The position numbers and the translations under genes are program-made. 64,000 nucleotides of DNA from Flavivirga sp. 57AJ16 (GTDB lineage: Bacteria; Bacteroidota; Bacteroidia; Flavobacteriales; Flavobacteriaceae). A model generated the notes under the pieces. It searched no databases, was not told the DNA's origin, and saw nothing but the letters and a program-made list of their open reading frames with translations. Positions 1 to 64,000 of the stretch are shown piece by piece (positions within the stretch are counted from its first letter, which is position 1; each line of letters begins with the position of its first letter). The DNA lies in the NCBI RefSeq assembly GCF_028736925.1, contig NZ_JAQZAT010000005.1, positions 1-64,000 on the forward strand, read 5' to 3'.

Positions 1-2
1 AA

Positions 3-74
3 CTATTGGCAAGGGTTTTTGCTGTAGTGAACAGAGGGGTACCATATGTTGATACAATGGGATATGCCGCTTAA
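3..74 (+). CDS. Possible transposase C-terminal tail (partial, 5' end outside window)
   Basis: Frame 3 is open from the window edge and ends at a TAA at 72-74, giving a 23-residue tail that ends RGVPYVDTMGYAA. Its hydrophobic-basic composition resembles the end of IS110/IS116-type transposases, but no catalytic motif is visible and the assignment rests on general resemblance only. It lies directly before a truncated copy of a dispersed repeat, which fits an insertion at this edge. It could equally be the end of an unrelated gene or a chance open frame. Confidence 0.25.
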   Translation, partial: LLARVFAVVNRGVPYVDTMGYAA

Positions 75-122
75 GACAATAGAGAAAATTTATGATAAAA
101 AATTTGCTAAAGTCATAGGATA

Positions 123-217
123 CGAAATGCTAATAAAAACTAGAACTCCAATTGGTCTTCGACTGCGCTCAGACTGACATTACGGCCTTAACTTAATGAC
201 ATTGAGCCTAAGCTATG
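123..217 (+). repeat. 95-bp dispersed repeat, copy 1
   Basis: This 95-bp stretch matches 40287-40381 in the same orientation with about four mismatches, beginning CGAAATGCTAATAAAAAC and ending near GCTATG. It contains the arm CTTCGACTGCGCTCAGACTG. Copy 2 lies inside a larger foldback element at 40098-40454. Apart from repeats and a possible upstream control region for the next gene, nothing else is seen in 75-504. Confidence 0.8.
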
Positions 218-290
218 GAAATGAGGAGTAAAGTGATAAAACGAATTAATGAATGTGTTTGAATTGCGTATTTTAATTCATAATTGGTAT
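205..290 (+). repeat. Right half of a 163-bp palindromic element, left half missing
   Basis: From about 205 to 290 the sequence matches the right half of the element at 28445-28607, including the shared core around AAGCTATGGAAATGA and the terminal arm ending CATAATTGGTAT at 290. The matching left arm is absent; its place is taken by the 95-bp repeat and the possible transposase tail. It is therefore a truncated or composite copy of that family. Confidence 0.7.
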
Positions 291-416
291 TATAAGGCCT
301 TAGATGTGATTTTGTAGGATTTATAGTTTAATTTAAATAAGTAAATACGTTTAAAAATCTCCTTATTTTTCCTCGTTTTTCTGTAAAAATAAAGGATGTT
401 AGACGAACGGATGCAC

Positions 417-447
417 TTTAACGTATTTATAATTAGTTAGTTGTTAC
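417..447 (+). promoter_or_regulatory. Conserved upstream block of the secreted-protein paralogs, copy 1
   Basis: The block TTTAACGTATTTATAATTAG followed by TTAGTTGT recurs almost exactly at 2060-2087. Each copy lies shortly upstream of one of the two paralogous secreted proteins (505-1275 and 2138-2764), inside otherwise diverged AT-rich DNA. Conservation suggests either a shared promoter or operator, or simply a recent duplication of the whole unit. No exact TAnnTTTG box follows this copy. Confidence 0.4.
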
Positions 448-504
448 GTGTTTCTTTTTTTAATATAATTGTTTACTCTTTAATAACCCCTAATTAAATT
501 TATA

Positions 505-1275
505 ATGAAAAAATCTACTCTAACCTTTATTTTGTATTGTTTTATTTCTATTACTTATGCTCAAATTGGTATTGGTACTACCGTACCGGATATTTCATCA
601 ATTTTGGACATAGAAAGTGCAAATAAAGGTCTCCTGATTCCAAGACTTAGTAATGCCCAGAAAAATAATATTATTAACCCGGCAACAGGATTAATGGTTT
701 ATGATACATCTAATAAGTGTACTTCTGTAAACATAGGAACTCCAATGGCCCCTAATTGGGAGTGTTTAAATAAGTCAGACAATGCAACAATTCCTAGTGT
801 TATTGTATCCAATACGTCTCTATATCTTAATACTTCAAATGACAACCAATGGCTTGATGTGCCAGGTTTAGAAGCTACGTTTACAATTTTGGAAAGTGAA
901 ATGATAAAAATAGATTGGACATTATTCTCTGGTCAAAATGATTCGTCGACCGATTCGGGTTTTGCACAAATGTTTACCATTCTTAATATTAATGGGGTTA
1001 ATGATGTAGAATCATCTAATTACTTACCAATGATTCATAATCCTGGAGGTGATTATTATAGACTTTTAATGAATAATTCCTCATTTACACATGCTATTAG
1101 GCTTAATGCAGGTACTTATACTGTGAAAGTAAAAGTATATGCGGCTAGTTTTTTGGGGTCTACCAGTGAGGTACGTATAGGGGCTCATATTAATAACTGG
1201 GCAGGAACTGGTAATATGATTAATGATGAAAAAATAAACGCAGCAGCAAACAAGCTATTAATTTCTTTTCTATAA
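505..1275 (+). CDS. Secreted hypothetical protein with an IGIGT-type N-terminal module
   Basis: 256 residues. Residues 1-19 form a signal peptide ending TYA-Q. Next comes the module IGIGTTVPDISSILDIES, then KGLLIPRL and GLMVYDT, common at the N-terminus of Bacteroidota secreted proteins resembling phage tail-fibre modules. The rest (about 100-256) is predicted beta-rich, with a GTYTVKVKV strand and a conserved hydrophobic end (AANKLLISFL), suggesting a C1q/TNF-like jelly roll. It is a paralog of 2138-2764; the two share this C-terminal domain and the upstream block. No T9SS sorting domain is evident. A surface or secreted binding role is inference; the molecular function is unknown. Confidence 0.75.
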   Translation: MKKSTLTFILYCFISITYAQIGIGTTVPDISSILDIESANKGLLIPRLSNAQKNNIINPATGLMVYDTSNKCTSVNIGTPMAPNWECLNKSDNATIPSVIVSNTSLYLNTSNDNQWLDVPGLEATFTILESEMIKIDWTLFSGQNDSSTDSGFAQMFTILNINGVNDVESSNYLPMIHNPGGDYYRLLMNNSSFTHAIRLNAGTYTVKVKVYAASFLGSTSEVRIGAHINNWAGTGNMINDEKINAAANKLLISFL

Positions 1276-1381
1276 TACTTACTAAGATAATAAAAAGGAC
1301 CTATTTGAAAAGTAAACATGAGGCTGAGCCTTTCGGTTCCTAAAATCAATTAGACAGCCATAAATGTTTTGAAAAACTGAA

Positions 1382-1415
1382 AATCCTAATGGTTTTATAT
1401 AAAATCATTAGGATT
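1382..1415. terminator. Hairpin downstream of the secreted protein gene
   Basis: AATCCTAATG at 1382-1391 pairs perfectly with CATTAGGATT at 1406-1415, about 105 bases after the stop codon at 1275. There is no strong T-run, so it may be a weak terminator or an RNA-stabilising 3' hairpin. Confidence 0.5.
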
Positions 1416-1550
1416 AAATTATAGGGTTCCTGTGAATAACATTACTTCTGAAAGTATCTAAACAAAAGCCGAAGCATACCACTATGGCCCAACCTCGAGC
1501 CTGTCTGCCGACGAGGTAGGGATAGTTCGCTTCAAGAAATTCTTTAATTT

Positions 1551-1790
1551 CTATGTTTGTGATTCAGAAGTTACCTTTTGAACAATAGGAACAGCGTTAT
1601 CTAGTTCGTCTTTATTTACAAAAACTTCCTGAAATCCCGGAACGATACCCCCACCAAAACCGGCCAAGCGAGCAGATTCGGTAGTATCTTTAACAATGGC
1701 ATTAATATTAATGGCTTCTAACTCATTAATAATGCGTTGAACAATTATAAAATCCCCAGTAAATATTTTTATATAATTTGAATCTGACAT
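1551..1790 (-). CDS. DUF2007-family putative signal-transducing protein
   Basis: About 79 residues from the ATG at 1790. The open frame continues upstream to 1853, but the sequence before MSDSNYIKIF is not protein-like, so I choose the internal start. The pattern YIKIFTGDFIIVQRIINEL then GFGGGIVPGFQEVFVNKDEL matches the small DUF2007 alpha/beta fold (two-strand ferredoxin-like half, PII-like appearance), common as short single-domain proteins in Bacteroidota. It lies between the two secreted paralogs on the opposite strand. Its ligand and role are unknown; the family name is descriptive only. Confidence 0.7.
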   Translation of the reverse strand: MSDSNYIKIFTGDFIIVQRIINELEAININAIVKDTTESARLAGFGGGIVPGFQEVFVNKDELDNAVPIVQKVTSESQT

Positions 1791-2059
1791 AGTTATAGGT
1801 TTAATGAGTGCGTGTCTATTAAAGATACAAAATTTTAATGATATAAAACACAAGGAACTGTTGGGGCATGTTTTGAAACTGTTTTAAGTATGAATACCAC
1901 ATAAAATAAACCCATTTTATGTTATATATAGTAAGAATTTAAATCTTTTTTTTGTAGATATTAATGATCTATTTTTATAAATAAATACATCTATAATCAT
2001 TACTAATTTTCTTTATTTTATTGTAAGATAAATAAGTTATTTTATGTAAAACATAATAG

Positions 2060-2104
2060 TTTAACGTATTTGTAATCAGTTAGTTGTAGGTTATTTTATT
2101 TTTG
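2060..2104 (+). promoter_or_regulatory. Conserved upstream block copy 2 with a -7 box
   Basis: The block shared with 417-447 (TTTAACGTATTTGTAATCAG) is followed by TATTTTTG at 2097-2104, an exact match to the Bacteroidota -7 consensus TAnnTTTG. The CDS starts at 2138, giving a leader of about 25-30 bases. The nearest TTG at 2070-2072 is slightly farther than the usual spacing. Confidence 0.45.
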
Positions 2105-2137
2105 TGTATAATTGCCGTGCCCTAATTAAAATCTAAA

Positions 2138-2764
2138 ATGAAAAAAACTACTCTAACCTATTTTTTGTTGTGTTTTGTTTCCATTGCCTATACTCAAGTT
2201 GGTATTGGGACAATAGCACCAAGTAATTTATCAGTATCTAATATAGATAGTGATCATGTAACCACTCCTAATGATCATGTAGCCACACCAACCGTGATTA
2301 TTTCTAGTACTTCTTTAGAAATTAACGCATCAAATAAAAATAAATGGCTTAATGTACCAGATTTGACTGCTACGTTTACAATTTCAGAAAAGGACATTGT
2401 AAAAATAGATTGGACGTTGTTTGCTGGTCAGGCTAATTCTTCATCCGCTTCGGGTTTTGCACAAATGCTCACTATTCTTGAAGTTAATGGTGTTAATGAT
2501 GCTACATCTTCTAATTATTTACCAATGCTTTATAGTCCAGGAGGAAGTCATGGATTTTTAATGAACACTTCTAAGTTTTCCCATGCTATTAATCTTGATG
2601 CAGGAATTTATACTGTTCGAGTGAAAGTTTTGGTAGTTTCATTCTCAGGATCTACAAATAAAGTAGAAATTGGTTCTTATACCAATAATTGGACAGAAAC
2701 AGATAGTTTGACAGCGCAAGAGAAGTTAAATGCTGCAGCAAATAAGTTAATAATTACTTTTTAG
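2138..2764 (+). CDS. Secreted hypothetical protein, shortened paralog of 505-1275
   Basis: 208 residues with a signal peptide (about 1-19, ending AYT-Q) and the start of the IGIGT module (VGIGTIAPSNLS). The KGLLIPRL/GLMVYDT segment of the 505-1275 protein is missing and replaced by a short repeat-like linker with two DHV(A/T)TP motifs. The C-terminal beta domain (about 50-208) aligns throughout with its paralog: KWLNVPDLTATFTIS, VKIDWTLFAGQ, SGFAQMLTIL, GIYTVRVKV, AANKLIITF. It has its own promoter-like block. The function is unknown; the domain resembles secreted jelly-roll modules. The module loss suggests the two copies are diverging in role. Confidence 0.75.
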   Translation: MKKTTLTYFLLCFVSIAYTQVGIGTIAPSNLSVSNIDSDHVTTPNDHVATPTVIISSTSLEINASNKNKWLNVPDLTATFTISEKDIVKIDWTLFAGQANSSSASGFAQMLTILEVNGVNDATSSNYLPMLYSPGGSHGFLMNTSKFSHAINLDAGIYTVRVKVLVVSFSGSTNKVEIGSYTNNWTETDSLTAQEKLNAAANKLIITF

Positions 2765-3310
2765 TATTATACGTGAATCATGTTTAATAGCGGCATGGTC
2801 GCTAGAAGATAAATTCAGATAAGACTAATGGGTGTTATAGGTGTTTTAGAGACAAAATAGTCCATCATAAATAATAACAACCTACTCTCTTTCTCTCAAA
2901 AACAGGAATTCAATTTCCTTTTTAATTTGTTGTATTAAAATGATGACTAATATTTAAAACTGTACTCTAAAATACAAACCGGAATTGTTCCTCCTTTTTA
3001 AAAGGAAGGAACAATTCTATTTTATAGACATTTAGGAAGGATGTATAAATAGCTCGAGTGTGCAATTTCATTTATAGCTAAATCAATATAAAACAACATG
3101 AATCTTCAGAGTAAAAAACCGAATTTCTTCGTTAAAAATACTCGCCGTAACTAGGCTTGCCTACGCTTTTTGCCTTGAACTTCAATTTTTTATATCTAAA
3201 TATTCTATGCCATTTTATATCCACTTAGCTATAACATGACATACCTATCAAAGCGCTCTATTTATCTTGATCTAAAATAGCTGTTATTCGGTCATAGAGA
3301 ATAAAAGCTG
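2765..3310. other. Intergenic stretch with a strong hairpin
   Basis: This 546-bp gap separates the secreted paralog from the convergent PAP2 gene. The only clear structure is a hairpin at 2981-3018 (GGAATTGTTCC pairing with GGAACAATTC, one bulge), followed by TATTTTAT and therefore usable as a terminator. Around 3125-3195 there is a more G+C-rich patch (ACTCGCCGTAACTAGGCTTG) of unknown origin. I see no supported gene. Confidence 0.5.
2981..3018 (+). terminator. Probable terminator hairpin
   Basis: A long near-perfect inverted repeat with a short T/A-rich tail, lying between convergent genes. It could serve the plus-strand gene 2138-2764 even though it is about 215 bases from its stop codon. 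Confidence 0.5.
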
Positions 3311-4168
3311 TTAAAACACGCCAGTGACTCCAATTTTGTTTCCTGTAAAATGGAGTTTCCAGGAAACATGGTTCTTTTCCTTGACGGTATCGTTATAGGC
3401 TTTTGTATTGAATAGAAACTTATCTATAGAGTCCACAACAGCAATACTTATTACCGTTCCTAGGGCAACATCTGTAAGCCAGTGTGCACCTGTGAACAAT
3501 CTTGAAATAGGAATTACCGAACCTAATGTATATATACCAACTTTAGACCATGTATTGTCAAACTGTTTAGCAAGCGCATGCGTCATGGTCATCGATAAAA
3601 TAGTATGTCCGGATGGAAATGAATGAAATTGGGGTTCGTTTGACCAAAACCTGAATTCTGTACTTTTATGGCCGTTTTTGGGACGGGTTCTACCGAAAGC
3701 AGTTTTACTCAGGCTTTGTATAACTCCCGTGGTAAATGAAGATGAAATAATTAACACACTTGTTTTTCTAATCTTTTCACTTTTGGTCAATAAACCAATA
3801 CCATATAATCCGGCATTTGCAATAAAATAAACCTGCGGGCTTCCAAACCTGGTACCAGTTTCCTGAAATACATTTGGAACCTTAGCTTCTTGACGAATAA
3901 AAAAACTACTACTTTCATCATCTATGGTAGAAAGCCCTAAAAGCCCGAGACCGATAGCTCCAAAAGTTGTAAAATCTTTCTTTTTCCAATGAAGGGGCCT
4001 GGTAAAAGAATGCTTAACACTTAAGAGGGTTTGCTTAAGATCATAGCCTGCTAATTGCATTACAGAAGCGGTGTCTTTAACTTTTTTCAAGTGTATTTTC
4101 TGTGCGCTCAATTTAAAGGAGGCAAAGAAGCATATAGCAGTTAGAAAAAAAACTTTTTGCCATGTCAT
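3311..4168 (-). CDS. Periplasmic PAP2-family phosphatase
   Basis: I place the start at the ATG at 4168, which gives a clean signal peptide (MTWQKVFFLTAICFFASFKL then SA-Q) and leaves 4 bases after the pheT stop; the upstream ATG at 4192 would overlap pheT. All three PAP2 signature blocks are present: K-x6-RP (K155, RP162-163), PSGH (186-189) and SR-x5-H-x3-D (SRLFTGAHWLTD, H229 as nucleophile). These enzymes hydrolyse membrane-linked phosphates such as undecaprenyl pyrophosphate, phosphatidylglycerol phosphate or lipid A phosphates. The substrate cannot be told from sequence. The gene is probably cotranscribed with pheT. Confidence 0.85.
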   Translation of the reverse strand: MTWQKVFFLTAICFFASFKLSAQKIHLKKVKDTASVMQLAGYDLKQTLLSVKHSFTRPLHWKKKDFTTFGAIGLGLLGLSTIDDESSSFFIRQEAKVPNVFQETGTRFGSPQVYFIANAGLYGIGLLTKSEKIRKTSVLIISSSFTTGVIQSLSKTAFGRTRPKNGHKSTEFRFWSNEPQFHSFPSGHTILSMTMTHALAKQFDNTWSKVGIYTLGSVIPISRLFTGAHWLTDVALGTVISIAVVDSIDKFLFNTKAYNDTVKEKNHVSWKLHFTGNKIGVTGVF

Positions 4169-4172
4169 AATA

Positions 4173-6599
4173 TTATCGCAACTCTGCTCCAAGTTGCTTT
4201 TCGAAGTTTGCTTGTAGCTTATTCATTATTTTATCTATTTGTTTATCGGTAAGCGTTTTATTTTCGTCTTGCAGCGTAAAACTAACCGCATAGCTCTTTT
4301 TGCCTTTAGGTAAGTTTTTCCCTTGATAAACATCAAATAGATTGACATTTTTTAATAATTGTTTTTCACTTTGTTTGGCTATTTTATAAATAGATTCAAA
4401 AGTAATTTTATCATCTAGCAATAAAGCAAAATCACGACGTACTTCCGGATATTTATGAATCGCTTTAAATTTAATCTTGTTATGCTTCACTAAATCTAGA
4501 ACAGCATCCCAATTAAAATTTGCAAATAATACGTCTTGAGAAATATCAAAATGCCTAAGTATTGGTTTTTTTATTAATCCGAAGTCAACTAATTTGGTTT
4601 TTCCCTGGCTAAATTCCAGACCTTCACTAAAAAAGTCATTTTTAACAGGCGTTTCATTAAACCTCGAGATCCCCAAACGTTGTAATATAGCAATAATGTA
4701 TCCTTTAATTAAAAAGAAGTCACTTTTTTTATTGGCATTATGCCAGTTTTCAGATGTTTGATTGCCGGTTACAAAAAGTGATAAATGTTTAAACTCCTCC
4801 CTTTTGCTACCAAAATCATGATATGTTTTACCATATTCGAACAACTTTAAATCTGCACGTTTTCTATTGATGTTAAATGATATAGCTTCTAGGCCAGAAA
4901 ACAATAGGGATTGTCTTAAAACAGACAAGTCGCTACTTAAGGCATTTAGGATACTAACATTGTGTTCTTCCTTTAATTGTTCGCTTAAAGCTGTGTAGGC
5001 TGGAGTTGTTAATGAATTAGAAAGGATTTCGTAAAAGCCTTGTGAGACTAATTGATTTCCTACAGTGTTCTGTATTTTATAATCTTCAAACTTTGATGTT
5101 CCCGAAATAGAAGCGTTTAATTTTTTTGTCGTATTGATATTGTTGTATCCATAAACACGCAATATTTCTTCAATGATATCAGCTTCTCTTTGCACATCGT
5201 TTCTGTAAGCAGGTACCGTTAAACCCAAACCAGCTTCGGTTACATTGTTTACTTTAATATCCAATGATGTTAAAATACGTTTAATAACTTCTTTTGGAAT
5301 TTCTTCTCCAATGAGTTTTTTTGCATTTTCGAAGCTTAATCGAACCTCGAAATCTTTAATTTTATTAGGGTAGAGATCAATGAGATCACTGGTAATTTCC
5401 CCGCCTGCTATTTCCTGGATCAATAAGGCAGCACGTTTTAGTGCATATTCTGTAATATTGGGATCGATACCACGTTCAAATCTAAAAGAGGCATCTGTAT
5501 TTACCCCGTGTCTTTTAGCAGACTTGCGTATACTAATAGGGTTAAAATAAGCGCTTTCTAAAAAGATACTGGTTGTAGCTTCTGTTACTCCTGAGTCAAT
5601 ACCTCCAAAAACACCAGCAATACACATTGGTTTTTCGGCGTCACAGATCATTAAGTCGTCTTCGTGTAATTCACGCTCTACACCATCTAAGGTTGTAAAC
5701 TTTGTTCCTGCAGCTAGCGTTTTTACTTCAACTTTATTACCTGAGATCTTTACGGCATCAAAAGCATGTAGAGGCTGTCCCAAATCATGTAGTACATAGT
5801 TTGTGGCATCAACAATATTATTAATTGGGCTTAAACCAATAGCCTTTAAGCGGTGCTGTAACCACGAAGGGGACTCTTTAACTTTTAATCCAGATATAGT
5901 GACACCACAGTAACGAGGTGCTAAATCTTTATTTTTTACATCTACATCAATTTTCAGGGTGCGATTATCTATACGAAATGCGCTTACAGATGGTGTGATG
6001 AGCTCTAAATTGATATCTTTTTGAATTAAGCCAGCTTTTAGGTCACGAGCTGTACCTAAATGGCTCATAGCATCTGCTCTGTTGGGGGTTAGTCCAATTT
6101 CAAATACGATATCATTTTCTATATCAAAAAGATCAACAGCTGGCGTTCCCTCTTTAATGGCAGCATCTAAGACCATGATGCCATCATGGGATTTTCCTAG
6201 GCCCAACTCATCTTCAGCACAAATCATTCCATGGCTTTCTTCACCACGTATCTTGCCCTTTTTTATAGTCCAAGCTTCACCTTCTTCAGTATACAAAGTC
6301 GTTCCAATAGTAGCAACAGGTACTTTTTGCCCAACACTTACATTCGGGGCTCCACAAACTATTTGCAAAGGGGTCTCAGTCCCTATGTCTACTGTAGTTA
6401 TTTTTAACTTATCTGCATTTGGGTGTTTAACACAGGTCAAAACTTTTCCCACAAGAATACCTTCCAGTCCGCCTTTAACAGATTGATAGGCTTCAACACC
6501 TTCAACTTCAAGCCCTAAATCCGTAAGTAATTCACTAGTCTGTTCTGGTGTCCACTCCGTTTTTAAAAACTGCTTTAACCAATTGTAAGAAATTTTCAT
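4173..6599 (-). CDS. pheT: Phenylalanine-tRNA ligase beta subunit
   Basis: 808 residues, the normal length for bacterial PheT. Domains in order: tRNA-binding OB fold (about 40-150, EGILVGKVLTCVKHPNADKL), B3/B4 editing region (about 210-400, with RYCGVTISGLKV and GQPLHAFDA), B5 (about 410-480), the catalytic-like core, and a C-terminal FDX-ACB anticodon-binding domain (about 715-808, starting near HKYPEVRRDFAL). It pairs with PheS, not in this window, to charge tRNA-Phe. A good promoter precedes it at 6624-6653, and the PAP2 gene follows after 4 bases. Confidence 0.98.
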   Translation of the reverse strand: MKISYNWLKQFLKTEWTPEQTSELLTDLGLEVEGVEAYQSVKGGLEGILVGKVLTCVKHPNADKLKITTVDIGTETPLQIVCGAPNVSVGQKVPVATIGTTLYTEEGEAWTIKKGKIRGEESHGMICAEDELGLGKSHDGIMVLDAAIKEGTPAVDLFDIENDIVFEIGLTPNRADAMSHLGTARDLKAGLIQKDINLELITPSVSAFRIDNRTLKIDVDVKNKDLAPRYCGVTISGLKVKESPSWLQHRLKAIGLSPINNIVDATNYVLHDLGQPLHAFDAVKISGNKVEVKTLAAGTKFTTLDGVERELHEDDLMICDAEKPMCIAGVFGGIDSGVTEATTSIFLESAYFNPISIRKSAKRHGVNTDASFRFERGIDPNITEYALKRAALLIQEIAGGEITSDLIDLYPNKIKDFEVRLSFENAKKLIGEEIPKEVIKRILTSLDIKVNNVTEAGLGLTVPAYRNDVQREADIIEEILRVYGYNNINTTKKLNASISGTSKFEDYKIQNTVGNQLVSQGFYEILSNSLTTPAYTALSEQLKEEHNVSILNALSSDLSVLRQSLLFSGLEAISFNINRKRADLKLFEYGKTYHDFGSKREEFKHLSLFVTGNQTSENWHNANKKSDFFLIKGYIIAILQRLGISRFNETPVKNDFFSEGLEFSQGKTKLVDFGLIKKPILRHFDISQDVLFANFNWDAVLDLVKHNKIKFKAIHKYPEVRRDFALLLDDKITFESIYKIAKQSEKQLLKNVNLFDVYQGKNLPKGKKSYAVSFTLQDENKTLTDKQIDKIMNKLQANFEKQLGAELR

Positions 6600-6623
6600 A
6601 AAAAATCCGCTGTTTTAAGAGTG

Positions 6624-6653
6624 CAAAGATAAAATATTGAAGCTAGCATTCAA
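6624..6653 (-). promoter_or_regulatory. Promoter of pheT (Bacteroidota type)
   Basis: On the minus strand, TTG (6651-6653) and TATCTTTG (6624-6631) are separated by 19 bases, matching the TTG-N19-TAnnTTTG consensus. The pheT ATG follows after a short leader. Confidence 0.75.
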
Positions 6654-6752
6654 ACATTGCTTGTAATTTGTGAAGGTAAAAAGTATAAATATTATCTTTT
6701 ATTTGTTAGTATTATGTTGTTATTTCGAATAATGTAATTCAAACAATCTTTT

Positions 6753-7964
6753 ATGAAACATATTGCCATAACGCTATTGGTTCTTTTTGTGATAGCTTGT
6801 AAACAAGATATTAAAATAAATAAGCTCAAAAAAGGAACATATCGTGGGTTGTTAAAAGTTAATGAAGCTACCGATTTACCATTTAGTTTTAAGGTGATTT
6901 CAGAAAACAAAATACATATTTTAAATGCTGAAGAGGTTATTGAAGTTGATGATGTTAGCTATAAATATGACTCGGTATTTATAAAAATGCCGGTTTTTGA
7001 AGGCTATTTGGTTGCTAAAATCGAAAACAATGCGCTAGTAGGACGTTTTGTAAAAAAAGGTTTGAATAGGGTCATGGGGTTTTCTGCCGAAAAAAGTATG
7101 ATTCGATTTGATAGATCGGAAAGTGCTAAACATGATATTTCCGGCCATTGGGAAACGGTTTTTAGCCCGGATTCTGATACCAATAAATATATGGCAAAAG
7201 GAACTTTTAGTCACAAAGGAAATATAGTTACGGGAACTTTTAGAACGACTACAGGCGATTATCGTTATTTGGAAGGCGTTTTGGATGGAGATCAACTTAA
7301 GTTATCAACTTTCGATGGTGCGCATGCCTTTTTGTTCATAGCTATGGTCACCGATAGCTCTATGGTTGGCACCTTTTATTCTGGAAACCATTTTCAAGAA
7401 CCATTTGTAGCCAAGCGCAATGATACTTATGAATTACCAGATGCGAATACTCTTACTTTCCTAAAAGAAGGCTATGATAAAGTTGAATTTTCATTTCCTG
7501 ATGAAACAGGAACAATGGTTTCTTTAAACGACGCACGTTTTAATAATAAGGTCGTTTTGGTGCAAATTATGGGAACCTGGTGCCCAAATTGTTTAGATGA
7601 AAGTAAGTTTTATTCAGAATTTTATAAAAACAATCGAGATAAAGATATAGAAATAGTGGCTTTGGCTTTTGAGTATGTAAAAACAGAAGACGTTGCTTTT
7701 AACAATATAAAGCGTTTAAAAGATAAAACGGGTATTACTTATCCTATTTTATTGGCACAATATGGTTCTTCCAGTAAGGTTAGGGCACAAGAAAAGTTAC
7801 CTATGCTTAACCATGTGCTGTCTTATCCAACCACTATCTTTATTGATAAAAAAGGAAAAGTTAGAAAAATCCACACTGGGTTTAATGGGCCGGCTACCAA
7901 AGAAAAGTACGTGGCATTTAAAAAGGGGTTTAAAACTTTTGTTGATGTGTTGTTGGAGGAATGA
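6753..7964 (+). CDS. Thioredoxin-fold lipoprotein (TlpA/redoxin type)
   Basis: 403 residues. A lipoprotein signal (MKHIAITLLVLFVIAC, Cys16) precedes a roughly 230-residue beta-rich N-terminal region with no recognised family. From about 245 there is a thioredoxin-like domain with the WCPNC redox motif (C277-P-N-C280) and the later cis-proline region LSYPTTIFIDKKGKV. This resembles TlpA/ResA-like periplasmic thiol-disulfide oxidoreductases with a DUF4369-like N-terminal domain, common in Bacteroidota. It probably acts in the periplasm as a reductant; the partner is unknown. It stands alone between pheT (divergent) and 8200-9858. Confidence 0.8.
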   Translation: MKHIAITLLVLFVIACKQDIKINKLKKGTYRGLLKVNEATDLPFSFKVISENKIHILNAEEVIEVDDVSYKYDSVFIKMPVFEGYLVAKIENNALVGRFVKKGLNRVMGFSAEKSMIRFDRSESAKHDISGHWETVFSPDSDTNKYMAKGTFSHKGNIVTGTFRTTTGDYRYLEGVLDGDQLKLSTFDGAHAFLFIAMVTDSSMVGTFYSGNHFQEPFVAKRNDTYELPDANTLTFLKEGYDKVEFSFPDETGTMVSLNDARFNNKVVLVQIMGTWCPNCLDESKFYSEFYKNNRDKDIEIVALAFEYVKTEDVAFNNIKRLKDKTGITYPILLAQYGSSSKVRAQEKLPMLNHVLSYPTTIFIDKKGKVRKIHTGFNGPATKEKYVAFKKGFKTFVDVLLEE

Positions 7965-8138
7965 TCCGTGACTTCCATTTTTAGTGTTTGATATATGCAG
8001 GGTATTTCAATTCTTATAATTTATAGCGTTAAAATATTGAGGCAATAAAATGAGTAATTAGTTTTAGTAGGTAAAGTAATACAATATAAATATATAAGCT
8101 GTATATTATTACAAAACACTGTATTTTATCGATAAAAT

Positions 8139-8169
8139 TTGCATTTCATAGGTTGTGATTGTACGTTTG
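8139..8169 (+). promoter_or_regulatory. Promoter of the beta-helix/TonB protein gene
   Basis: TTG at 8139-8141 and TACGTTTG at 8162-8169 are separated by 20 bases, fitting TTG-N20-TAnnTTTG. The coding start at 8200 leaves a leader of roughly 25 bases. Confidence 0.65.
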
Positions 8170-8199
8170 ATTTATCTAACTAAATAGCAATCATTTAAC

Positions 8200-9858
8200 A
8201 TGAAAAATTTTCACATTATATTTTGGCTCTTCTTTTTGCTGACTCATAGTATAAATGCCCAACTGGAAGAAGAAATGGTAACACAAAATGAATGGTTGAA
8301 GCATTGGACGGATTTTGAGCCGAATTTAGCCGATATAAACGAGCCCACAGAGATATTAACAGGCGAAATTACCGAAGACCTTCAACTTTATAAAAGAGAA
8401 ACTTATTTATTGTTAGGGCCTGTTTTTGTAAAAGAAGGTGTTACACTTACTATAGAGCCAGGGACGATAATAATTGGGGATTACGATACAAAAGGATCTT
8501 TAGCCATCGCTAAAGGAGCAAGTCTAATTGCAGATGGTTTAAAAACAGATCCTATCGTTTTTACGTCTAATAGAAGTGTTAAAAAAGCTGGAGATTGGGG
8601 AGGCATCATTTTATTGGGCGATGCACCTTTAAATAAATTTGGAAGAGGATCTGTTTCTTCTTTTTATTCAGAATTAGATCCGAAGTTTTATAAAAACACA
8701 AATTATGGAGGTGAAAATACTAAAAGTAATTCTGGTATTTTGAGATTTGTAAGGATAGAATATGCAGGTAAAAAAGAATACACAGCAGATGGTAGTTTTA
8801 GTGGTTTATTATTAGCAGGTGTAGGCAATGAAACCATTATAGAAAATGTGATGGTAAGTTTTTCTGCAGGAGACGCCTTTAAAGTTTGGGGAGGAACCGT
8901 CAATTTAAAGAATATGGTTTCCTATAGGTCTGCTGGAAATGATTTTAGCTTTAATTTTGGTACTCAATCCCATTTAACCAATTCATTGGCTATTAGATTC
9001 CCTTATACGTCCAATAGTAGAGGTGCAAGATGTTTAGATATAAGGTCTTTTGATAAGAAAGAAAATGTTGATTTTTCTAAAAAGGGTACAAGTTTAGTTG
9101 CTGAAAATTTAGATTTAATTAATAATAGCAAGGATTTAGAATTTGATATTCAATCAGGGTTGATAAAAGAAAGTGTTTATGTGGGGCAAAATACTATGTT
9201 TAGCCTGAATAAAAGTACAGTTTCTGGTTTCAAACCAGCAATTATGTTAAAAAATGAAATCCTAGATAATCAAGAAAATTTAGAAAAAATTAAAATTACA
9301 GAGATACATTTCAAGGATTGTGTGGGATATGTATGGTCAAATGATACGGCTAATAACAAAGCTTTGGAAAATTGGTATACTAATAAAGAATTTTTAAATA
9401 TGTTCTCTACAGGGAATCGTGCAAAAGTATTTATTGCCGATGCCAAAAAAGCAGAAAAGGAGAATAAAATAGCCAAAAGTAAAATAACGGTAAATAAAAA
9501 TCTTGTGTACCCCTTTGAACTTATTGACAAAGCACCCGCATTTTCGGGATGCGAAAAAGTGGCAGAAGGAGAATCTAAAAAATGTTTTCAAAAGAAAATA
9601 GAGTCCCATATAACCCAAAATTTTAAATATCCAGAAGCAGCACTGAACAATAATATAGAGGGACGTGTATTTGTTATGTTTAATGTAGATACTAATGGAC
9701 ATGTTGTCAATATCCGATCAAGAGGTCCGGATAAAAGTTTGGAAGAAGAAGCAGAACGTATAATTAAAATGTTACCAAAAATGCAACCTGCTATGAAACT
9801 AGGGCAAACAGTTAAGGTGTCTTATGGCATTCCTATTGGTTTTAAAAAAACATTTTAG
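8200..9858 (+). CDS. Secreted beta-helix-like protein with C-terminal TonB domain
   Basis: 552 residues: signal peptide 1-20, then about 45-330 a region rich in short strands and turns typical of Bacteroidota surface proteins with parallel-beta-helix folds (VKEGVTLTIEPGTIIIGD, GDWGGIILLGDAP, LRFVRIEYAG, AGDAFKVWGGTVNL). A linker to about 460 follows. Residues about 465-552 form a TonB C-terminal domain (KYPEAALNNNIEGRVFVMFN, DTNGHVVNI, VSYGIPIGFK). TonB_C normally delivers proton-motive energy to outer-membrane transporters, or occurs as a stand-alone envelope module in Bacteroidota. No transmembrane anchor apart from the signal is seen, so energy coupling is doubtful. The architecture is odd and the role unknown. 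Confidence 0.75.
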   Translation: MKNFHIIFWLFFLLTHSINAQLEEEMVTQNEWLKHWTDFEPNLADINEPTEILTGEITEDLQLYKRETYLLLGPVFVKEGVTLTIEPGTIIIGDYDTKGSLAIAKGASLIADGLKTDPIVFTSNRSVKKAGDWGGIILLGDAPLNKFGRGSVSSFYSELDPKFYKNTNYGGENTKSNSGILRFVRIEYAGKKEYTADGSFSGLLLAGVGNETIIENVMVSFSAGDAFKVWGGTVNLKNMVSYRSAGNDFSFNFGTQSHLTNSLAIRFPYTSNSRGARCLDIRSFDKKENVDFSKKGTSLVAENLDLINNSKDLEFDIQSGLIKESVYVGQNTMFSLNKSTVSGFKPAIMLKNEILDNQENLEKIKITEIHFKDCVGYVWSNDTANNKALENWYTNKEFLNMFSTGNRAKVFIADAKKAEKENKIAKSKITVNKNLVYPFELIDKAPAFSGCEKVAEGESKKCFQKKIESHITQNFKYPEAALNNNIEGRVFVMFNVDTNGHVVNIRSRGPDKSLEEEAERIIKMLPKMQPAMKLGQTVKVSYGIPIGFKKTF

Positions 9859-9870
9859 TTCATATCCTTT

Positions 9871-10341
9871 TTATAGATTATCCAGTATCACATTATAATC
9901 ATACCGCAAATCTTCGTGTAAATTTGAGATGATTTTTTTAGAAAGTAGGATCTGTCGTTTATAGATATTATGTAGTTGGACACTTCCGTTAATACTGGGC
10001 GAAAAATCTTTTAGTTTCTGGCAAAAGTAGAGAAGAAGAGCTACTTCGGTTTCTTTGTTTTGTGAATAACGAACATATTTCTTTATGTTTCTTAAAATTT
10101 TCCGAACACTTTTTCTAATATAAAAATAGCTGTCCCTATTAATCAATTCAAACGCTTCGTCTATATAACCCTTTACACTTTCAATATACCCGGATTCATT
10201 ATGGGATTCAAATAGAAGATAGGTTAAAAGCTCTTTGTTTTCTTTTTTAAATCTTGATAAACGAAGGCAGAGCTCTTGGATCTCTGATGTTGACAGCGTA
10301 TTTAGTTCTTGTTTGATTTCTCTTAATGTAACAGCTTTCAT
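9871..10341 (-). CDS. Conserved helical hypothetical protein
   Basis: 156 residues, almost entirely helical and lysine-rich, without signal peptide or membrane segments, hence probably cytoplasmic. It begins one base after the stop of the methyltransferase gene 10343-11947 (same strand), so the two are very likely cotranscribed and may work together. I do not recognise the family. The N-terminus (TLREIKQELNTLSTSEIQEL) looks like a helical hairpin. Confidence 0.65.
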   Translation of the reverse strand: MKAVTLREIKQELNTLSTSEIQELCLRLSRFKKENKELLTYLLFESHNESGYIESVKGYIDEAFELINRDSYFYIRKSVRKILRNIKKYVRYSQNKETEVALLLYFCQKLKDFSPSINGSVQLHNIYKRQILLSKKIISNLHEDLRYDYNVILDNL

Positions 10342-10342
10342 T

Positions 10343-11947
10343 TTAGTTTCCTTTTAATAGGTTAATGCTTACTGTTGCTAATTCGTTATCGGGAAATGTT
10401 GTAAAATAGTTGGAATCTGGATATAGGCCAGCTTCCATAGCAACTTTATTAAAAATATCGACTTCCAAAATAAATTGGTCGCTATAGCCATGAGTGGCAT
10501 CATAGGCTGTGGCTGCTGTTTTTCCTAAATTGTTGGCTGTCAATTTGGGGGCTATAGTATGCAATTCTATAATTAATAGACCGAAACGCTCTACATAGCC
10601 TTTCCATTTTTGTAAATGTTCCAATAAAGAGCTTTCTACTAAATTGTTACTGATTCGCTGACCTTGGTGACTATAAGCTCCTGTCGAATCGCTTAGGCGT
10701 TCTGTAAGCCGCTTTGGTGTTTCCCATATACGATTGTGGTCTAAAAAAGTCCTAACGTTCAATAGATCCTTTAAATCTATATTATAGTCTTCTTTTAAAT
10801 CCTTAGCCAATAAATCGGGTCTGCCTATATTGCCCCAAATGACCTTTGCCCAAATATCTGCTTTAATTAAGTTGCTTCTTGTCACTTTTAAGGCCGCTTG
10901 ATTAAAATCGGCACCAACAAGCAATAATGGGTATTCATCAAGCATTTTGCCTCTTAGGGTTTTGTATTCGATGACGTCAAAAACATGTTGGATAAAAGCA
11001 CCATTACCACAGCCCATGTCTAAAATCCCTTTTGGTTGCTCGTCAATAGGTTTGTTGAATAGCTCGATAATGATATCATCTATTATTTTAAAGTAAGTAG
11101 CATGTGCACCACCACTTCCCCAAACATTCATTTCTCTATCTACATGTTTTTCTTTTTCGTCCGGTGCGTTTGTTTTTAATACTAAAGGGTTTCCAAAAAT
11201 AAGTTCGTCTAATGTCGTAAATGTTGGTAAATATGAAATGGTAACGCCGTATGCACTGGCTCGTTTTGCAAAAAAAAGCCCTTTATCAGTAAACTGGTAG
11301 GTGTCTTTTTTTTTGGAGAACCAACCTAAATAAGCAAAAAAATCAAGTATTTTTTTAAAGCTTTCAGGGTCTTTATGATATTCCTGGGCTCTAAAGGAGG
11401 CTTCCATAAAGTATTTATGAAACAGGCCTTTAAGCCCCAGTAAAACAATTATGGGAGCCGCAATAACGCCTTCTATATGTTTTAGGACTTGGTATTCAAT
11501 GGTGTTTTCTTTAACTGGAGGAAGACCAAAGCTTTGTTTATACTTTACAAATACTTTCTCTAGGGCATTAAATGCATCTGCTCCAATACCTTCTTCCGTA
11601 AATTTGACAGAGTAACTCAACAAGTTTACAGCATCCGCATATATTGGCACTAATTTAAATGCTTTTTCACTTTTGGCATTCGTCTCATAATAAACGGTGT
11701 TATTGGTATTGTTAATAGTCATGTTTAACCAACCTTGAGAGGATAATACACGCAAACCAACATTTAGATAGCCTTCATTTGCATTAAATTCTTTAGATAA
11801 GTTTTCAATGCTCGATTTTTTATTGTTCAGCAAATATTGTAAGACACCATTTTTGTAAAGCGAATAGGCGGTGGTTGCTGTGGCAATACCATCTAGATGC
11901 CTAAAAATGGTACCTCGAAATTGCTCTTTATCTAATTTTGTTAACAT
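10343..11947 (-). CDS. Class I SAM-dependent methyltransferase, two-part
   Basis: 534 residues. The N-terminal part (about 20-110) looks like a winged-helix/dimerisation domain of O-methyltransferase type (LYKNGVLQYLLN, LSKEFNANEGYLNVGLRVLS). A second helical region follows, and the Rossmann methyltransferase domain starts near residue 305 with motif I ILDMGCGNGAFIQHV. This layout resembles the methyltransferase-like domains of natural-product enzymes such as AprA-type modules, but the substrate is unknown. It is followed by 9871-10341 after one base. Its start lies only about 22 bases from the end of a palindromic repeat element, so its promoter is probably inside or beyond that element. Confidence 0.75.
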   Translation of the reverse strand: MLTKLDKEQFRGTIFRHLDGIATATTAYSLYKNGVLQYLLNNKKSSIENLSKEFNANEGYLNVGLRVLSSQGWLNMTINNTNNTVYYETNAKSEKAFKLVPIYADAVNLLSYSVKFTEEGIGADAFNALEKVFVKYKQSFGLPPVKENTIEYQVLKHIEGVIAAPIIVLLGLKGLFHKYFMEASFRAQEYHKDPESFKKILDFFAYLGWFSKKKDTYQFTDKGLFFAKRASAYGVTISYLPTFTTLDELIFGNPLVLKTNAPDEKEKHVDREMNVWGSGGAHATYFKIIDDIIIELFNKPIDEQPKGILDMGCGNGAFIQHVFDVIEYKTLRGKMLDEYPLLLVGADFNQAALKVTRSNLIKADIWAKVIWGNIGRPDLLAKDLKEDYNIDLKDLLNVRTFLDHNRIWETPKRLTERLSDSTGAYSHQGQRISNNLVESSLLEHLQKWKGYVERFGLLIIELHTIAPKLTANNLGKTAATAYDATHGYSDQFILEVDIFNKVAMEAGLYPDSNYFTTFPDNELATVSINLLKGN

Positions 11948-11969
11948 ACGATAATCGGTTTGTTATATA

Positions 11970-12132
11970 ATACCAATTATGAATTAAAATACGCAATTCA
12001 AACTCATTCATTAATTTGTTTTATCACTTTGCTCATCATTTCCATAGCTTAGGCTATGCAAATAACACGTAGCAGGCAAAAACAAATAAGCAATGTCGTT
12101 TTCTGTAGCTCATTTTAATTCATAATTGGTAT
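11970..12132 (-). repeat. 163-bp palindromic MITE-like element, copy A
   Basis: It has perfect terminal inverted repeats of about 21 bases, starting ATACCAATTATGAATTAA (11970) and ending at 12132. The whole 163-bp element matches 28445-28607, which has the same length and the opposite orientation, with high identity. No coding capacity. It occupies the upstream region of the methyltransferase gene. The rest of 11948-12449 holds a terminator and a second element, described separately. Confidence 0.85.
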
Positions 12133-12242
12133 AAGATACTCATTTAAACTTTTAAAATGGGATAAAAAATTATCCTTTTGTACCTATTTTTCACCTTTTT
12201 TATTCCGTAGCGGTGCTATAAATGACTTTTAAATATAAAAAG

Positions 12243-12278
12243 AAAAACCTTTCCAAATGGATTAGGAAAGGCTTTTAA
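12243..12278 (-). terminator. Rho-independent terminator downstream of the E1 fusion gene
   Basis: Reading the minus strand, AAGCCTTTCC pairs with GGAAAGGTTT around a 10-base loop, followed by a T-rich run (TTTTTCTTTTT). It lies downstream of 12450-14861 on the same strand, with a MITE-like element between the stop codon and the hairpin. Confidence 0.75.
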
Positions 12279-12293
12279 AAAAGATTTTATTAT

Positions 12294-12435
12294 TGATTGT
12301 CCGTAATTTGTCATAAACCTAAAAATATATTGATTTTGTCATCCCGAGGCAACGAGGGATCTCATTGATTATCGACAGATTCTTCACTTCGTTCTGAATG
12401 ACAAAAATATCATTATGCATGATTACGGACATTCA
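12294..12435. mobile_element. 142-bp MITE-like element, copy 1
   Basis: This is nearly identical (about one mismatch) to 53450-53591. The ends TGATTGTCCGTAAT and ATTACGGACATTCA form 14-base terminal inverted repeats with one mismatch. Inside are inverted arms (GATTTTGTCAT and ATGACAAAAATATC) and the segment TCATCCCGAGGCAACGAGGG. There is no coding capacity. It appears to have inserted in the 3' untranslated region of the E1 gene, before its terminator. Confidence 0.85.
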
Positions 12436-12449
12436 GATTTTATTTTTGT

Positions 12450-14861
12450 TTATCGTAATTTAGGAAAATCAGAAGGGTTTAATTCGTGCATGACCTCATA
12501 AACAGCTTCAAAAATATCTTCTGCAGAAGGTTTTGAGAAATAATCACCATCATTTCCGTATGCGGGCCTGTGTGCTTTCGCAGTAAGTGTTTTTGGTTGA
12601 CTGTCAAGATATTGATAGGCGTTTTGAGTATTTAATATTTCGTTTAAAATATATGCCGAAGCACCGCCAGGAACATCTTCATCAATGATCATTACCCGAT
12701 TTGTCTTGGCAATACTTTTTACGATATCATGATTTAGGTCGAAAGGTAGTAAGGATTGTACGTCTATCACTTCTGCATCAATACCAATGGCCAACAGGTC
12801 TTTTGCAGTTTGCTCTACAATACGTAATGTCGACCCATAAGAAACCAATGTGATGTCTGTACCTACTTTAACGGTTTCAACAACTCCAATAGGTGTTTTT
12901 ATAGTACTTAAGTTGTTTGGCATTTTTTCTTTTAGCCTATAACCGTTAAGGCATTCTATAACTATGGCAGGATCGTCACCTTGTAAAAGTGTATTGTAAA
13001 AACCAGCGGCTTTGGTCATACTTCTTGGTACCAGAATGTGCACACCTCTAACTAAATTTAAAATACCGCCCATTTGAGAGCCAGAGTGCCAGATACCTTC
13101 AAGTCTGTGTCCTCTGGTTCTTATTATTAAAGGCGCTTTTTGTTTGCCTTTTGTTCTGTAGTGCACTGTTGCTAAATCATCACTAATAATTTGCAGTGCA
13201 TATAGAATATAATCAAGGTATTGAATTTCTGCAATAGGCCTCAATCCTCGTAATGACATGCCTATGCCTTGTCCAATTATAGTGGCTTCCCTTATGCCTG
13301 TATCTGCTACACGTAATTCGCCATGTTTTTCTTGCAAGCCCTCTAAACCTTGATTTACATCACCAATATTACCTGTATCTTCTCCAAAAACAAGTGCTTC
13401 GGGGTAGTTACTGAAAATGGCATCAAAATTATCACGTAAAATGATACGTGCATCAACTTGAACGGCATCGTTATCGTATGTCGGTTTGACTTCTTTTACA
13501 TGAATATTCGATCTGCTGGTTTCGGAATATAAATGCGAGCTAAAATCGGGCTGTACCTTTTCGAAGATGGTGTTAATCCAATCACTAAGCTGTTGCTTTT
13601 CTTTAGATGTTTCACCTATAACGTACCTTAAAGCTTTTCTTGCGCTTGATAGAATGTCCTTTCTGGACGCTTCATCTATATGCGTTAAGTCCTCTTTAAT
13701 TTTAGTAATAAAGACTTTGTTAGGACTAGATGATGCTACTTGTGTTAATATAGAAATGAGCTCTTGTTTCTCTTTTAAAATAGGTTTTAAATAGGTGTTC
13801 CATGCTTTCTTTTTGGCTTCTCGAACATCCCTTTTAATGGTTCTTTCAATTTCTGTAAGCGTTTCATTTGTGGCTATCCCACTTTCTATAATCCATTCAC
13901 GCATTTTTAAGATGCAATCGTGTTGAACCTCCCATTCTAAACGCTCTGCGCTTTTATATCTTTCATGGGATCCGGAAGTTGAATGACCTTGTGGTTGTGT
14001 TAACTCTTGTACATGAATGAGTACTGGTACATGCTCATTTCTAGCAATATTAGAAGCTTCTTGGTAAATTTCTATAAGGTTGGCATAATCCCAGCCCTTA
14101 ACGCGTAGTATTTCGTAGCCTTTTTGTTCTTTATTTCGCTGAAATCCTTTTAAAATTTCAGAGATATTTTCTTTAGTGGTTTGATGTTTTGCATGTACAG
14201 AGATGCCGTATTCGTCGTCCCAAACACTAACAACCATAGGTACTTGTAAAACGCCTGCTGCATTAATGGTTTCAAAAAACAAACCTTCACTAGTACTTGC
14301 ATTTCCTATAGTACCCCAAGCAACTTCATTCCCGTTAATAGAGAAATTCGTCGTGTTAATATTGTCAACATTTCTGAATATCTTTGAAGCTTGCGCTAAG
14401 CCAAGCAAGCGAGGCATTTGCCCAGCCGTGGGAGAGATGTCTGCACTTGAGTTATATTGTTTTGTGAGATCCTTCCATTTTCCGTCTTCACTTAAACTAT
14501 GTGTCACAAAATGACCGCCCATTTGGCGACCGGCCGACATCGGTTCTAATTCTAAATTGGTATTGGCATATAGCCCTGCAAAAAATTGTTCCGTAGTTAA
14601 TTCACCGATAGCCATCATGAATGTTTGGTCCCTATAATAACCAGATCTCCAATCACCTTTTTGAAAGGCTTTGGCCATAGCTAACTGTGGCACTTCTTTA
14701 CCATCTCCAAAAATCCCAAATTTTGCTTTACCAGTTAATACTTCGCGTCTGCCAAGTAGACTGCATTCACGACTTTTAATAGCTATTTTGAAATCGTTTA
14801 GTACTTCTGCTTTAAAATCATCAAATGATATGTCGGTCTTCAAATTTGGAATAGTTTGCAT
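12450..14861 (-). CDS. Branched-chain 2-oxoacid dehydrogenase E1, fused alpha and beta subunits
   Basis: 803 residues. The first ~400 are an E1-alpha domain with the TPP-binding region around GNASTSEGLFFETINAAG and a phosphorylation-loop-like segment (GHSTSGSHERYKS). From about 470 comes an E1-beta transketolase-like domain (FGEDTGNIGDVNQGL, RVADTGIREATIIGQGIGMS) and the C-terminal transketolase domain (TLVSYGSTLRIVEQ). It decarboxylates branched-chain 2-oxoacids and passes the acyl group to lipoyl-E2, feeding branched fatty-acid and acyl-CoA synthesis. The fused form is common in Bacteroidota. E2 and E3 are not in this window. A good promoter precedes it. Confidence 0.92.
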   Translation of the reverse strand: MQTIPNLKTDISFDDFKAEVLNDFKIAIKSRECSLLGRREVLTGKAKFGIFGDGKEVPQLAMAKAFQKGDWRSGYYRDQTFMMAIGELTTEQFFAGLYANTNLELEPMSAGRQMGGHFVTHSLSEDGKWKDLTKQYNSSADISPTAGQMPRLLGLAQASKIFRNVDNINTTNFSINGNEVAWGTIGNASTSEGLFFETINAAGVLQVPMVVSVWDDEYGISVHAKHQTTKENISEILKGFQRNKEQKGYEILRVKGWDYANLIEIYQEASNIARNEHVPVLIHVQELTQPQGHSTSGSHERYKSAERLEWEVQHDCILKMREWIIESGIATNETLTEIERTIKRDVREAKKKAWNTYLKPILKEKQELISILTQVASSSPNKVFITKIKEDLTHIDEASRKDILSSARKALRYVIGETSKEKQQLSDWINTIFEKVQPDFSSHLYSETSRSNIHVKEVKPTYDNDAVQVDARIILRDNFDAIFSNYPEALVFGEDTGNIGDVNQGLEGLQEKHGELRVADTGIREATIIGQGIGMSLRGLRPIAEIQYLDYILYALQIISDDLATVHYRTKGKQKAPLIIRTRGHRLEGIWHSGSQMGGILNLVRGVHILVPRSMTKAAGFYNTLLQGDDPAIVIECLNGYRLKEKMPNNLSTIKTPIGVVETVKVGTDITLVSYGSTLRIVEQTAKDLLAIGIDAEVIDVQSLLPFDLNHDIVKSIAKTNRVMIIDEDVPGGASAYILNEILNTQNAYQYLDSQPKTLTAKAHRPAYGNDGDYFSKPSAEDIFEAVYEVMHELNPSDFPKLR

Positions 14862-14883
14862 TTAGCTGTGCTTTTTGCTCGTG

Positions 14884-14914
14884 CAAAAGTAGTTAAAATT
14901 TGTGATTTTTGCAA
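14884..14914 (-). promoter_or_regulatory. Promoter of the E1 fusion gene
   Basis: On the minus strand TTG (14912-14914), a 20-base spacer and TACTTTTG (14884-14891) match TTG-N20-TAnnTTTG. The start codon at 14861 follows about 22 bases after the -7 box. Confidence 0.75.
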
Positions 14915-15024
14915 TTATATCGGTATCTAAATTTTTGAAGTATTATTAAAAATAACCAAAAAAAAAGAATTAAAATAATGATTACGCAATAAAAACGAAT
15001 ATATACTGATTATTCGACAACATA

Positions 15025-17868
15025 TTAATACCATCTTCTTCTAAATAGACCTAAAAGTACTTGTGGGTCTACGGTAAATTTAAATCTGATTTTTTCATCA
15101 TAATTTGGTTGTCCTATTTCCCAACCGAGGTTAGAATATACGGGAAAATAAATTTCAAAATAATCAGTAACTAAGTTTACTCTTACGCCAGAGTCATATA
15201 CAAAATGTGGCGCGTTGAACTTATTTTTAACAAACCCAATATCACCATAAGCCAACACATATTTCCATAGTGTCGTACTGGCGTTAAATGTGGTGATCCA
15301 TTGGTTTGCAAAAGGTGTTTCTAGTTTAGACTTAAACCCGCCTTCGGTATCTATATATTGTTGGCTGAAGATTCCTGAAGCTTCGGAACGCCCTAGGTAA
15401 GGAAGGTCAAACAGGTAATCTGTGGGCCTATCTAATGCAAAACTGAAATAATCTGAGGTTATGTCTGTTTTATTTTTTAAAAAAGCACCAGCGAACATGC
15501 GTAAGTTTAATTGTCTATTACTTTGAAACAGTTGTCTATATTCATAGTTAAAGGACATTTTGCTGAACTTTTCTCCAATTTGAAAATCGACATGCCATTT
15601 ATTGAAATTTATGAGATTATCATTTGAGTTTCGATAGCGAATATTGAAAAGTTTATAATTTGGTCTAAAAGTGGGAGAGATATTAAGGACGTCTTCATCT
15701 CTTTTAATATCTAAATATCTAAACTTTAATGTTTGTATTTTGTTTGAGCGTAAATCGTCATTTCTTCTAAACAACAATGTTACTGAAGGTTTTATTTGCC
15801 TAACAAATAAGTCTTCGGCATAGGATGTATAGCTTCCAACAATGCCATAATTGATAGCAAATAGGTCGTTGTCGAAATAATGGGTTTTTGATAAAGCAGC
15901 TGAGCCGGTTAGGGCTCTTGACTTAAAAGCGTACGATGGTTCAATTTTGTATTTAAAAAGCTTTCTTAAAATGGTTGTGTTATAGGCCCGCATGCCTAAG
16001 GTGAACCCGTCGTAAATATTATTGAATTCTGCAATAGGCATGAGGAACACCTGGTTGTAATGAGGGTCTTCTACATCTTTAAAAAGTCTAAACTGTAATG
16101 GTTTGTTGTTAAAGAAAAAACCTTTTAATGATTTCCAATTGTCTCTCAAATTGATTTCTGGAACTATTTTTTCGTAATTTAAAACAAGTTTATCTGCATG
16201 GTTTCTAGGTATTGTGAGCGTTTTGCTTTCTGTAATATTTTCTATCCATGTTTTAGAGATAATACTATCATTATTTAAAGTATATAAAGAAATAGGCATG
16301 CTATTATCTCGTTTGTTTTTAATGGTTAGGGTTATGGAGTCTTCGGTTTTAATGACCTTTCTTATTTTGAAATCTATTTTTTTCCGAGTTGTTAGGTAAT
16401 CTTCAAAAAACCAGTCAATGTTTTTGTTTGTTTTGGATTTTAAATAGGTTTCAAAGTCTTTGGTCGTAATTTGTTTTAATTTATTGTCAGATAAAAAAGA
16501 TGTTATACTCGTTTCCAATATTTGGCTGTTTATAAAATCATCTAAATACTTAAGTCCGATACCTGCTTTGTATTTGTTGGCAATATTAGTGTTAAACTTC
16601 AGTAAAGAGTCTTTTTGCATGGTAAGCGGTTGGTCTCTATTTGTTCTTGCAGCAGACATGGCAGCTAGTGTATATTTATCATTGAACTTCATATCTGCAA
16701 TATGAAAAGATTTAACGCCCCAAAAGTTGGCTAAAGCACCAAGAAATTTCATGTTAGGGTAGTATTCATTAACATAATTTATTAGATAATAAATTTGTAT
16801 ACCATCTAACAGCCACTGTTCTTTTCTTGGATTTACGAGCAAGGTATTTTCTAAATAATTGCGTAATGCTATTTTTAATAATTTAAGCTCGTATTGAAAA
16901 TGGGTCGGGTAGGTTTTTATAAATTTCGGTAAAAAATTCACGCCATAAACAGGGTCTTTTTCGTTGTCGATTTCTGTTAATAAGAGCCTTTTGTGTGGAT
17001 ATTCTCCAAAGTTTTTTAAAATAAACTTGGTTACTTTTTCTGTGATTAAAACTTTCTCTATAACTTCTAATCCTTCATCACTTATATTGGAAACTATAGA
17101 GAAATCCCCAGATCGTATGGTATTAAAATTTGAACCCTTATTTAAAAATAACTTATTGTTATTTCTGTTTTTTCCCTCTAGTTTAACAATTTGTTTATTA
17201 GGTAGTTGTATTTGTTCACTTAAATCTAATTCTGAAGTTAAGGTATAGTTGTGTGGATGCTCGATTTCCAGTGTGATATCTGATTTAGGAATGAATAAAT
17301 CATCTAAATTCTTATTGCTGTAATATTGCCATTCCCCATCATATACAGCAGGTGTTATGTACCAATATCTTAAATTTAAATTGCCAGAATCTGTGATACC
17401 ATAACTTGTGAATTTTGCATTTGGGATTTGAACAGTATACTCTAAATAAATTCTATAAGTGCCATTTGGTTTTAAGGGCGTATTTAATTCAACTTTAACA
17501 ATATCGGCTTGGTCTTTTAATTGCTGAAATACTAAATCTTTATTATTCTGTTTAATGGAAGTAATAACAGAATATCCTCTATCCTTACTTTTTGCTAAAT
17601 GAAAATCATTTTTGTATTCATCTGCAATTCGTATGGCTAATGGTGTTTTTTTTGTTGAGTAACTATTGCTCCAGTTATTTAAATAAATAACTTGTAATTC
17701 ATCTTCTGTTGTATTTTGATACTGAATAGTTTGGGATATTTTGATTTGTTTATTTTCAATATCAAAAACCGCCTTTATATCAATCTTATTTTGACTGAAA
17801 GCTGTAAAGCATATTAAGGTAAAAAAGAAGTAATTAAAAAGACGTAATTTCAATTTATTATAAAACAT
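15025..17868 (-). CDS. M1-peptidase-like protein lacking zinc histidines, fused to a probable outer-membrane barrel
   Basis: 947 residues. A signal peptide (1-25, ending TAFS-Q) precedes an M1 aminopeptidase-like beta domain (about 28-260; TIQYQNTTEDELQVIYLNNW, LRYWYITPAVYDGEW) and the helical catalytic-like region. Where M1 enzymes carry HExxH and a downstream Glu in WLxEG, this protein reads YELKL (326-330) and WLLDG (352-356), so both zinc histidines and the glutamate are replaced. From about 590 to the end, alternating aromatic strands ending in an aromatic residue (FRRRWY) suggest an outer-membrane beta-barrel. Peptidase activity is therefore unlikely; a binding, chaperone or transport role is inference. 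Intact relatives are usually annotated as metalloproteases. Confidence 0.75.
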   Translation of the reverse strand: MFYNKLKLRLFNYFFFTLICFTAFSQNKIDIKAVFDIENKQIKISQTIQYQNTTEDELQVIYLNNWSNSYSTKKTPLAIRIADEYKNDFHLAKSKDRGYSVITSIKQNNKDLVFQQLKDQADIVKVELNTPLKPNGTYRIYLEYTVQIPNAKFTSYGITDSGNLNLRYWYITPAVYDGEWQYYSNKNLDDLFIPKSDITLEIEHPHNYTLTSELDLSEQIQLPNKQIVKLEGKNRNNNKLFLNKGSNFNTIRSGDFSIVSNISDEGLEVIEKVLITEKVTKFILKNFGEYPHKRLLLTEIDNEKDPVYGVNFLPKFIKTYPTHFQYELKLLKIALRNYLENTLLVNPRKEQWLLDGIQIYYLINYVNEYYPNMKFLGALANFWGVKSFHIADMKFNDKYTLAAMSAARTNRDQPLTMQKDSLLKFNTNIANKYKAGIGLKYLDDFINSQILETSITSFLSDNKLKQITTKDFETYLKSKTNKNIDWFFEDYLTTRKKIDFKIRKVIKTEDSITLTIKNKRDNSMPISLYTLNNDSIISKTWIENITESKTLTIPRNHADKLVLNYEKIVPEINLRDNWKSLKGFFFNNKPLQFRLFKDVEDPHYNQVFLMPIAEFNNIYDGFTLGMRAYNTTILRKLFKYKIEPSYAFKSRALTGSAALSKTHYFDNDLFAINYGIVGSYTSYAEDLFVRQIKPSVTLLFRRNDDLRSNKIQTLKFRYLDIKRDEDVLNISPTFRPNYKLFNIRYRNSNDNLINFNKWHVDFQIGEKFSKMSFNYEYRQLFQSNRQLNLRMFAGAFLKNKTDITSDYFSFALDRPTDYLFDLPYLGRSEASGIFSQQYIDTEGGFKSKLETPFANQWITTFNASTTLWKYVLAYGDIGFVKNKFNAPHFVYDSGVRVNLVTDYFEIYFPVYSNLGWEIGQPNYDEKIRFKFTVDPQVLLGLFRRRWY

Positions 17869-17978
17869 TTAAAGGTTAATAATTCATGCAAGGCACTGCA
17901 ATATAACAAAATAAGGCGATTTAAAACTTCACCAATATTGATATGTCTAAAACATTTTAGGCATAAAAGATACGGTCT

Positions 17979-18668
17979 TTAGAAGTTAGGGCTTAAACCG
18001 GATTCTTTATAGAAAGCATCAAGAACAGCTATAACTTCGTCTTTGGTATCTACCAAATGAACTAAATCCAAGTCTTTTGCACTTATGTTTAAAAAAGAAT
18101 CCAGTAAGGTCTTTTTGATCCAGTCTATCAAGCCTTCCCAAAAATCCGTACCTACAAGGATAATTGGGAATTTCCCTATTTTATGTGTTTGTATAAGGGT
18201 TATGGCTTCAAACAGTTCATCTAAAGTGCCAAAGCCTCCCGGCATCACTACAAACCCTTGGGAATATTTAACAAACATGACCTTACGGACAAAGAAATAG
18301 TCGAAATCCAAACTTTTATCTTGGTCTATATATGGGTTGTCATGCTGTTCAAAGGGTAAATCAATATTTAAACCTACAGAGGTGCCACCACCTAGGTGGG
18401 CTCCTTTATTTCCAGCTTCCATAATTCCCGGGCCACCACCGGTAATAACACCGTACCCTGCTTCTACAATTCCTTTTGCTATTTTTTCTGCCAGCTTATA
18501 GTATCTGTCCTCTGGTTTAGTCCTGGCCGATCCAAAAATAGATACACAGGGTCCTATTTTGCTCATTTTCTCAAATCCGTTAACAAATTCCCCCATTATT
18601 TTAAAAATAGCCCAAGAATCGTTTGTTTTTATTTCATTCCATCCTTTGTGATGTTGTTCTTTTCTCAT
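17979..18668 (-). CDS. LOG-family protein (nucleotide 5'-monophosphate phosphoribohydrolase type)
   Basis: 229 residues, Rossmann-like. The LOG signature PGGFGTLDE (143-151) and the earlier GGGPGIMEA (77-85) and RK (128-129) are all intact. In this family they bind the ribose-phosphate of a nucleotide and cleave base from ribose 5'-phosphate, producing free cytokinins in plants and fungi. In bacteria the physiological substrate is usually unknown (cytokinin riboside 5'-monophosphate or AMP/CMP-like). The length suits the TIGR00730 family. It lies next to uvrA on the same strand, separated by a repeat-containing spacer. Confidence 0.88.
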   Translation of the reverse strand: MRKEQHHKGWNEIKTNDSWAIFKIMGEFVNGFEKMSKIGPCVSIFGSARTKPEDRYYKLAEKIAKGIVEAGYGVITGGGPGIMEAGNKGAHLGGGTSVGLNIDLPFEQHDNPYIDQDKSLDFDYFFVRKVMFVKYSQGFVVMPGGFGTLDELFEAITLIQTHKIGKFPIILVGTDFWEGLIDWIKKTLLDSFLNISAKDLDLVHLVDTKDEVIAVLDAFYKESGLSPNF

Positions 18669-18737
18669 AATATATACAAGTTTATTTATGCGTTTATCTG
18701 TTTGCCCGTGTTAAATTATTTCCATCATAACTTACTG

Positions 18738-18812
18738 GACACTGTGGTGAAATCAAAATTGAAATCGAAATTGAAATCGAATACTGCCCACTGAACACTA
18801 CTACTGAACACT
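18738..18812. repeat. Short tandem repeats overlapping the uvrA 3' end
   Basis: A 12-bp unit (GAAATC[A/G]AAATT) is repeated three times at 18749-18784. On the minus strand, heptamer-like units CAGTGTT, CAGTAGT, CAGTGGG and CAGTATT run from 18812 to about 18785. The last UvrA codons (Y-S-V-Q-stop) are written by these heptamers. The same heptamer family reappears at 22966-23088. Confidence 0.6.
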
Positions 18813-21647
18813 GTACAGATTCAATTCTTTTTTAAGGAATTTAGCGGTGTAGCTCTTTTTATGCTTGGCCACTTCTTCAGGTGATCCCTCAACAATAATC
18901 TGTCCGCCACCTTGCCCGCCTTCATAGCCTATATCGATAATATGGTCAACGGTTTTAATAACATCTAAATTGTGTTCTATAATAAGGACCGTATTTCCTT
19001 TGTCTGCTAACTTGTTAAGCACCATCATAAGCACTCTTATATCTTCAAAATGTAAACCCGTTGTGGGTTCATCAAGAATATAAAAAGTATTCCCGGTATC
19101 ACGCTTGCTTAGTTCTGTCGCCAATTTAATACGCTGTGCTTCACCTCCAGAAAGCGTGGTACTTTGTTGTCCTAGGGTGATATAACCTAAACCGACATCT
19201 TTAATGGTTTTTAACTTATTGTAAATTTTAGGGATGTGCTCAAAAAATGTAACAGCTTCGTTGATGGTCATGTTTAATACATCACTAATCGATTTTCCTT
19301 TATAACGAATTTCCAACGTTTCCCTATTGAAACGTTTCCCTTGACAGGTTTCGCACTCCACATATACATCTGGAAGAAAATTCATTTCAATAACTCGTAA
19401 ACCACCACCTTGACAAGTTTCACAACGACCTCCTTTTACATTAAAACTAAAACGACCAGCTTTATAACCACGAATCATGGCTTCAGGTATTTTAGCATAT
19501 AAAGCTCTAATTTCACTAAAAGTGCCTGTATATGTAACAGGATTACTTCTTGGTGTTCTGCCAATGGGCGATTGGTTAATATCAATCACTTTATCAATAT
19601 GTTCTAGACCTTTTATGCTTTTGTATGGCATTGGTTTTTTTACGCCGTTAAAATAATGCGCATTTAAAATAGGGTAGAGGGTTTCATTGATCAATGTCGA
19701 TTTACCACTACCAGAAACACCGGTAACGCCTATCATTTTTCCTAAAGGGAATTTTACGGATACATTTTTTAAATTGTTTCCTGTACAGCCTGTGAGCGTT
19801 AAAAATTCACCGTTGCCTTGTCTACGTTTTTTAGGTATTTCAATTTCTTTATTGCCATTTAAATAGTCGGCAGTTAAAGTTTTATGCGTCTTTAATTCAT
19901 TAGGATTCCCAATACTGATTATTTCACCACCATATTTTCCTGCTTTCGGCCCAATATCAATAACATAATCGGCACGTTCGATCATGTCTTTGTCATGCTC
20001 TACAACAATAACCGAATTTCCAATGTCGCGAAGTGATATTAAGGAATTAATTAGTTTTTCATTATCGCGCTGGTGTAAGCCAATGCTTGGTTCGTCCAGG
20101 ATATACAGGACGCCAACCAATTGCGAGCCTATTTGAGTTGCTAAACGAATGCGTTGTGCTTCCCCACCAGATAAAGACTTAGAGCTTCTGTTAAGGGATA
20201 AATAATTTAACCCCACATCTAATAAAAACTGTAGCCTGGCCTTTATTTCTTTTAAAACCTCTTCTGCGATCTTGAGTTGTTTCTCTGATAAGTGCTTATG
20301 TAGGCTATTAAACCAAGTAGCTAGCTCATCAATATCTGTGTTGGCTAGCTCTGCTATATTTTTATTGTTTATTTTAAAATAGAGTGATTCCTTTTTTAAT
20401 CTGGTGCCGTGGCATTCTGGACATTCCACTTTATCCATATAATCTTTTGCCCAGCGTTTTAATGAGGTAGATTCGGCTGTTCTGTACTGACTTTCAATAA
20501 AGTTGGCGACGCCTTCAAAGTCTATTTTATAATCACGGGTAACCCCAAGTGTTTTACTTTCTACAGAAAATTTTTCATTTCCACCATATAAGATCATTTG
20601 TTTGGCTTCTTTGGGAATGTCTTTGTAAGCATCGGTTAATTTAAAATTGAAACGTTGTGCAATGGTTTCAAACTGTTTAAATATCCAACTGTTTTTTTCT
20701 GGCCCGTGAGGTACCAATGCCCCGGATTTTATTGATAATCTATCGTCTGGAACAATTTTATTTTCGTTTACTTGATACAATTCTCCAATACCATTGCAAT
20801 TTGAACAAGCGCCTTTAGGAGAGTTGAAAGAGAAATTATTGGGTTCTGGGTTTGGATATGAGATCCCGGAAGACGGACACATTAAATTCCTACTAAAATA
20901 ACGGGTTTCGTTGGTATCCTGATCAATAACCAAGAGTACATCTTCACCATGATACATCGCTGTATTAATAGTTTCGGTAAGGCGTTTATCGTTATCTATC
21001 GATGTATCAATAACCAACCTGTCAATAACAATTTCAATATCATGTGTTTTATAACGGTCTAGCTTCATTCCTTTTGTGAGATCCTTAATTTCGCCGTCGG
21101 TCCTTACCTTTACGAAACCTTGTTTTGAAATTTGCTCGAATAATTCACGATAGTGCCCTTTACGCGAGCGTACTATAGGTGCTAGTATATTGATCCGTTT
21201 CCCGTTAAAATCACTAATAATGAGTTCTTTGATCTGTTCATCGCTGTAACTCACCATTTTGTCTCCTGTGTTATAACTATAGGCGTCACTGGCTCGTGCG
21301 AACAGTAAACGCATAAAGTCATAAATCTCGGTAATAGTGCCAACGGTAGATCGCGGTGATTTGCTTGTTGTTTTTTGCTCGATGGCAATAACGGGGGAGA
21401 GCCCATCAATTTTATCAACATCTGGTCTTTCTAAACCCCCTAAAAATTGTCTTGCATAGGCAGAGAATGTTTCAATGTATCGGCGTTGTCCTTCGGCATA
21501 AATAGTATCGAAGGCTAAAGATGATTTTCCGCTACCGGACAGACCTGTTATCACTACAAGTTTTTCCCTAGGGATAGATACATCAATATTTTTAAGGTTA
21601 TGTACGCGGGCACCTTTTACTTCAATAAAATCATTAAATGAACTCAT
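18801..21647 (-). CDS. uvrA: UvrABC excinuclease subunit A
   Basis: 948 residues, standard for UvrA. Two ABC ATPase modules: the N-terminal Walker [10 protein letters not shown] (about 34-42) and the C-terminal GVSGSGKST, each with its ABC signature ([13 protein letters not shown] and [13 protein letters not shown]) and Walker B ([12 protein letters not shown] and [12 protein letters not shown]). Zinc-binding cysteine pairs are visible ([14 protein letters not shown]...CETCQG). It recognises bulky DNA lesions and loads UvrB in nucleotide excision repair. The last four codons come from a tandem repeat, so the extreme C-terminus may vary between strains. Confidence 0.98.
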
Positions 21648-21780
21648 AAAATTGCAAAATTGCGAAGTTACGATTTTAGAAGTTAAATTTTTTATAAACT
21701 TTAATTAGACTTATTAAAATAGCTTCAATACTAAGGTTATGATTCTATTTTCTATTCCGTTAAATATAATTCAAAATTTA

Positions 21781-22155
21781 TTATTGGGCACTTTTTTGTT
21801 CACTTGACATGACTACAGATAATTCTTCAGATTCTATGGATTTATTATAATTCGCTTCAACCTCATTAAGAAAACCAAAGAACTTTCCTCCATGCTTTTT
21901 TTTAAGAATGACGTAAATATGGCCGTCACCTTTATCCTCAATATCTTTAATAATAACTTTAGTGCCATAAACATTTTTATAATTTGCTAATTTCCCTCTT
22001 TTAACGAGAAAATTTAGTTTAGGAAAATCTATGTGATTATAGCTCACTCCATTTGGGGGATTTATGACTAATTCATCTCCAATTTCGGGTTTGTCCTGTG
22101 CGTTGGTTAAAAGGCAAAGGCCTAAAAAAAATATTGTGATAGTTAAACTTTTCAT
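21781..22155 (-). CDS. Small secreted hypothetical protein
   Basis: 124 residues with a clear signal peptide (1-19, LCLLTNA-Q). The mature part is a compact, lysine-rich mix of strands and short helices (VYGTKVIIKDIEDKGDGHIYVILKKK). No cysteine or catalytic motif is seen. It stands alone upstream of uvrA on the same strand, 133 bases away. Periplasmic or surface location is inferred; the function is unknown. Confidence 0.65.
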   Translation of the reverse strand: MKSLTITIFFLGLCLLTNAQDKPEIGDELVINPPNGVSYNHIDFPKLNFLVKRGKLANYKNVYGTKVIIKDIEDKGDGHIYVILKKKHGGKFFGFLNEVEANYNKSIESEELSVVMSSEQKSAQ

Positions 22156-22421
22156 AAGGGAGGTAACATATTAAACAAAATTAGCAGCAAATATAATTTT
22201 TTATTACTTGTTTGTCAATTGTTTTCCTGGTATTTTGAATGTTTTTAAATACGTTTTAATGATAAATTTTTGTAAAGTTTTATTTCATTTCTGCCTTTTC
22301 GGTTTCTCTCAAGATAAGTTCAATGTTTAGAAAAGTTGTATTTCAATTTTATATATTTATTTTTGATAATATTTTTATTTAACCATTAACAGATTCCCTC
22401 TTTCGAGGGAATAATAATATT

Positions 22422-22946
22422 ATGAAATTATTAGGAATAGGATCAAGGATTAATCATCCAGAATATGGGAAAGGTGTGGTAACCAATGTGACTACACAGC
22501 ATTATTGGGTGACTTTTATAGAAAAGGGATTAGAAACCATAGATATAGACAGTGAATTTGAAATTATAGAGGCTGCTGATGGCGATGTGGACACTGTTAG
22601 CTTTTTTGATGTTGAGAGCAGTTTGGTGGATATTTTAAAAAAATGGAGCGATGCCAGTGAGGTGGTGCCTATTGCCGATAAATACAAAGGAGGTACGTTG
22701 ATTTTAAAGCCAGCAGATGAGGGGTTAAAACCTTACGAATTACCAATTGACACCTTTTTTCATAAAATAACGATGGTTAGGGATAGGTTGCGAGTTATGG
22801 AGCAACGTATAAACTCCAGTAATCTAGACGAACAGGGTAAAATAGATTTACAGCAATATATTACCAGAATTTATGGTAGTCTAACGAGTTTTAATGTATT
22901 GTTTAAATCTAAGAGTCATCATTTTGTAGGACAGCGGGGTAAATAG
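22422..22946 (+). CDS. Conserved hypothetical protein with an SH3-like N-terminus
   Basis: 174 residues, no signal peptide. The first ~50 residues (GIGSRINHPEYGKGVVTNV, YWVTFIEKGLETIDI) form a small beta-barrel pattern similar to the Tudor/SH3-like domain seen at the UvrD C-terminus (HPxYGKGVV). The remainder is helical, around RVMEQRINSSNLDEQGKIDL. Probably cytoplasmic; nucleic-acid or protein binding is possible but not shown. It is convergent with 23096-23818 across a repeat-bearing spacer. Confidence 0.7.
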   Translation: MKLLGIGSRINHPEYGKGVVTNVTTQHYWVTFIEKGLETIDIDSEFEIIEAADGDVDTVSFFDVESSLVDILKKWSDASEVVPIADKYKGGTLILKPADEGLKPYELPIDTFFHKITMVRDRLRVMEQRINSSNLDEQGKIDLQQYITRIYGSLTSFNVLFKSKSHHFVGQRGK

Positions 22947-22965
22947 TTTAGTCTTAGTACTCAGT

Positions 22966-23088
22966 ATTCAGTGTTCAGTACTCAGTGTTCAGTACTCAGT
23001 CGCAGTACTAGTCTTATCTGTGTAGTATTAAATAAAAGTAAAAAAATCATACATCTGCTAGAAAAGCTTACTGAGTACTGAGTACTGC
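22966..23088. repeat. Heptanucleotide repeats, inverted about a short spacer
   Basis: Six or so copies of a CAGT(A/G)(C/T)T-type heptamer occupy 22966-23009 (AGTACTC, AGTATTC, AGTGTTC...). The inverted form ACTGAGTACTGAGTACTG occupies 23071-23088. The two arms could pair into a long hairpin between the two convergent genes, acting as a bidirectional terminator. Confidence 0.7.
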
Positions 23089-23095
23089 GATTAAA

Positions 23096-23818
23096 TCATT
23101 TGGTTCCCTTGATATTGTTTATTTCTAGACCTATAACAAGTAATTTGTGAAACGTCGGTAATTGAGCGCCACTTTCTGTAGTGGTCCAGTTGCTCCATGA
23201 GGCTTCTAGACCATCAATGGGGAGTACAGATACCCACATTTTAAAAGCTGTAGGCTTGCCTGATTCGTCAAACAACCATAAGTAAGAATCCCCTGGGGTG
23301 GATCCTCCTGAGATATAGGTCACTAAAAGTGCTTTATCGCCATTTTCAAGTGTTACAAGCCGACGCTCGGTGTCTTTGTCAAAAACTTTATAAGGAGCTA
23401 TTAGCCAAAAGGAGTCGTTATTAAAATAATTTAAAGCTTTTTCTTTTAATTCTTCAGCCATATCATTTTCCACTTTAAAGCTGTGTACATAAGCTTTACT
23501 TTGGGTATGGTCATTTAAATCCAGATCTACTTTAAATTCTTTCCAGTAAACTTCGCAGATGTTATTTGCCTTATCCCATTTATAATGATGTCTTTTCTTA
23601 TAGGTCCATTCAATATGATTGGTGTTTTTAAAGGCATTATAATCCAGGGCTTTAAGCATATTGTAAGCTAGGGCATCTGCTTCTTCACCTTGAATGCCAT
23701 TAGGTAGGTCCTCGTTGTATTTAAAAAATAAAAAACCAAAGAACAATAAGCTGGGTAGTGTTAAAAATATAACGACTCCAGATATTATCTTAAAAATTTT
23801 TTTTGATTTTTTTGTCAT
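23096..23818 (-). CDS. Membrane-anchored hypothetical protein
   Basis: 240 residues. One N-terminal transmembrane segment follows a lysine-rich start (about 8-28, IFKIISGVVIFLTLPSLLFF). The rest is a predicted periplasmic domain rich in Trp and strands (HIEWTYKKRHHYKWDK, DSYLWLFDESGKPTAFKMWV), vaguely reminiscent of lipoprotein-carrier-like folds. No enzyme motif is seen. The stop codon lies 7 bases from the heptamer repeat. It lies upstream-adjacent to ggt-like 23892-25580 on the same strand, 73 bases apart, and may be cotranscribed with it. Function unknown. Confidence 0.65.
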   Translation of the reverse strand: MTKKSKKIFKIISGVVIFLTLPSLLFFGFLFFKYNEDLPNGIQGEEADALAYNMLKALDYNAFKNTNHIEWTYKKRHHYKWDKANNICEVYWKEFKVDLDLNDHTQSKAYVHSFKVENDMAEELKEKALNYFNNDSFWLIAPYKVFDKDTERRLVTLENGDKALLVTYISGGSTPGDSYLWLFDESGKPTAFKMWVSVLPIDGLEASWSNWTTTESGAQLPTFHKLLVIGLEINNIKGTK

Positions 23819-23891
23819 AAAACCTTTATGATTATTTTTTTTAAAACAGGACTAAATTATTAAATACTATTGTTTTAGGGAAAGGAAAACC

Positions 23892-25580
23892 TTAAAAACC
23901 GATGGCTGTATCATCCCCTCGATAATCTGCACCTCCCTCTAACAATTCGTCATCTAAAACAAGTATTCCATCGACCTTGCCTATTACTGGTGAATCTTTT
24001 TCGTTTATGGAATACCCTAACTTTTCGAGCTGAAAGATCAAGGTGTCATTAAAAGAATTTGGTTCCATTCTAATTTCGTCTGGAAGCCATTGGTGATGGA
24101 AGCGCGGTGCGTTTACTGCTTCCTGCATGGTCATATTATACTCATGTACATTAAGAATCGTTTGTAAAACAGATGTTATAATGGTAGAGCCGCCGGGAGT
24201 ACCGAGAGACATAAATAATTTGTTGTTTTTTTCAACTATTGTGGGTGTCATGGAGCTCAACATCCGTTTTTCCGGAACGATACTGTTGGCAACTGCTCCT
24301 ATAAGCCCGAACATATTTGGAACACCGGGTTTGCTGCTAAAGTCGTCCATTTCATTGTTTAAAAAGAACCCCAAATCTGAACAGTATAGTTTTGAACCGT
24401 AGGCGCCATTAATGGTTGTCGTTACAGATACGGCATTACCAAATGGATCGACGATAGAGTAGTGCGTGGTTTCATCGCTTTCAATGACTTGAACATCGCC
24501 GTGTGAAACATGGCCGGATAGTGTTGCCTTTTCAAAAGAAAAGGTATGCATTCTATCATTTAAATAGGATTTGCTTATTAGTGTATCACCTGGGATATTA
24601 ACAAAATCGGGATCTCCTAAATAAAAACTTCTATCTGCATAGGCACGGCGTTCTGCTTCTGTTATTACTTGAATGGATTTCACCGAATTATGACCAAATT
24701 TATCTAAATCATAGGGTTCGATCATGGTCATTATTTGCGCTAAACAAATACCTCCGCTAGATGGTGGAGGCATGGAAATTATTTTTAGATCATCGTACAT
24801 AAATGTAGTAGGTTGGCGCCATTTAACGTTATATTTTGCTAAATCTTCTTCAGTTAAAATGCCGCCATTTTCTTGAATAAACTTGACCAGTCGTTTAGCC
24901 GTCTCACCTTTATAAAATTCGTCTTTTCCGTGTTGTAAAATGCGTTCCAATGTTTTTGCTAATGCATGATATTTTATGGTATCACCAGCTTTCCACACTT
25001 TGCTAAACAGTATGGAATCCTTATTGGCTTTTAAGAAAAGAGGCTGGTATCTTTTTATTTTAGTTTCTTGTTTCTTGGTTATTATTACCCCTTTATATGC
25101 CAGATCAATAGATGGTTTTATAATATCCTCTATAGGTAAGCTACCAAATTTTTCATGAACGGCAAAGAGACCCGCTACAGACCCTGGTACACCAACAGCC
25201 ATAGCCCCTAATGTGCTTTTTTCGGGTATAACGTCTCCTTTTTCATCTAAATACATATCCCTTGTAGCTGTTAATGGTGCTTTTTCCCTATAATCTAAGG
25301 CGCCAATTTCACCATTTGATTTTCGGTAAACCATAAAGCCGCCCCCGCCTATGTTACCCGCATAAGGGTAAGCAACTGCTAAACCCAATTGCATAGCAGC
25401 CATGGCATCAAAGGCATTGCCTCCTTTTTTAAGGATGTCACTACCAATTTTTGAGGCTTCGGCTCGAGCAGAAACGACCATGGCGTTTTTGGTTATGAGA
25501 CCTGTTTTTCTAGGCTCGACGGTTTTTTTACATGAGAAACAAATGGTAAATAATAAGATCGCGTATCGTAGTCGTTTCAT
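23892..25580 (-). CDS. ggt: Gamma-glutamyltransferase (lipoprotein form)
   Basis: 562 residues with a lipoprotein-like signal (FTICFSC, Cys17). The Ntn-hydrolase core is complete. The autoprocessing site and nucleophile lie in DETTHYSIVDPFGNAVS, with the first Thr (about T371) expected to become the N-terminus of a ~192-residue small subunit, as in characterised GGTs. Glycine-rich GGGGFMVYR, PPPSSGG and GSTIITSVLQ segments are present. It cleaves gamma-glutamyl bonds of glutathione in the periplasm or at the membrane surface. Confidence 0.95.
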   Translation of the reverse strand: MKRLRYAILLFTICFSCKKTVEPRKTGLITKNAMVVSARAEASKIGSDILKKGGNAFDAMAAMQLGLAVAYPYAGNIGGGGFMVYRKSNGEIGALDYREKAPLTATRDMYLDEKGDVIPEKSTLGAMAVGVPGSVAGLFAVHEKFGSLPIEDIIKPSIDLAYKGVIITKKQETKIKRYQPLFLKANKDSILFSKVWKAGDTIKYHALAKTLERILQHGKDEFYKGETAKRLVKFIQENGGILTEEDLAKYNVKWRQPTTFMYDDLKIISMPPPSSGGICLAQIMTMIEPYDLDKFGHNSVKSIQVITEAERRAYADRSFYLGDPDFVNIPGDTLISKSYLNDRMHTFSFEKATLSGHVSHGDVQVIESDETTHYSIVDPFGNAVSVTTTINGAYGSKLYCSDLGFFLNNEMDDFSSKPGVPNMFGLIGAVANSIVPEKRMLSSMTPTIVEKNNKLFMSLGTPGGSTIITSVLQTILNVHEYNMTMQEAVNAPRFHHQWLPDEIRMEPNSFNDTLIFQLEKLGYSINEKDSPVIGKVDGILVLDDELLEGGADYRGDDTAIGF

Positions 25581-25703
25581 AATTTATATATCAGGTTAAA
25601 AGTTAAGTCCCTGCAATTTATTATAGTTACTTTAGTTTATATACATTTTATTTTTTTAGCTGGAAGTTTGAAACACAAAGTTGTTTTCAAAAAAGGGCGT
25701 GTT

Positions 25704-26064
25704 CTCCCAACTCCCAACTCCCAACTCCCAACTTCCAACTTCAATCTTCAATCTTCAATCTTCAATCTTCCATCTTCCATCTTCCATCTTCAACCTTCCA
25801 TCTTCAATCTTCAATCTTCAATCTTCCAACTTCCAACTTCCAACTTCCAACTTCCATCTTCAATCTTCAATCTTCCATCTTCAATCTTCAATCTTCAATC
25901 TTCCATCTTCAATCTTCCATCTTCCATCTTCAATCTTCCATCTTCCATCTTCAATCTTCAATCTTCAATCTTCCAACTCCCAACTTCCAACTTCTAACTT
26001 CAATCTTCAATCTTCAATCTTCAATCTTCAATCTTCAATCTTCCAACTTCCAACTTCCATCTTC
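25704..26064. repeat. Heptanucleotide tandem array, about 50 copies
   Basis: Degenerate heptamers CTCCCAA, CTTCCAA, CTTCAAT and CTTCCAT run without break for about 361 bp between the divergent ggt start and the AcpH-like gene. Variants come in runs, as expected from slippage and local homogenisation. On the other strand they read GAAGTTG, GAAGATT, GAAGATG. The apparent open frames (up to 128 codons) exist only because the 7-bp unit has no stop in these phases. The rest of 25581-26141 shows nothing else. Confidence 0.92.
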
Positions 26065-26141
26065 TAGCCAATATTCATCCTCATAATCGAATTTTATTCG
26101 AGATTTAACCTATGAATTTCCAATGTATAGTGATTTAGTTT

Positions 26142-26741
26142 TTAAACCGCTTCTTTATTCAATTCTTTAAGTTTTAGCTTGGAAAAGGTAATTAATTCAT
26201 TAAAGAATACTGTAAATTCATTTTCAAATTCTTTATAGAAGGCTTCCAGTTCAACAATAGCCTCATTCATCCCGGATCGATTTTTAGTCCTTCTATTCAT
26301 ACCGTCCAAGACCCTGGAGATACCGCCGATAGAAGCATAACTTAAAAGCCAATTATCTGCTATCATATATGGCATCATTTTTTGGACCCGCAAGGGTAGT
26401 ATGCTGTAATGCTCTTCCAAAGAGTCGTAAAAAGCATTTACATATTTTTCTAAAGATATGGTGCTATATTGATTCCAGTTTTTAGCAAGAAAATGATCGT
26501 AAAGAATATCTACGATGATCCCGGAATAATGGCCATATTTCTTGTGCAACCTTTTTGTGCTTAGTCTAACCGTTTTATGAGCATCTGTATAGGTGTCTAT
26601 ATTTCGATGTAATAAAATACCTGTTTGAATGTTTTTTGGATATTTTTTATAATCTTTTCCTTTAATGCCATCTGCAATAAAATTACCAATGGTTACTAAA
26701 TCATTTTCTCCTGAAAGATAAATATGTGCTAAGTAGTTCAT
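26142..26741 (-). CDS. Acyl-carrier-protein phosphodiesterase family (AcpH/DUF479)
   Basis: 199 residues. The opening MNYLAHIYLSG, then NFIADGIKGKDYKKYP, GILLHRNIDTYTDAH and DILYDHFLAKNW match the AcpH family: conserved His and Asp residues of an HD-like metal site and helical fold. The E. coli enzyme removes 4'-phosphopantetheine from ACP. In Bacteroidota the exact substrate is not proven. It is divergent from glmM across 79 bases. Confidence 0.85.
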   Translation of the reverse strand: MNYLAHIYLSGENDLVTIGNFIADGIKGKDYKKYPKNIQTGILLHRNIDTYTDAHKTVRLSTKRLHKKYGHYSGIIVDILYDHFLAKNWNQYSTISLEKYVNAFYDSLEEHYSILPLRVQKMMPYMIADNWLLSYASIGGISRVLDGMNRRTKNRSGMNEAIVELEAFYKEFENEFTVFFNELITFSKLKLKELNKEAV

Positions 26742-26788
26742 TTGTGAAATTTACGAATTCCGTTTTAAGAATTCCCATTTTGGAATTG

Positions 26789-26796
26789 TATATTTG
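26789..26796 (+). promoter_or_regulatory. -7 box of the glmM promoter
   Basis: TATATTTG matches TAnnTTTG exactly, 24 bases before the glmM start at 26821. No clear TTG is seen at the expected -33 distance, so the upstream half is weak. Confidence 0.55.
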
Positions 26797-26820
26797 CTTT
26801 TTTAATTTCAAAATAATAAC

Positions 26821-28215
26821 ATGACACTTATAAAATCAATTTCAGGAATTAGAGGCACTATAGGCGGACAGGTAGGCGAAAATCTAACACCTATTGACGC
26901 TGTGAAATTTGCTGCTGCCTATGGCACTTGGCTAAAACAGAATAGGGAAAAAGAAAATTATCGTGTGGTTGTTGGTAGGGATGCCCGTATTTCTGGGAAA
27001 ATGATTCAGAATCTAGTGATGCATACCTTAGTGGGTATGGGAATTCATGTGATTGATCTAGGATTGTCTACAACCCCAACAGTTGAAGTAGCTGTACCTA
27101 TGGAGCATGCAGATGGAGGCATTATATTAACAGCAAGTCATAATCCAAAACAATGGAATGCTTTAAAATTATTAAATGAAAAAGGGGAATTTCTAGATGC
27201 TGTAGAAGGTGCGAAAATTTTAGATATCGCAGAAAGTGACAGTATGAGCTTTGCTGATGTTGATAGTCTGGGAAAAATAACAAAAAACAAAGCATATATA
27301 GATTTACATATTATAGAGGTTTTAGATTTACCATTGGTGACCGTAAAAGCTATTGAACAAGCACGTTTTAGGGTGGTGGTAGATGGTGTGAACTCAACAG
27401 GGGGTATTGCTATTCCGTTGCTTTTAGAGCGTTTAGGTGTAGATGTTATAAAATTATACTGTGAACCAAATGGACAATTTCCGCATAACCCAGAACCTTT
27501 AAAGGAACATTTAACGGATTTGTCTGCTGAAGTAAAGAAACATAAAGCAGATTTTGGTATTGTTGTAGACCCAGATGTGGATCGTTTAGCTTTTATGGAT
27601 GAAAATGGGGAGATGTTTGGAGAAGAATATACCCTAGTGGCCTGTGCAGATTACGTACTGAGCAGAACCCCCGGAAATACTGTTAGCAATATGAGTTCTA
27701 CCAGAGCGTTAAGGGATATTACCGAAAAACATGGAGGTACTTATGAAGCGAGCGCAGTAGGTGAGGTGAATGTTGTTAGCCTTATGAAAAAAAATAAGGT
27801 TGTTATAGGTGGAGAAGGCAATGGAGGGATTATTTACCCAGAATCCCACTATGGTCGTGATGCATTGGTTGGGGTTGCTTTGTTTTTAAGTTTATTAGCT
27901 GATAAAAACATAAGTGTTAGTGAGCTTAGAAAAACATACCCTAACTACTTTATGAGTAAGAAGAAGATTCAATTAACTCCAGAGTTAGATGTTGACGGGA
28001 TTTTAAAAGCCATAGAGGATCGTTATAAAAATGAACAGTTAACCACTATTGATGGCGTTAAAATAGATTTTTCTGAAAGTTGGGTGCATCTTCGTAAAAG
28101 TAATACAGAACCTATTATTAGAATTTATACCGAGGCAAAATCGCAAGAAGAAGCCAACACTTTGGCAGATAAGTTTATTGAGGAGATAGGAGCTATTGCG
28201 AATGCAGAAGTTTAA
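26821..28215 (+). CDS. glmM: Phosphoglucosamine mutase
   Basis: 464 residues of the alpha-D-phosphohexomutase superfamily. The phosphoserine loop TASHNP has Ser106, the metal loop is DPDVDRL (250-256), the sugar-binding loop is GEGNGG and the C-terminal phosphate loop is RKSNTEPIIRIYTEA. It interconverts glucosamine-6-P and glucosamine-1-P for UDP-GlcNAc, peptidoglycan and LPS. A phosphomannomutase/phosphoglucomutase role cannot be fully excluded by sequence alone, but the start SISGIRGTIGG and length fit the Bacteroidota glmM group. Confidence 0.88.
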   Translation: MTLIKSISGIRGTIGGQVGENLTPIDAVKFAAAYGTWLKQNREKENYRVVVGRDARISGKMIQNLVMHTLVGMGIHVIDLGLSTTPTVEVAVPMEHADGGIILTASHNPKQWNALKLLNEKGEFLDAVEGAKILDIAESDSMSFADVDSLGKITKNKAYIDLHIIEVLDLPLVTVKAIEQARFRVVVDGVNSTGGIAIPLLLERLGVDVIKLYCEPNGQFPHNPEPLKEHLTDLSAEVKKHKADFGIVVDPDVDRLAFMDENGEMFGEEYTLVACADYVLSRTPGNTVSNMSSTRALRDITEKHGGTYEASAVGEVNVVSLMKKNKVVIGGEGNGGIIYPESHYGRDALVGVALFLSLLADKNISVSELRKTYPNYFMSKKKIQLTPELDVDGILKAIEDRYKNEQLTTIDGVKIDFSESWVHLRKSNTEPIIRIYTEAKSQEEANTLADKFIEEIGAIANAEV

Positions 28216-28444
28216 CTTGTTTTAATAGTAACACTTCGTTATAAAGTTTACAGGCGCAAAACTAGTTTTTTAATTCGTAAAGAATTTCCCGAAGCTAAGT
28301 TTTGAGGCCATGTCATTTAGTCCTCTTTTTTGGTGTTTATGTTAATAAACATTAGGAAAGATTGTTTGACATACGCTGTTTTTTCTTTCGCCTAAAATCA
28401 TATTTGCTTTCTTGGCTTATAATTTTACTTTAAGATAGTTTATT

Positions 28445-28607
28445 ATGCCAATTATGAATTAAAATGAGCTACAGAAAGCGACATTGCTTATTTGTTTTAG
28501 CCAGCTGCGAGTTATTTGCATTGCCTAAGCTATGGAAATGATGAGTAAAGAGAAAAAACGAATTAATGAATGAGTTTGAATAGCGTATTTTAATTCATAA
28601 TTGGTAT
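28445..28607 (+). repeat. 163-bp palindromic MITE-like element, copy B
   Basis: Ends ATGCCAATTATGAATTAA (28445) and CATAATTGGTAT (28607) are inverted repeats of 21 bases with one mismatch. Length and interior match 11970-12132 read on the opposite strand. It lies in the gap between the convergent glmM and acyltransferase genes (28216-28630); nothing else is recognisable there apart from AT-rich DNA. Confidence 0.85.
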
Positions 28608-28630
28608 TAAAGATTCATAAAAGAAAACGC

Positions 28631-29509
28631 TTAGGCTATCTTGTCCTTATGTTTCCAGCGTTTATGCGTCCAGAAATAATACTCGGGAGCTTCATGGATT
28701 TGCTTCTCTACTTCTTTAAGGAATAGATTGGTCAATTCATAATCCTTATGTTTATTAGGATCCTCTGCAAGGGTTATAACTTCTGCCTCATAAAACCCTC
28801 GTTTTACTTTGGTTACTTTTAAATAAGCAGTGGACAAATCTAACTTTTTTGCTAAACGTTCTGCGCCAGTGAAACATGGCACTTTAATTCCCATAAAATG
28901 ATTCCAATATATATCTTTGCTTAGCCTGGGAGATTGATCGCTTAAGAACCCTGTAATACTTTTAATGCCCTTGGACTCATTTTGGTTTATAATGTTTATC
29001 GTCTCTTTGGTGCTAATTAATGTCGTGTTGAATTTGGAACGAATGCCCCTTATCAACTTGTCAAAATGTTTATTTGCTAGCTTTTTATAAACCGCCAACC
29101 CTTTAAAATTTATATAATTTTGAAGCACTATAGACCACTCCCAACTGGCATAATGTCCAAATATTAAAATAACACTTTTATCTAAAGATTCTAAACGTTT
29201 AAGCTCTTCTGGGTTGGTGATTTTAAAACGTTTTTTTAGCTCTTTTTTAGATATGGACATGGTTTTTGCCATTTCTAAAAACATATCACATAAATGCCTG
29301 TAGAATTTTTTTCTAATAGTGGCAATTTCCTTTTCTGTTTTGTTAGGAAAAACAAGTCTTAAATTATTGTTGACCACCTTTTTTCTGTAGCCTATAATAT
29401 AATAAAGTAATAGGTAAAGACCATCTGAAACTATATACAATAACCTGAAGGGAAGTTTGGATATAGACCATAAAAATGGATAAACAATAATATAAGTTAG
29501 AAATTGCAT
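28631..29509 (-). CDS. LpxL/HtrB-type lysophospholipid acyltransferase
   Basis: 292 residues. An N-terminal hydrophobic stretch (about 1-40) anchors it in the inner membrane. The catalytic HX4E motif is present as H119-YASW-E124 (FGHYASWEWS). A later DQSPR segment and a C-terminal WTHKRWK match lipid A secondary acyltransferases. It likely transfers an acyl chain onto lipid A precursors at the cytoplasmic face; another lysolipid substrate is possible. It is divergent from the rhomboid gene 29572-30222. Confidence 0.88.
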   Translation of the reverse strand: MQFLTYIIVYPFLWSISKLPFRLLYIVSDGLYLLLYYIIGYRKKVVNNNLRLVFPNKTEKEIATIRKKFYRHLCDMFLEMAKTMSISKKELKKRFKITNPEELKRLESLDKSVILIFGHYASWEWSIVLQNYINFKGLAVYKKLANKHFDKLIRGIRSKFNTTLISTKETINIINQNESKGIKSITGFLSDQSPRLSKDIYWNHFMGIKVPCFTGAERLAKKLDLSTAYLKVTKVKRGFYEAEVITLAEDPNKHKDYELTNLFLKEVEKQIHEAPEYYFWTHKRWKHKDKIA

Positions 29510-29571
29510 TAAATAATTTTAGATTTGTAGCGACAAATATATGTTAAATAGATTTTAAACGTTTACACTAC

Positions 29572-30222
29572 ATGGGCAAATTAGACTTAATTACCATAAT
29601 TATAATAGCTGCTAATGTTATCATATCCTATAAAGGTTTTGGTGATTATAGCTTTTTCGATAAGTATAAATTTCATATAGGGGGCATTCAAAGAGGCGAA
29701 CAGATTAGAATGTTTACCTCTGGATTTTTACATGCAGATACACAACATTTATTGTTTAATATGCTTACCCTGTATTTTTTTGCGGGGGTTGTTATTACGC
29801 TTTTAAGTCCGCTTTATTTTCTCTTAATTTATATAGGCAGTCTATTATTTGGTAGTCTGTTATCGTTCTATTTCCACAAAAGGGAGTATCATTACAGTGC
29901 CGTTGGAGCGAGTGGTGCTGTTACTGGGATTTTATATGCCGCTATTTTATTGAGACCGGGAATGAATTTGTATCTGTTTTTTATTCCAGTACCTATCCCA
30001 GCATATATTTTTGGGATTGGGTATTTATTATATTCTATCTACGGGATGAAAAACAGAGTAGGGAATATTGGACATGATGCTCATTTTGGAGGTGCTATTG
30101 GCGGTTACCTTATTACTTTGATCTTGTCGCCCGGGTTGTTTAAAACCAATTTACTTATGATCGGTTTATTGGCAATACCTATTGTCTTGCTATTTGTTTT
30201 AAAGAAAATGGGGAAGGTGTAA
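29572..30222 (+). CDS. Rhomboid intramembrane serine protease
   Basis: 216 residues with six predicted transmembrane segments. The catalytic Ser114 lies in GASG (112-115) and the His171 in GHDAHFGGAIGG. The oxyanion-helix residues H54 and N63 (GFLHADTQHLLFN) are also present. It cleaves transmembrane helices in the plane of the membrane; substrates unknown. The active-site set is complete, so it should be functional. It is 62 bases from the divergent acyltransferase start. Confidence 0.92.
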   Translation: MGKLDLITIIIIAANVIISYKGFGDYSFFDKYKFHIGGIQRGEQIRMFTSGFLHADTQHLLFNMLTLYFFAGVVITLLSPLYFLLIYIGSLLFGSLLSFYFHKREYHYSAVGASGAVTGILYAAILLRPGMNLYLFFIPVPIPAYIFGIGYLLYSIYGMKNRVGNIGHDAHFGGAIGGYLITLILSPGLFKTNLLMIGLLAIPIVLLFVLKKMGKV

Positions 30223-30411
30223 GTATTTAAAATATACTTCTACTAATTTTAAAGCTTTAAAATAATATATGGCATAGCTATTGAATTTATAGAAATGATG
30301 TATAGCGCTATTAATATTTAAATACCTGATATTCATCAATTTAATTTTTTAAAAAATAAACATAAAAAATATTCAATATTGTTTTAATGACATATTGACC
30401 TAAAAGTATAT

Positions 30412-32862
30412 ATGAAGAAATCTAATTTTATAGCCTTTGACAGTTTGTCATTACAGGAATTTGATGAAAACTCAGAATTAATTCCATTAATGACACCAGA
30501 AGATGAAGAAGCTATCAATAGTGAGGAGTTGCCAGAAACACTGCCTATTTTATCATTGAAAAATACGGTACTGTTTCCAGGAGTGGTTATTCCCATTACA
30601 GCAGGTAGGGACAAATCCATTAAACTAATAAATGACGCTAATAAAGGCGGGAAAGTTATTGGTGTAGTCTCTCAAAAAGATGAGACTGTAGAAAACCCAA
30701 CAGCGAAAGATATCAATGAAACAGGTACCGTGGCAAGAATACTACGTGTTTTAAAAATGCCGGATGGTAACGTAACAGTTATTATCCAAGGCAAAAAACG
30801 TTTTAAAGTGGCAGAAGTTCTTACTGAAGAACCCTATATGAATGCGACTATTAGAGACTTGGCAGAGGCAAAGCCCGCAGATAACAATAAAGAGTTTTCC
30901 GCCATTATAGACTCTATAAAAGACTTGGCGTTGGAAATTATCAAGGAGAACCCAAACATTCCAAGTGAGGCATCTTTCGCCATTAAAAATATAGAAAGCA
31001 ATTCATTTCTGATAAACTTCGTGTCTTCTAACATGAATCTTTCGGTCGCAGAAAAGCAGGCGCTTTTAGAAATGAACGATCTTAAAAAGCGTGCTTTGGC
31101 CACGCTTAAGTTTATGAATGTTGAATTTCAAAAATTAGAACTTAAGAATGATATTCAGTCTAAAGTTCAAATGGATATGAGTCAGCAACAACGTGAGTAC
31201 TTCCTGCACCAACAAATGAAAACCATTCAAGAAGAGTTGGGAGGCGTAAGTCATGATGAAGAGCTCGAAGAAATGAAATTGCGTGCTAGTGAAAAGCAAT
31301 GGGATGAGAAAGTGGCCAAGCATTTTGATAAAGAAATATCCAAAATGCAGCGCATGAATCCACAAGTAGCAGAATACTCTATTCAACGTAATTATTTAGA
31401 GTTGTTTTTAGATTTGCCTTGGAACGAATTTAGTAAGGACAAATTTGATTTAAAACGTGCTAGAAAGGTTCTGGATAGAGATCATTTTGGATTGGAAGAC
31501 GTTAAGCGTAGAATCATAGAATATCTTGCGGTACTGAAGTTGCGCAACGATATGAAATCACCTATTTTATGTTTGTACGGACCTCCTGGAGTTGGTAAAA
31601 CATCGCTAGGTAAATCTATAGCAGAAGCTTTAGGTAGGGAATATGTACGTATTTCACTGGGGGGTTTACGTGATGAAGCAGAAATTAGAGGGCATCGTAA
31701 AACCTATATTGGAGCTATGCCTGGGCGTATCATCCAAAGTCTAAAGAAAGCAGGCACGTCTAATCCTGTTTTTGTTTTAGATGAAATAGATAAACTATCC
31801 AATTCTCATCAAGGTGATCCGTCATCAGCTATGTTAGAAGTTTTGGATCCTGAGCAGAATAGTGAGTTCTATGATAATTTCCTAGAAATGGGATACGATC
31901 TTTCTAAAGTGATGTTTATAGCAACCTCTAATAGTTTATCTACTATTCAACCAGCATTACATGACCGTATGGAGATTATTAATGTCACTGGATATACTAT
32001 TGAAGAAAAAGTTGAAATAGCTAAACGTCATCTATTGCCCAAACAATTAGAAGAACATGGTTTGTCTACAGACCACTTAAAGATTGGTAAAGCGCAATTA
32101 GAGAAGATCGTAGAAGGTTATACACGTGAATCTGGTGTTCGTGGCTTAGAAAAGCAAATTGCAAAAATGGTACGCTATGCTGCCAAAAATATTGCCATGG
32201 AAGAAGATTATAATATTAAGGTTTCTAATGAAGATGTCGTTGAAGTTTTAGGAGGCCCTAAATTAGAACGCGATAAATATGAAAATAATAATGTGGCCGG
32301 TGTCGTGACTGGATTAGCTTGGACACGCGTTGGTGGCGACATCCTGTTTATTGAATCTATTTTATCAAAAGGGAAAGGCACACTTTCTATTACAGGTAAC
32401 TTAGGTAAAGTGATGAAAGAATCTGCTACCATTGCTATGGAATATATCAAATCCAATGCAGATAATTTTGGAATAGACGCGACTGTTTTTGACAAATATA
32501 ATGTGCATATTCACGTACCAGAAGGTGCCACACCAAAAGATGGACCAAGTGCGGGTGTAACCATGCTAACATCATTAGTTTCGCTATTTACACAAAAGAA
32601 AGTAAAGAAAAGTTTAGCGATGACAGGAGAAATTACACTTCGTGGAAAAGTGCTTCCTGTTGGAGGGATTAAAGAAAAGATATTAGCCGCAAAACGCGCA
32701 CGCATAAAAGAGATTTTGTTGTGTGAAGAGAATAGACGCGATATAGAGGAAATTAAAGCAGATTATTTAAAAGGGCTCACATTCCATTATGTAACGGACA
32801 TGAGCGATGTTATTAAAATAGCGCTTACAGACCAAAAAGTCAAGAATGCCAAAAAGTTTTAA
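30412..32862 (+). CDS. lon: ATP-dependent protease Lon
   Basis: 816 residues. An N-terminal substrate-binding LAN domain (about 35-230) begins [19 protein letters not shown]. The AAA+ module carries Walker A GPPGVGKT (390-397) and Walker [11 protein letters not shown]. The C-terminal protease domain has the Ser-Lys dyad S713 ([10 protein letters not shown]) and K756 (GGIKEKIL). It is a soluble quality-control and regulatory protease of the cytoplasm. A roughly 35-residue acidic N-terminal extension precedes the usual start; the ATG at 30412 is the only one that keeps it. Confidence 0.98.
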
Positions 32863-32874
32863 AATCAAATAAAA

Positions 32875-33037
32875 AAACTGTCTAAAAGATAAATTTAATG
32901 TTATATTGAGCTTGTTGAAATATTTTTAATTTAATAGTAATCAGTAAGTTAAATGTTTATTTCGACAAAGTCTGTGCTTAGCACAGGCGAAGTGCTCAAC
33001 CAGACAAATTAAATGATATAGGTCTTTTAGACAGTTT
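32875..33037. mobile_element. MITE-like element downstream of lon
   Basis: The 15-base arms AAACTGTCTAAAAGA (32875-32889) and TCTTTTAGACAGTTT (33023-33037) are perfect inverted repeats bounding a 163-bp non-coding segment that begins 12 bases after the lon stop. The interior has a second small inverted repeat around GCTTAGCACAGGCGAAGTGC. It is either a non-autonomous insertion element or a large terminator-like foldback. Confidence 0.55.
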
Positions 33038-33146
33038 CTTTTTTTATGGGAACTTGTACTGGTTTTGCGTTTTGATGAATTCATTACAAAATAAAAGATA
33101 CTTGCTATCGTTTTAAGATAGATTTACTTACTTTGTGTCTCACAAT

Positions 33147-34166
33147 ATGCTAAAGAAAATTATCGCTTTTTTCTGTTTTTCTCTCAGTGTTCCGGCTATG
33201 GCTCAAGTTGGAGGAGAAACGACCTATCAATTTCTTAATTTGATATCGTCGCCTCGTCAGGCTGCATTAGGAGGTAAGGTGTTGACCAATGTTGACTATG
33301 ATGTCACCCAGGGGCTTTTCAATCCTGCAACTATAAATGTTGAAATGGATAATCAGCTGGCAGTAAATTACACAAGTTATTTAGGAGATATTGGTTATGG
33401 TACTGCTTCTTATGCATATACTGTAGACAGGCGAACACAAACATTTCATGCTGGTGTTACTTATATTAACTACGGTTCATTTGACGGGTATGATGAAAGT
33501 GGTAATAGTACAGGCACATTTACAGGTAATGAAGCTGCTCTTTCTATGGGGTATGCGCTTCAAATTGGCTATTCTGATTTTTATTTTGGGACCAATGTTA
33601 AGCTTATTACATCAAAATTAGAGCAATATAATTCGCTCGGTGTGGCCGTAGATCTAGGCTTGTTGTATATTAATGAAGCATTGGATTTTAATGCCGCGAT
33701 AGCCATTAGGAACATAGGGACCCAAATCACAACATATGCCGGACTTAATGAACGTCTTCCGTTTGAAGTTGATTTTGGAATGTCCCAACGGTTGGAAAAT
33801 GTGCCAATTCGTTGGCATGTTACTTTTGAAAATCTTCAGAACTGGCCAATAGCTAGACCAAACCCCGCTCAGTCTGTTAGTGATTTAGGAGGAAACCAAA
33901 CGAATGAAAAGATTGGTTTTTTGGGCCAAATAATAAGGCATACCATCATTGGTGCTGAGATATTTCCCGAAGGCGGTTTTAATATACGGCTAGGTTATAA
34001 TTTTCGTAGAGGTGAAGAATTACGAATTGTAGATCAGCGTAACTTCTCAGGGTTATCTGCAGGGATTTCAATTAAAATGAATAAGATGCGTTTTAGTTAT
34101 ACGCATGCAAAATATACAAGTGCCGCAAATTCAAACTTTTTTGGTTTGCAAATAGATTTACGATAA
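33147..34166 (+). CDS. porQ: Type IX secretion system protein PorQ
   Basis: 339 residues from the ATG at 33147; an in-frame GTG at 33135 lies inside the -7 box (TTACTTTG, 33128-33135), so I reject it as start. A signal peptide (LKKIIAFFCFSLSVPAMA-Q) precedes a beta-barrel of the PorQ family beginning GGETTYQFLNLISSPRQAALGG, with repeated aromatic strands and the C-terminal strand FFGLQIDLR. PorQ is needed with PorZ, PorU and PorV for processing and anchoring of T9SS cargo at the outer membrane. The gene precedes cmk, separated by a large repeat array. Confidence 0.88.
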   Translation: MLKKIIAFFCFSLSVPAMAQVGGETTYQFLNLISSPRQAALGGKVLTNVDYDVTQGLFNPATINVEMDNQLAVNYTSYLGDIGYGTASYAYTVDRRTQTFHAGVTYINYGSFDGYDESGNSTGTFTGNEAALSMGYALQIGYSDFYFGTNVKLITSKLEQYNSLGVAVDLGLLYINEALDFNAAIAIRNIGTQITTYAGLNERLPFEVDFGMSQRLENVPIRWHVTFENLQNWPIARPNPAQSVSDLGGNQTNEKIGFLGQIIRHTIIGAEIFPEGGFNIRLGYNFRRGEELRIVDQRNFSGLSAGISIKMNKMRFSYTHAKYTSAANSNFFGLQIDLR

Positions 34167-34185
34167 ATAGTACTTAAAGTTATAA

Positions 34186-35000
34186 GTGTCTAAAGTTATG
34201 AGTACTTAAGGTAAATTCAATTCAAGTTATTAGTTTTCCACTTTAGGCACTTCAAACTGGTTTACGAGAATTAGTACTTAAAGTTGCAAGTATTTAAAGT
34301 TATAAGTACTTAAGGTAAATTCAATTCAAGTTATTTGTTTTTCACTTTAGACACTTTAGACACTTTAGACACTTTAGACACTTTAGACACTTTAGGCACT
34401 TTAAGTACTTTAGGCACTTTAAGTATTTTAGGCACTTCAAACTGGTTTACGAGAATTAGTACTTAAAGTTATAAGTGTCTAAAGTTATAAGTACTTAAGG
34501 TAAATTCAATTCAAGTTATTTGTTTTTCACTTTAGACACTTTAGACACTTTAGACACTTTAGACACTTTAGACACTTTAGACACTTTAGGCACTTTAAGT
34601 ACTTTAGGCACTTCAAACTGGTTTACGAGAATTAGTACTTAAAGTTGCAAGTATTTAAAGTTATAAGTACTTAAGGTAAATTCAATTCAAGTTATTTGTT
34701 TTTCACTTTAGACACTTTAGACACTTTAGACACTTTAGGCACTTTAGGCACTTTAAGTACTTTAGGCACTTCAAACTGGTTTACGAGAATTAGTACCTAA
34801 AGTTGCAAGTATTTAAAGTTATAAGTACTTAAGGTAAATTCAATTCAAGTTATTAGTTTTCCACTTTAGACACTTTAGACACTTTAGACACTTTAGACAC
34901 TTTAGACACTTTAAGTACTTTAGGCACTTCAAACTTAAATTTAATTTAGGTTATTTGTTTTTCACTTTAGGCATTTTAAGTATTTTAGGCACTTCAAACT
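34186..35000. repeat. Compound minisatellite between porQ and cmk
   Basis: Four long units of about 160-185 bp start near CTGGTTTACGAGAATTAGTA (at about 34257, 34442, 34617 and 34776). Each joins a left arm of ACTTAAAGT-type words to a right arm of tandem 9-mers CACTTTAGA, whose copy number differs between units (about 5, 6, 3, 5). Left and right arms are largely reverse complements, so each unit could fold into an imperfect hairpin. The last unit ends 6 bases before the cmk ATG. No open frame of note. Confidence 0.9.
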
Positions 35001-35006
35001 TAAAAA

Positions 35007-35699
35007 ATGAACAAAATTACTATAGCTATAGACGGATTTTCTTCAACGGGAAAGAGTACTGTAGCCAAACAACTTGCTAAACATTTAGGTTATGTATATG
35101 TCGATACTGGTGCTATGTACAGAGCTGTTACATTTTATGCCATGGAAAACGGGCTTATTGGCGATAAAGACTTTAATGTTGAAGCGCTTATTTATAAGTT
35201 ACCCAATATAGAAATAAGCTTTAAGTTTAATGAAACTCTTGGTTTTGCCGAGGTGTATTTAAATGGAATTAATATTGAGAAAAAAATAAGAACGTTAGAG
35301 GTGTCGGGTTTTGTTAGTAAAGTGGCAGCTGTTTCCGAGGTAAGGCAAAAATTGGTTGAGCAACAGCAGGAGATGGGAAAAAATATGGGAGTCGTTATGG
35401 ATGGAAGAGATATAGGTACCGTGGTTTTTCCTAAAGCAGACCTTAAGTTGTTTATGACGGCTTCTACAGAAACCAGGGCAAAGAGACGTTATGATGAACT
35501 TATTGAAAGAGGCGACCAAGTTAAATATGTAGACGTTTTAAAAAATGTTGAAGAACGGGATTATTTAGATTCCAATAGGAAAGACTCTCCGCTCGTTAAA
35601 GCTAAAGATGCTATTGAAATTGATAATTCAAACTTGACATTGCAGCAGCAATTCGATAAAATTTTGCAATTAGTAAATAAGACCTTAGAAGATTGCTAA
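35007..35699 (+). CDS. cmk: Cytidylate kinase
   Basis: 230 residues. The P-loop GFSSTGKST (10-18) is followed by VDTGAMYRAVTFY, the DGRDIGTVVFP motif and KAKRRYDEL lid residues. The family phosphorylates CMP and dCMP with ATP in pyrimidine nucleotide supply. The ATG at 35007 lies directly after the repeat array, which therefore forms its upstream region and 5' UTR. The proximity to porQ may be a conserved arrangement. Confidence 0.95.
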   Translation: MNKITIAIDGFSSTGKSTVAKQLAKHLGYVYVDTGAMYRAVTFYAMENGLIGDKDFNVEALIYKLPNIEISFKFNETLGFAEVYLNGINIEKKIRTLEVSGFVSKVAAVSEVRQKLVEQQQEMGKNMGVVMDGRDIGTVVFPKADLKLFMTASTETRAKRRYDELIERGDQVKYVDVLKNVEERDYLDSNRKDSPLVKAKDAIEIDNSNLTLQQQFDKILQLVNKTLEDC

Positions 35700-36051
35700 T
35701 AAAAAAAAGCAAGTGTTTATGAATGGTCTCGATATACAGCTGCTTTTTATACTAGTTATACTTTGAATTTACACAAAAAGAAAATGATGGTTTTTTGTGA
35801 TAGATGAGGCATAAAAATTAAACATAGCCTTCACTCTGTTTTATTTTTATAACGAAATGTAGTGCAAAAAGACACATTTTATTGGGTAAATTCAAGGTGT
35901 AAATGGTATTTTGGTCCATACTTATAGCGTGGGAGAAATTGAGAAGCAATGTAGTCAAAACAAATAGTTTAACCACCTTTGTGGCAGGCTAATCCCGCCG
36001 AAAAGCGGGATCTTTGGTTTGATTTCTTTTATTTTTAGATTTATCTGCCTT
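35700..36051. other. Intergenic stretch after cmk
   Basis: 352 bp with a G+C-rich hairpin (ATCCCGCCGAAAAGCGGGAT, 35992-36011) followed on the plus strand by a T-rich run (CTTTGGTTTGATTTCTTTTA), a plausible terminator for cmk although distant. The rest is AT-rich with no recognisable gene. Confidence 0.45.
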
Positions 36052-36438
36052 TTACGGATTTGGAATAATTAATTCCTGGTCTGGATGAATTAAATCAGGA
36101 TTCTTTAATATATCAGAGTTTGCTTTAAAAATATCTTGGTATTTTGAAGCCTTACCATAATATTGAAGCGCTATTTTTCCTAGTGTTTCTCCACTTTTTA
36201 CAGTATGTCTATGATAAACACTTTCATCGGCCACTTTAATATCTGCCATAATATCACTTGGGTTTTCGCCTCCAATTTCTTTTATTTTATCCCAAAGTAT
36301 GTTTTTTTCGTATTGGGTTTTGGCGGTCCCCCAAACTTTTAAAGTCCCATTTTCTTCTTTTACATCACCGTTTTGAATGTTGAGTTCCTGTCCTAAATCT
36401 AGTACTGGCTGGTATTTCGATTTTATTGTCATAGTCAT
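36052..36438 (-). CDS. LysM-domain protein of the BON-LysM (Kbp/YgaU) type
   Basis: 128 residues, no signal peptide. The N-terminal ~70 residues are BON-like, and a LysM domain occupies about 77-126 (HRHTVKSGETLGKIALQYYG, then LIHPDQELIIP). The closest characterised relative is E. coli Kbp (YgaU), a cytoplasmic potassium-binding protein, slightly longer. The second Met (position 3) is also possible as start. The function here is inferred from architecture only. Divergent from rpsA. Confidence 0.78.
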   Translation of the reverse strand: MTMTIKSKYQPVLDLGQELNIQNGDVKEENGTLKVWGTAKTQYEKNILWDKIKEIGGENPSDIMADIKVADESVYHRHTVKSGETLGKIALQYYGKASKYQDIFKANSDILKNPDLIHPDQELIIPNP

Positions 36439-36614
36439 AAAATTTTAAGTTAATACATGTCTTACAATATAGGAATTTTTAGTCAAAAATTCATTTCAAA
36501 AGATTAAATTTTATTGCTAAAAAAGGAGGCATGTTAATCTTTATAATTATGGTTTATAGTGACATATATGACTATTATTTTCATATCTCTTTAGGTAATT
36601 AAGTTAATAATGTT

Positions 36615-36622
36615 TATTTTTG
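36615..36622 (+). promoter_or_regulatory. -7 box of rpsA; start of a long structured leader
   Basis: TATTTTTG matches TAnnTTTG; transcription would start near 36628, giving a leader of about 160 bases before the rpsA ATG at 36789. Within it AGCGGA (36633-36638) can pair with TCCGCT (36693-36698), and a 42-codon ORF overlaps the rpsA start. Autogenous control of S1 synthesis would be in line with ribosomal protein practice, but is inferred. Confidence 0.5.
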
Positions 36623-36667
36623 CGCTCCTTTTAGCGGATTTTGAAAGATAAAAGGAATGAAACTATA

Positions 36668-36796
36668 ATGAAATTAACACTTCTGTGTGTTTTCCGCTTA
36701 ACATCTTCCAAAACATACAGAATACAAAAACGTCGTGTAATTAGGTTTCGGCAAAAGCGATATTTAATAACACTTCACAATTTTTTAAATGGCTGA
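36668..36796 (+). CDS. Possible 42-codon basic upstream ORF in the rpsA leader
   Basis: ATG at 36668 opens a frame of 42 codons with stop TGA at 36794-36796, inside the first codons of rpsA (ATGGCTGA). The peptide is strongly basic in the middle (YRIQKRRVIRFRQKRY). Overlap of a stop with the downstream start suggests translational coupling. It could be fortuitous, since a frame of this length is not rare in a short leader; there is no family match I can recognise. Confidence 0.3.
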   Translation: MKLTLLCVFRLTSSKTYRIQKRRVIRFRQKRYLITLHNFLNG

Positions 36797-38621
36797 AAAA
36801 GCAAAAAAAGCTGAAGTTGAAGTAACAGAGGCTCCAGAAGTAGAGGCTCCAGTAGTATCTGAGGCTAAAGCAAATCCAGAAAAATTCTTAAAAGAGTTCA
36901 ATTGGCACAATTATCAGGAAGGTATTGATGAGGTTGATGACAAACAACTTAAAGAATTTGAAAAATTAGTAGCAGAAAATTTCGTTGACACTCTTAACGA
37001 TGAAGTTGTTGAAGGTACAGTAGTTCACATTTCTGATAGAGATGCGATTATTGATATCAATGCAAAATCTGAAGGTGTTATTTCTTTAAACGAGTTCCGT
37101 TACAATCCTAACTTAGCAGTTGGTGATAAAGTAGAGGTATTGATCGATGTTCGTGAAGATGCAACAGGTCAATTGGTACTATCTCACAGAAAAGCACGTG
37201 TTATTAAAGCATGGGATCGTGTTAATGCGGCTCATGACACAGGTGAAATCGTTAATGGTTTTGTTAAATGTAGAACAAAAGGAGGTATGATTGTAGATGT
37301 TTTCGGAATTGAAGCATTCTTACCAGGTTCTCAAATTGATGTAAAACCAATTAGGGATTACGACCAGTACGTAAATAAAACTATGGAATTTAAAGTTGTT
37401 AAAATCAACCACGAATTCAAAAACGTAGTAGTATCCCATAAAGCTCTTATTGAAGCTGATATTGAAATACAGAAAAAAGAAATTATTGGTCAATTAGAAA
37501 AAGGTCAAGTATTAGAAGGTGTTGTTAAAAACATTACTTCATACGGTGTATTTATCGATCTTGGCGGTGTAGATGGTTTAGTTCATATCACAGATTTATC
37601 TTGGTCTAGAATTAATCATCCAAATGAAATTGTAGAATTGGACCAAAAACTTAATGTTGTAATACTTGATTTTGATGAAAACAAATCAAGAATCCAATTA
37701 GGATTAAAACAATTAAGCAAACATCCATGGGAAGCGCTTGCAGAAGAGGTGAAGGTAGGCGATAAAGTAAAAGGTAAAGTCGTTGTTATTGCAGATTACG
37801 GTGCATTTATTGAAGTAGCTGATGGCGTTGAAGGATTAATTCACGTATCTGAAATGTCATGGTCTACACATTTACGTTCAGCCCAAGATTTCGTTTCCGT
37901 TGGTGATGAGGTTGAAGCTGTTATCTTAACTCTTGATAGAGAAGATCGTAAAATGTCTCTTGGTATTAAGCAATTAACTCCAGATCCATGGACGGATATT
38001 ACTGGTAAATACCCGTTAGGTTCTAAGCACACAGGTGTTGTTCGTAACTTTACAAACTTTGGTGTATTTGTTGAACTAGAAGAAGGTATCGACGGATTGA
38101 TTTATATTTCGGACCTATCTTGGACTAAGAAAATTAAACATCCATCCGAGTTCTGTGCAGTAGGAGATAAGTTGGAAGTTATCGTATTGGAGTTAGATGT
38201 TGAAGGACGTAAATTGAGTTTAGGTCATAAACAAACAACAGATAACCCTTGGGATAAATATGAAACAGAATTCGCTTTAGAAACTGTTCATAATGCGACT
38301 ATTGCAGAAATAGTTGATAAAGGTGCGACTGTTGAGTTTAATGAAGACATCGTTGCATTTGTGCCTTCTCGTCATCTTGAAAAAGAAGATGGAAGTAAAC
38401 TTAAGAAAGGCGAAGCTGCAGAATTCAAGATCATAGAATTTAATAAAGAGTTTAAACGTGTTGTAGCGTCTCACACAGCTGTATTTAAAGCTGAAGAGGT
38501 TGCTAACGTTAAAGCGGCAGTTAAGAAAGCAGCTAGTGCAGCAGCAGAAGCAAAACCAACTTTAGGTGATGCCAATGATGCTTTACAAGCTCTTAAAGAT
38601 AAAATGGACGGAAAAGCATAA
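36789..38621 (+). CDS. rpsA: 30S ribosomal protein S1
   Basis: 610 residues with six S1 (OB-fold) repeats at roughly 55-120, 140-205, 230-300, 315-385, 400-470 and 490-555. The most regular copies read KGQVLEGVVKNITSYGVFID, GDKVKGKVVVIADYGAFIEV and GSKHTGVVRNFTNFGVFVEL. An acidic, alanine-rich N-terminus (PEVEAPVVSEAKA) and an Ala-rich tail follow family practice. It binds mRNA and helps initiation on weakly structured leaders. A terminator follows at 38673. Confidence 0.97.
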   Translation: MAEKAKKAEVEVTEAPEVEAPVVSEAKANPEKFLKEFNWHNYQEGIDEVDDKQLKEFEKLVAENFVDTLNDEVVEGTVVHISDRDAIIDINAKSEGVISLNEFRYNPNLAVGDKVEVLIDVREDATGQLVLSHRKARVIKAWDRVNAAHDTGEIVNGFVKCRTKGGMIVDVFGIEAFLPGSQIDVKPIRDYDQYVNKTMEFKVVKINHEFKNVVVSHKALIEADIEIQKKEIIGQLEKGQVLEGVVKNITSYGVFIDLGGVDGLVHITDLSWSRINHPNEIVELDQKLNVVILDFDENKSRIQLGLKQLSKHPWEALAEEVKVGDKVKGKVVVIADYGAFIEVADGVEGLIHVSEMSWSTHLRSAQDFVSVGDEVEAVILTLDREDRKMSLGIKQLTPDPWTDITGKYPLGSKHTGVVRNFTNFGVFVELEEGIDGLIYISDLSWTKKIKHPSEFCAVGDKLEVIVLELDVEGRKLSLGHKQTTDNPWDKYETEFALETVHNATIAEIVDKGATVEFNEDIVAFVPSRHLEKEDGSKLKKGEAAEFKIIEFNKEFKRVVASHTAVFKAEEVANVKAAVKKAASAAAEAKPTLGDANDALQALKDKMDGKA

Positions 38622-38672
38622 TTGAAAAATTAATTTTTCATTTCCGTGAAAATGGAAATCCATTATAGAATT

Positions 38673-38705
38673 AAAGCCTTCAAGAGATTGAAGGCTTTTT
38701 TGTTT
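38673..38705 (+). terminator. Rho-independent terminator of rpsA
   Basis: AAAGCCTTCA and TGAAGGCTTT pair around AGAGAT, followed by a T-run (TTTTTTTG). It begins about 50 bases after the stop codon. Confidence 0.85.
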
Positions 38706-38751
38706 TGGAATATATCGCTCTAAAAAAATGGTATAAAACAAAAAACAGTAA

Positions 38752-39369
38752 TTAGTTTGAAAAGAAACCATAACCTCTGGATTGTATTTTTTTAGAAATA
38801 GACTTTAACTCAATGACTTTAAGTATGCCTACCAATAAAAAAATGGTCATAGCTATATATGTATTTAAAAAAACTAAGTATAAACCAATAATATAAGTAA
38901 GCACACAGATAAAGTCTATAGAATTTCCGCTTAAGTAGCTTCCTACTTGAGAAGTTTTTCCATGAATTTTAACAATAGAACTTCTTAATAATAGAAATGA
39001 CAACTGACTCATAAGAAGTACAAAACCATACAAAACAACAGGAATAATGTCAGAATGATGATTGCCATCTCCTATCCAATCTGTCGTAAACGGAATTACA
39101 GATAGCCAAAATAGTAAGTGTAAATTCGTCCATAAAATTTGACCATTTATTTTTTTTGCTATTTTAAATAACTGATGATGGCTAACCCAATAGATGCTTA
39201 CGTATAAAAAACTTACCAAATAACTAATAAATGTAGGTAAGATTTCAAAAAGAGCTTCTATAGTGTATTCCTTAGGTGCTTCTAATTCTAAGACCATAAT
39301 GGTGATGATAATTGCAAGTACACCATCACTAAAAGCCTCTAATCTCTCCGATGTCATGTCGTTTTTCAT
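38752..39369 (-). CDS. TMEM175-like (DUF1211) potassium channel
   Basis: 205 residues with about six transmembrane helices. The TM1 signature RLEAFSDGVLAIIIT (Arg-x3-Phe-Ser-Asp) is intact, the hallmark of the TMEM175 family. Bacterial members form tetrameric potassium-permeable channels. The stop lies after a short gap from the rpsA terminator; the gene is convergent with rpsA. Whether it is selective for K+ cannot be seen from sequence. Confidence 0.85.
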   Translation of the reverse strand: MKNDMTSERLEAFSDGVLAIIITIMVLELEAPKEYTIEALFEILPTFISYLVSFLYVSIYWVSHHQLFKIAKKINGQILWTNLHLLFWLSVIPFTTDWIGDGNHHSDIIPVVLYGFVLLMSQLSFLLLRSSIVKIHGKTSQVGSYLSGNSIDFICVLTYIIGLYLVFLNTYIAMTIFLLVGILKVIELKSISKKIQSRGYGFFSN

Positions 39370-39414
39370 TATAAATATTCTAAACTTTTTTAGTGGGTCT
39401 TTATCTATTTATAA

Positions 39415-39948
39415 TTAGTTGTTTAACCTTACGTATTCAAACTGCAGTTTCATTTTTTTTCCCGAGATTGTAGCATATAGTTTATCGTTGCTCTTCCAAT
39501 ATTTTATTTCGTTGGGAGAATCAGACTTCCTGTTAGGGTAGTTCAAAGCTTTGTTTTCGCAAATAAACTCTTGAGTGTTATAGCTCGTCATTTTAAATGA
39601 AGATGGTGTGGTTTCACCTTTTAATTCAATTTTAAAATTCCAATTATTATTTGATTTTACAAGCCTAAATTTTTCTTCGTATATAGTATCTCCTTTTTGG
39701 GTTGTATAACTTTTTTGGGTTGTATAGCTAAATCCTACATATTCAGTGTTACTTTTTTTATCCCAATTTTCAAATGTTTCTTTCCCAATTTCCTCATTAC
39801 TCCTTTTCCACTTACCTAATAGCCAATCAAAATTATCCACTGTTTTAGTTGATTTAGTCGTGCTCTCATTTGTCTTTGATTTTTCATTTTTACCTTGATT
39901 ACAAGAGATAACTAAAGTTCCGATAAGTAAAATAAATATTTTTTTCAT
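39415..39948 (-). CDS. Lipoprotein of unknown function
   Basis: I place the start at the ATG at 39948 (MKKIFILLIGTLVISC), which gives a textbook lipoprotein signal with Cys16; the frame is open upstream to 39969. About 160 mature residues follow a Lys/Ser/Thr-rich linker: NFDWLLGKWKRSNEEIG, then a small beta-rich fold (YTTQKGDTIYEEKFRL, ELKGETTPSSFKM). The pattern WLLGKWKR is typical of lipocalin-like DUF6265/DUF1579 families, which start with xLxGxW. Function unknown. Confidence 0.7.
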   Translation of the reverse strand: MKKIFILLIGTLVISCNQGKNEKSKTNESTTKSTKTVDNFDWLLGKWKRSNEEIGKETFENWDKKSNTEYVGFSYTTQKSYTTQKGDTIYEEKFRLVKSNNNWNFKIELKGETTPSSFKMTSYNTQEFICENKALNYPNRKSDSPNEIKYWKSNDKLYATISGKKMKLQFEYVRLNN

Positions 39949-40097
39949 GATTTTTGTTTTTGCTTCCAATGAATGTTAAAGCTATGTTTTTGAATATTAT
40001 ATGATTGTATTTTTATTGATTAGCCTAAAAACTCAACAGGTTTTCCTGTATGGAGCCAATAAAAAATAAATGATAGCTAGTGTATGTTTAGATACTA

Positions 40098-40454
40098 ATA
40101 CCAAATAAACTTTAAAATGAAGCTAATAATTCATTTCTATCGCGCACATATTTCATAATAAAACTATGTGCTCAGCTTGACTGGGTATAGAACCGTAGCT
40201 TAGGCTCAATGTCATTAAGTTAAGGAAATTTGTTCTTTATTTGTCACATTGAGTACTTCGACTACGCTCAGTATAAACTAAAAGTCGAAATGCTAATAAA
40301 AACTAGAACTCCAATAGGTCTTCGACTGCGCTCAGACTGACATTACGGCCTTAACTTAATAACATTGAGCTTAGGCTATGCTTAGATTTTATTATTCATC
40401 TGTGCATGCTATATTCTAAATTATTTTACCCTCATTTTAAAGTTTATTTGGTAT
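40098..40454. mobile_element. 357-bp foldback element with 23-base inverted ends
   Basis: The ends starting ATACCAAATAAACTTTAA (40098-40120) and finishing AAGTTTATTTGGTAT (40432-40454) are perfect inverted repeats of 23 bases. The first seven bases ATACCAA are shared with the 163-bp family. The interior holds the 95-bp repeat (40287-40381, copy 2 of 123-217) and no ORF. It fills most of the 39949-40661 gap; the remaining parts show nothing. Confidence 0.8.
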
Positions 40455-40661
40455 AAGATTAACCAATGACATTTGTAAACAATGAAGCCATAGTTTTTCT
40501 ATGTATGTTAAATAACCGAATCATGAGAAACCTAGTAGATATTAACCATATAAAAAGCTTTTAAATTATGATTTATTTGTTAACCCCAAAACCATAATAA
40601 TAGCAATAATATTGGCAAGAATATCGTTACTTAAAGTTTCTCATTTTTCAGTTGATACTTT

Positions 40662-41063
40662 TTATTTATAATAATTTCTATCGTCTGGTGCTTCATTTAA
40701 AGTGAATTTATGCTGGTATTCGGGATCATATACATTCAATATAGTGTATGACCCAGAAGTTTTCCATGAACCTTCGTCCCAAGTACCATCATCATTAAAT
40801 TGTTTTTCTATTTTTTGTGATTGAATTAAAACACGTCCCCAAAACAGCCATTTCCCATCTACATTATGTACAAAATAAACTCTTACCGGATCTATTTGAA
40901 AAATACGGGCACTAGGTTTGTCTTTAAACTCAAATACCATTCCTTCTACATCTTTTAATGTAACAGGGTTCTTTTGGTGCTTTTCTAAGTCGAAAATATG
41001 AGCTGGAAATCCTTGCTCAGTTGTTAATTGTAATGTGTCATTAATCTCTACGAAACTTCCCAT
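40662..41063 (-). CDS. Unrecognised small protein, last gene of the accessory operon
   Basis: 133 residues, no signal peptide, beta-rich (RVYFVHNVDGKWLFWGRVLI, GSYTILNVYDPEYQHKFTL). I do not recognise the family. It follows the SRPBCC gene after 10 bases, so it belongs to the same transcript and probably the same pathway. The repeated hydrophobic/aromatic strands could form a small ligand-binding barrel; this is inference. Confidence 0.6.
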   Translation of the reverse strand: MGSFVEINDTLQLTTEQGFPAHIFDLEKHQKNPVTLKDVEGMVFEFKDKPSARIFQIDPVRVYFVHNVDGKWLFWGRVLIQSQKIEKQFNDDGTWDEGSWKTSGSYTILNVYDPEYQHKFTLNEAPDDRNYYK

Positions 41064-41073
41064 TTTTTTGTTT

Positions 41074-41523
41074 TTAATTATTAATTAATTTTCCTCCAAA
41101 CATTTTTACCAAATTTTCAAATCCATTCTTGTAAAATGGTGTTAAACCATCTTCAAATGAATAGAAACTTGAGGACCATTGTACTAAACAGCACTTATTC
41201 AACTCGGTTTCTATGACTTTAATCTGGGCATGATATTTTTGTGTAGTTTCACCCCATTCACCTTTATGCCATTTATATTTATAGCACATATTTTCATTAT
41301 CCATAAAAACTAATTCTTCCCATGTTGGAGATTGATTGGGAAAAGTTAATTTTCTGCGAATGTCCCTTTCTTCTCCTTGTTCTTCTGGAACTTCACAAAT
41401 TGGAATATCTGGATGCCATTGATCAATATTATAAAAGCCACCAACTATATGCCATATTTTAGCAGCAGAAGCATTTAGCTCACATACCACAACGACGCGC
41501 CAATTTTTATATTCGTTATTCAT
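41074..41523 (-). CDS. SRPBCC (START/polyketide cyclase-like) protein
   Basis: 149 residues. The opening WRVVVVCELNASAAKIWHIVGGFYNIDQWHP is the classical SRPBCC pattern (beta strand, then helix with WxxxxDFxxxxxWHP). Such proteins bind hydrophobic or aromatic small molecules and include polyketide cyclases. Located in the minus-strand operon between the DUF1566 gene and the terminal unknown (10-base gap). The ligand is unknown. Confidence 0.75.
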   Translation of the reverse strand: MNNEYKNWRVVVVCELNASAAKIWHIVGGFYNIDQWHPDIPICEVPEEQGEERDIRRKLTFPNQSPTWEELVFMDNENMCYKYKWHKGEWGETTQKYHAQIKVIETELNKCCLVQWSSSFYSFEDGLTPFYKNGFENLVKMFGGKLINN

Positions 41524-41613
41524 TTTGTTATAGATAATTTTCTTTTGTTTGAAATCTTAATTTTGATAATTCCTCGCTGCTATAAATATCTTATCTCGGA
41601 CATTATCCATTTG

Positions 41614-42180
41614 TTAAAAGGAACGAACAGCTCTAACACGGCATTCATGGTTCTTAAGGTCTGTGAATATGTTGCCTTCCAAAAAGTATTGTGCCCAAGC
41701 GAAGTTAAGATCTAGTTCTGTAGAGCTCCAATAGAAGTCGCTAGCAAAATTACCAACTTCTTTATTTGGAGGTTTAGCGCCACGCCCAATATTTGAAAAC
41801 ATGAGACTTAATTCTTTTTTTGATGGTAAATACCAATCTGTAAAACCATTTAGATTTAGATTATAACAAAGCTCTGCGGCATAAGGTTTAACCCCTTGGC
41901 TCACAATAATCTTTGCTGTATTGGCTTTTCCCGAACCAACAATACTGTCATATGATTTAGTATTAGTGAAGGCTCCATAATGCCATTGACTTCCTGTGCT
42001 CTGATCTTCTGGAGCGCATACTAATCCATGTTGTCCAGTTGAATCCAAATAGAATATAATGCCTCCCAATGCTGGCACATTTTGACCAATGGTATATTTA
42101 GGTATATTTTTGCTTTGTGCAAAGGTGTTTATAGTTAGTAAAACCAAAAAAGCGATTAAAATATTTTGTTTTTGTTTCAT
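41614..42180 (-). CDS. Secreted DUF1566 (Lcl-C-like) protein
   Basis: 188 residues with signal peptide (1-21, LLTINTFA-Q). Signatures of the DUF1566/Lcl C-terminal domain are visible: GGIIFYLDSTGQHGLV, GFTDWYLPSKKELSLMF, FYWSSTE and ECRVRAVRSF. Members are extracytoplasmic and often linked to adhesion or surface structures. It is the only exported product of this operon, which is odd because its neighbours look cytoplasmic. Confidence 0.8.
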   Translation of the reverse strand: MKQKQNILIAFLVLLTINTFAQSKNIPKYTIGQNVPALGGIIFYLDSTGQHGLVCAPEDQSTGSQWHYGAFTNTKSYDSIVGSGKANTAKIIVSQGVKPYAAELCYNLNLNGFTDWYLPSKKELSLMFSNIGRGAKPPNKEVGNFASDFYWSSTELDLNFAWAQYFLEGNIFTDLKNHECRVRAVRSF

Positions 42181-42239
42181 GGTATCAATTTTTTAATGTT
42201 GAAATTTTATTGTTGGTTTATTTATATGATTATCATTGT

Positions 42240-43376
42240 TTAAAGAATTCTAAAACAAGGGCCATAATGTAAGCCTTCTTTGTCGGGGATTGGGATTTGC
42301 ATAAGGGGTAGGGCGAATTGCTCTAATTTGAACATAACCTCAATCGCATTTACTAGAGCGGCTTGTCCTCTTCCATTTATGGCCCAGGCATCTTCTAAGA
42401 ACTTCAACAAGTCTGTGTATACTTCATCAAAACTGTTTACTAAATGCCAGACTTCGGGCGAAACATCTTCTTTTTTATAACCACCTTCAGGGATTCTCGC
42501 AACATGATATAGTTCTGGTCGGGGCATGGGGTCTTTGAAGTAATATTTGTCTCCTTCCTGCACAATTTTCTTTTTGTAATAGACTTCCCAAAAACGATAA
42601 AAATGGGCTAAATTATCTATTCCAGTACTGGCAGGCGTTACATTTTCAGAACCTTCTCCTTGTTCTTTAATCATATCGATAGCTTTAGAAACACTTTGGG
42701 CATCTGCCATTACCCACCAAGATAAGGGACCTGCTAATTGGCGCTCTACATTCATTTTTGGTTGTAGCTCTTGAAATAATTCGTTAATACGGTCATATAA
42801 TGCTCCTATCGTTGTATTGTGCTCGTAACTTTGATGGTGCTTAGTATCGCTAATCACCCCTTCTTTGTTACAAAGCCTTCCTATGGTTACAGGTTCTTTT
42901 GTTTCATAATCATATATTTTGGCAATTTCCTCTGGCAATTCTATCTCCATGAAATTCCTAAGTGAGCAATCATTTAATCCTTCTAAGTATAGAAAAAGAT
43001 CTGGGTGTACACCACCTGGAAGCCCGGAAGGATACTTTAGTCTGTTTTTCGTGTTGTATATTCTAGGTTCTCCACCAATTCCAACAATCATATTACAGAC
43101 CATTGCCATATGAAGCATTTCTTCCTGAAAAATATTACGAATTGATTTTGCTACTTCACATTTATTGTCCTTGATGGTCCACATGGCTTGTAGGTAAATG
43201 GGAATGGTTGCAAATTCTAATATGACAGCGCTATTTAATAATTCTTTTAAAACATGTAACTTGTCTTCATCTACATTACCTACAGATTTAGAATGTTGAA
43301 TAAGCTCTTTTACATTATTTAATTTTGTGGCTTTCTCCTGAAAGGAATTTTTGAATTGTATCTCTTTTGTTGACAT
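42240..43376 (-). CDS. Ferritin-like protein of the VioB/RebD domain type
   Basis: 378 residues. Helices carry the expected diiron-type ligands: E54 in NSAVILEFATIPIYLQAMW, EExxH (E85, E86, H89) in IFQEEMLHMAM, and a second pair around EQGEGS (238-243) and HFYRFWEVYY (H258). This matches the ferritin-like domain found in VioB and RebD (iminophenyl-pyruvate dimer synthase family) of violacein and rebeccamycin synthesis, here as a stand-alone protein without the rest of VioB. Its start overlaps the end of the GMC gene by 62 bases. A role in oxidative coupling or oxygen chemistry is inference. Confidence 0.75.
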   Translation of the reverse strand: MSTKEIQFKNSFQEKATKLNNVKELIQHSKSVGNVDEDKLHVLKELLNSAVILEFATIPIYLQAMWTIKDNKCEVAKSIRNIFQEEMLHMAMVCNMIVGIGGEPRIYNTKNRLKYPSGLPGGVHPDLFLYLEGLNDCSLRNFMEIELPEEIAKIYDYETKEPVTIGRLCNKEGVISDTKHHQSYEHNTTIGALYDRINELFQELQPKMNVERQLAGPLSWWVMADAQSVSKAIDMIKEQGEGSENVTPASTGIDNLAHFYRFWEVYYKKKIVQEGDKYYFKDPMPRPELYHVARIPEGGYKKEDVSPEVWHLVNSFDEVYTDLLKFLEDAWAINGRGQAALVNAIEVMFKLEQFALPLMQIPIPDKEGLHYGPCFRIL

Positions 43377-44994
43377 TTTTTGTTTTTGAATTAATTTTTG
43401 GTTGTTTGTTTATAAAGTGGTCTACTAATCTAAAAGCCATTGCCGTAAGTGTAAGTGTTGGGTTTACTGCGCTCCCTGTTGGAAAAGTAGCGTTGGAACA
43501 TACATATAGATTATCGGTATGATGTACCTTCATAAATTTATCGGTCACACTGTTTTCTGGACTTGTGCCCATACGGGCAGTTCCTGTAGTATGGTGTCCG
43601 CCTGGTTTGTCTATACGAGAGGATGTTATTTCCAATCCCATTTTTTCAATAATCTGTTCCAATAATTTTAAGCGATCATTGGCATTTTTCATTTCTTGTT
43701 CTGTTCTACTAAAATGCACTGTTGTTTGTGGTAAACCAAAACGATCCTTTCCTGGTTTTGCTTCTAATCTATTATTGAACTTTCCTTTTTCTTCTAAAAA
43801 AGCCTGAATATTAACAGTCATCTCACCATATACCATGGCATCGATTTCTTCCCTGGTCTTTCCATCAATCATTAATTGAGCAATATCTACATTGGGTGTT
43901 GTACGGTTTTTAAACATAAAAATCTTCCCTTTTTTTTGATGTTCTTTAGTGTTGTAGCTATGCGACATTAGCGTTGGAAAATCATACTCTTGGAACCATC
44001 CATTGGGGTTTGACGGTGCTTTACCAACGACATTTAACATGGAGTGTGATACCACAAAACGTCCAACTAAATCATAATCGTTACCTATGCCGTCTTTCCA
44101 GAATTCATTTTTAGAGGCTCTTAATAATTTAGGAACGTTGTAAGCCCCTGAAGCTAAAATGACAGTGTTACCTATAACCGTATGTTGTTTGCCACTTAAA
44201 TTATCTGTGTATGTTACAGATTCTATTTTAGATTTACTTGAAGTGTTTACTTGGTGTACTGGCGCGTTTATCCGAATTTCAAAATTAATGAACCGGGAGT
44301 CATTTTTTAAATCATCTAATACATATTGCGCATTGAATCGGCCTCCAATAGGGCAGTATTTACAGGTTCCTGTTGTCATACATTTTCGGTAACGAGCAAT
44401 CGGCATTTTGCCAGATTTTATTTTTTTTGTGACACCAGGGTTTATATCGCCATCTTGATATACAACATCTAATTGTTCCCAGGCCTTGATCATTTCGCCA
44501 TCTGCTGCAGTCCACTCGAAAGGTAGTGCTGGGTATGGTTTTGATCTAGGTACCCAGTTGGCACGGTCATCACCACAAACCGATAAAAATGACTCTGCGT
44601 CATTATAATATGTTTCTAAGTCTTCATAATTAATAGGCCAATCTGCACCTTCTCCCGTATTGGTAAAAAGGTTAAAGTCTTCTGGTCTAAAACGTAAGGA
44701 CCAAGCTCCCCAGTGCATGGTAGAACCTCCGTACGCTTTTACACGAACACCATCGGTTTGATAGTCGATATTTCCCGTTGAATCGGCTTCAAATTTTTGA
44801 TCGTATGTAAATGTATATGGTCTTTCCCCTCGGGTAATGTAATCCCACCAAAAACGTCTGTCTTTTGCTATAATTTCTGGCCCGGCTTCTAAAATTAAGA
44901 TAGCAGTATCATGTTTATGTTCTAATAACCCTTTAGCAAGAGTTGCCGCTGCAACTCCTCCTCCAACTATAACATAGTCAAATTGATTTTTCAT
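43315..44994 (-). CDS. GMC-family FAD oxidoreductase with a Cys cluster motif
   Basis: 559 residues. N-terminal FAD-binding GGGVAAATLA (11-20) and E36; GMC motif STMHWGAWSLR; C-terminal catalytic segment GGHHTTGTARMG and NPTLTLTAMAFRLVDHF. CMTTGTCKYC gives C205-x5-C211-x2-C214, at about the same place as the 3Fe-4S ligands of FAD-dependent glucose dehydrogenase catalytic subunits. It starts within the ATGA overlap of the small upstream gene and ends overlapping the ferritin-like gene. The substrate (alcohol, sugar or polyol, or an intermediate of this pathway) is unknown. No Tat or Sec signal. Confidence 0.82.
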   Translation of the reverse strand: MKNQFDYVIVGGGVAAATLAKGLLEHKHDTAILILEAGPEIIAKDRRFWWDYITRGERPYTFTYDQKFEADSTGNIDYQTDGVRVKAYGGSTMHWGAWSLRFRPEDFNLFTNTGEGADWPINYEDLETYYNDAESFLSVCGDDRANWVPRSKPYPALPFEWTAADGEMIKAWEQLDVVYQDGDINPGVTKKIKSGKMPIARYRKCMTTGTCKYCPIGGRFNAQYVLDDLKNDSRFINFEIRINAPVHQVNTSSKSKIESVTYTDNLSGKQHTVIGNTVILASGAYNVPKLLRASKNEFWKDGIGNDYDLVGRFVVSHSMLNVVGKAPSNPNGWFQEYDFPTLMSHSYNTKEHQKKGKIFMFKNRTTPNVDIAQLMIDGKTREEIDAMVYGEMTVNIQAFLEEKGKFNNRLEAKPGKDRFGLPQTTVHFSRTEQEMKNANDRLKLLEQIIEKMGLEITSSRIDKPGGHHTTGTARMGTSPENSVTDKFMKVHHTDNLYVCSNATFPTGSAVNPTLTLTAMAFRLVDHFINKQPKINSKTKNVNKRDTIQKFLSGESHKIK

Positions 44995-45530
44995 TCCTGG
45001 TCGTTTTTTAAATTAGTAGTATCTGGATCATAAGCACGTACTTTTGGAATACGATTGTAACGGGTTCCTCCCAAAAAACCATGATAATTCTTAGCTTGTT
45101 CTCCTCCGTACTTAGTACCCCAACTTTTAAACCCTCCAGCTGTGACTTGCATTCGGATAAACTCGTTAACAACATATATTTTACAATGTGCTAATCGAGT
45201 AGTTGGTGGCGCACTGTTATCTACACCGCTCTCAAAAAACAACTTTTTAAAAGCCTCTTCTTTACCATACAAGTCATATAATTCATTTAAAACATAAATA
45301 GCGTTAACATATTCACCTGAATAATTCGGGGCGTTTTCGGTTTTTGCTTTTATCATTTCGTACCAGGAACTTCTTTGGTTATTGGAATCGTAAATAGTGT
45401 TAGACCAATTTTTGCCAATAGCTTCAAAAATATCCCATAAAGCTTCTTTGTTTTGATATGTAAGATGTTGTCCTTCTGCAAAAATTAAACCAGCAGAAAG
45501 ATTCTCATTACAAACAGGACCTCCTATCAT
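44991..45530 (-). CDS. Small protein preceding the GMC oxidoreductase
   Basis: 179 residues, no signal. The 4-base ATGA overlap with the GMC gene implies coupled translation and probably a protein complex, as for the small subunits of GMC dehydrogenases. Its C-terminus (FKSWGTKYGGEQAKNYHGFL) recalls the end of gluconate 2-dehydrogenase subunit 3-type proteins, but the match is weak and there is no Tat leader. The N-terminal two-thirds is helical. Function inferred only from context. Confidence 0.6.
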   Translation of the reverse strand: MIGGPVCNENLSAGLIFAEGQHLTYQNKEALWDIFEAIGKNWSNTIYDSNNQRSSWYEMIKAKTENAPNYSGEYVNAIYVLNELYDLYGKEEAFKKLFFESGVDNSAPPTTRLAHCKIYVVNEFIRMQVTAGGFKSWGTKYGGEQAKNYHGFLGGTRYNRIPKVRAYDPDTTNLKNDQE

Positions 45531-45573
45531 AATGTGTATTATTTGGGTTATTGATTATGTTTTTTAGATGTGA

Positions 45574-47181
45574 TTAGCGAAATAATTCACGTTCCTTTAA
45601 GTGTTGGGTGCCTTCTTTAAAGTAGATATCTGTCCAAGAGTTATCTGTTGCCAAATAATCGCTAAAATAGACTTCGTCCAATCCTTTATTGGCCATTTGG
45701 TCACGAAATTCATAATGGTTAAAAAGACGAATGAATTCTGTAATATAAATATCTACAACAGCGGTATTGCCGCGAATAACAATCATGTTTTCATCATTAT
45801 TTTGCGTAGAAGCTTTAGAAAAGTTAGCCGATCCGGTAATAAGTATGGGGTCATCTGTTAAGGGGTCTATAAAAAGGTATTTTGTATGCAAATACTTAAC
45901 ATGATCATTTAAGCCGGTAAGGTGTTCGGCTTCCCAATTTTTTAAGCCTTCTTCTTTTATCTCTAGTTGATGGAGTATGGCACCTAAAGCAATTCTGTTG
46001 TTTGGTGTATCTTTAAAGTCATTAAATGTATTTCCTTCATGCTCTAATAAAATGTACCGAAGTGAATGGTCTTCTTTGCTCATGATATCCGCAAATTCTT
46101 GATTGACTCCAAAAGCAGCGGTAAATCCAATGGATTGTTTTGCGGTTTCAATTTGTTTTCCATACCAATCCAGAATACTTAAATCTGGCCTAGGGCTAAA
46201 AATAGGCGTAATTCCCTTTTGTAGGTTTCCATTAGGAGTTGGGGTGTGATTTTCGTTTAAAAGACGTATATCTTTCATTTGAGGGTCCCTGGAAAGTCGT
46301 GTCCAATATTCAAAATATGCTTGAGCAATAGCTTCATCTCTTACAATATGTCCAACATTAGATTGTCCAAAAATGCCCCCTTTTGTAAAATTGGTAGAGC
46401 CCATCCATACTTCTATAGGTTTTCCTTTATGGAGCAGCACGATATATTTATTGTGCTTTATAGATGAATTTGCTGTTCTGGGAATCATTAATTTTTCTAC
46501 ACCGGGTACATTGGTTATGGCTTTATCTGTATTTTTCCAAGGACCAACTTTTGACCTGTCGTATATAATTTTCACATCAGCACCTCTTTTGGAAGCATCA
46601 TATAAAGCTTGAATGACCGGTACATGGTCAAATTCATAAGCAGCAACACGCAAAGCATAATCCTTTCCTTTAGCTTCACTAATAAAAGCCAACATGGCTT
46701 CTTCTAAACCTCGAGATAGCCATTTGTAAGCTTCATTATTAGGAACTTTGTCCGGACTTTTATTGTCGAACTTTCTAACATAAGCTTGTCCAACAGTACC
46801 ACGATTAAAAAAGACACCATGTGTCCCTGAATTTGGATTTTCAGTAGTAATATTTACTTTAATTTCATGACCATTTTTTCTGTTTTCAGGAGTACCATAA
46901 ACTGGTGTTGCAGAATATTCGTAATTGGTATTTGGTTCTGCCGTATAATCACTCCAAAGAAAGGCTTGAATTATGGATGTATCATTTTTATAGCCATTTT
47001 CTTTAAATTCCTTAAACCCTTTTAGGTTGGTCGCTTTTCCAGTTTTGATTTCTTTACGTTTAAGCAAAAAACCCAATAATTCTTTTCTTGCAGTTTCATT
47101 TACATCTAAGCAAAGTACCACTACATGGGTTCCCGCTATAACATGCAATGAAACTCCATTTACTTGATTTCTTAATCTCAT
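45574..47181 (-). CDS. Phospholipase D-like protein with two HKD motifs
   Basis: 535 residues, no signal peptide. HKD motif 1: H243-x-K245 with GSTNFT (261-266). HKD motif 2: H432-x-K434 (LHTKYLFIDP) with GSANFS. The first lacks the usual Asp after the Lys. PLD-family enzymes cleave phosphodiesters or transfer phosphatidyl groups; others are nucleases or cardiolipin synthases. The N-terminal ~130 residues are an unrecognised beta-containing region. It is the first gene of the minus-strand operon, 43 bases before the next gene, so it may define the substrate. Confidence 0.78.
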   Translation of the reverse strand: MRLRNQVNGVSLHVIAGTHVVVLCLDVNETARKELLGFLLKRKEIKTGKATNLKGFKEFKENGYKNDTSIIQAFLWSDYTAEPNTNYEYSATPVYGTPENRKNGHEIKVNITTENPNSGTHGVFFNRGTVGQAYVRKFDNKSPDKVPNNEAYKWLSRGLEEAMLAFISEAKGKDYALRVAAYEFDHVPVIQALYDASKRGADVKIIYDRSKVGPWKNTDKAITNVPGVEKLMIPRTANSSIKHNKYIVLLHKGKPIEVWMGSTNFTKGGIFGQSNVGHIVRDEAIAQAYFEYWTRLSRDPQMKDIRLLNENHTPTPNGNLQKGITPIFSPRPDLSILDWYGKQIETAKQSIGFTAAFGVNQEFADIMSKEDHSLRYILLEHEGNTFNDFKDTPNNRIALGAILHQLEIKEEGLKNWEAEHLTGLNDHVKYLHTKYLFIDPLTDDPILITGSANFSKASTQNNDENMIVIRGNTAVVDIYITEFIRLFNHYEFRDQMANKGLDEVYFSDYLATDNSWTDIYFKEGTQHLKERELFR

Positions 47182-47615
47182 ATTTTCAATTTAGTAGGTT
47201 AAATATGTCTATGTTAGAGAGATATAATAAATTAATACGCGTTTATAGAAAAAAAGACAGTAATTTCTTTGTCTTATTGAGAGAAGTTTCTTCGCTAATT
47301 TAGATTTATTTTTTATAATAGCAAAAAAAATCCTACATATTTATAGGGTTGATCATTTTTAATTTTTCATTTTGGACTAAATTTTAAAAGAATAAGAAGC
47401 ATACAGTGTTTATAATCATGATGTTATATTTATCATAGCTTATAAACTAAAAGTTATGATGGGCATTAAAATAATTTGCAGATAGATGTAGTCTACAATT
47501 TAAAGCTTTCGAGACGTTGGGACTTTTTATTCAATAGTATTGGTTATAACTTTTATGTTTCTACTTCTAAAATTTTGCATTATCTTTGTACTCCAAACAC
47601 GTTTGGATAGTATAT
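47182..47615. other. Divergent intergenic region between the PLD-like gene and pyrR
   Basis: About 430 bp with promoters expected on both strands. Apart from the pyrR -7 box at 47581 I see no clear promoter for the accessory operon; no inverted repeat suggestive of an operator was found. Confidence 0.4.
47581..47588 (+). promoter_or_regulatory. -7 box of the pyrR operon
   Basis: TATCTTTG at 47581-47588 matches TAnnTTTG. It makes an in-frame ATG or other start at 47586 unlikely and supports the ATG at 47616. Confidence 0.6.
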
Positions 47616-48155
47616 ATGAGTCAAAAAGTTTTACTTAACGCAAAAGAGGTAAACATCATTCTTCATCGATTGGCTTGTCAACTCATTGAAAAACACACCG
47701 ACTTTTCTAATACCGTTTTAATTGGCTTACAGCCGCGCGGTGTATTTTTAGCTGACAGATTAACAAAAATATTAGAAGACCATTACAAGGTTAAAAACAT
47801 TCAATTAGGACATTTGGATATTACATTTTATAGAGATGATTTTCGTAGAGGAGAAAAGACACTTGAAGCTAATACCACTAAAATAAACTTTTTAGTTGAG
47901 GATAAAAACATTGTCTTTATTGATGATGTTTTGCATACTGGACGTAGCATTAGAGCAGCTTTAACAGCCATTCAATCTTTTGGAAGGCCAAACGAAATAG
48001 AACTATTAACGTTAATAGACAGGCGTTTTAGTAGGCATTTACCTATACAACCCGATTATAGAGGTAGGCAAGTGGATGTTATAAATAATGAAAAAGTGAA
48101 AGTAAACTGGAAAGAAAATGATAATGAAGATTCCGTTTATTTAATCGAAAAATAA
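47616..48155 (+). CDS. pyrR: Bifunctional pyr operon regulator / uracil phosphoribosyltransferase
   Basis: 179 residues from ATG 47616 (MSQKVLLNAKEV); a longer frame to 47586 overlaps the -7 box. The PRPP-binding motif VFIDDVLHTGRS lies at about 100-111 and the family motifs GLQPRGVFLADRL and YRDDFRRGE are intact. PyrR in Bacillus binds pyr mRNA attenuators in response to UMP and has weak UPRT activity. Here it heads an operon with pyrB, so a regulatory role is plausible. Confidence 0.9.
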   Translation: MSQKVLLNAKEVNIILHRLACQLIEKHTDFSNTVLIGLQPRGVFLADRLTKILEDHYKVKNIQLGHLDITFYRDDFRRGEKTLEANTTKINFLVEDKNIVFIDDVLHTGRSIRAALTAIQSFGRPNEIELLTLIDRRFSRHLPIQPDYRGRQVDVINNEKVKVNWKENDNEDSVYLIEK

Positions 48156-48162
48156 TAATTTT

Positions 48163-48195
48163 GTTAGAAGTTAGAAGTTAGAAGTTAGAAGTTAG
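48163..48195 (+). repeat. Heptamer repeat (GTTAGAA) in the pyrR-pyrB spacer
   Basis: Just under five copies of GTTAGAA (48163-48195), then a GGTTGGATCGAGTGCAGTCG stretch and a small hairpin GGCAACTTGAAATTGCC near 48238. It recalls the GAAGTTG/GAAGATT heptamers at 25704-26064. Confidence 0.75.
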
Positions 48196-48272
48196 GGGTT
48201 GGATCGAGTGCAGTCGAAAGGATTTTAAAAATAAAAAGGCAACTTGAAATTGCCACTGAATACTAAAAAAAT

Positions 48273-49202
48273 ATGAGCGAATTAAGTGTCAATCACTTAT
48301 TAGGAATAAAATATCTTAAAGAACAAGATATCCAACTTATTTTTGAAACAGCCGATCATTTTAAAGAAGTTATTAATAGACCAATAAAAAAAGTACCCTC
48401 ACTTAGGGATATAACCATTGCAAACCTTTTTTTTGAAAATTCAACCAGAACAAAACTATCATTCGAATTAGCCGAAAAACGACTTTCTGCAGATGTTATT
48501 AATTTTTCATCTGGGCAGTCTTCAGTTAAAAAAGGGGAGACCTTAATCGATACGGTTAATAATATCTTATCTATGAAAGTAGATATGGTTGTTATGAGAC
48601 ACCCAAATCCAGGGGCAGGAGTATTTTTATCAAAACATATTAATGCTAGCATTATAAATGCAGGAGATGGTGCCCATGAACATCCAACACAGGCACTTTT
48701 AGATTCGTATTCCATAAGAGAAAAATTAGGAAGTGTAAAAGGAAAGAAAGTCGTTATAGTGGGAGACATTCTTCATAGCCGTGTAGCACTTTCAAATATA
48801 TTTGCGCTGCAACTTCAAGGCGCGCAAGTTATGGTTTGTGGACCAAAAACCTTACTGCCAAAGTATATTGACAAACTTGGCGTAAAAGTAGAAACAGATT
48901 TACGTAAAGCACTTAATTGGTGCGATGTAGCAAATATGTTACGTGTACAAAATGAACGTATGGATATTAGCTATTTTCCATCAACAAGAGAATACACACA
49001 ACAATTTGGTGTTAATAAAGAATTACTAGATTCATTAGACAAAGAAATAACGATCATGCATCCGGGGCCTATTAATAGAGGTGTCGAGATTACCAGCGAT
49101 GTTGCCGATTCAAAACAATCTATTATCTTAGACCAAGTTCAAAATGGGGTAGCTATAAGAATGGCAGCTATTTATTTACTAGCATCAAAAATAAAACAGT
49201 AG
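48273..49202 (+). CDS. pyrB: Aspartate carbamoyltransferase catalytic subunit
   Basis: 309 residues. The carbamoyl-phosphate motif FFENSTRTKLSFE (STRT 57-60) and aspartate-binding HPTQALLD are intact, as is MHPGPINRGVEI. It makes N-carbamoyl-L-aspartate in pyrimidine synthesis. Sits 117 bases after pyrR and 3 bases before the next gene. No pyrI partner is visible; this fits the small PyrI-less type common in Bacteroidota with PyrR control. Confidence 0.97.
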   Translation: MSELSVNHLLGIKYLKEQDIQLIFETADHFKEVINRPIKKVPSLRDITIANLFFENSTRTKLSFELAEKRLSADVINFSSGQSSVKKGETLIDTVNNILSMKVDMVVMRHPNPGAGVFLSKHINASIINAGDGAHEHPTQALLDSYSIREKLGSVKGKKVVIVGDILHSRVALSNIFALQLQGAQVMVCGPKTLLPKYIDKLGVKVETDLRKALNWCDVANMLRVQNERMDISYFPSTREYTQQFGVNKELLDSLDKEITIMHPGPINRGVEITSDVADSKQSIILDQVQNGVAIRMAAIYLLASKIKQ

Positions 49203-49205
49203 ATT

Positions 49206-49538
49206 ATGATTTTAGATCAAAATGGGAACACCTCTATAATCACACAAGAAAAAGCCACGGTTATAGAATTAGTTAAAAAACTACAGGCTTTATATCCAAA
49301 ATTTAAAAACAATAATATTATAGTTGTCTTAACTGCTTTAAATAAACTGGGATTACAAGATATTATTGAGTTTCTTGAAATATCAAATACCCATCGTGCC
49401 TCAAAACAATCCTTTGTTGTTGTCTCAGATAACATTAGTTCAGAAAATATTCCAGACGAAATTGTAGTCGTACCAACTATTCAAGAGGCTTATGATATTA
49501 TTGAGATGGAAGAAATAGAGCGCGATTTAGAGTTTTAA
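49206..49538 (+). CDS. Conserved small protein between pyrB and DUF3291
   Basis: 110 residues. Starts 3 bases after pyrB; alternating hydrophobic strand-helix pattern (NNIIVVLTALNKLGLQDIIEFLEISNTH, SFVVVSDNISSENIPDEIVVV) resembles a STAS-like alpha/beta domain, but no signature is certain. The tight packing in the pyrB-rnz operon suggests a linked role, possibly regulation of RNase Z or of pyrimidine synthesis; that is inference. Confidence 0.7.
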   Translation: MILDQNGNTSIITQEKATVIELVKKLQALYPKFKNNNIIVVLTALNKLGLQDIIEFLEISNTHRASKQSFVVVSDNISSENIPDEIVVVPTIQEAYDIIEMEEIERDLEF

Positions 49539-49539
49539 T

Positions 49540-50010
49540 ATGAAGGAATTACATCTTGCACAGATAAATATTGCAAAAAGATTAGCTCCAATGGAGGATC
49601 CCATCATGAAAGATTTTGTAGACAACTTAGATAGAATTAATGCTTTAGCAGATGAAAGTGAAGGCTTCGTGTGGCGTTTAAAAGATGAAGATAAAGACCT
49701 AGCAGCCCAAGTATTCCAGGATGATACGTTACTTATTAATATGTCTGTATGGGAAAATTTGGAAACATTGTTTAATTATACCTATAAATCGGACCATATT
49801 GAAGTTTTTAAACGCAAAAAGGAATGGTTTAGTAAAATGAAGATGGTCCATATGGCATTTTGGTACGTTCCAAAAGGGTATGAGCCAACATTTCAAGGTG
49901 CTAAAAAGAGATTAGATTATATAAATAAACATGGAGATACCCCTTATGCTTTTGGCTTTAAAAGTAAATTCACAGCAATGGACTCATTAAATTACAAACC
50001 TCTTTTGTAA
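49540..50010 (+). CDS. DUF3291 protein
   Basis: 156 residues. MKELHLAQINIAKRLAPMED, then GFVWRLKD, NMSVWENLETLFNYTYKSDH and a WYVPKG segment match the DUF3291 family (dimeric alpha+beta barrel, similar to monooxygenase-like ABM folds). It starts 1 base after the preceding gene's stop. Function unproven in the family. Confidence 0.78.
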   Translation: MKELHLAQINIAKRLAPMEDPIMKDFVDNLDRINALADESEGFVWRLKDEDKDLAAQVFQDDTLLINMSVWENLETLFNYTYKSDHIEVFKRKKEWFSKMKMVHMAFWYVPKGYEPTFQGAKKRLDYINKHGDTPYAFGFKSKFTAMDSLNYKPLL

Positions 50011-50013
50011 TAT

Positions 50014-50919
50014 ATGAAGCTCAAGATTTTAGGCTGCTATAGTGCGACCCCAAGAACACTAAACAATACGACATCTCAAGTATTAGAGATTAATGGGCAT
50101 ATGTTTTTAATTGATTGCGGAGAAGGTACACAGGTACAACTTCGCAAACATAAAATAAAGTTTAATCGTATTAAGCATATATTTATCTCTCATTTACATG
50201 GTGATCATTTTTTTGGATTGGTTGGCCTAATATCAACTTTTAGATTGCTTACCAGGGAAACGGATTTACATATTTATGGACCTAAAGGCATTAAAGAAGT
50301 TGTGACGCTACAAATGAAATTAGCAGATTCCTGGACTAATTATAACCTTATATTTCATGAATTAACTTCAGACAAATCCGAATTGATTTTTGAAGATGAC
50401 AAGGTGCAAGTACATACCGTTCCATTAAATCATCGAGTTTATACGAATGGGTATTTGTTTAAAGAAAAAGAAGGCGACCGAAAGTTGGATATTAAGGCGG
50501 TTGAGGCTGCTAACATTAATGTTGCTTATTACCGAAAACTAACACAGGGTTTTGATGTTATAAATGAAAGTGGTAAGACTATAAAAAATAAATCGGTCAC
50601 TAAATCTGGCTCAAAACCAAAAAGCTATGCATTTTGTAGTGATACGATGTATAAAGAAGATATTGTATCCATTATTAAAAATGTAGAGGTGCTATATCAT
50701 GAATCCACTTTTTTGGAAAAACATGCCCATTTAGGCCTTAAAACTAAACATTCTACTGCAAAAGAAGCCGCTAGAATAGCAAAGTTGGCAAATGTAGGCA
50801 CATTGTTGCTTGGGCATTATTCAACGCGATACGATAACTTAAATGCTTTTAAAGAAGAAGCGCAAGAAGTTTTTGATAATGTAGAATTATGTGAAGATGG
50901 AAAAACTTTTGAGTTTTGA
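50014..50919 (+). CDS. rnz: Ribonuclease Z
   Basis: 301 residues. Metallo-beta-lactamase fold with the HxHxDH motif H60-L-H-G-D-H65 (SHLHGDHFFG) and later zinc ligands; YSATPRTLNNTTSQVL and LIDCGEGTQVQL are typical of the long RNase Z form with an exosite insert near 150-200. It trims tRNA 3' trailers. Four-base gap to the DUF3291 gene; end of the operon. Confidence 0.95.
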   Translation: MKLKILGCYSATPRTLNNTTSQVLEINGHMFLIDCGEGTQVQLRKHKIKFNRIKHIFISHLHGDHFFGLVGLISTFRLLTRETDLHIYGPKGIKEVVTLQMKLADSWTNYNLIFHELTSDKSELIFEDDKVQVHTVPLNHRVYTNGYLFKEKEGDRKLDIKAVEAANINVAYYRKLTQGFDVINESGKTIKNKSVTKSGSKPKSYAFCSDTMYKEDIVSIIKNVEVLYHESTFLEKHAHLGLKTKHSTAKEAARIAKLANVGTLLLGHYSTRYDNLNAFKEEAQEVFDNVELCEDGKTFEF

Positions 50920-50924
50920 TCATT

Positions 50925-50975
50925 CTATAGCCTCGTTCAAAGATATACAAGGATATATTTTACTTCTTGAAAATC
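50925..50975 (-). pseudogene. Decayed C-terminal copy of the gene at 51088-51537
   Basis: On the minus strand, about 50 bases translate to FSRSKIYPCISLNEAIE-stop, which aligns with FSKSKINPCTSLNEAIE of the intact gene just upstream (51088-51537). The homology stops there and the frame terminates at once. It is a remnant of a tandem duplicate. Confidence 0.55.
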
Positions 50976-51087
50976 TTATAAACATCTCTTTAGGTCGTAT
51001 TTTAGTCTTAAACTAATCTAAACCCCATACTAGCATATAATGCTGCGATTAAAAAATATAAAAAATAAGTTCTAGTATAGAATTATA

Positions 51088-51537
51088 TTAAGATGATTCT
51101 TTTTTGGGTTTTAATTTATTTCGTCCAAGGTTTACTTCTTTCAATTTCAGAATCCATTCTATAGCTTCATTTAAAGATGTACAAGGGTTGATTTTACTTT
51201 TGGAAAAGTGTTTTTCTAAACTAGCATTCATATACATCATATCGTTGTAACATACAATGGCACTCCTCATAATTATATTATACTGTTCGATTTTTATCCA
51301 ATTTTGTGGGTCATTTGAATAAGAATTGACCCTATTGGATATATAATCCAATTTAACGCCTTTACCATAAAACTCTATAATTTTATGGAACAGTATTTCA
51401 ATCTTGGGCCAATCAAAGTGCACACCGGTATGTAACTCTGCGATTAAAATCTTTTCACAGAAATAAAAATTTCCAAATGATGTTTCTAGTTTATAATGAT
51501 TTAGGGTTTTACTGTAGGTAGAATTTTCAAATTTCAT
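51088..51537 (-). CDS. Conserved hypothetical (SpoIIAA/STAS-like appearance)
   Basis: 149 residues, no signal peptide. Alternating strand/helix with HFDWPKIEILFHKIIEFYG and a C-terminal helix (SLNEAIEWILKLKEV). The fold impression is STAS-like; no confident family. It is flanked by a decayed C-terminal copy (50925-50975) and a copied start region (51838-51862), so the family was tandemly duplicated. Function unknown. Confidence 0.6.
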   Translation of the reverse strand: MKFENSTYSKTLNHYKLETSFGNFYFCEKILIAELHTGVHFDWPKIEILFHKIIEFYGKGVKLDYISNRVNSYSNDPQNWIKIEQYNIIMRSAIVCYNDMMYMNASLEKHFSKSKINPCTSLNEAIEWILKLKEVNLGRNKLKPKKESS

Positions 51538-51931
51538 AAAAAGGTATTTTAGGGCACTACTAATTTACAATGTTTCATAAAACTTTAATGGTAAAGCAAG
51601 CATTATTTTTTACTATTTTGTAATCTGCGGAAGAGCGTTTAAGCAACAATAGAAAGTGATACAAAAAAGGGCGTTGCTTTTAATAAAGTATTTGAAAGCC
51701 CAATGAAATTGTCGATGCTTTGTTTGATCATTATTCAATATATTCTAGTGTTTTAAAAGATTTACAGAAATGTTTAGAAAAGTAAAAAGACTAATTTTAA
51801 AGTAATTTTTTTTGAAATTACGGGATTGTAGCACCTAGAATCTTCAAATTTCATAAATTGGTATTTTATTTAAAATCATTACTTTTTTTGCTTTAATTAA
51901 AAGAAAGTTATTACGAAATAATATATGCCCT
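51538..51931. other. Gap with degenerate gene fragments
   Basis: 394 bp. Contains a plus-strand remnant (51643-51789) and a copy of the upstream neighbour's start (51838-51862; on the minus strand MKFEDSRCYNP). I see no intact gene. Confidence 0.5.
51643..51789 (+). pseudogene. Frameshifted 3' gene remnant
   Basis: Frame 1 reads ATIESDTKKGVAFNKVFES, then a one-base shift near 51697 restores PNEIVDALFDHYSIYSSVL and KDLQKCLEK-stop (51789). The continuity of protein-like sequence across the shift suggests a broken gene, truncated on the left by an in-frame stop at 51640. Family unknown. Confidence 0.3.
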
Positions 51932-52579
51932 ATGGAAAAGGATTTGAGTAACTATAGAAAATCTTACGAAAAGCAAGAGTTGCTTTTAAAAGATGTACCA
52001 GAAAACCCAATGGAGTTGTTTCAAAAATGGTTTTATGAAGTAGACAAATTCTTTATTGAGGATGAAACTAATGCCATGACGGTTTCTACAATTGGTTTGG
52101 ATGGCTTTCCAAAAAATAGAGTGGTGCTACTAAAACGCTTTACATATGAAGGTTTTATTTTTTACACAAATTATAACAGTGAAAAGGGAAAAGCGATAGA
52201 TAAAAATCCAAACGTATGTTTATCTTTTTTTTGGCATGGAGCCGAACGCCAGGTTATTATAAAAGGCAAAGCTGAAAAGATTGCAGAGAACCTAAGTGAT
52301 GGTTACTTTGAATCTAGACCCAGAGGCAGTCAATTAGGTGCTTTAGCTTCAAATCAGAGCGAAGTTATAGAGAGTAGGGATGTCATTGAAAAGAAGCTCT
52401 TGAAATTAGAAAAAGAATTTGAAGGAAAAGAAATAACAAGACCAATAAATTGGGGAGGGTATATGGTAAGACCTTCAGAAATTGAATTTTGGCAAGGTCG
52501 CCCAAATAGATTACACGACAGAATTAGATTTACACTTCAAACGGACTATAATTGGAAAATAGATCGATTATCTCCTTAA
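51932..52579 (+). CDS. pdxH: Pyridoxamine 5'-phosphate oxidase
   Basis: 215 residues. FMN and substrate-binding motifs are present: MTVSTIGLDGFPKNRVVLLK, FIFYTNYNSEKGKAI, ESRPRGSQLGALAS, and the C-terminal EFWQGRPNRLHDRIRF. Makes pyridoxal 5'-phosphate from PNP or PMP. Starts at the ATG at 51932 (MEKDLSNYRKSYEKQ). Confidence 0.97.
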   Translation: MEKDLSNYRKSYEKQELLLKDVPENPMELFQKWFYEVDKFFIEDETNAMTVSTIGLDGFPKNRVVLLKRFTYEGFIFYTNYNSEKGKAIDKNPNVCLSFFWHGAERQVIIKGKAEKIAENLSDGYFESRPRGSQLGALASNQSEVIESRDVIEKKLLKLEKEFEGKEITRPINWGGYMVRPSEIEFWQGRPNRLHDRIRFTLQTDYNWKIDRLSP

Positions 52580-52743
52580 ATGATCGTTGAAATTCATAAT
52601 ATTTTTATTACAAATGGCATTTCATCGATTAAAAGCAATATATTACGACAAAACACGTGTTTTTAATCGATTTTAACATTATTTTAACATTTACTTCCAA
52701 GTAGGCTGCTAATTTTACAGAACCTAATCTAAATTACCTACTT

Positions 52744-53241
52744 ATGAAGTCATTATTTAAACTGCCATTATTGGCATTGTTTGCTATGTTGACATTTACT
52801 TCTTGTTCAACAGACAGCATGGATGATAAGGCTGATGCTATTGAATTAAGCCTTGTTACAAAAGAATCAAAAAACATTGAAATAGAGATACTTGAACTGA
52901 TTAATGCGCATAGGGTGTCATTAGGGTTGAAAGCCTTAAATGATATGTCCGTGGTGAAGTCTGTGGCATATAGTCATACGGACTACATGGTAGATAAAAA
53001 TGAAGTATCACATGATAATTTTTATACCCGTAGTAACTATTTAAAAGCGAATGCTGGAGCAAAAAAAGTATCCGAAAATGTTGCATACGGATATAGTTCT
53101 GCCGAAACTGTCGTAAAGGCTTGGATTAAGAGTGAAGGACACAGAGGGACTATAGAAGGCGACTTTACAGACTTTGATGTTTCTGCTGAGAAAAATGAAA
53201 ATGGCAGGTGGTATTACACTAATATTTTTATAAAAAAGTAA
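52744..53241 (+). CDS. CAP (SCP/PR1) domain lipoprotein
   Basis: 165 residues with a lipobox (LTFTSC, Cys21). The CAP domain (about 50-163) has ILELINAHRVSLGLKAL, VAYSHTDYMVDKNEVSHDNF, SENVAYG and the GHRGTIEGDFTDFDVSAE signature. Family members are secreted or surface proteins of diverse function (lipid or ligand binding); a precise role is not evident. A terminator follows at 53386. Confidence 0.85.
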   Translation: MKSLFKLPLLALFAMLTFTSCSTDSMDDKADAIELSLVTKESKNIEIEILELINAHRVSLGLKALNDMSVVKSVAYSHTDYMVDKNEVSHDNFYTRSNYLKANAGAKKVSENVAYGYSSAETVVKAWIKSEGHRGTIEGDFTDFDVSAEKNENGRWYYTNIFIKK

Positions 53242-53385
53242 AGCCGCTTTTATAAAAGCCATGAAAACTTAACCTAATTTGATGTACTAAATTTTTAGCA
53301 AAACTGGCATGGTTTTAATTATGCTATGTAGAATTGAATAGGTTATTTATTGATAACTTTGTGTTATTGAATTTAGCTTTAGGTA

Positions 53386-53422
53386 AAAAATCCTCTCAAA
53401 AAATTGAGAGGATTTTTGTTTG
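53386..53422 (+). terminator. Terminator of the CAP lipoprotein gene
   Basis: AAATCCTCTC and GAGAGGATTT pair around AAAAAATT, with a T-run following (TTTTTGTTTG). Confidence 0.8.
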
Positions 53423-53449
53423 TTATTACCTATTTATTATATGATTTAT

Positions 53450-53591
53450 TGATTGTCCGTAATTTGCCATAAACCTAAAAATATATTGATTTTGTCATCC
53501 CGAGGCAACGAGGGATCTCATTGATTATCGACAGATTCTTCACTTCGTTCTGAATGACAAAAATATCATTATGCATGATTACGGACATTCA
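53450..53591. mobile_element. 142-bp MITE-like element, copy 2
   Basis: Same orientation and nearly identical sequence to 12294-12435, with the same 14-base inverted ends. Located between two facing terminators in a convergent gap. Confidence 0.85.
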
Positions 53592-53703
53592 GTATGATTT
53601 TATACCAATTATTTAAAAAGAGGCCATGTCGTATAATTTTATTCTTGTCATTCCTATTTTTGCAGGAATGAAGTGTTACGAATTAATTTGGCTTAGGGTT
53701 AAT

Positions 53704-53743
53704 AAAAAACCATCAGAAGATTTATCTTTTGATGGTCTTTTAT
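53704..53743 (-). terminator. Terminator of the surface operon
   Basis: Read on the minus strand, ACCATCAAAAGA and TCTTCTGATGGT pair around TAAA, followed by TTTTTTATT. It ends the four-gene minus-strand operon about 20 bases after the stop of 53765-55687. Confidence 0.75.
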
Positions 53744-53764
53744 TGTTATTGAACTAGGCTTAAA

Positions 53765-55687
53765 TTATTCCATTTTTACTACAATAAATTGCGTACGTCT
53801 ATTGGCTTGGTGTTGCTCTTCTGTACAAGGTACGGTACCATCACAATTGTTGGTTAGTTTTTGTTCGCCAGAGCCTTTGTATTCGGTAATTCTGGCAGGA
53901 TCCACACCTTTATCTATTAAGTATTTGTATGTGGCATTTGCTCTATCTACAGATAATTTATCATTGTATTCTGAAGAGCCCCTGGAATCTGTATGCGATT
54001 CTATTTTAATGACCATATTAGGATATGTATTCATCATTAAATTAACGATTCGATCTAATTCGACAGTACCATCGTGTCTAATGTCAAACTTGTTAAAGTC
54101 AAAATAAATAGGATAGAGTTCGGTAATTGGAGTCACTTTTTCTACAACGCGATTTAAATTAAAATCTGCAGTGATGCTCGTCACTTTATTTTCGATACCT
54201 TTAGAGGTAACGTGCCTTGTATCCTCTATATATTTATCCTTTTTAATGTTTATGATATAGTCGGAATCTCTATCTATATTTATTTCGTAATTTCCATCTT
54301 CATCTGTTTCTACATACGCAATTTGCTTATTATTGCTGTCGCGCAGGGCTACCATGGCATTAGGTACAGGTTCTTTTGTAGTAACATCTGTTACGGACCC
54401 TTCTATTTTTAACTGTGGAACTCTGTCGTATGCATAAATATCATCACTACCAACACCGCCGTTTCTATTGGATGCAAAATATCCCGAAAGCCCATCTTCG
54501 TTCATAAAAAATGAGAAATCGTCTTTACTTGAGTTTACAGGAACACCAAGATTAAGAACACCAGTAATATGATCGTTTTTGTCAAGAACAGTTCCGAAAA
54601 TATCCAATAGCCCCAATCCGGGATGACCATCGGAAGAGAAGAAAAGCACGCCTTCGCTATTAATAAAAGGGAACCTTTCGTTTTTATCTGTATTTACTAC
54701 ATTTCCCAAATTTTTGGGAGAACCAACAGAACCATCGTTATTTATATCTACATAGTAAATATCTGTGCCTCCATAGCCATCTGGCATGTTAGAAGCAAAA
54801 TACAACCTTGTTTCATCGTTGTTTAAAGCAGGATGTCCATTAGAAAAGTTATTATTATTGAAAGGAAGTTCTTCAATATTTGTCCATTCATTTTCAATTA
54901 GGGAGGCTCTATAGATTTTAAGGTTTGAGATGCCTTCTTTATCTTTTTCTAAAGTATTTTTGGCATAATTGTTTCTGGAAAAATACATGGTTTTCCCATC
55001 TTTTGTTATGGTAATTGGGCCTTCATGGTAAATAGAATTTACGTCTCCTTTTAGTTTGGATTTATGATCTACAATACTATCATTAGCGTCTTTGGCGGTT
55101 ACATATATGTCCAAAAAAGGTTCTTCGTTCCAACCGTAAATATGTTTTGTTGAAACGCCTTCGCCCCTAGAAGAGGCAAAGTAAATATGACCGTCATGTT
55201 CGTAAGCCCCAAAATCGCTATATTTTGAATTAAAATGAACTTCTGTTAAAAAATATTGTTGTTTCGCGTTAAAAATGGAATTAATAAAATCGGAGTCTTT
55301 AGAAAAGGTTTCATCATTTATTTTTCCGCCAGCATTTTTATAGCGTTTCATCCAAACCCGAGACTCTTTATAGGCTTTTATACCTCTTAGTGCTTGTGCA
55401 TAATTGTAATAATAAGCTATGGGTACATTGGGTTGTTCTACCGCTTTTTTATAGTATACGACCGCACTATCTGGATTTCTCATAAACGCATAGCTATCTG
55501 CTAATTGTCTGGTTGCATAATCTGCATTAAAGTCTTTCTCTATAAGATTACGGTACATTTGGGCAGCATTAACAAACGAAAACTTATTAAACAGGTTGTC
55601 TGCTCTTTTTTGGGAACCATATTGTGCAAGTGTAGGGAAGCTTGCCATCAATATAATACTAGTTAATATGTATTTTTTTAATCTCAT
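53765..55687 (-). CDS. OmpA-family protein with TPR/PD40 repeats, copy 2
   Basis: 640 residues: signal peptide (1-21), N-terminal TPR-like helices (about 30-150), PD40 beta-propeller repeats (about 160-400; SKYSDFGAYEHDGHIYFASS, ITITKDGKTMYFSRNNY), a carboxypeptidase-regulatory-like domain (about 430-500) and a C-terminal OmpA domain (about 530-640; IYFDFNKFDIRHDGTVELD, ESHTDSRGSSEYNDKLSVDR, NRRTQFIV). It is a periplasmic peptidoglycan-binding partner of an outer-membrane complex, similar to proteins beside PorP/SprF in gliding loci. Paralog of 55914-57833 immediately upstream. Confidence 0.88.
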   Translation of the reverse strand: MRLKKYILTSIILMASFPTLAQYGSQKRADNLFNKFSFVNAAQMYRNLIEKDFNADYATRQLADSYAFMRNPDSAVVYYKKAVEQPNVPIAYYYNYAQALRGIKAYKESRVWMKRYKNAGGKINDETFSKDSDFINSIFNAKQQYFLTEVHFNSKYSDFGAYEHDGHIYFASSRGEGVSTKHIYGWNEEPFLDIYVTAKDANDSIVDHKSKLKGDVNSIYHEGPITITKDGKTMYFSRNNYAKNTLEKDKEGISNLKIYRASLIENEWTNIEELPFNNNNFSNGHPALNNDETRLYFASNMPDGYGGTDIYYVDINNDGSVGSPKNLGNVVNTDKNERFPFINSEGVLFFSSDGHPGLGLLDIFGTVLDKNDHITGVLNLGVPVNSSKDDFSFFMNEDGLSGYFASNRNGGVGSDDIYAYDRVPQLKIEGSVTDVTTKEPVPNAMVALRDSNNKQIAYVETDEDGNYEINIDRDSDYIINIKKDKYIEDTRHVTSKGIENKVTSITADFNLNRVVEKVTPITELYPIYFDFNKFDIRHDGTVELDRIVNLMMNTYPNMVIKIESHTDSRGSSEYNDKLSVDRANATYKYLIDKGVDPARITEYKGSGEQKLTNNCDGTVPCTEEQHQANRRTQFIVVKME

Positions 55688-55913
55688 GGGGTCATAGTTT
55701 TAATTAAAAACCTATACTAATTAGTGATAGTTTTTATTAGTGAAACTCTGTTTTGAAAAGTTGCGAAGCAATGAATTTAAAACAGATAGTTGAACTAATA
55801 CCTTTTTTTCAGCGGGATCCCAGGTTCAACACCTCGATCCTTGGATCTATTGTCAGTACCCAAGGCTTGCGCCCTAGGGTTTATTTTTATTCAAACACAA
55901 TTGGTTGTGTTTA

Positions 55914-57833
55914 CTATTCCATTTTTACAACTATAAATTGGGTACGTCTGTTTAATTGATGGTCTTCTTCTTCACAGTCTTCTCCATCCTCGCAACCATT
56001 AGTCAATCTACGCTCACCAAAACCTTGATGTTCCGTAATTCTTTCAGGAGCAATACCTTTGGAAATTAAATATTCGTAAGTTGAATTTGCTCTATCTATA
56101 GATAATTTATCATTATACGTTAGATTACCTCTTGAATCGGTATGGGACTCAATTCTTATGACCATCTCAGGATAATCATTTTGCATCAGGTTAACAATTT
56201 TATCCAGCTCTAAAGCAGCGTCTTCCCTGATATTATATTTATTGAAATCGAAGTATATAGTGTTTAGTTCTGCAAGTTTTATAACATTAGGCTCTGGGTT
56301 TAACAACAAGTTGGCCGTAATAGTTGTTAGTTCGGTCTGAATGTTTTTGGATGTAAATGTTCTGTAGTCATCAATATATTTATCTTGACTGGCAACAATT
56401 TTATAATCTTTATTCCTATCGATATTTATTTGATAATAGCCGTTTTCATCGGTTACCATATTGGCTATTTCGTTGCCATTATCATCATATAGAGTAATGA
56501 CCGAATTAGCTATGGGGTTTGTATTGATAGCATCTGTTACGACACCTTCAACATGTAAAACTGGCTTTCTATGAAAGGCATAGATATCATCACTTCCGCG
56601 GCCACCCTGTCTGTTCGAAGCAAAATAACCGGTAATTCCATTTGGATTCATGGCAAATGAAAAATCATCTTTATTGGAATTTACAGGGACTCCTAAATTT
56701 ATGACATCTACGATACTGTCATCGTCTTCTCCTTTAATAGTGGCAAAAATGTCCAATAACCCTAAACCTGTATGCCCATCTGAAGAAAAGAAAAGCACGC
56801 CTTCATTATTTATAAATGGAAACCCTTCGGCATTTTCTGTATTTACCACATCTCCAACATTTTGTAATTCCGTTAAGGTCCCATCGGGGTTTATATTTAT
56901 AACCCAAATATCCGAACCTCCTTTTGTGCCAGGTCTATCTGATGTAAAGTACAGTTTGGTATCATCGATATTTAAAGCAGGGTGCTGTGTTGAAAAATCA
57001 TCACTGTTGATCGGTAAGTCTTCAATGTTGGTCCATAGACCATCCACCAAAGTAGCTCTATATATTTTCATATTTGTCAAGCCCTTTTTATCCTTTACCT
57101 CTACGCCTTCTGTAAAGTTGTTTCTTGAAAAATACATGGTACGACCATCTTTTGTGATAGTTACTGGTCCATCGTGATAAATGGAATTTACATCTCCTTT
57201 TATTTTTCCGGTATGGTCAACATTTTTTTTAGACCCAACATCTGTTACGTAAACATCTAAAAAAGGTTGCTCGTTCCAACCATACAGACGTTTTATGGAA
57301 ACGCCTTCGTCTCTGGAAGAGGCAAAGTACACTTTACCATCATGTTCAAAAGCGCCAAAATCACTATATTTTGAATTGAAACGCACTCGATCTAGAAAAT
57401 ACTGTTGCTTTGCTCCAAAAACACTGGTAATAAAATTGATGTCTTTTGAGAAATCATTAGCACTTACTACACCTCCAGAGTCCTTGAAACGCTTTAACCA
57501 AACTTGAGATTCATCATACTTTTTCATCCCACGAAGAGATTGCGCATATTTATAGTAATATTCTATAGGTACATTTTCTTGTTTAACAACATTTTTATAA
57601 TATCTGGACGCATTTCTAGGATCTCTTAAATAAGCATAACAGTCTGCTAATTGACGGGTTGCATAATCTTTGTTATAATTATTTTGGATAAGTTCCCTGT
57701 AAACTTCTGCAGCTTTTACGAAGGAGAATTTATTAAACAACGTATCTGCTCTTTTTTGTTTTCCTTGTTGTGAAAAGACAGAAAAGCTTAGCATTAAAGC
57801 GATACAGGCTAATATGTAATTTTTATTTTTCAT
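55914..57833 (-). CDS. OmpA-family protein with TPR/PD40 repeats, copy 1
   Basis: 639 residues with the same layout as 53765-55687: signal peptide, TPR-like part, PD40 propeller (SKYSDFGAFEHDGKVYFASS, VTITKDGRTMYFSRNNF), CarboxypepD_reg-like segment and OmpA C-terminus (IYFDFNKYNIREDAALELD, ESHTDSRG). It follows PorP/SprF after 13 bases. The tandem pair probably anchors the SprF-adhesin complex to peptidoglycan. Confidence 0.9.
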   Translation of the reverse strand: MKNKNYILACIALMLSFSVFSQQGKQKRADTLFNKFSFVKAAEVYRELIQNNYNKDYATRQLADCYAYLRDPRNASRYYKNVVKQENVPIEYYYKYAQSLRGMKKYDESQVWLKRFKDSGGVVSANDFSKDINFITSVFGAKQQYFLDRVRFNSKYSDFGAFEHDGKVYFASSRDEGVSIKRLYGWNEQPFLDVYVTDVGSKKNVDHTGKIKGDVNSIYHDGPVTITKDGRTMYFSRNNFTEGVEVKDKKGLTNMKIYRATLVDGLWTNIEDLPINSDDFSTQHPALNIDDTKLYFTSDRPGTKGGSDIWVININPDGTLTELQNVGDVVNTENAEGFPFINNEGVLFFSSDGHTGLGLLDIFATIKGEDDDSIVDVINLGVPVNSNKDDFSFAMNPNGITGYFASNRQGGRGSDDIYAFHRKPVLHVEGVVTDAINTNPIANSVITLYDDNGNEIANMVTDENGYYQINIDRNKDYKIVASQDKYIDDYRTFTSKNIQTELTTITANLLLNPEPNVIKLAELNTIYFDFNKYNIREDAALELDKIVNLMQNDYPEMVIRIESHTDSRGNLTYNDKLSIDRANSTYEYLISKGIAPERITEHQGFGERRLTNGCEDGEDCEEEDHQLNRRTQFIVVKME

Positions 57834-57846
57834 ATAAAAAGTCTTA

Positions 57847-58773
57847 TTAGAAATATCTAGGTGATTTTAGTTTAGAACTTAAGAACTTAAATTCATAAAT
57901 AAGTAATATTTCATGTGTTCCTGTTGTGTAGCGGGCTATATCGGAAATGGGTTTCTCATAAGCATAACCTACACGTAGTTGTCTAGAAACTTGAAAGTCT
58001 GCAATACCACCAATAGCAGCGGTTTGGTCATTAATTCTATAGGATCCTCCTATCCAGAATTTCTCATTGTATAAAAAATTAGCGGTCAGGTCGAACGATA
58101 AAGGAGCTCCATTCGTTGCTTTTATTAAACCTGCAGGTTTAAATTTGAAGCTTTTGCTTATATCGAGTACGCCACCAAGTGTGAAATAGTAACTAATACG
58201 CTCTAAAGCCTTATAGTCTCCTTGTTTATTTTGATCGGTGTTTAATATTCGAGGTGCAGATAACCCTGCATAAAACCTATTGGTATGATAATAGACACCT
58301 GCACCGATATTTGGAGCCCAGCGATTTTCTGTTCCGTTAAAAAATGGATCTTCTGTGACTGTTGGATCATTTAAAAAATCTTGATCAAAGCTATAACCGG
58401 TAAAACCTCCTTTTAGACCAAATGCTAATTTTCCAGTCTTTCCAGTTGGAATACTATATGAAAAATCTCCGTATAGGTATGAATAGTTTTGAGGTCCCAA
58501 ATCATCTTCAATGAAAGTTAAGCCTAATCCAATTCTATCATTTCTTAGGGGCGTATGCACAGATAGTGTTTGTGTTATAGGGCCTCCTTTAAAACCAACC
58601 CATTGGCTTCTATGTAATCCAACGATGCTTAAAGCTTCTCGACTCCCTGCATAAGCGGGGTTTATTGAGATTGTATTGTACATATACTGTGTGAATTGTG
58701 GTAATTGTTGTGCAACTCCAACCGTACAGCTTAACAATGCAATAGCGATTATATTGTATTTAATAAGTTTCAT
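57847..58773 (-). CDS. PorP/SprF-family type IX secretion membrane protein
   Basis: 308 residues. Signal peptide (1-21), then the PorP/SprF signature QLPQFTQYMYNTISINPAYAGSR and barrel strands such as GLHRSQWVGFKGGP and GLGLTFIEDDLGPQNYSYLY. The related SprF of Flavobacterium is required for secretion and attachment of SprB. It starts 11 bases after the adhesin stop. It probably accepts the adhesin's type-B C-terminal domain. Confidence 0.93.
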   Translation of the reverse strand: MKLIKYNIIAIALLSCTVGVAQQLPQFTQYMYNTISINPAYAGSREALSIVGLHRSQWVGFKGGPITQTLSVHTPLRNDRIGLGLTFIEDDLGPQNYSYLYGDFSYSIPTGKTGKLAFGLKGGFTGYSFDQDFLNDPTVTEDPFFNGTENRWAPNIGAGVYYHTNRFYAGLSAPRILNTDQNKQGDYKALERISYYFTLGGVLDISKSFKFKPAGLIKATNGAPLSFDLTANFLYNEKFWIGGSYRINDQTAAIGGIADFQVSRQLRVGYAYEKPISDIARYTTGTHEILLIYEFKFLSSKLKSPRYF

Positions 58774-58784
58774 AGGTTATGTTT

Positions 58785-61700
58785 TTATTTGGTTCCTAAG
58801 TAAACAGGTCCTGTAATAGGATTCAATCCACTATTAAGTAATTTTATAATATAGTAATATGTTCCGTTAGGGACTTTCCCCGCAGTACCAATTGATGCAC
58901 TGTTTGCTGTACCGTTCCAATCGTTTTGGTAATTATCGGATTCGTATACTAAAGCACCCCATCGGTTAAATATCTTTACATCATATTGAAATCCACATAA
59001 TTCAATACCAGAAATCTCAAAGTATTCATTATAGGCATCGCCATTAGGAGTTACGGCTTTCGATATTGTAATGTCGTTTTCACCACAAGGCAACACCACG
59101 CAATCTGCATGTACATTCATGGTAATTTCTGTAATGCTTATACAGCCTGCATCTGTAGTTGTATACCTGAACCTATAATCAATGCCTCCGCTTTCTGGTA
59201 AGAAATCTACACTTAATTCAAGGTTTGAGGGATCAAATATATTATCGTTTAGCGTTGCAACTGGATCTCCTTCTAATAGTTCCCAGGTACCATTTGTATT
59301 AAGATCACCAGGTAGCAAATTATTCATATTAATAGCACCTTCATCATAACACCAGTCTGGTGCTACTACATCTGTAATAACTTCATCAAGTGATACTTGA
59401 AGGGTCTGCGTATAAACTTCTTCATTATTACATTCGTCTCTTACCGTCCAGGTTCTAACGATTTCATAATCGGCAAATACGCTTTCCTCAAAGGAATTTG
59501 TTTCATTAAATACAACCGTAATATTAGTTGAGCAATTATCGGTAAAGGTCAATTCTGGTACATCAGGTATGTCCGTACAACTTACATTTAATAGCTCATC
59601 AAAAGTCGATGTAGGTACAGGAGCAGTCGTATCTTGAACCGTTATAACTTGTGTATGGGTCGTTGTTAAACCACATTCATCTGTTGCTGTCCAGGTACGG
59701 GCAATTGTATAATTGTTAGGGCAGTCTCCATCTGTTCTAACATCATTAACAGTCACTAAAGCATCACCACAGTTGTCTGTAGCAGTTAATGTTTCTGCAT
59801 TTGGTACGGCATCACATTCAACCGTTATATTGGTAGCTGGCAGCGTGCCTTCAAAGCTAGGGGCCGTTGTATCTTGAACTGTTATAATTTGTGTGTGCGT
59901 TGTTGTTAAACCACATGCATCTGTCGCTGTCCATGTACGAGCGATTGTATAATTGTTGGTACAACTACCATCCGTTCTTACATCATTAACTGTTACTGTA
60001 GCAGAACCACAAGTATCTGTTGCTGTTAAAGTTTCTGCATCTGGTACAGCATCGCATTCAACAATTCTAACAAGCGGAGGAAGTGCTTGTTCGAAAACAG
60101 GAGGTGTGGTATCCTGAACTGTTATTGTTTGAATATGGGTATTGGTTAAACCACATTCATCAGTAGCAGTGTAGGTACGGGTAATGGTGTAATTATTAGC
60201 ACAATTTCCATCAACTCTTTCCTCGGTTACTTCCACAGTAGCGGTTCCACAATTGTCTGTAGCTGTTAAGGTTTCTGGAGCAGGTACGCCACTACATTCT
60301 ACTGTTATATCTCCAGGAAGTACCGTTTGCTCAAATTCGGGAGCCGTGGTATCTGATGTCGATATAGTTTGGTCGGCAGTTGCGATATTTCCACAGGCAT
60401 CTGTAGCTGTCCAAGTTCTGGTAATTGTAAAAGTACCAGAACATGCACCATCTGTTCTAACATCTTCGAACGTTATTACTGGATTTGCATCACAGTTATC
60501 TATAGCGGTGGCGGTACCAAAAGCTATTGGTGACAGATCATCACTACATTCGGCTGTTTGATTAGCGGGTAATGTAAGTACAGGAGGTGTATTGTCTGTA
60601 ACTGTAACTGTTTGGCTGTGTGTTGCAGAAACTCCGCAAATATTAGTTGCCGTCCAGGTTCTTAAAAGAGAATACCTGTTTGGGCAATTACCGTCTGTCC
60701 TCGTTTCAGTAAAGATAACATCTATATTTCCACAAGAATTTGAAGCTGTTAATACATCTGCTTGAGGTAATGAATCACATTCAAAAGTTAAGTTATCTGC
60801 AGGCAATGTAGTTTGATCAAAGACTGCCGCTGTTGGTTGTGTAAACGTATAGGTTGCGGATTGAGTTATAGTTTCACATAAATCTGCTACAGTCCAAGTA
60901 ACAGTAATTGATCCACCAGTACAAAGGTCAATAGATTGATTAGTATAATCATTAGTTATTATTGGAGAACACCCTCCAGTTATACTGCTATTAATAGCAG
61001 TGGTTTGATTTGTAACCCATGTAGCAATATCGGTGTCAAGGTTAGCTTGAGCAGCAATAGCATCAGTTGAACCAAATTCACATGCATCCGAAGCATCATC
61101 TACAGGGTTCGTAAACGAGATCTCGGTAGGTGCGGTCAATGTATAAGTGGCCGTTGGCGTCAAGGTCTCACAAATATCATCAATGGTCCAGGTAACCGTA
61201 AGACTACCACCGGAACACAGATCAATGGACTGGTTGGTGAAGTCATGGCTTACAGTAGGAGACCCCCCTGTAAGGCTACCGTTTATTATAGCGGTTTGGT
61301 TTACAACCCATGCAGCGATATCGGCATCCAGGTTGGCTTGAGCCACGTTAGGGGCGTCATTATCAAAATCACAAGAATTTGCTGTGCTTCCAGAAGGAGC
61401 GATAAAGTTGATGCCATCTGGTTGCGTAAAGGTGTAATTGGCCGATGCATTTACGGTCTCGCACAGATCCGTAATGGTCCAAGTAATGGTTATCGTCCCC
61501 GAATTACAGAACGCAATGGACTGATCTGTAAAATCGTTTGTAACCACAGGCGCACACCCATTGGCAAGGCTTCCATTTATTATAGCGGTTTGATCGGCAA
61601 CCCACGCAGCAATATCTGCATCAAGATTAGCTTGAGCGACATTAGGGTCAGGGTCATCAAGTTCTACAGCTGTCGAAGCATCGTTTGCAGGATCGGTAAA

Positions 61701-64000
61701 CGAGATCGCCGTAGGTGCTGTCAGGTTGAAGTCCGCCGTAACGTTAATGGTCTCACAAAGGTCCGTAATGGTCCAGGTAACGGTCGTCGTTCCGCCGTCG
61801 CACAGTACTGGCGCTGAAAGCGATGCGCTGTCGTTTGAAAGGACAGGGGAGCACCCATTGGCAGGCGCTATGGCAGCGGACTGGGCGATAACCCAGTTAT
61901 CGAAAGCCGTGTTTACCTCGGTCTGGTCCGCAAAGTCACAGGACTGTACATTGTTATCTATAGGGGCTGTAAATGCGATCGCTATAGGGGCGGCCAGATT
62001 GAAGTCCGCCGTAACGTTAATGGTCTCACAAAGGTCCGTAATGGTCCAGGTAACGGTCGTCGTTCCGCCGTCGCACAGTACTGGTGCTGAAAGCGATGCG
62101 CTGTCGTTTGAAAGAACAGGGGAGCACCCATTGGCAGGCGCTATGGCAGCGGACTGGGCGATAACCCAGTTATCGAAAGCCGTATTTACCTCGGTCTGGT
62201 CCGCAAAGTCACAGGACTGTACATTATTATCTATAGGGTTTGTAAATGCGATCGCTATAGGGGCGGCCAGATTGAAGTCCGCAGTAACGTTAATGGTTTC
62301 ACAAAGATCCGTAATGGTCCAGGTAACGGTCGTCGTACCGCCATCGCACAGTACTGGCGCTGAAAGTGATGCGCTGTCGTTTGTAAGGACTGGCGAACAA
62401 CCATTGGCAGGAGCCATAGTGGCAGACTGAGCGGCAACCCAGTTGTCGAAAGCCGTGTTTACCTCGGTCTGGTCAGCAAAGTCACAGGATTGCACATTGC
62501 TATCTATAGGATTCGTAAATGAAATGGCATTAGGCGCATTTAAAGTATAAGTAGCTGTAGGTGTTATAGTTTCACAAATATCATCAATAGTCCAGGTAAC
62601 TGTAATACTACCACCAGTACATAAATCAATAGATTGATTAGTGAAATCATTGCTTACAGTAGGGGAACCGCCAGTTAAACTGCCATTAATTATAGCAGTT
62701 TGATCAGCAACCCAAGCAGCTATGCTAGTATCAAGATCATTTTGGGCAACAATAGGATCATCATTATCAAAATCACAAGAATTAACCGTGTTTCCAGAAG
62801 GGTTAGTGAAACTTATTCCCTCAGGCTGCGTAAAGCTATAATTAGCAGATACATTAATGGTTTCACAAAGATCCGTAATAGTCCAAGTAATGGTTATGGT
62901 TCCTGAATTACAGAATGTAATAGATTGATTCGTAAAATCATTTGTAACAACAGGAGCACACCCATTAGTAATGCTTCCATTTAGGGCGGCAGTTTGATCC
63001 GCAACCCATGCAGCAATATCAGCATCAAGATTAGCTTGAGCGACATTAGGGTCAGGGTCATCAAGTTCCGCAGCTGTTGAGGAGTCATTAGCAGGATTCG
63101 TAAAAGAAATGTCCGTAGGCGCAGTTAAATTAAAGTCTGCGGTAATATTTATGGTTTCACAAAGATCCGTGATGGTCCAAGTAACTGTTGTCGTACCGCC
63201 ATCACACAATAGAGGCGTAGAAACGGATGCACTGTTATTAGAGAGCACAGGAGAACAGCCATTGGCAGGGGCGATAGCAGCAGACTGAGCGGTAACCCAG
63301 TTGTCAAATGCCGTGTTCACCTCCGTTTGATCATCAAAATCACAAGATTGTACATTGCTGTCTACAGGATTCGTATAGATAATAGCAGTTGGAGTAATAT
63401 TAATAGTTTGAGAAGCAGGGCTAGAATTTCCACAAGTATCAGTAATCGTATAAGTTCTTATAACCTCTAAAGGGCAACTCGAATTAGGAGTGATTACATC
63501 TATATATGTAATACTTGCTATTTCAACATCATCTGAAGCAGTATAGCCACTAGCTATGTAAGTATCTTTAATATCACTAGATTGAGTTGCACTATAAGGA
63601 TATCTTGCATTTAATGCAGTAATGTCATTTTCATCACATCCTTCAATATCTATTGTTGAAGGAGCAGTTATTACAGGGTCGGAAGAATCAAGTACCGATA
63701 GTGTAACTTGCAATGGTGAGGGGTCTGAACAGCCATTATTGTCTTTTGCATATATGGTATGCGTACCAGCAGCAAGGCCATTAAATACACCAGATGTATT
63801 ACTAAAATCTACATTGTCTAAACTATAACTATAGGGTGCATCTCCTCCGCTTGCTGTAACTGTAATGGAACCATCAGAACCATCTGCACAGGTTACATCT
63901 TTATGATCGGCCAGAGTTTCAGAAGTATTAATGCCTACAACATTAATATCAAAATCACAAGTTAAAATAACAGGGTCACCACTAGCGGGTGTATATGTAG
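58785..64000 (-). CDS. Giant SprB-like adhesin with T9SS type-B C-terminal domain (5' end outside window)
   Basis: At least 1737 residues; the frame remains open to 64000 with no stop, so the TTG at 63713 is not a genuine start. From the N-terminal side: a SprB-type repeat at about 63714-63960 (SITVTASGGDAPYSYSLDN, GLAAGTHTIYAKDNNGC), an HYR-like segment, nine ~91-98-residue repeats in two types (A: about 63380-63110, 62528-61710; B: the rest to about 60830), six ~80-residue 4-Cys repeats (to about 59400), and the gliding-motility C-terminal domain (SKAVTPNGDAYNEYFEISGI, FNRWGALVYES, NGTYYYIIKLLN). This is a T9SS cargo for surface adhesion or gliding. Many Cys imply disulfides. Confidence 0.93.
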   Translation of the reverse strand, partial: TYTPASGDPVILTCDFDINVVGINTSETLADHKDVTCADGSDGSITVTASGGDAPYSYSLDNVDFSNTSGVFNGLAAGTHTIYAKDNNGCSDPSPLQVTLSVLDSSDPVITAPSTIDIEGCDENDITALNARYPYSATQSSDIKDTYIASGYTASDDVEIASITYIDVITPNSSCPLEVIRTYTITDTCGNSSPASQTINITPTAIIYTNPVDSNVQSCDFDDQTEVNTAFDNWVTAQSAAIAPANGCSPVLSNNSASVSTPLLCDGGTTTVTWTITDLCETINITADFNLTAPTDISFTNPANDSSTAAELDDPDPNVAQANLDADIAAWVADQTAALNGSITNGCAPVVTNDFTNQSITFCNSGTITITWTITDLCETINVSANYSFTQPEGISFTNPSGNTVNSCDFDNDDPIVAQNDLDTSIAAWVADQTAIINGSLTGGSPTVSNDFTNQSIDLCTGGSITVTWTIDDICETITPTATYTLNAPNAISFTNPIDSNVQSCDFADQTEVNTAFDNWVAAQSATMAPANGCSPVLTNDSASLSAPVLCDGGTTTVTWTITDLCETINVTADFNLAAPIAIAFTNPIDNNVQSCDFADQTEVNTAFDNWVIAQSAAIAPANGCSPVLSNDSASLSAPVLCDGGTTTVTWTITDLCETINVTADFNLAAPIAIAFTAPIDNNVQSCDFADQTEVNTAFDNWVIAQSAAIAPANGCSPVLSNDSASLSAPVLCDGGTTTVTWTITDLCETINVTADFNLTAPTAISFTDPANDASTAVELDDPDPNVAQANLDADIAAWVADQTAIINGSLANGCAPVVTNDFTDQSIAFCNSGTITITWTITDLCETVNASANYTFTQPDGINFIAPSGSTANSCDFDNDAPNVAQANLDADIAAWVVNQTAIINGSLTGGSPTVSHDFTNQSIDLCSGGSLTVTWTIDDICETLTPTATYTLTAPTEISFTNPVDDASDACEFGSTDAIAAQANLDTDIATWVTNQTTAINSSITGGCSPIITNDYTNQSIDLCTGGSITVTWTVADLCETITQSATYTFTQPTAAVFDQTTLPADNLTFECDSLPQADVLTASNSCGNIDVIFTETRTDGNCPNRYSLLRTWTATNICGVSATHSQTVTVTDNTPPVLTLPANQTAECSDDLSPIAFGTATAIDNCDANPVITFEDVRTDGACSGTFTITRTWTATDACGNIATADQTISTSDTTAPEFEQTVLPGDITVECSGVPAPETLTATDNCGTATVEVTEERVDGNCANNYTITRTYTATDECGLTNTHIQTITVQDTTPPVFEQALPPLVRIVECDAVPDAETLTATDTCGSATVTVNDVRTDGSCTNNYTIARTWTATDACGLTTTHTQIITVQDTTAPSFEGTLPATNITVECDAVPNAETLTATDNCGDALVTVNDVRTDGDCPNNYTIARTWTATDECGLTTTHTQVITVQDTTAPVPTSTFDELLNVSCTDIPDVPELTFTDNCSTNITVVFNETNSFEESVFADYEIVRTWTVRDECNNEEVYTQTLQVSLDEVITDVVAPDWCYDEGAINMNNLLPGDLNTNGTWELLEGDPVATLNDNIFDPSNLELSVDFLPESGGIDYRFRYTTTDAGCISITEITMNVHADCVVLPCGENDITISKAVTPNGDAYNEYFEISGIELCGFQYDVKIFNRWGALVYESDNYQNDWNGTANSASIGTAGKVPNGTYYYIIKLLNSGLNPITGPVYLGTK
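61710..62528 (-). repeat. Three near-identical 273-bp coding repeats (A2-A4 of the adhesin)
   Basis: The marker GTCCGCCGTAACGTTAATGG occurs at 61731 and 62004, with a GTCCGC-type variant at 62277: spacing 273 bp, 91 codons. Identity between the copies is very high and the DNA is visibly richer in G+C than the flanks, with the encoded protein still alike to the diverged repeats around it. Confidence 0.85.

Follow-up and report, generated by a model that had tools for sequence, protein, structure and literature searches.

The VioB-type ferritin-like family is familiar mainly from bis-indole pathways, and VioB and RebD act downstream of a flavoprotein oxidase. In fungi, the accessible part of PMC4417212 places PF12902 genes near lodA/lodB-like oxidase genes; there, as at the locus described here, a PF12902 gene lies near an oxidase and a flavoprotein, although the fungal loci hold a quinoprotein amino-acid oxidase system in place of the GMC enzyme. 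A second described system is the fructose and FAD-glucose dehydrogenases (FDH/FAD-GDH; PDB 7w2j, 6a2u), which share with the present locus the catalytic subunit family and the positions of the flavin-linking His, the catalytic His/Asn and the [3Fe-4S] cysteines. For this system, the accessible part of PMC6719666 gives the [3Fe-4S] ligands and flavin-linking residue of BcGDH and a catalytic His/Asn pair in GMC enzymes of the FDH/FAD-GDH kind. In literature on GMC with ferritin-like terms, the titles and abstract openings among the matches listed did not describe the present gene set, and in the accessible part of PMC13001252 the GMC and ferritin-like genes bear distant locus numbers.

Layout and spread of the operon

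The window analysed spans 64,000 nucleotides (positions 1 to 64,000 of Flavivirga sp. 57AJ16 contig NZ_JAQZAT010000005.1, assembly GCF_028736925.1). Seven minus-strand ORFs are present at 40662-47181, in the order PLD, SMALL, GMC, ferritin-like, DUF1566, SRPBCC and U133. The original prediction had described seven minus-strand genes with a 4-base overlap, a 62-base overlap and a 10-base gap, and the ORF coordinates confirm all three: 44991-44994 (4 bases) belongs to both SMALL and GMC, 43315-43376 (62 bases) to both GMC and the ferritin-like gene, and 10 bases separate SRPBCC from U133, the remaining gaps being 43, 59 and 90 bases. The length of the GMC/ferritin-like overlap differs between copies because the GMC C-terminus varies. 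Together with DUF6265 and TMEM175 genes, the seven form a block (~38,707-47,546) between rpsA and pyrR, with the following features.

38707..47546, no strand: accessory block, DNA missing from the rpsA-pyrR junction in three sister species
45574..47181, minus strand: PLD-like phosphodiesterase, 535 aa; PLDc_2, HNK at residue 243 and H-x-K-x4-D at residue 432
44991..45530, minus strand: SMALL, 179 aa; no Pfam family, gene immediately upstream of GMC in operon loci
43315..44994, minus strand: GMC oxidoreductase, 559 aa; fructose/FAD-glucose dehydrogenase large-subunit type
44353..44382, minus strand: C-x5-C-x2-C-P motif, GMC residues 205-214; counterpart of the [3Fe-4S] cysteines
42240..43376, minus strand: ferritin-like protein, 378 aa; PF12902, with E54, E86, H89, E146, E241 and H258 invariant
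41614..42180, minus strand: DUF1566/Lcl_C protein, 188 aa; variable member
41074..41523, minus strand: SRPBCC (Polyketide_cyc2) protein, 149 aa; common, not universal member
40662..41063, minus strand: U133, 133 aa; no known family
39415..39969, minus strand: DUF6265-like gene; lipoprotein-like N-terminus, true start maybe 39948
38752..39369, minus strand: TMEM175-family channel-like protein; downstream end of the block

Sister species L150, L151 and L154 carry an empty site with an rpsA-pyrR gap of ~143-150 bp, and homology to the L150 site ends at ~38706 on the left and picks up again at ~47547 on the right. An Rfam search of 36000-50000 gave no match, and promoter-like and terminator-like sites showed no excess over shuffles.

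Gene order is maintained in six of the 12 species of the genus. The original prediction had proposed one unit centred on the GMC/ferritin-like pair and had named loss of gene order outside this strain as its own refutation test; the order is found outside the strain, and the SMALL-GMC-ferritin-like core recurs in Bizionia, Tenacibaculum, Pedobacter, Pseudomonadota, Acidobacteriota and Planctomycetota. Both the unit and the composition of its core are established at the level of sequence. Median dN/dS values of 0.035-0.123 were obtained across the seven genes, and the conserved set looks functional. Of the 80 loci kept, 11 (the operon loci) have SMALL and GMC immediately upstream of their ferritin-like gene, and the 10 with the best scores (E <= 1e-65: L049-L057, L121) are all among them; L049 and genus member G019 (L012) are one contig, so L049 is not an independent copy. 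Pairwise distances of GMC, SMALL and the ferritin-like protein correlate (r 0.92-0.97, Mantel p 0.0001, 13 loci, L052 excluded), as they do when L049-L051 are left out (r 0.77-0.92, p 0.0001-0.0037). At L015 the SMALL-GMC pair is present, and a ferritin-like gene was not found beside it.

The unit is probably a horizontally moving accessory operon. A phage or virus origin was considered and rejected: the ferritin-like protein had no encoded relative in viral contigs, using a single-sequence query that reaches close relatives only, and of the four proteins tested against PHROGs the PLD-like enzyme alone matched.

The three core proteins

The GMC protein matches GMC_oxred_C (5.9e-20, Pfam) and aligns to FDH and FAD-GDH large subunits at ~1e-44. 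His94 aligns with the flavin-linking His105 of BcGDH, and Cys205, Cys211 and Cys214 align with BcGDH Cys212, Cys218 and Cys222. The Cys motif is retained in all 15 aligned proteins of the same GMC type; its spacing is x5/x2 against x5/x3 in FDH/FAD-GDH, and Cys213, the disulphide cysteine that neighbours the cluster cysteines in the FDH/FAD-GDH type, is Met here. His468 and Asn511 align with the His and Asn of other GMC enzymes, and we take them to be the exact positions of the catalytic pair. With a covalent-FAD His, a catalytic His/Asn and three [3Fe-4S] cysteines, all established by sequence alignment, the protein is a predicted catalytic subunit of the FDH/FAD-GDH kind.

SMALL is encoded immediately upstream of GMC, the arrangement also seen at L134, which is of the FDH/FAD-GDH type, and is a partner by position only. 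In contrast to the small subunits of those enzymes, it has no recognisable homology and no Tat signal. The Pfam scan gave no family. Homology of SMALL to dehydrogenase small subunits, suggested by gene position and a look-alike C-terminal tail, gained no support from hhalign, which returned probabilities <1% against both known small-subunit families, those two families being mutually unmatched too. A simple motif test found no Tat motif in the window's SMALL or in the eight others tested, and found it in two known small subunits used as a positive control. The AlphaFold model of SMALL (mean pLDDT 69.7, residues 133-179 <50) gave no Foldseek match at E <= 0.001, and the best VIA Z was 3.4, with no useful solved structure.

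The triheme cytochrome of FDH/FAD-GDH was likewise not found near the operon, where the ferritin-like partner stands in its place. No ORF with at least two CxxCH motifs lies in the neighbourhoods of 13 operon loci or in the window at 33000-53000; the known complex at L134, the positive control, shows three CxxCH. Single-CxxCH ORFs occur in L057, L121, L129 and L130, and at L129 a 439-aa gene immediately upstream of the small gene carries one, making a one-haem partner possible there.

The ferritin-like protein matches PF12902 at 1.8e-45 (Pfam). All 36 PF12902 proteins compared retain six residues of metal-ligand type (four Glu, two His), and the same six occur in the ferritin-like domain of VioB/RebD; their invariance across very different contexts suggests catalysis rather than mere storage. 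In the tree, the operon group joins VioB-type domains with support of 97/95. A single group for all GMC-linked ferritin-like proteins was rejected (AU p 5.6e-6, one of two tests, p 3.5e-5 and 5.6e-6, on groups named after viewing a quick tree), so the pairing with GMC arose at least twice. The ferritin-like proteins of L129 and L130 belong to a different lineage from that of the window, and the triad was therefore not everywhere inherited intact. The original prediction of a VioB-type protein thus stands for the domain, with the qualification that the rest of VioB is lacking: the window protein is a stand-alone 378 aa, its neighbours come from other families, and the ~560-590-aa N-terminal part of VioB/RebD is absent, the sole match among the 11 operon loci lying ~7.5 kb from the core in L121. 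Its partner is a GMC enzyme rather than an amino-acid oxidase. As had been predicted, no PKS, NRPS or amino-acid oxidase (VioA/RebO) is found among the seven genes with Pfam and NCBIfam.

GMC, ferritin-like and small-protein genes also adjoin in triads of Rhizobium, Gloeothece, L016 and L017, but with separate GMC and ferritin-like lineages, a different small protein and, in some, neighbouring sugar genes; relatives of PLD and U133 were not found at L016 and L017. That VioB-type proteins go with iron-sulphur GMC dehydrogenases in two or more lineages suggests for the family a general role that can be put to the test.

Neighbouring enzymes and the proposed mechanism

The PLD-like enzyme matches PLDc_2 (2.6e-24, Pfam) and both PLD H-x-K motifs are retained in nine aligned relatives. 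Phosphodiesterase or nuclease-type enzymes from several superfamilies (PLD, S1/P1, EEP, Endonuclease_NS) recur near the core; such a gene lies within 5 kb at 10 of the 11 operon loci against none of the 69 others (9/11 within 3 kb), a count biased by L055, L057, L112 and L121, whose S1/P1, EEP and Endonuclease_NS matches are mostly queries retrieving their own locus. The PLD query by itself found 6/11 operon loci, one of them the sister species L049, against 0/69. A Pfam control drew on 36 of the 69 other loci, with 135 neighbour ORFs; nuclease families were absent from the 25 commonest of 132, the ORFs having been chosen by a crude script and families with two members or fewer being incompletely listed. 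In L056 a phosphodiesterase relative was not found. Two nuclease-superfamily enzymes beside the core are fused to trypsin-like domains, and two S1/P1 enzymes look secreted from their N-termini. A DyP or animal-haem peroxidase was found in 3/11 operon loci against 3/69 others (p 0.03, with queries from these loci); the control's top 25 families include DyP_N (two members), which shows that other PF12902 genes too have DyP peroxidase neighbours.

Our preferred reading, which we hold tentatively, is that a cytosolic alcohol-oxidising flavo-Fe-S enzyme works with a diiron protein, not a cytochrome, and is fed by a phosphodiesterase; here we infer complex formation, electron path, metal, substrate and step order. 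The core would comprise GMC as a cytosolic flavo-iron-sulphur alcohol dehydrogenase, SMALL as its dedicated partner and the ferritin-like protein with a dinuclear iron site. The PLD-like enzyme, elsewhere replaced by an S1/P1- or EEP-type one, would cleave a phosphodiester to give a hydroxylated compound, which GMC would oxidise. Electrons would pass from the [3Fe-4S] site to the ferritin-like diiron site, which would reduce or activate O2 and so replace the membrane cytochrome c found in fructose dehydrogenase, and the product may be bound or finished by SRPBCC and U133. Were this electron path true, the locus would hold a soluble substitute for the cytochrome of enzymes engineered for glucose sensors. 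Counting against this reading, the variety of partner enzymes (nucleases, peroxidases) is not what one fixed pathway would lead us to expect. Moreover, two further GMC/Tat-small-subunit pairs in one genome (L143) have no CxxCH ORF adjoining either, so a missing neighbour cytochrome is not special to the operon and our confidence is slightly lower. It seems improbable that the locus represents a new class of two-component oxygen enzyme, in which a soluble flavin/[3Fe-4S] alcohol dehydrogenase directly powers a ferritin-like diiron oxygenase with electrons drawn from the alcohol it oxidises, a phosphodiesterase provides that alcohol, and a mobile cassette carries the set in at least four phyla.

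The recurring nucleases could instead belong to a conflict or antagonism system, a mobile defence or weapon cassette in which H2O2 or a toxic aldehyde produced by GMC would be used by peroxidases, with the PLD, S1/P1, EEP and Endonuclease_NS enzymes acting as nucleases. The trypsin-like fusions among several nuclease families, the peroxidase excess, the variable site occupied by the block and plasmid relatives near TIR, SIR2 and VapC genes would fit, as would PLD scores against DrmC-type PADLOC models (best 1.2e-11, with a few others). However, the remaining six proteins gave only two weak PADLOC matches, both to the ferritin-like protein (0.0085, 0.062), and the models for the seven revealed no full DISARM or other known defence gene set. 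The S1/P1 enzymes look secreted and the core cytosolic, the trypsin-nuclease fusion of L112 is encoded in divergent orientation, neither an immunity gene nor a regulator was identified, and the nuclease count carries the query bias described above; we consider such a system unlikely.

A metabolic role of another kind appears rather unlikely, namely detoxification or catabolism in which a head group or sugar alcohol is scavenged, with the ferritin-like protein limited to removing H2O2 or to storing iron for use by the Fe-S enzyme. The more distant Rhizobium triads adjoin iolE and GH15 genes, that of Gloeothece adjoins a glucan 1,4-alpha-glucosidase gene, and L017 ORFs are sugar-type by inspection of sequence; against this, the window-type neighbours scanned hold no sugar or inositol gene, the seven genes include no transporter, and the invariant residues point to catalysis over storage. 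Oxidative coupling in the manner of VioB/RebD, by which the ferritin-like protein would join a GMC-made reactive carbonyl into a specialised metabolite shaped by SRPBCC, with PLD incidental, would accord with the tree grouping, the fungal lodA/lodB-like neighbourhoods in the accessible part of PMC4417212 and a multidomain protein beside the Pedobacter copy (below). We judge it quite unlikely given that the VioB N-terminal part and an amino-acid oxidase are missing as described, and that no scaffold enzyme recurs from one copy to another in the neighbours scanned.

Variable and companion members

Pfam upheld the predicted PLD-like, GMC, ferritin-like, DUF1566 and SRPBCC families, the other two proteins being without family. 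The seven genes were not upheld as one set. The DUF1566 protein (Lcl_C, 1.8e-13), which begins with a hydrophobic stretch of the kind usual in signal peptides, occurs in three of the six carrier species of the genus, and SRPBCC (Polyketide_cyc2, 2.2e-13) is intact in four; both are dispensable members. The Pfam scan of U133 gave one match alone, far under cut-off, and its model (pLDDT 68.6) gave no Foldseek match at E <= 0.001. No U133 relative was found on plasmids. The Bacteroidota, Pseudomonadota and Acidobacteriota copies possessing U133 share 58-93% identity in it, and the N-terminus of a DUF952 protein of L057 appears to resemble that of U133.

Two further genes go along with the block. 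DUF6265 accompanies it in 3/6 genus copies and also lies upstream of PLD in L051, and TMEM175 accompanies all six (split in L012) and is found downstream in L050-L052 too. Downstream of the Pedobacter copy, one protein combines AMP-binding, PP-binding and thioesterase domains.

The operon and its setting within the genus

The seven minus-strand reading frames at 40662-47181 were recovered with the positions and overlaps given in the original prediction. Pfam assigned PLDc_2, GMC_oxred_C, Ferritin-like (PF12902), Lcl_C and Polyketide_cyc2 within the operon, while SMALL (179 aa) and U133 (133 aa) gave no useful family match in Pfam or further profile searches. Some GMC gene is present in 12 of 12 genus genomes, and the window type, at an identity of at least 89%, in six of them (own included). 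The order PLD-SMALL-GMC-ferritin-like-U133-TMEM175 is common to all six carriers, with TMEM175 split in L012. DUF1566 and DUF6265 each occur in three of the six, and SRPBCC is intact in four, being reduced to a 30-residue remnant in L038 and missing from L012. Purifying selection acts on each of the seven genes within the genus (median dN/dS 0.035-0.123; n = 4 for SRPBCC, 3 for DUF1566 and 6 for the remaining genes).

The block sits between pyrR and rpsA in the window, L012, L038 and L039, and flank comparison placed its limits at about 38,707-47,546 in the window. In L040 pyrR is visible and the contig stops short of the expected rpsA; neither flank gene was seen in G584 (L041), so the block is located elsewhere in that genome. 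Among the six genus genomes that do not carry the unit, rpsA and pyrR are about 143-150 bases apart in three and are separated by about 1.1, 3.9 and 2.2 kb of different DNA in the others. Between U133 and DUF6265, positions 40085-40465 hold nested inverted repeats (32 nt, 91%; 35 nt, 86%). With 91 matching pieces in the genome, this element resembles a MITE-type or palindromic repeat family.

Distribution of the core

A PF12902 relative was found in 6 of 199 genomes of the family, a close one only in the source genome and in genus member G019. A search of 84,980 species, each represented by one genome, gave at least 541 ferritin-like relatives, and in 11 of the best 80, which were kept, SMALL and GMC lie directly upstream:

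L049, the G019 contig already counted within the genus as L012
L050 and L052, Tenacibaculum
L051, Bizionia
L053, Pedobacter
L054, a proteobacterial MAG
L055, an Acidobacteriia MAG
L056, Limibaculum
L057, L112 and L121, Planctomycetota

The ten top-scoring loci of the best 80 (E <= 1e-65) all belong to these eleven. A weak GMC match lies downstream in L101, and L070 holds a different, distant GMC-ferritin-like pair. PLD accompanies 6 of the 11 operon loci, U133 seven and full-length SRPBCC six, with a short SRPBCC piece in L121; the contig of L112 terminates inside the ferritin-like gene. Rows of small protein, GMC and ferritin-like genes were also found on plasmids of Rhizobium (L129, L167) and Methylorubrum (L130, where a PLD gene follows); the small proteins of L129 and L130 are 29% identical to SMALL in alignment. 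Of the 166 plasmid records in which a PF12902 relative occurs, 114 are from Rhizobium, and the gene surroundings were examined in two of these 114.

A single-sequence query of 395 genomes from the phylum found SMALL in two (the source genome and L015). It was present in 1 of 395 genomes of the class (own only) and 1 of 392 Planctomycetota genomes (the seed only). Across the genome sets queried, the unit is rare. At L015 (7268-11045) a SMALL-GMC pair has no adjoining ferritin-like gene; before it lies the gene of a 403-aa protein whose end weakly resembles an ADP-ribosyltransferase (E 0.015), and after it a PA-IIL-type lectin gene.

The ferritin-like protein and the GMC enzyme

Sequence comparison establishes the unit, the composition of its core and its key residues. 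Six residues (E54, E86, H89, E146, E241 and H258) do not vary among the 36 PF12902 proteins compared, and four Glu with two His is the set found in carboxylate-bridged diiron sites. The family aligned with 3hl1, a Caulobacter protein of solved structure (E 4.8e-23). In the tree, the proteins of the eleven operon loci make up a single group (98/95) whose neighbours are VioB-type domains together with a single protein from Acaryochloris (97/95), and those of L129 and L130 cluster with a separate GMC-linked lineage (100/96). A single group of all GMC-linked ferritin-like proteins was rejected (AU p 5.6e-6). In the GMC tree, L129 and L130 stay with the window type, separate from FDH-like and Rhizobium/Gloeothece enzymes. 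The pairing of ferritin-like proteins with GMC enzymes therefore arose more than once. Across 13 loci, GMC, SMALL and ferritin-like distances are correlated.

Another PF12902 lineage lies beside a roughly 590-aa VioB-N-terminal-like protein in L013 (8470-11458), L014 (8039-11003) and L044 (6194-9254), the last followed by annotated ebo genes (a split VioB plus ebo set). Triads of GMC, ferritin-like and 160-aa proteins occur in L047, L048 and L017; that of L047 adjoins iolE and GH15, that of L048 a glucan glucosidase.

The solved structures nearest to the window GMC are the large subunits of fructose dehydrogenase and FAD-glucose dehydrogenase (E about 1e-44). The active-site His and Asn are kept throughout the aligned set, and the spacing C-x5-C-x2-C-P is found in 15 of 15 window-type proteins. 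His94 aligns with the flavin-linking His105, and Cys205/211/214 with the [3Fe-4S] ligands Cys212/218/222, described for BcGDH (PMC6719666). A simple motif test found no Tat motif in SMALL of the window and of eight further loci, and ORFs carrying at least two CxxCH were absent from 13 operon loci and from window positions 33000-53000. The missing cytochrome lends weak support, because two other GMC/Tat-small-subunit pairs in the source genome (L143) likewise have no CxxCH ORF beside them and, in L129, a gene with a single CxxCH immediately precedes the small-protein gene. The two L143 GMC genes (contig C1, 33000-49000) adjoin Gluconate_2-dh3 small subunits.

Readings of the operon and its partner enzymes

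The favoured reading is of a cytosolic alcohol-oxidising enzyme, in which the phosphodiesterase would supply an alcohol and electrons from its oxidation would pass to the diiron protein as their end point. For this scheme we infer the GMC/ferritin-like contact, the electron path, the metal, the substrate and the product. A catabolic role for the operon appears rather unlikely, and a VioB-like one improbable.

The partner enzymes bear on a role in conflict, which is unlikely. In place of PLD, an S1/P1 nuclease lies upstream of SMALL in L055, and in L121 this position is taken by S1/P1 together with a pair of EEP proteins; no PLD-replacing or nuclease-type partner was found near the core in L056. 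PLD, S1/P1-like and EEP folds include nucleases as well as phospholipases and are therefore compatible with conflict and with metabolism. Conflict is the better fit for the trypsin-EEP fusion downstream in L057 and the divergent trypsin-Endonuclease_NS fusion in L112. A DyP-type peroxidase is present in L050 and L052, and an animal-type haem peroxidase in L121.
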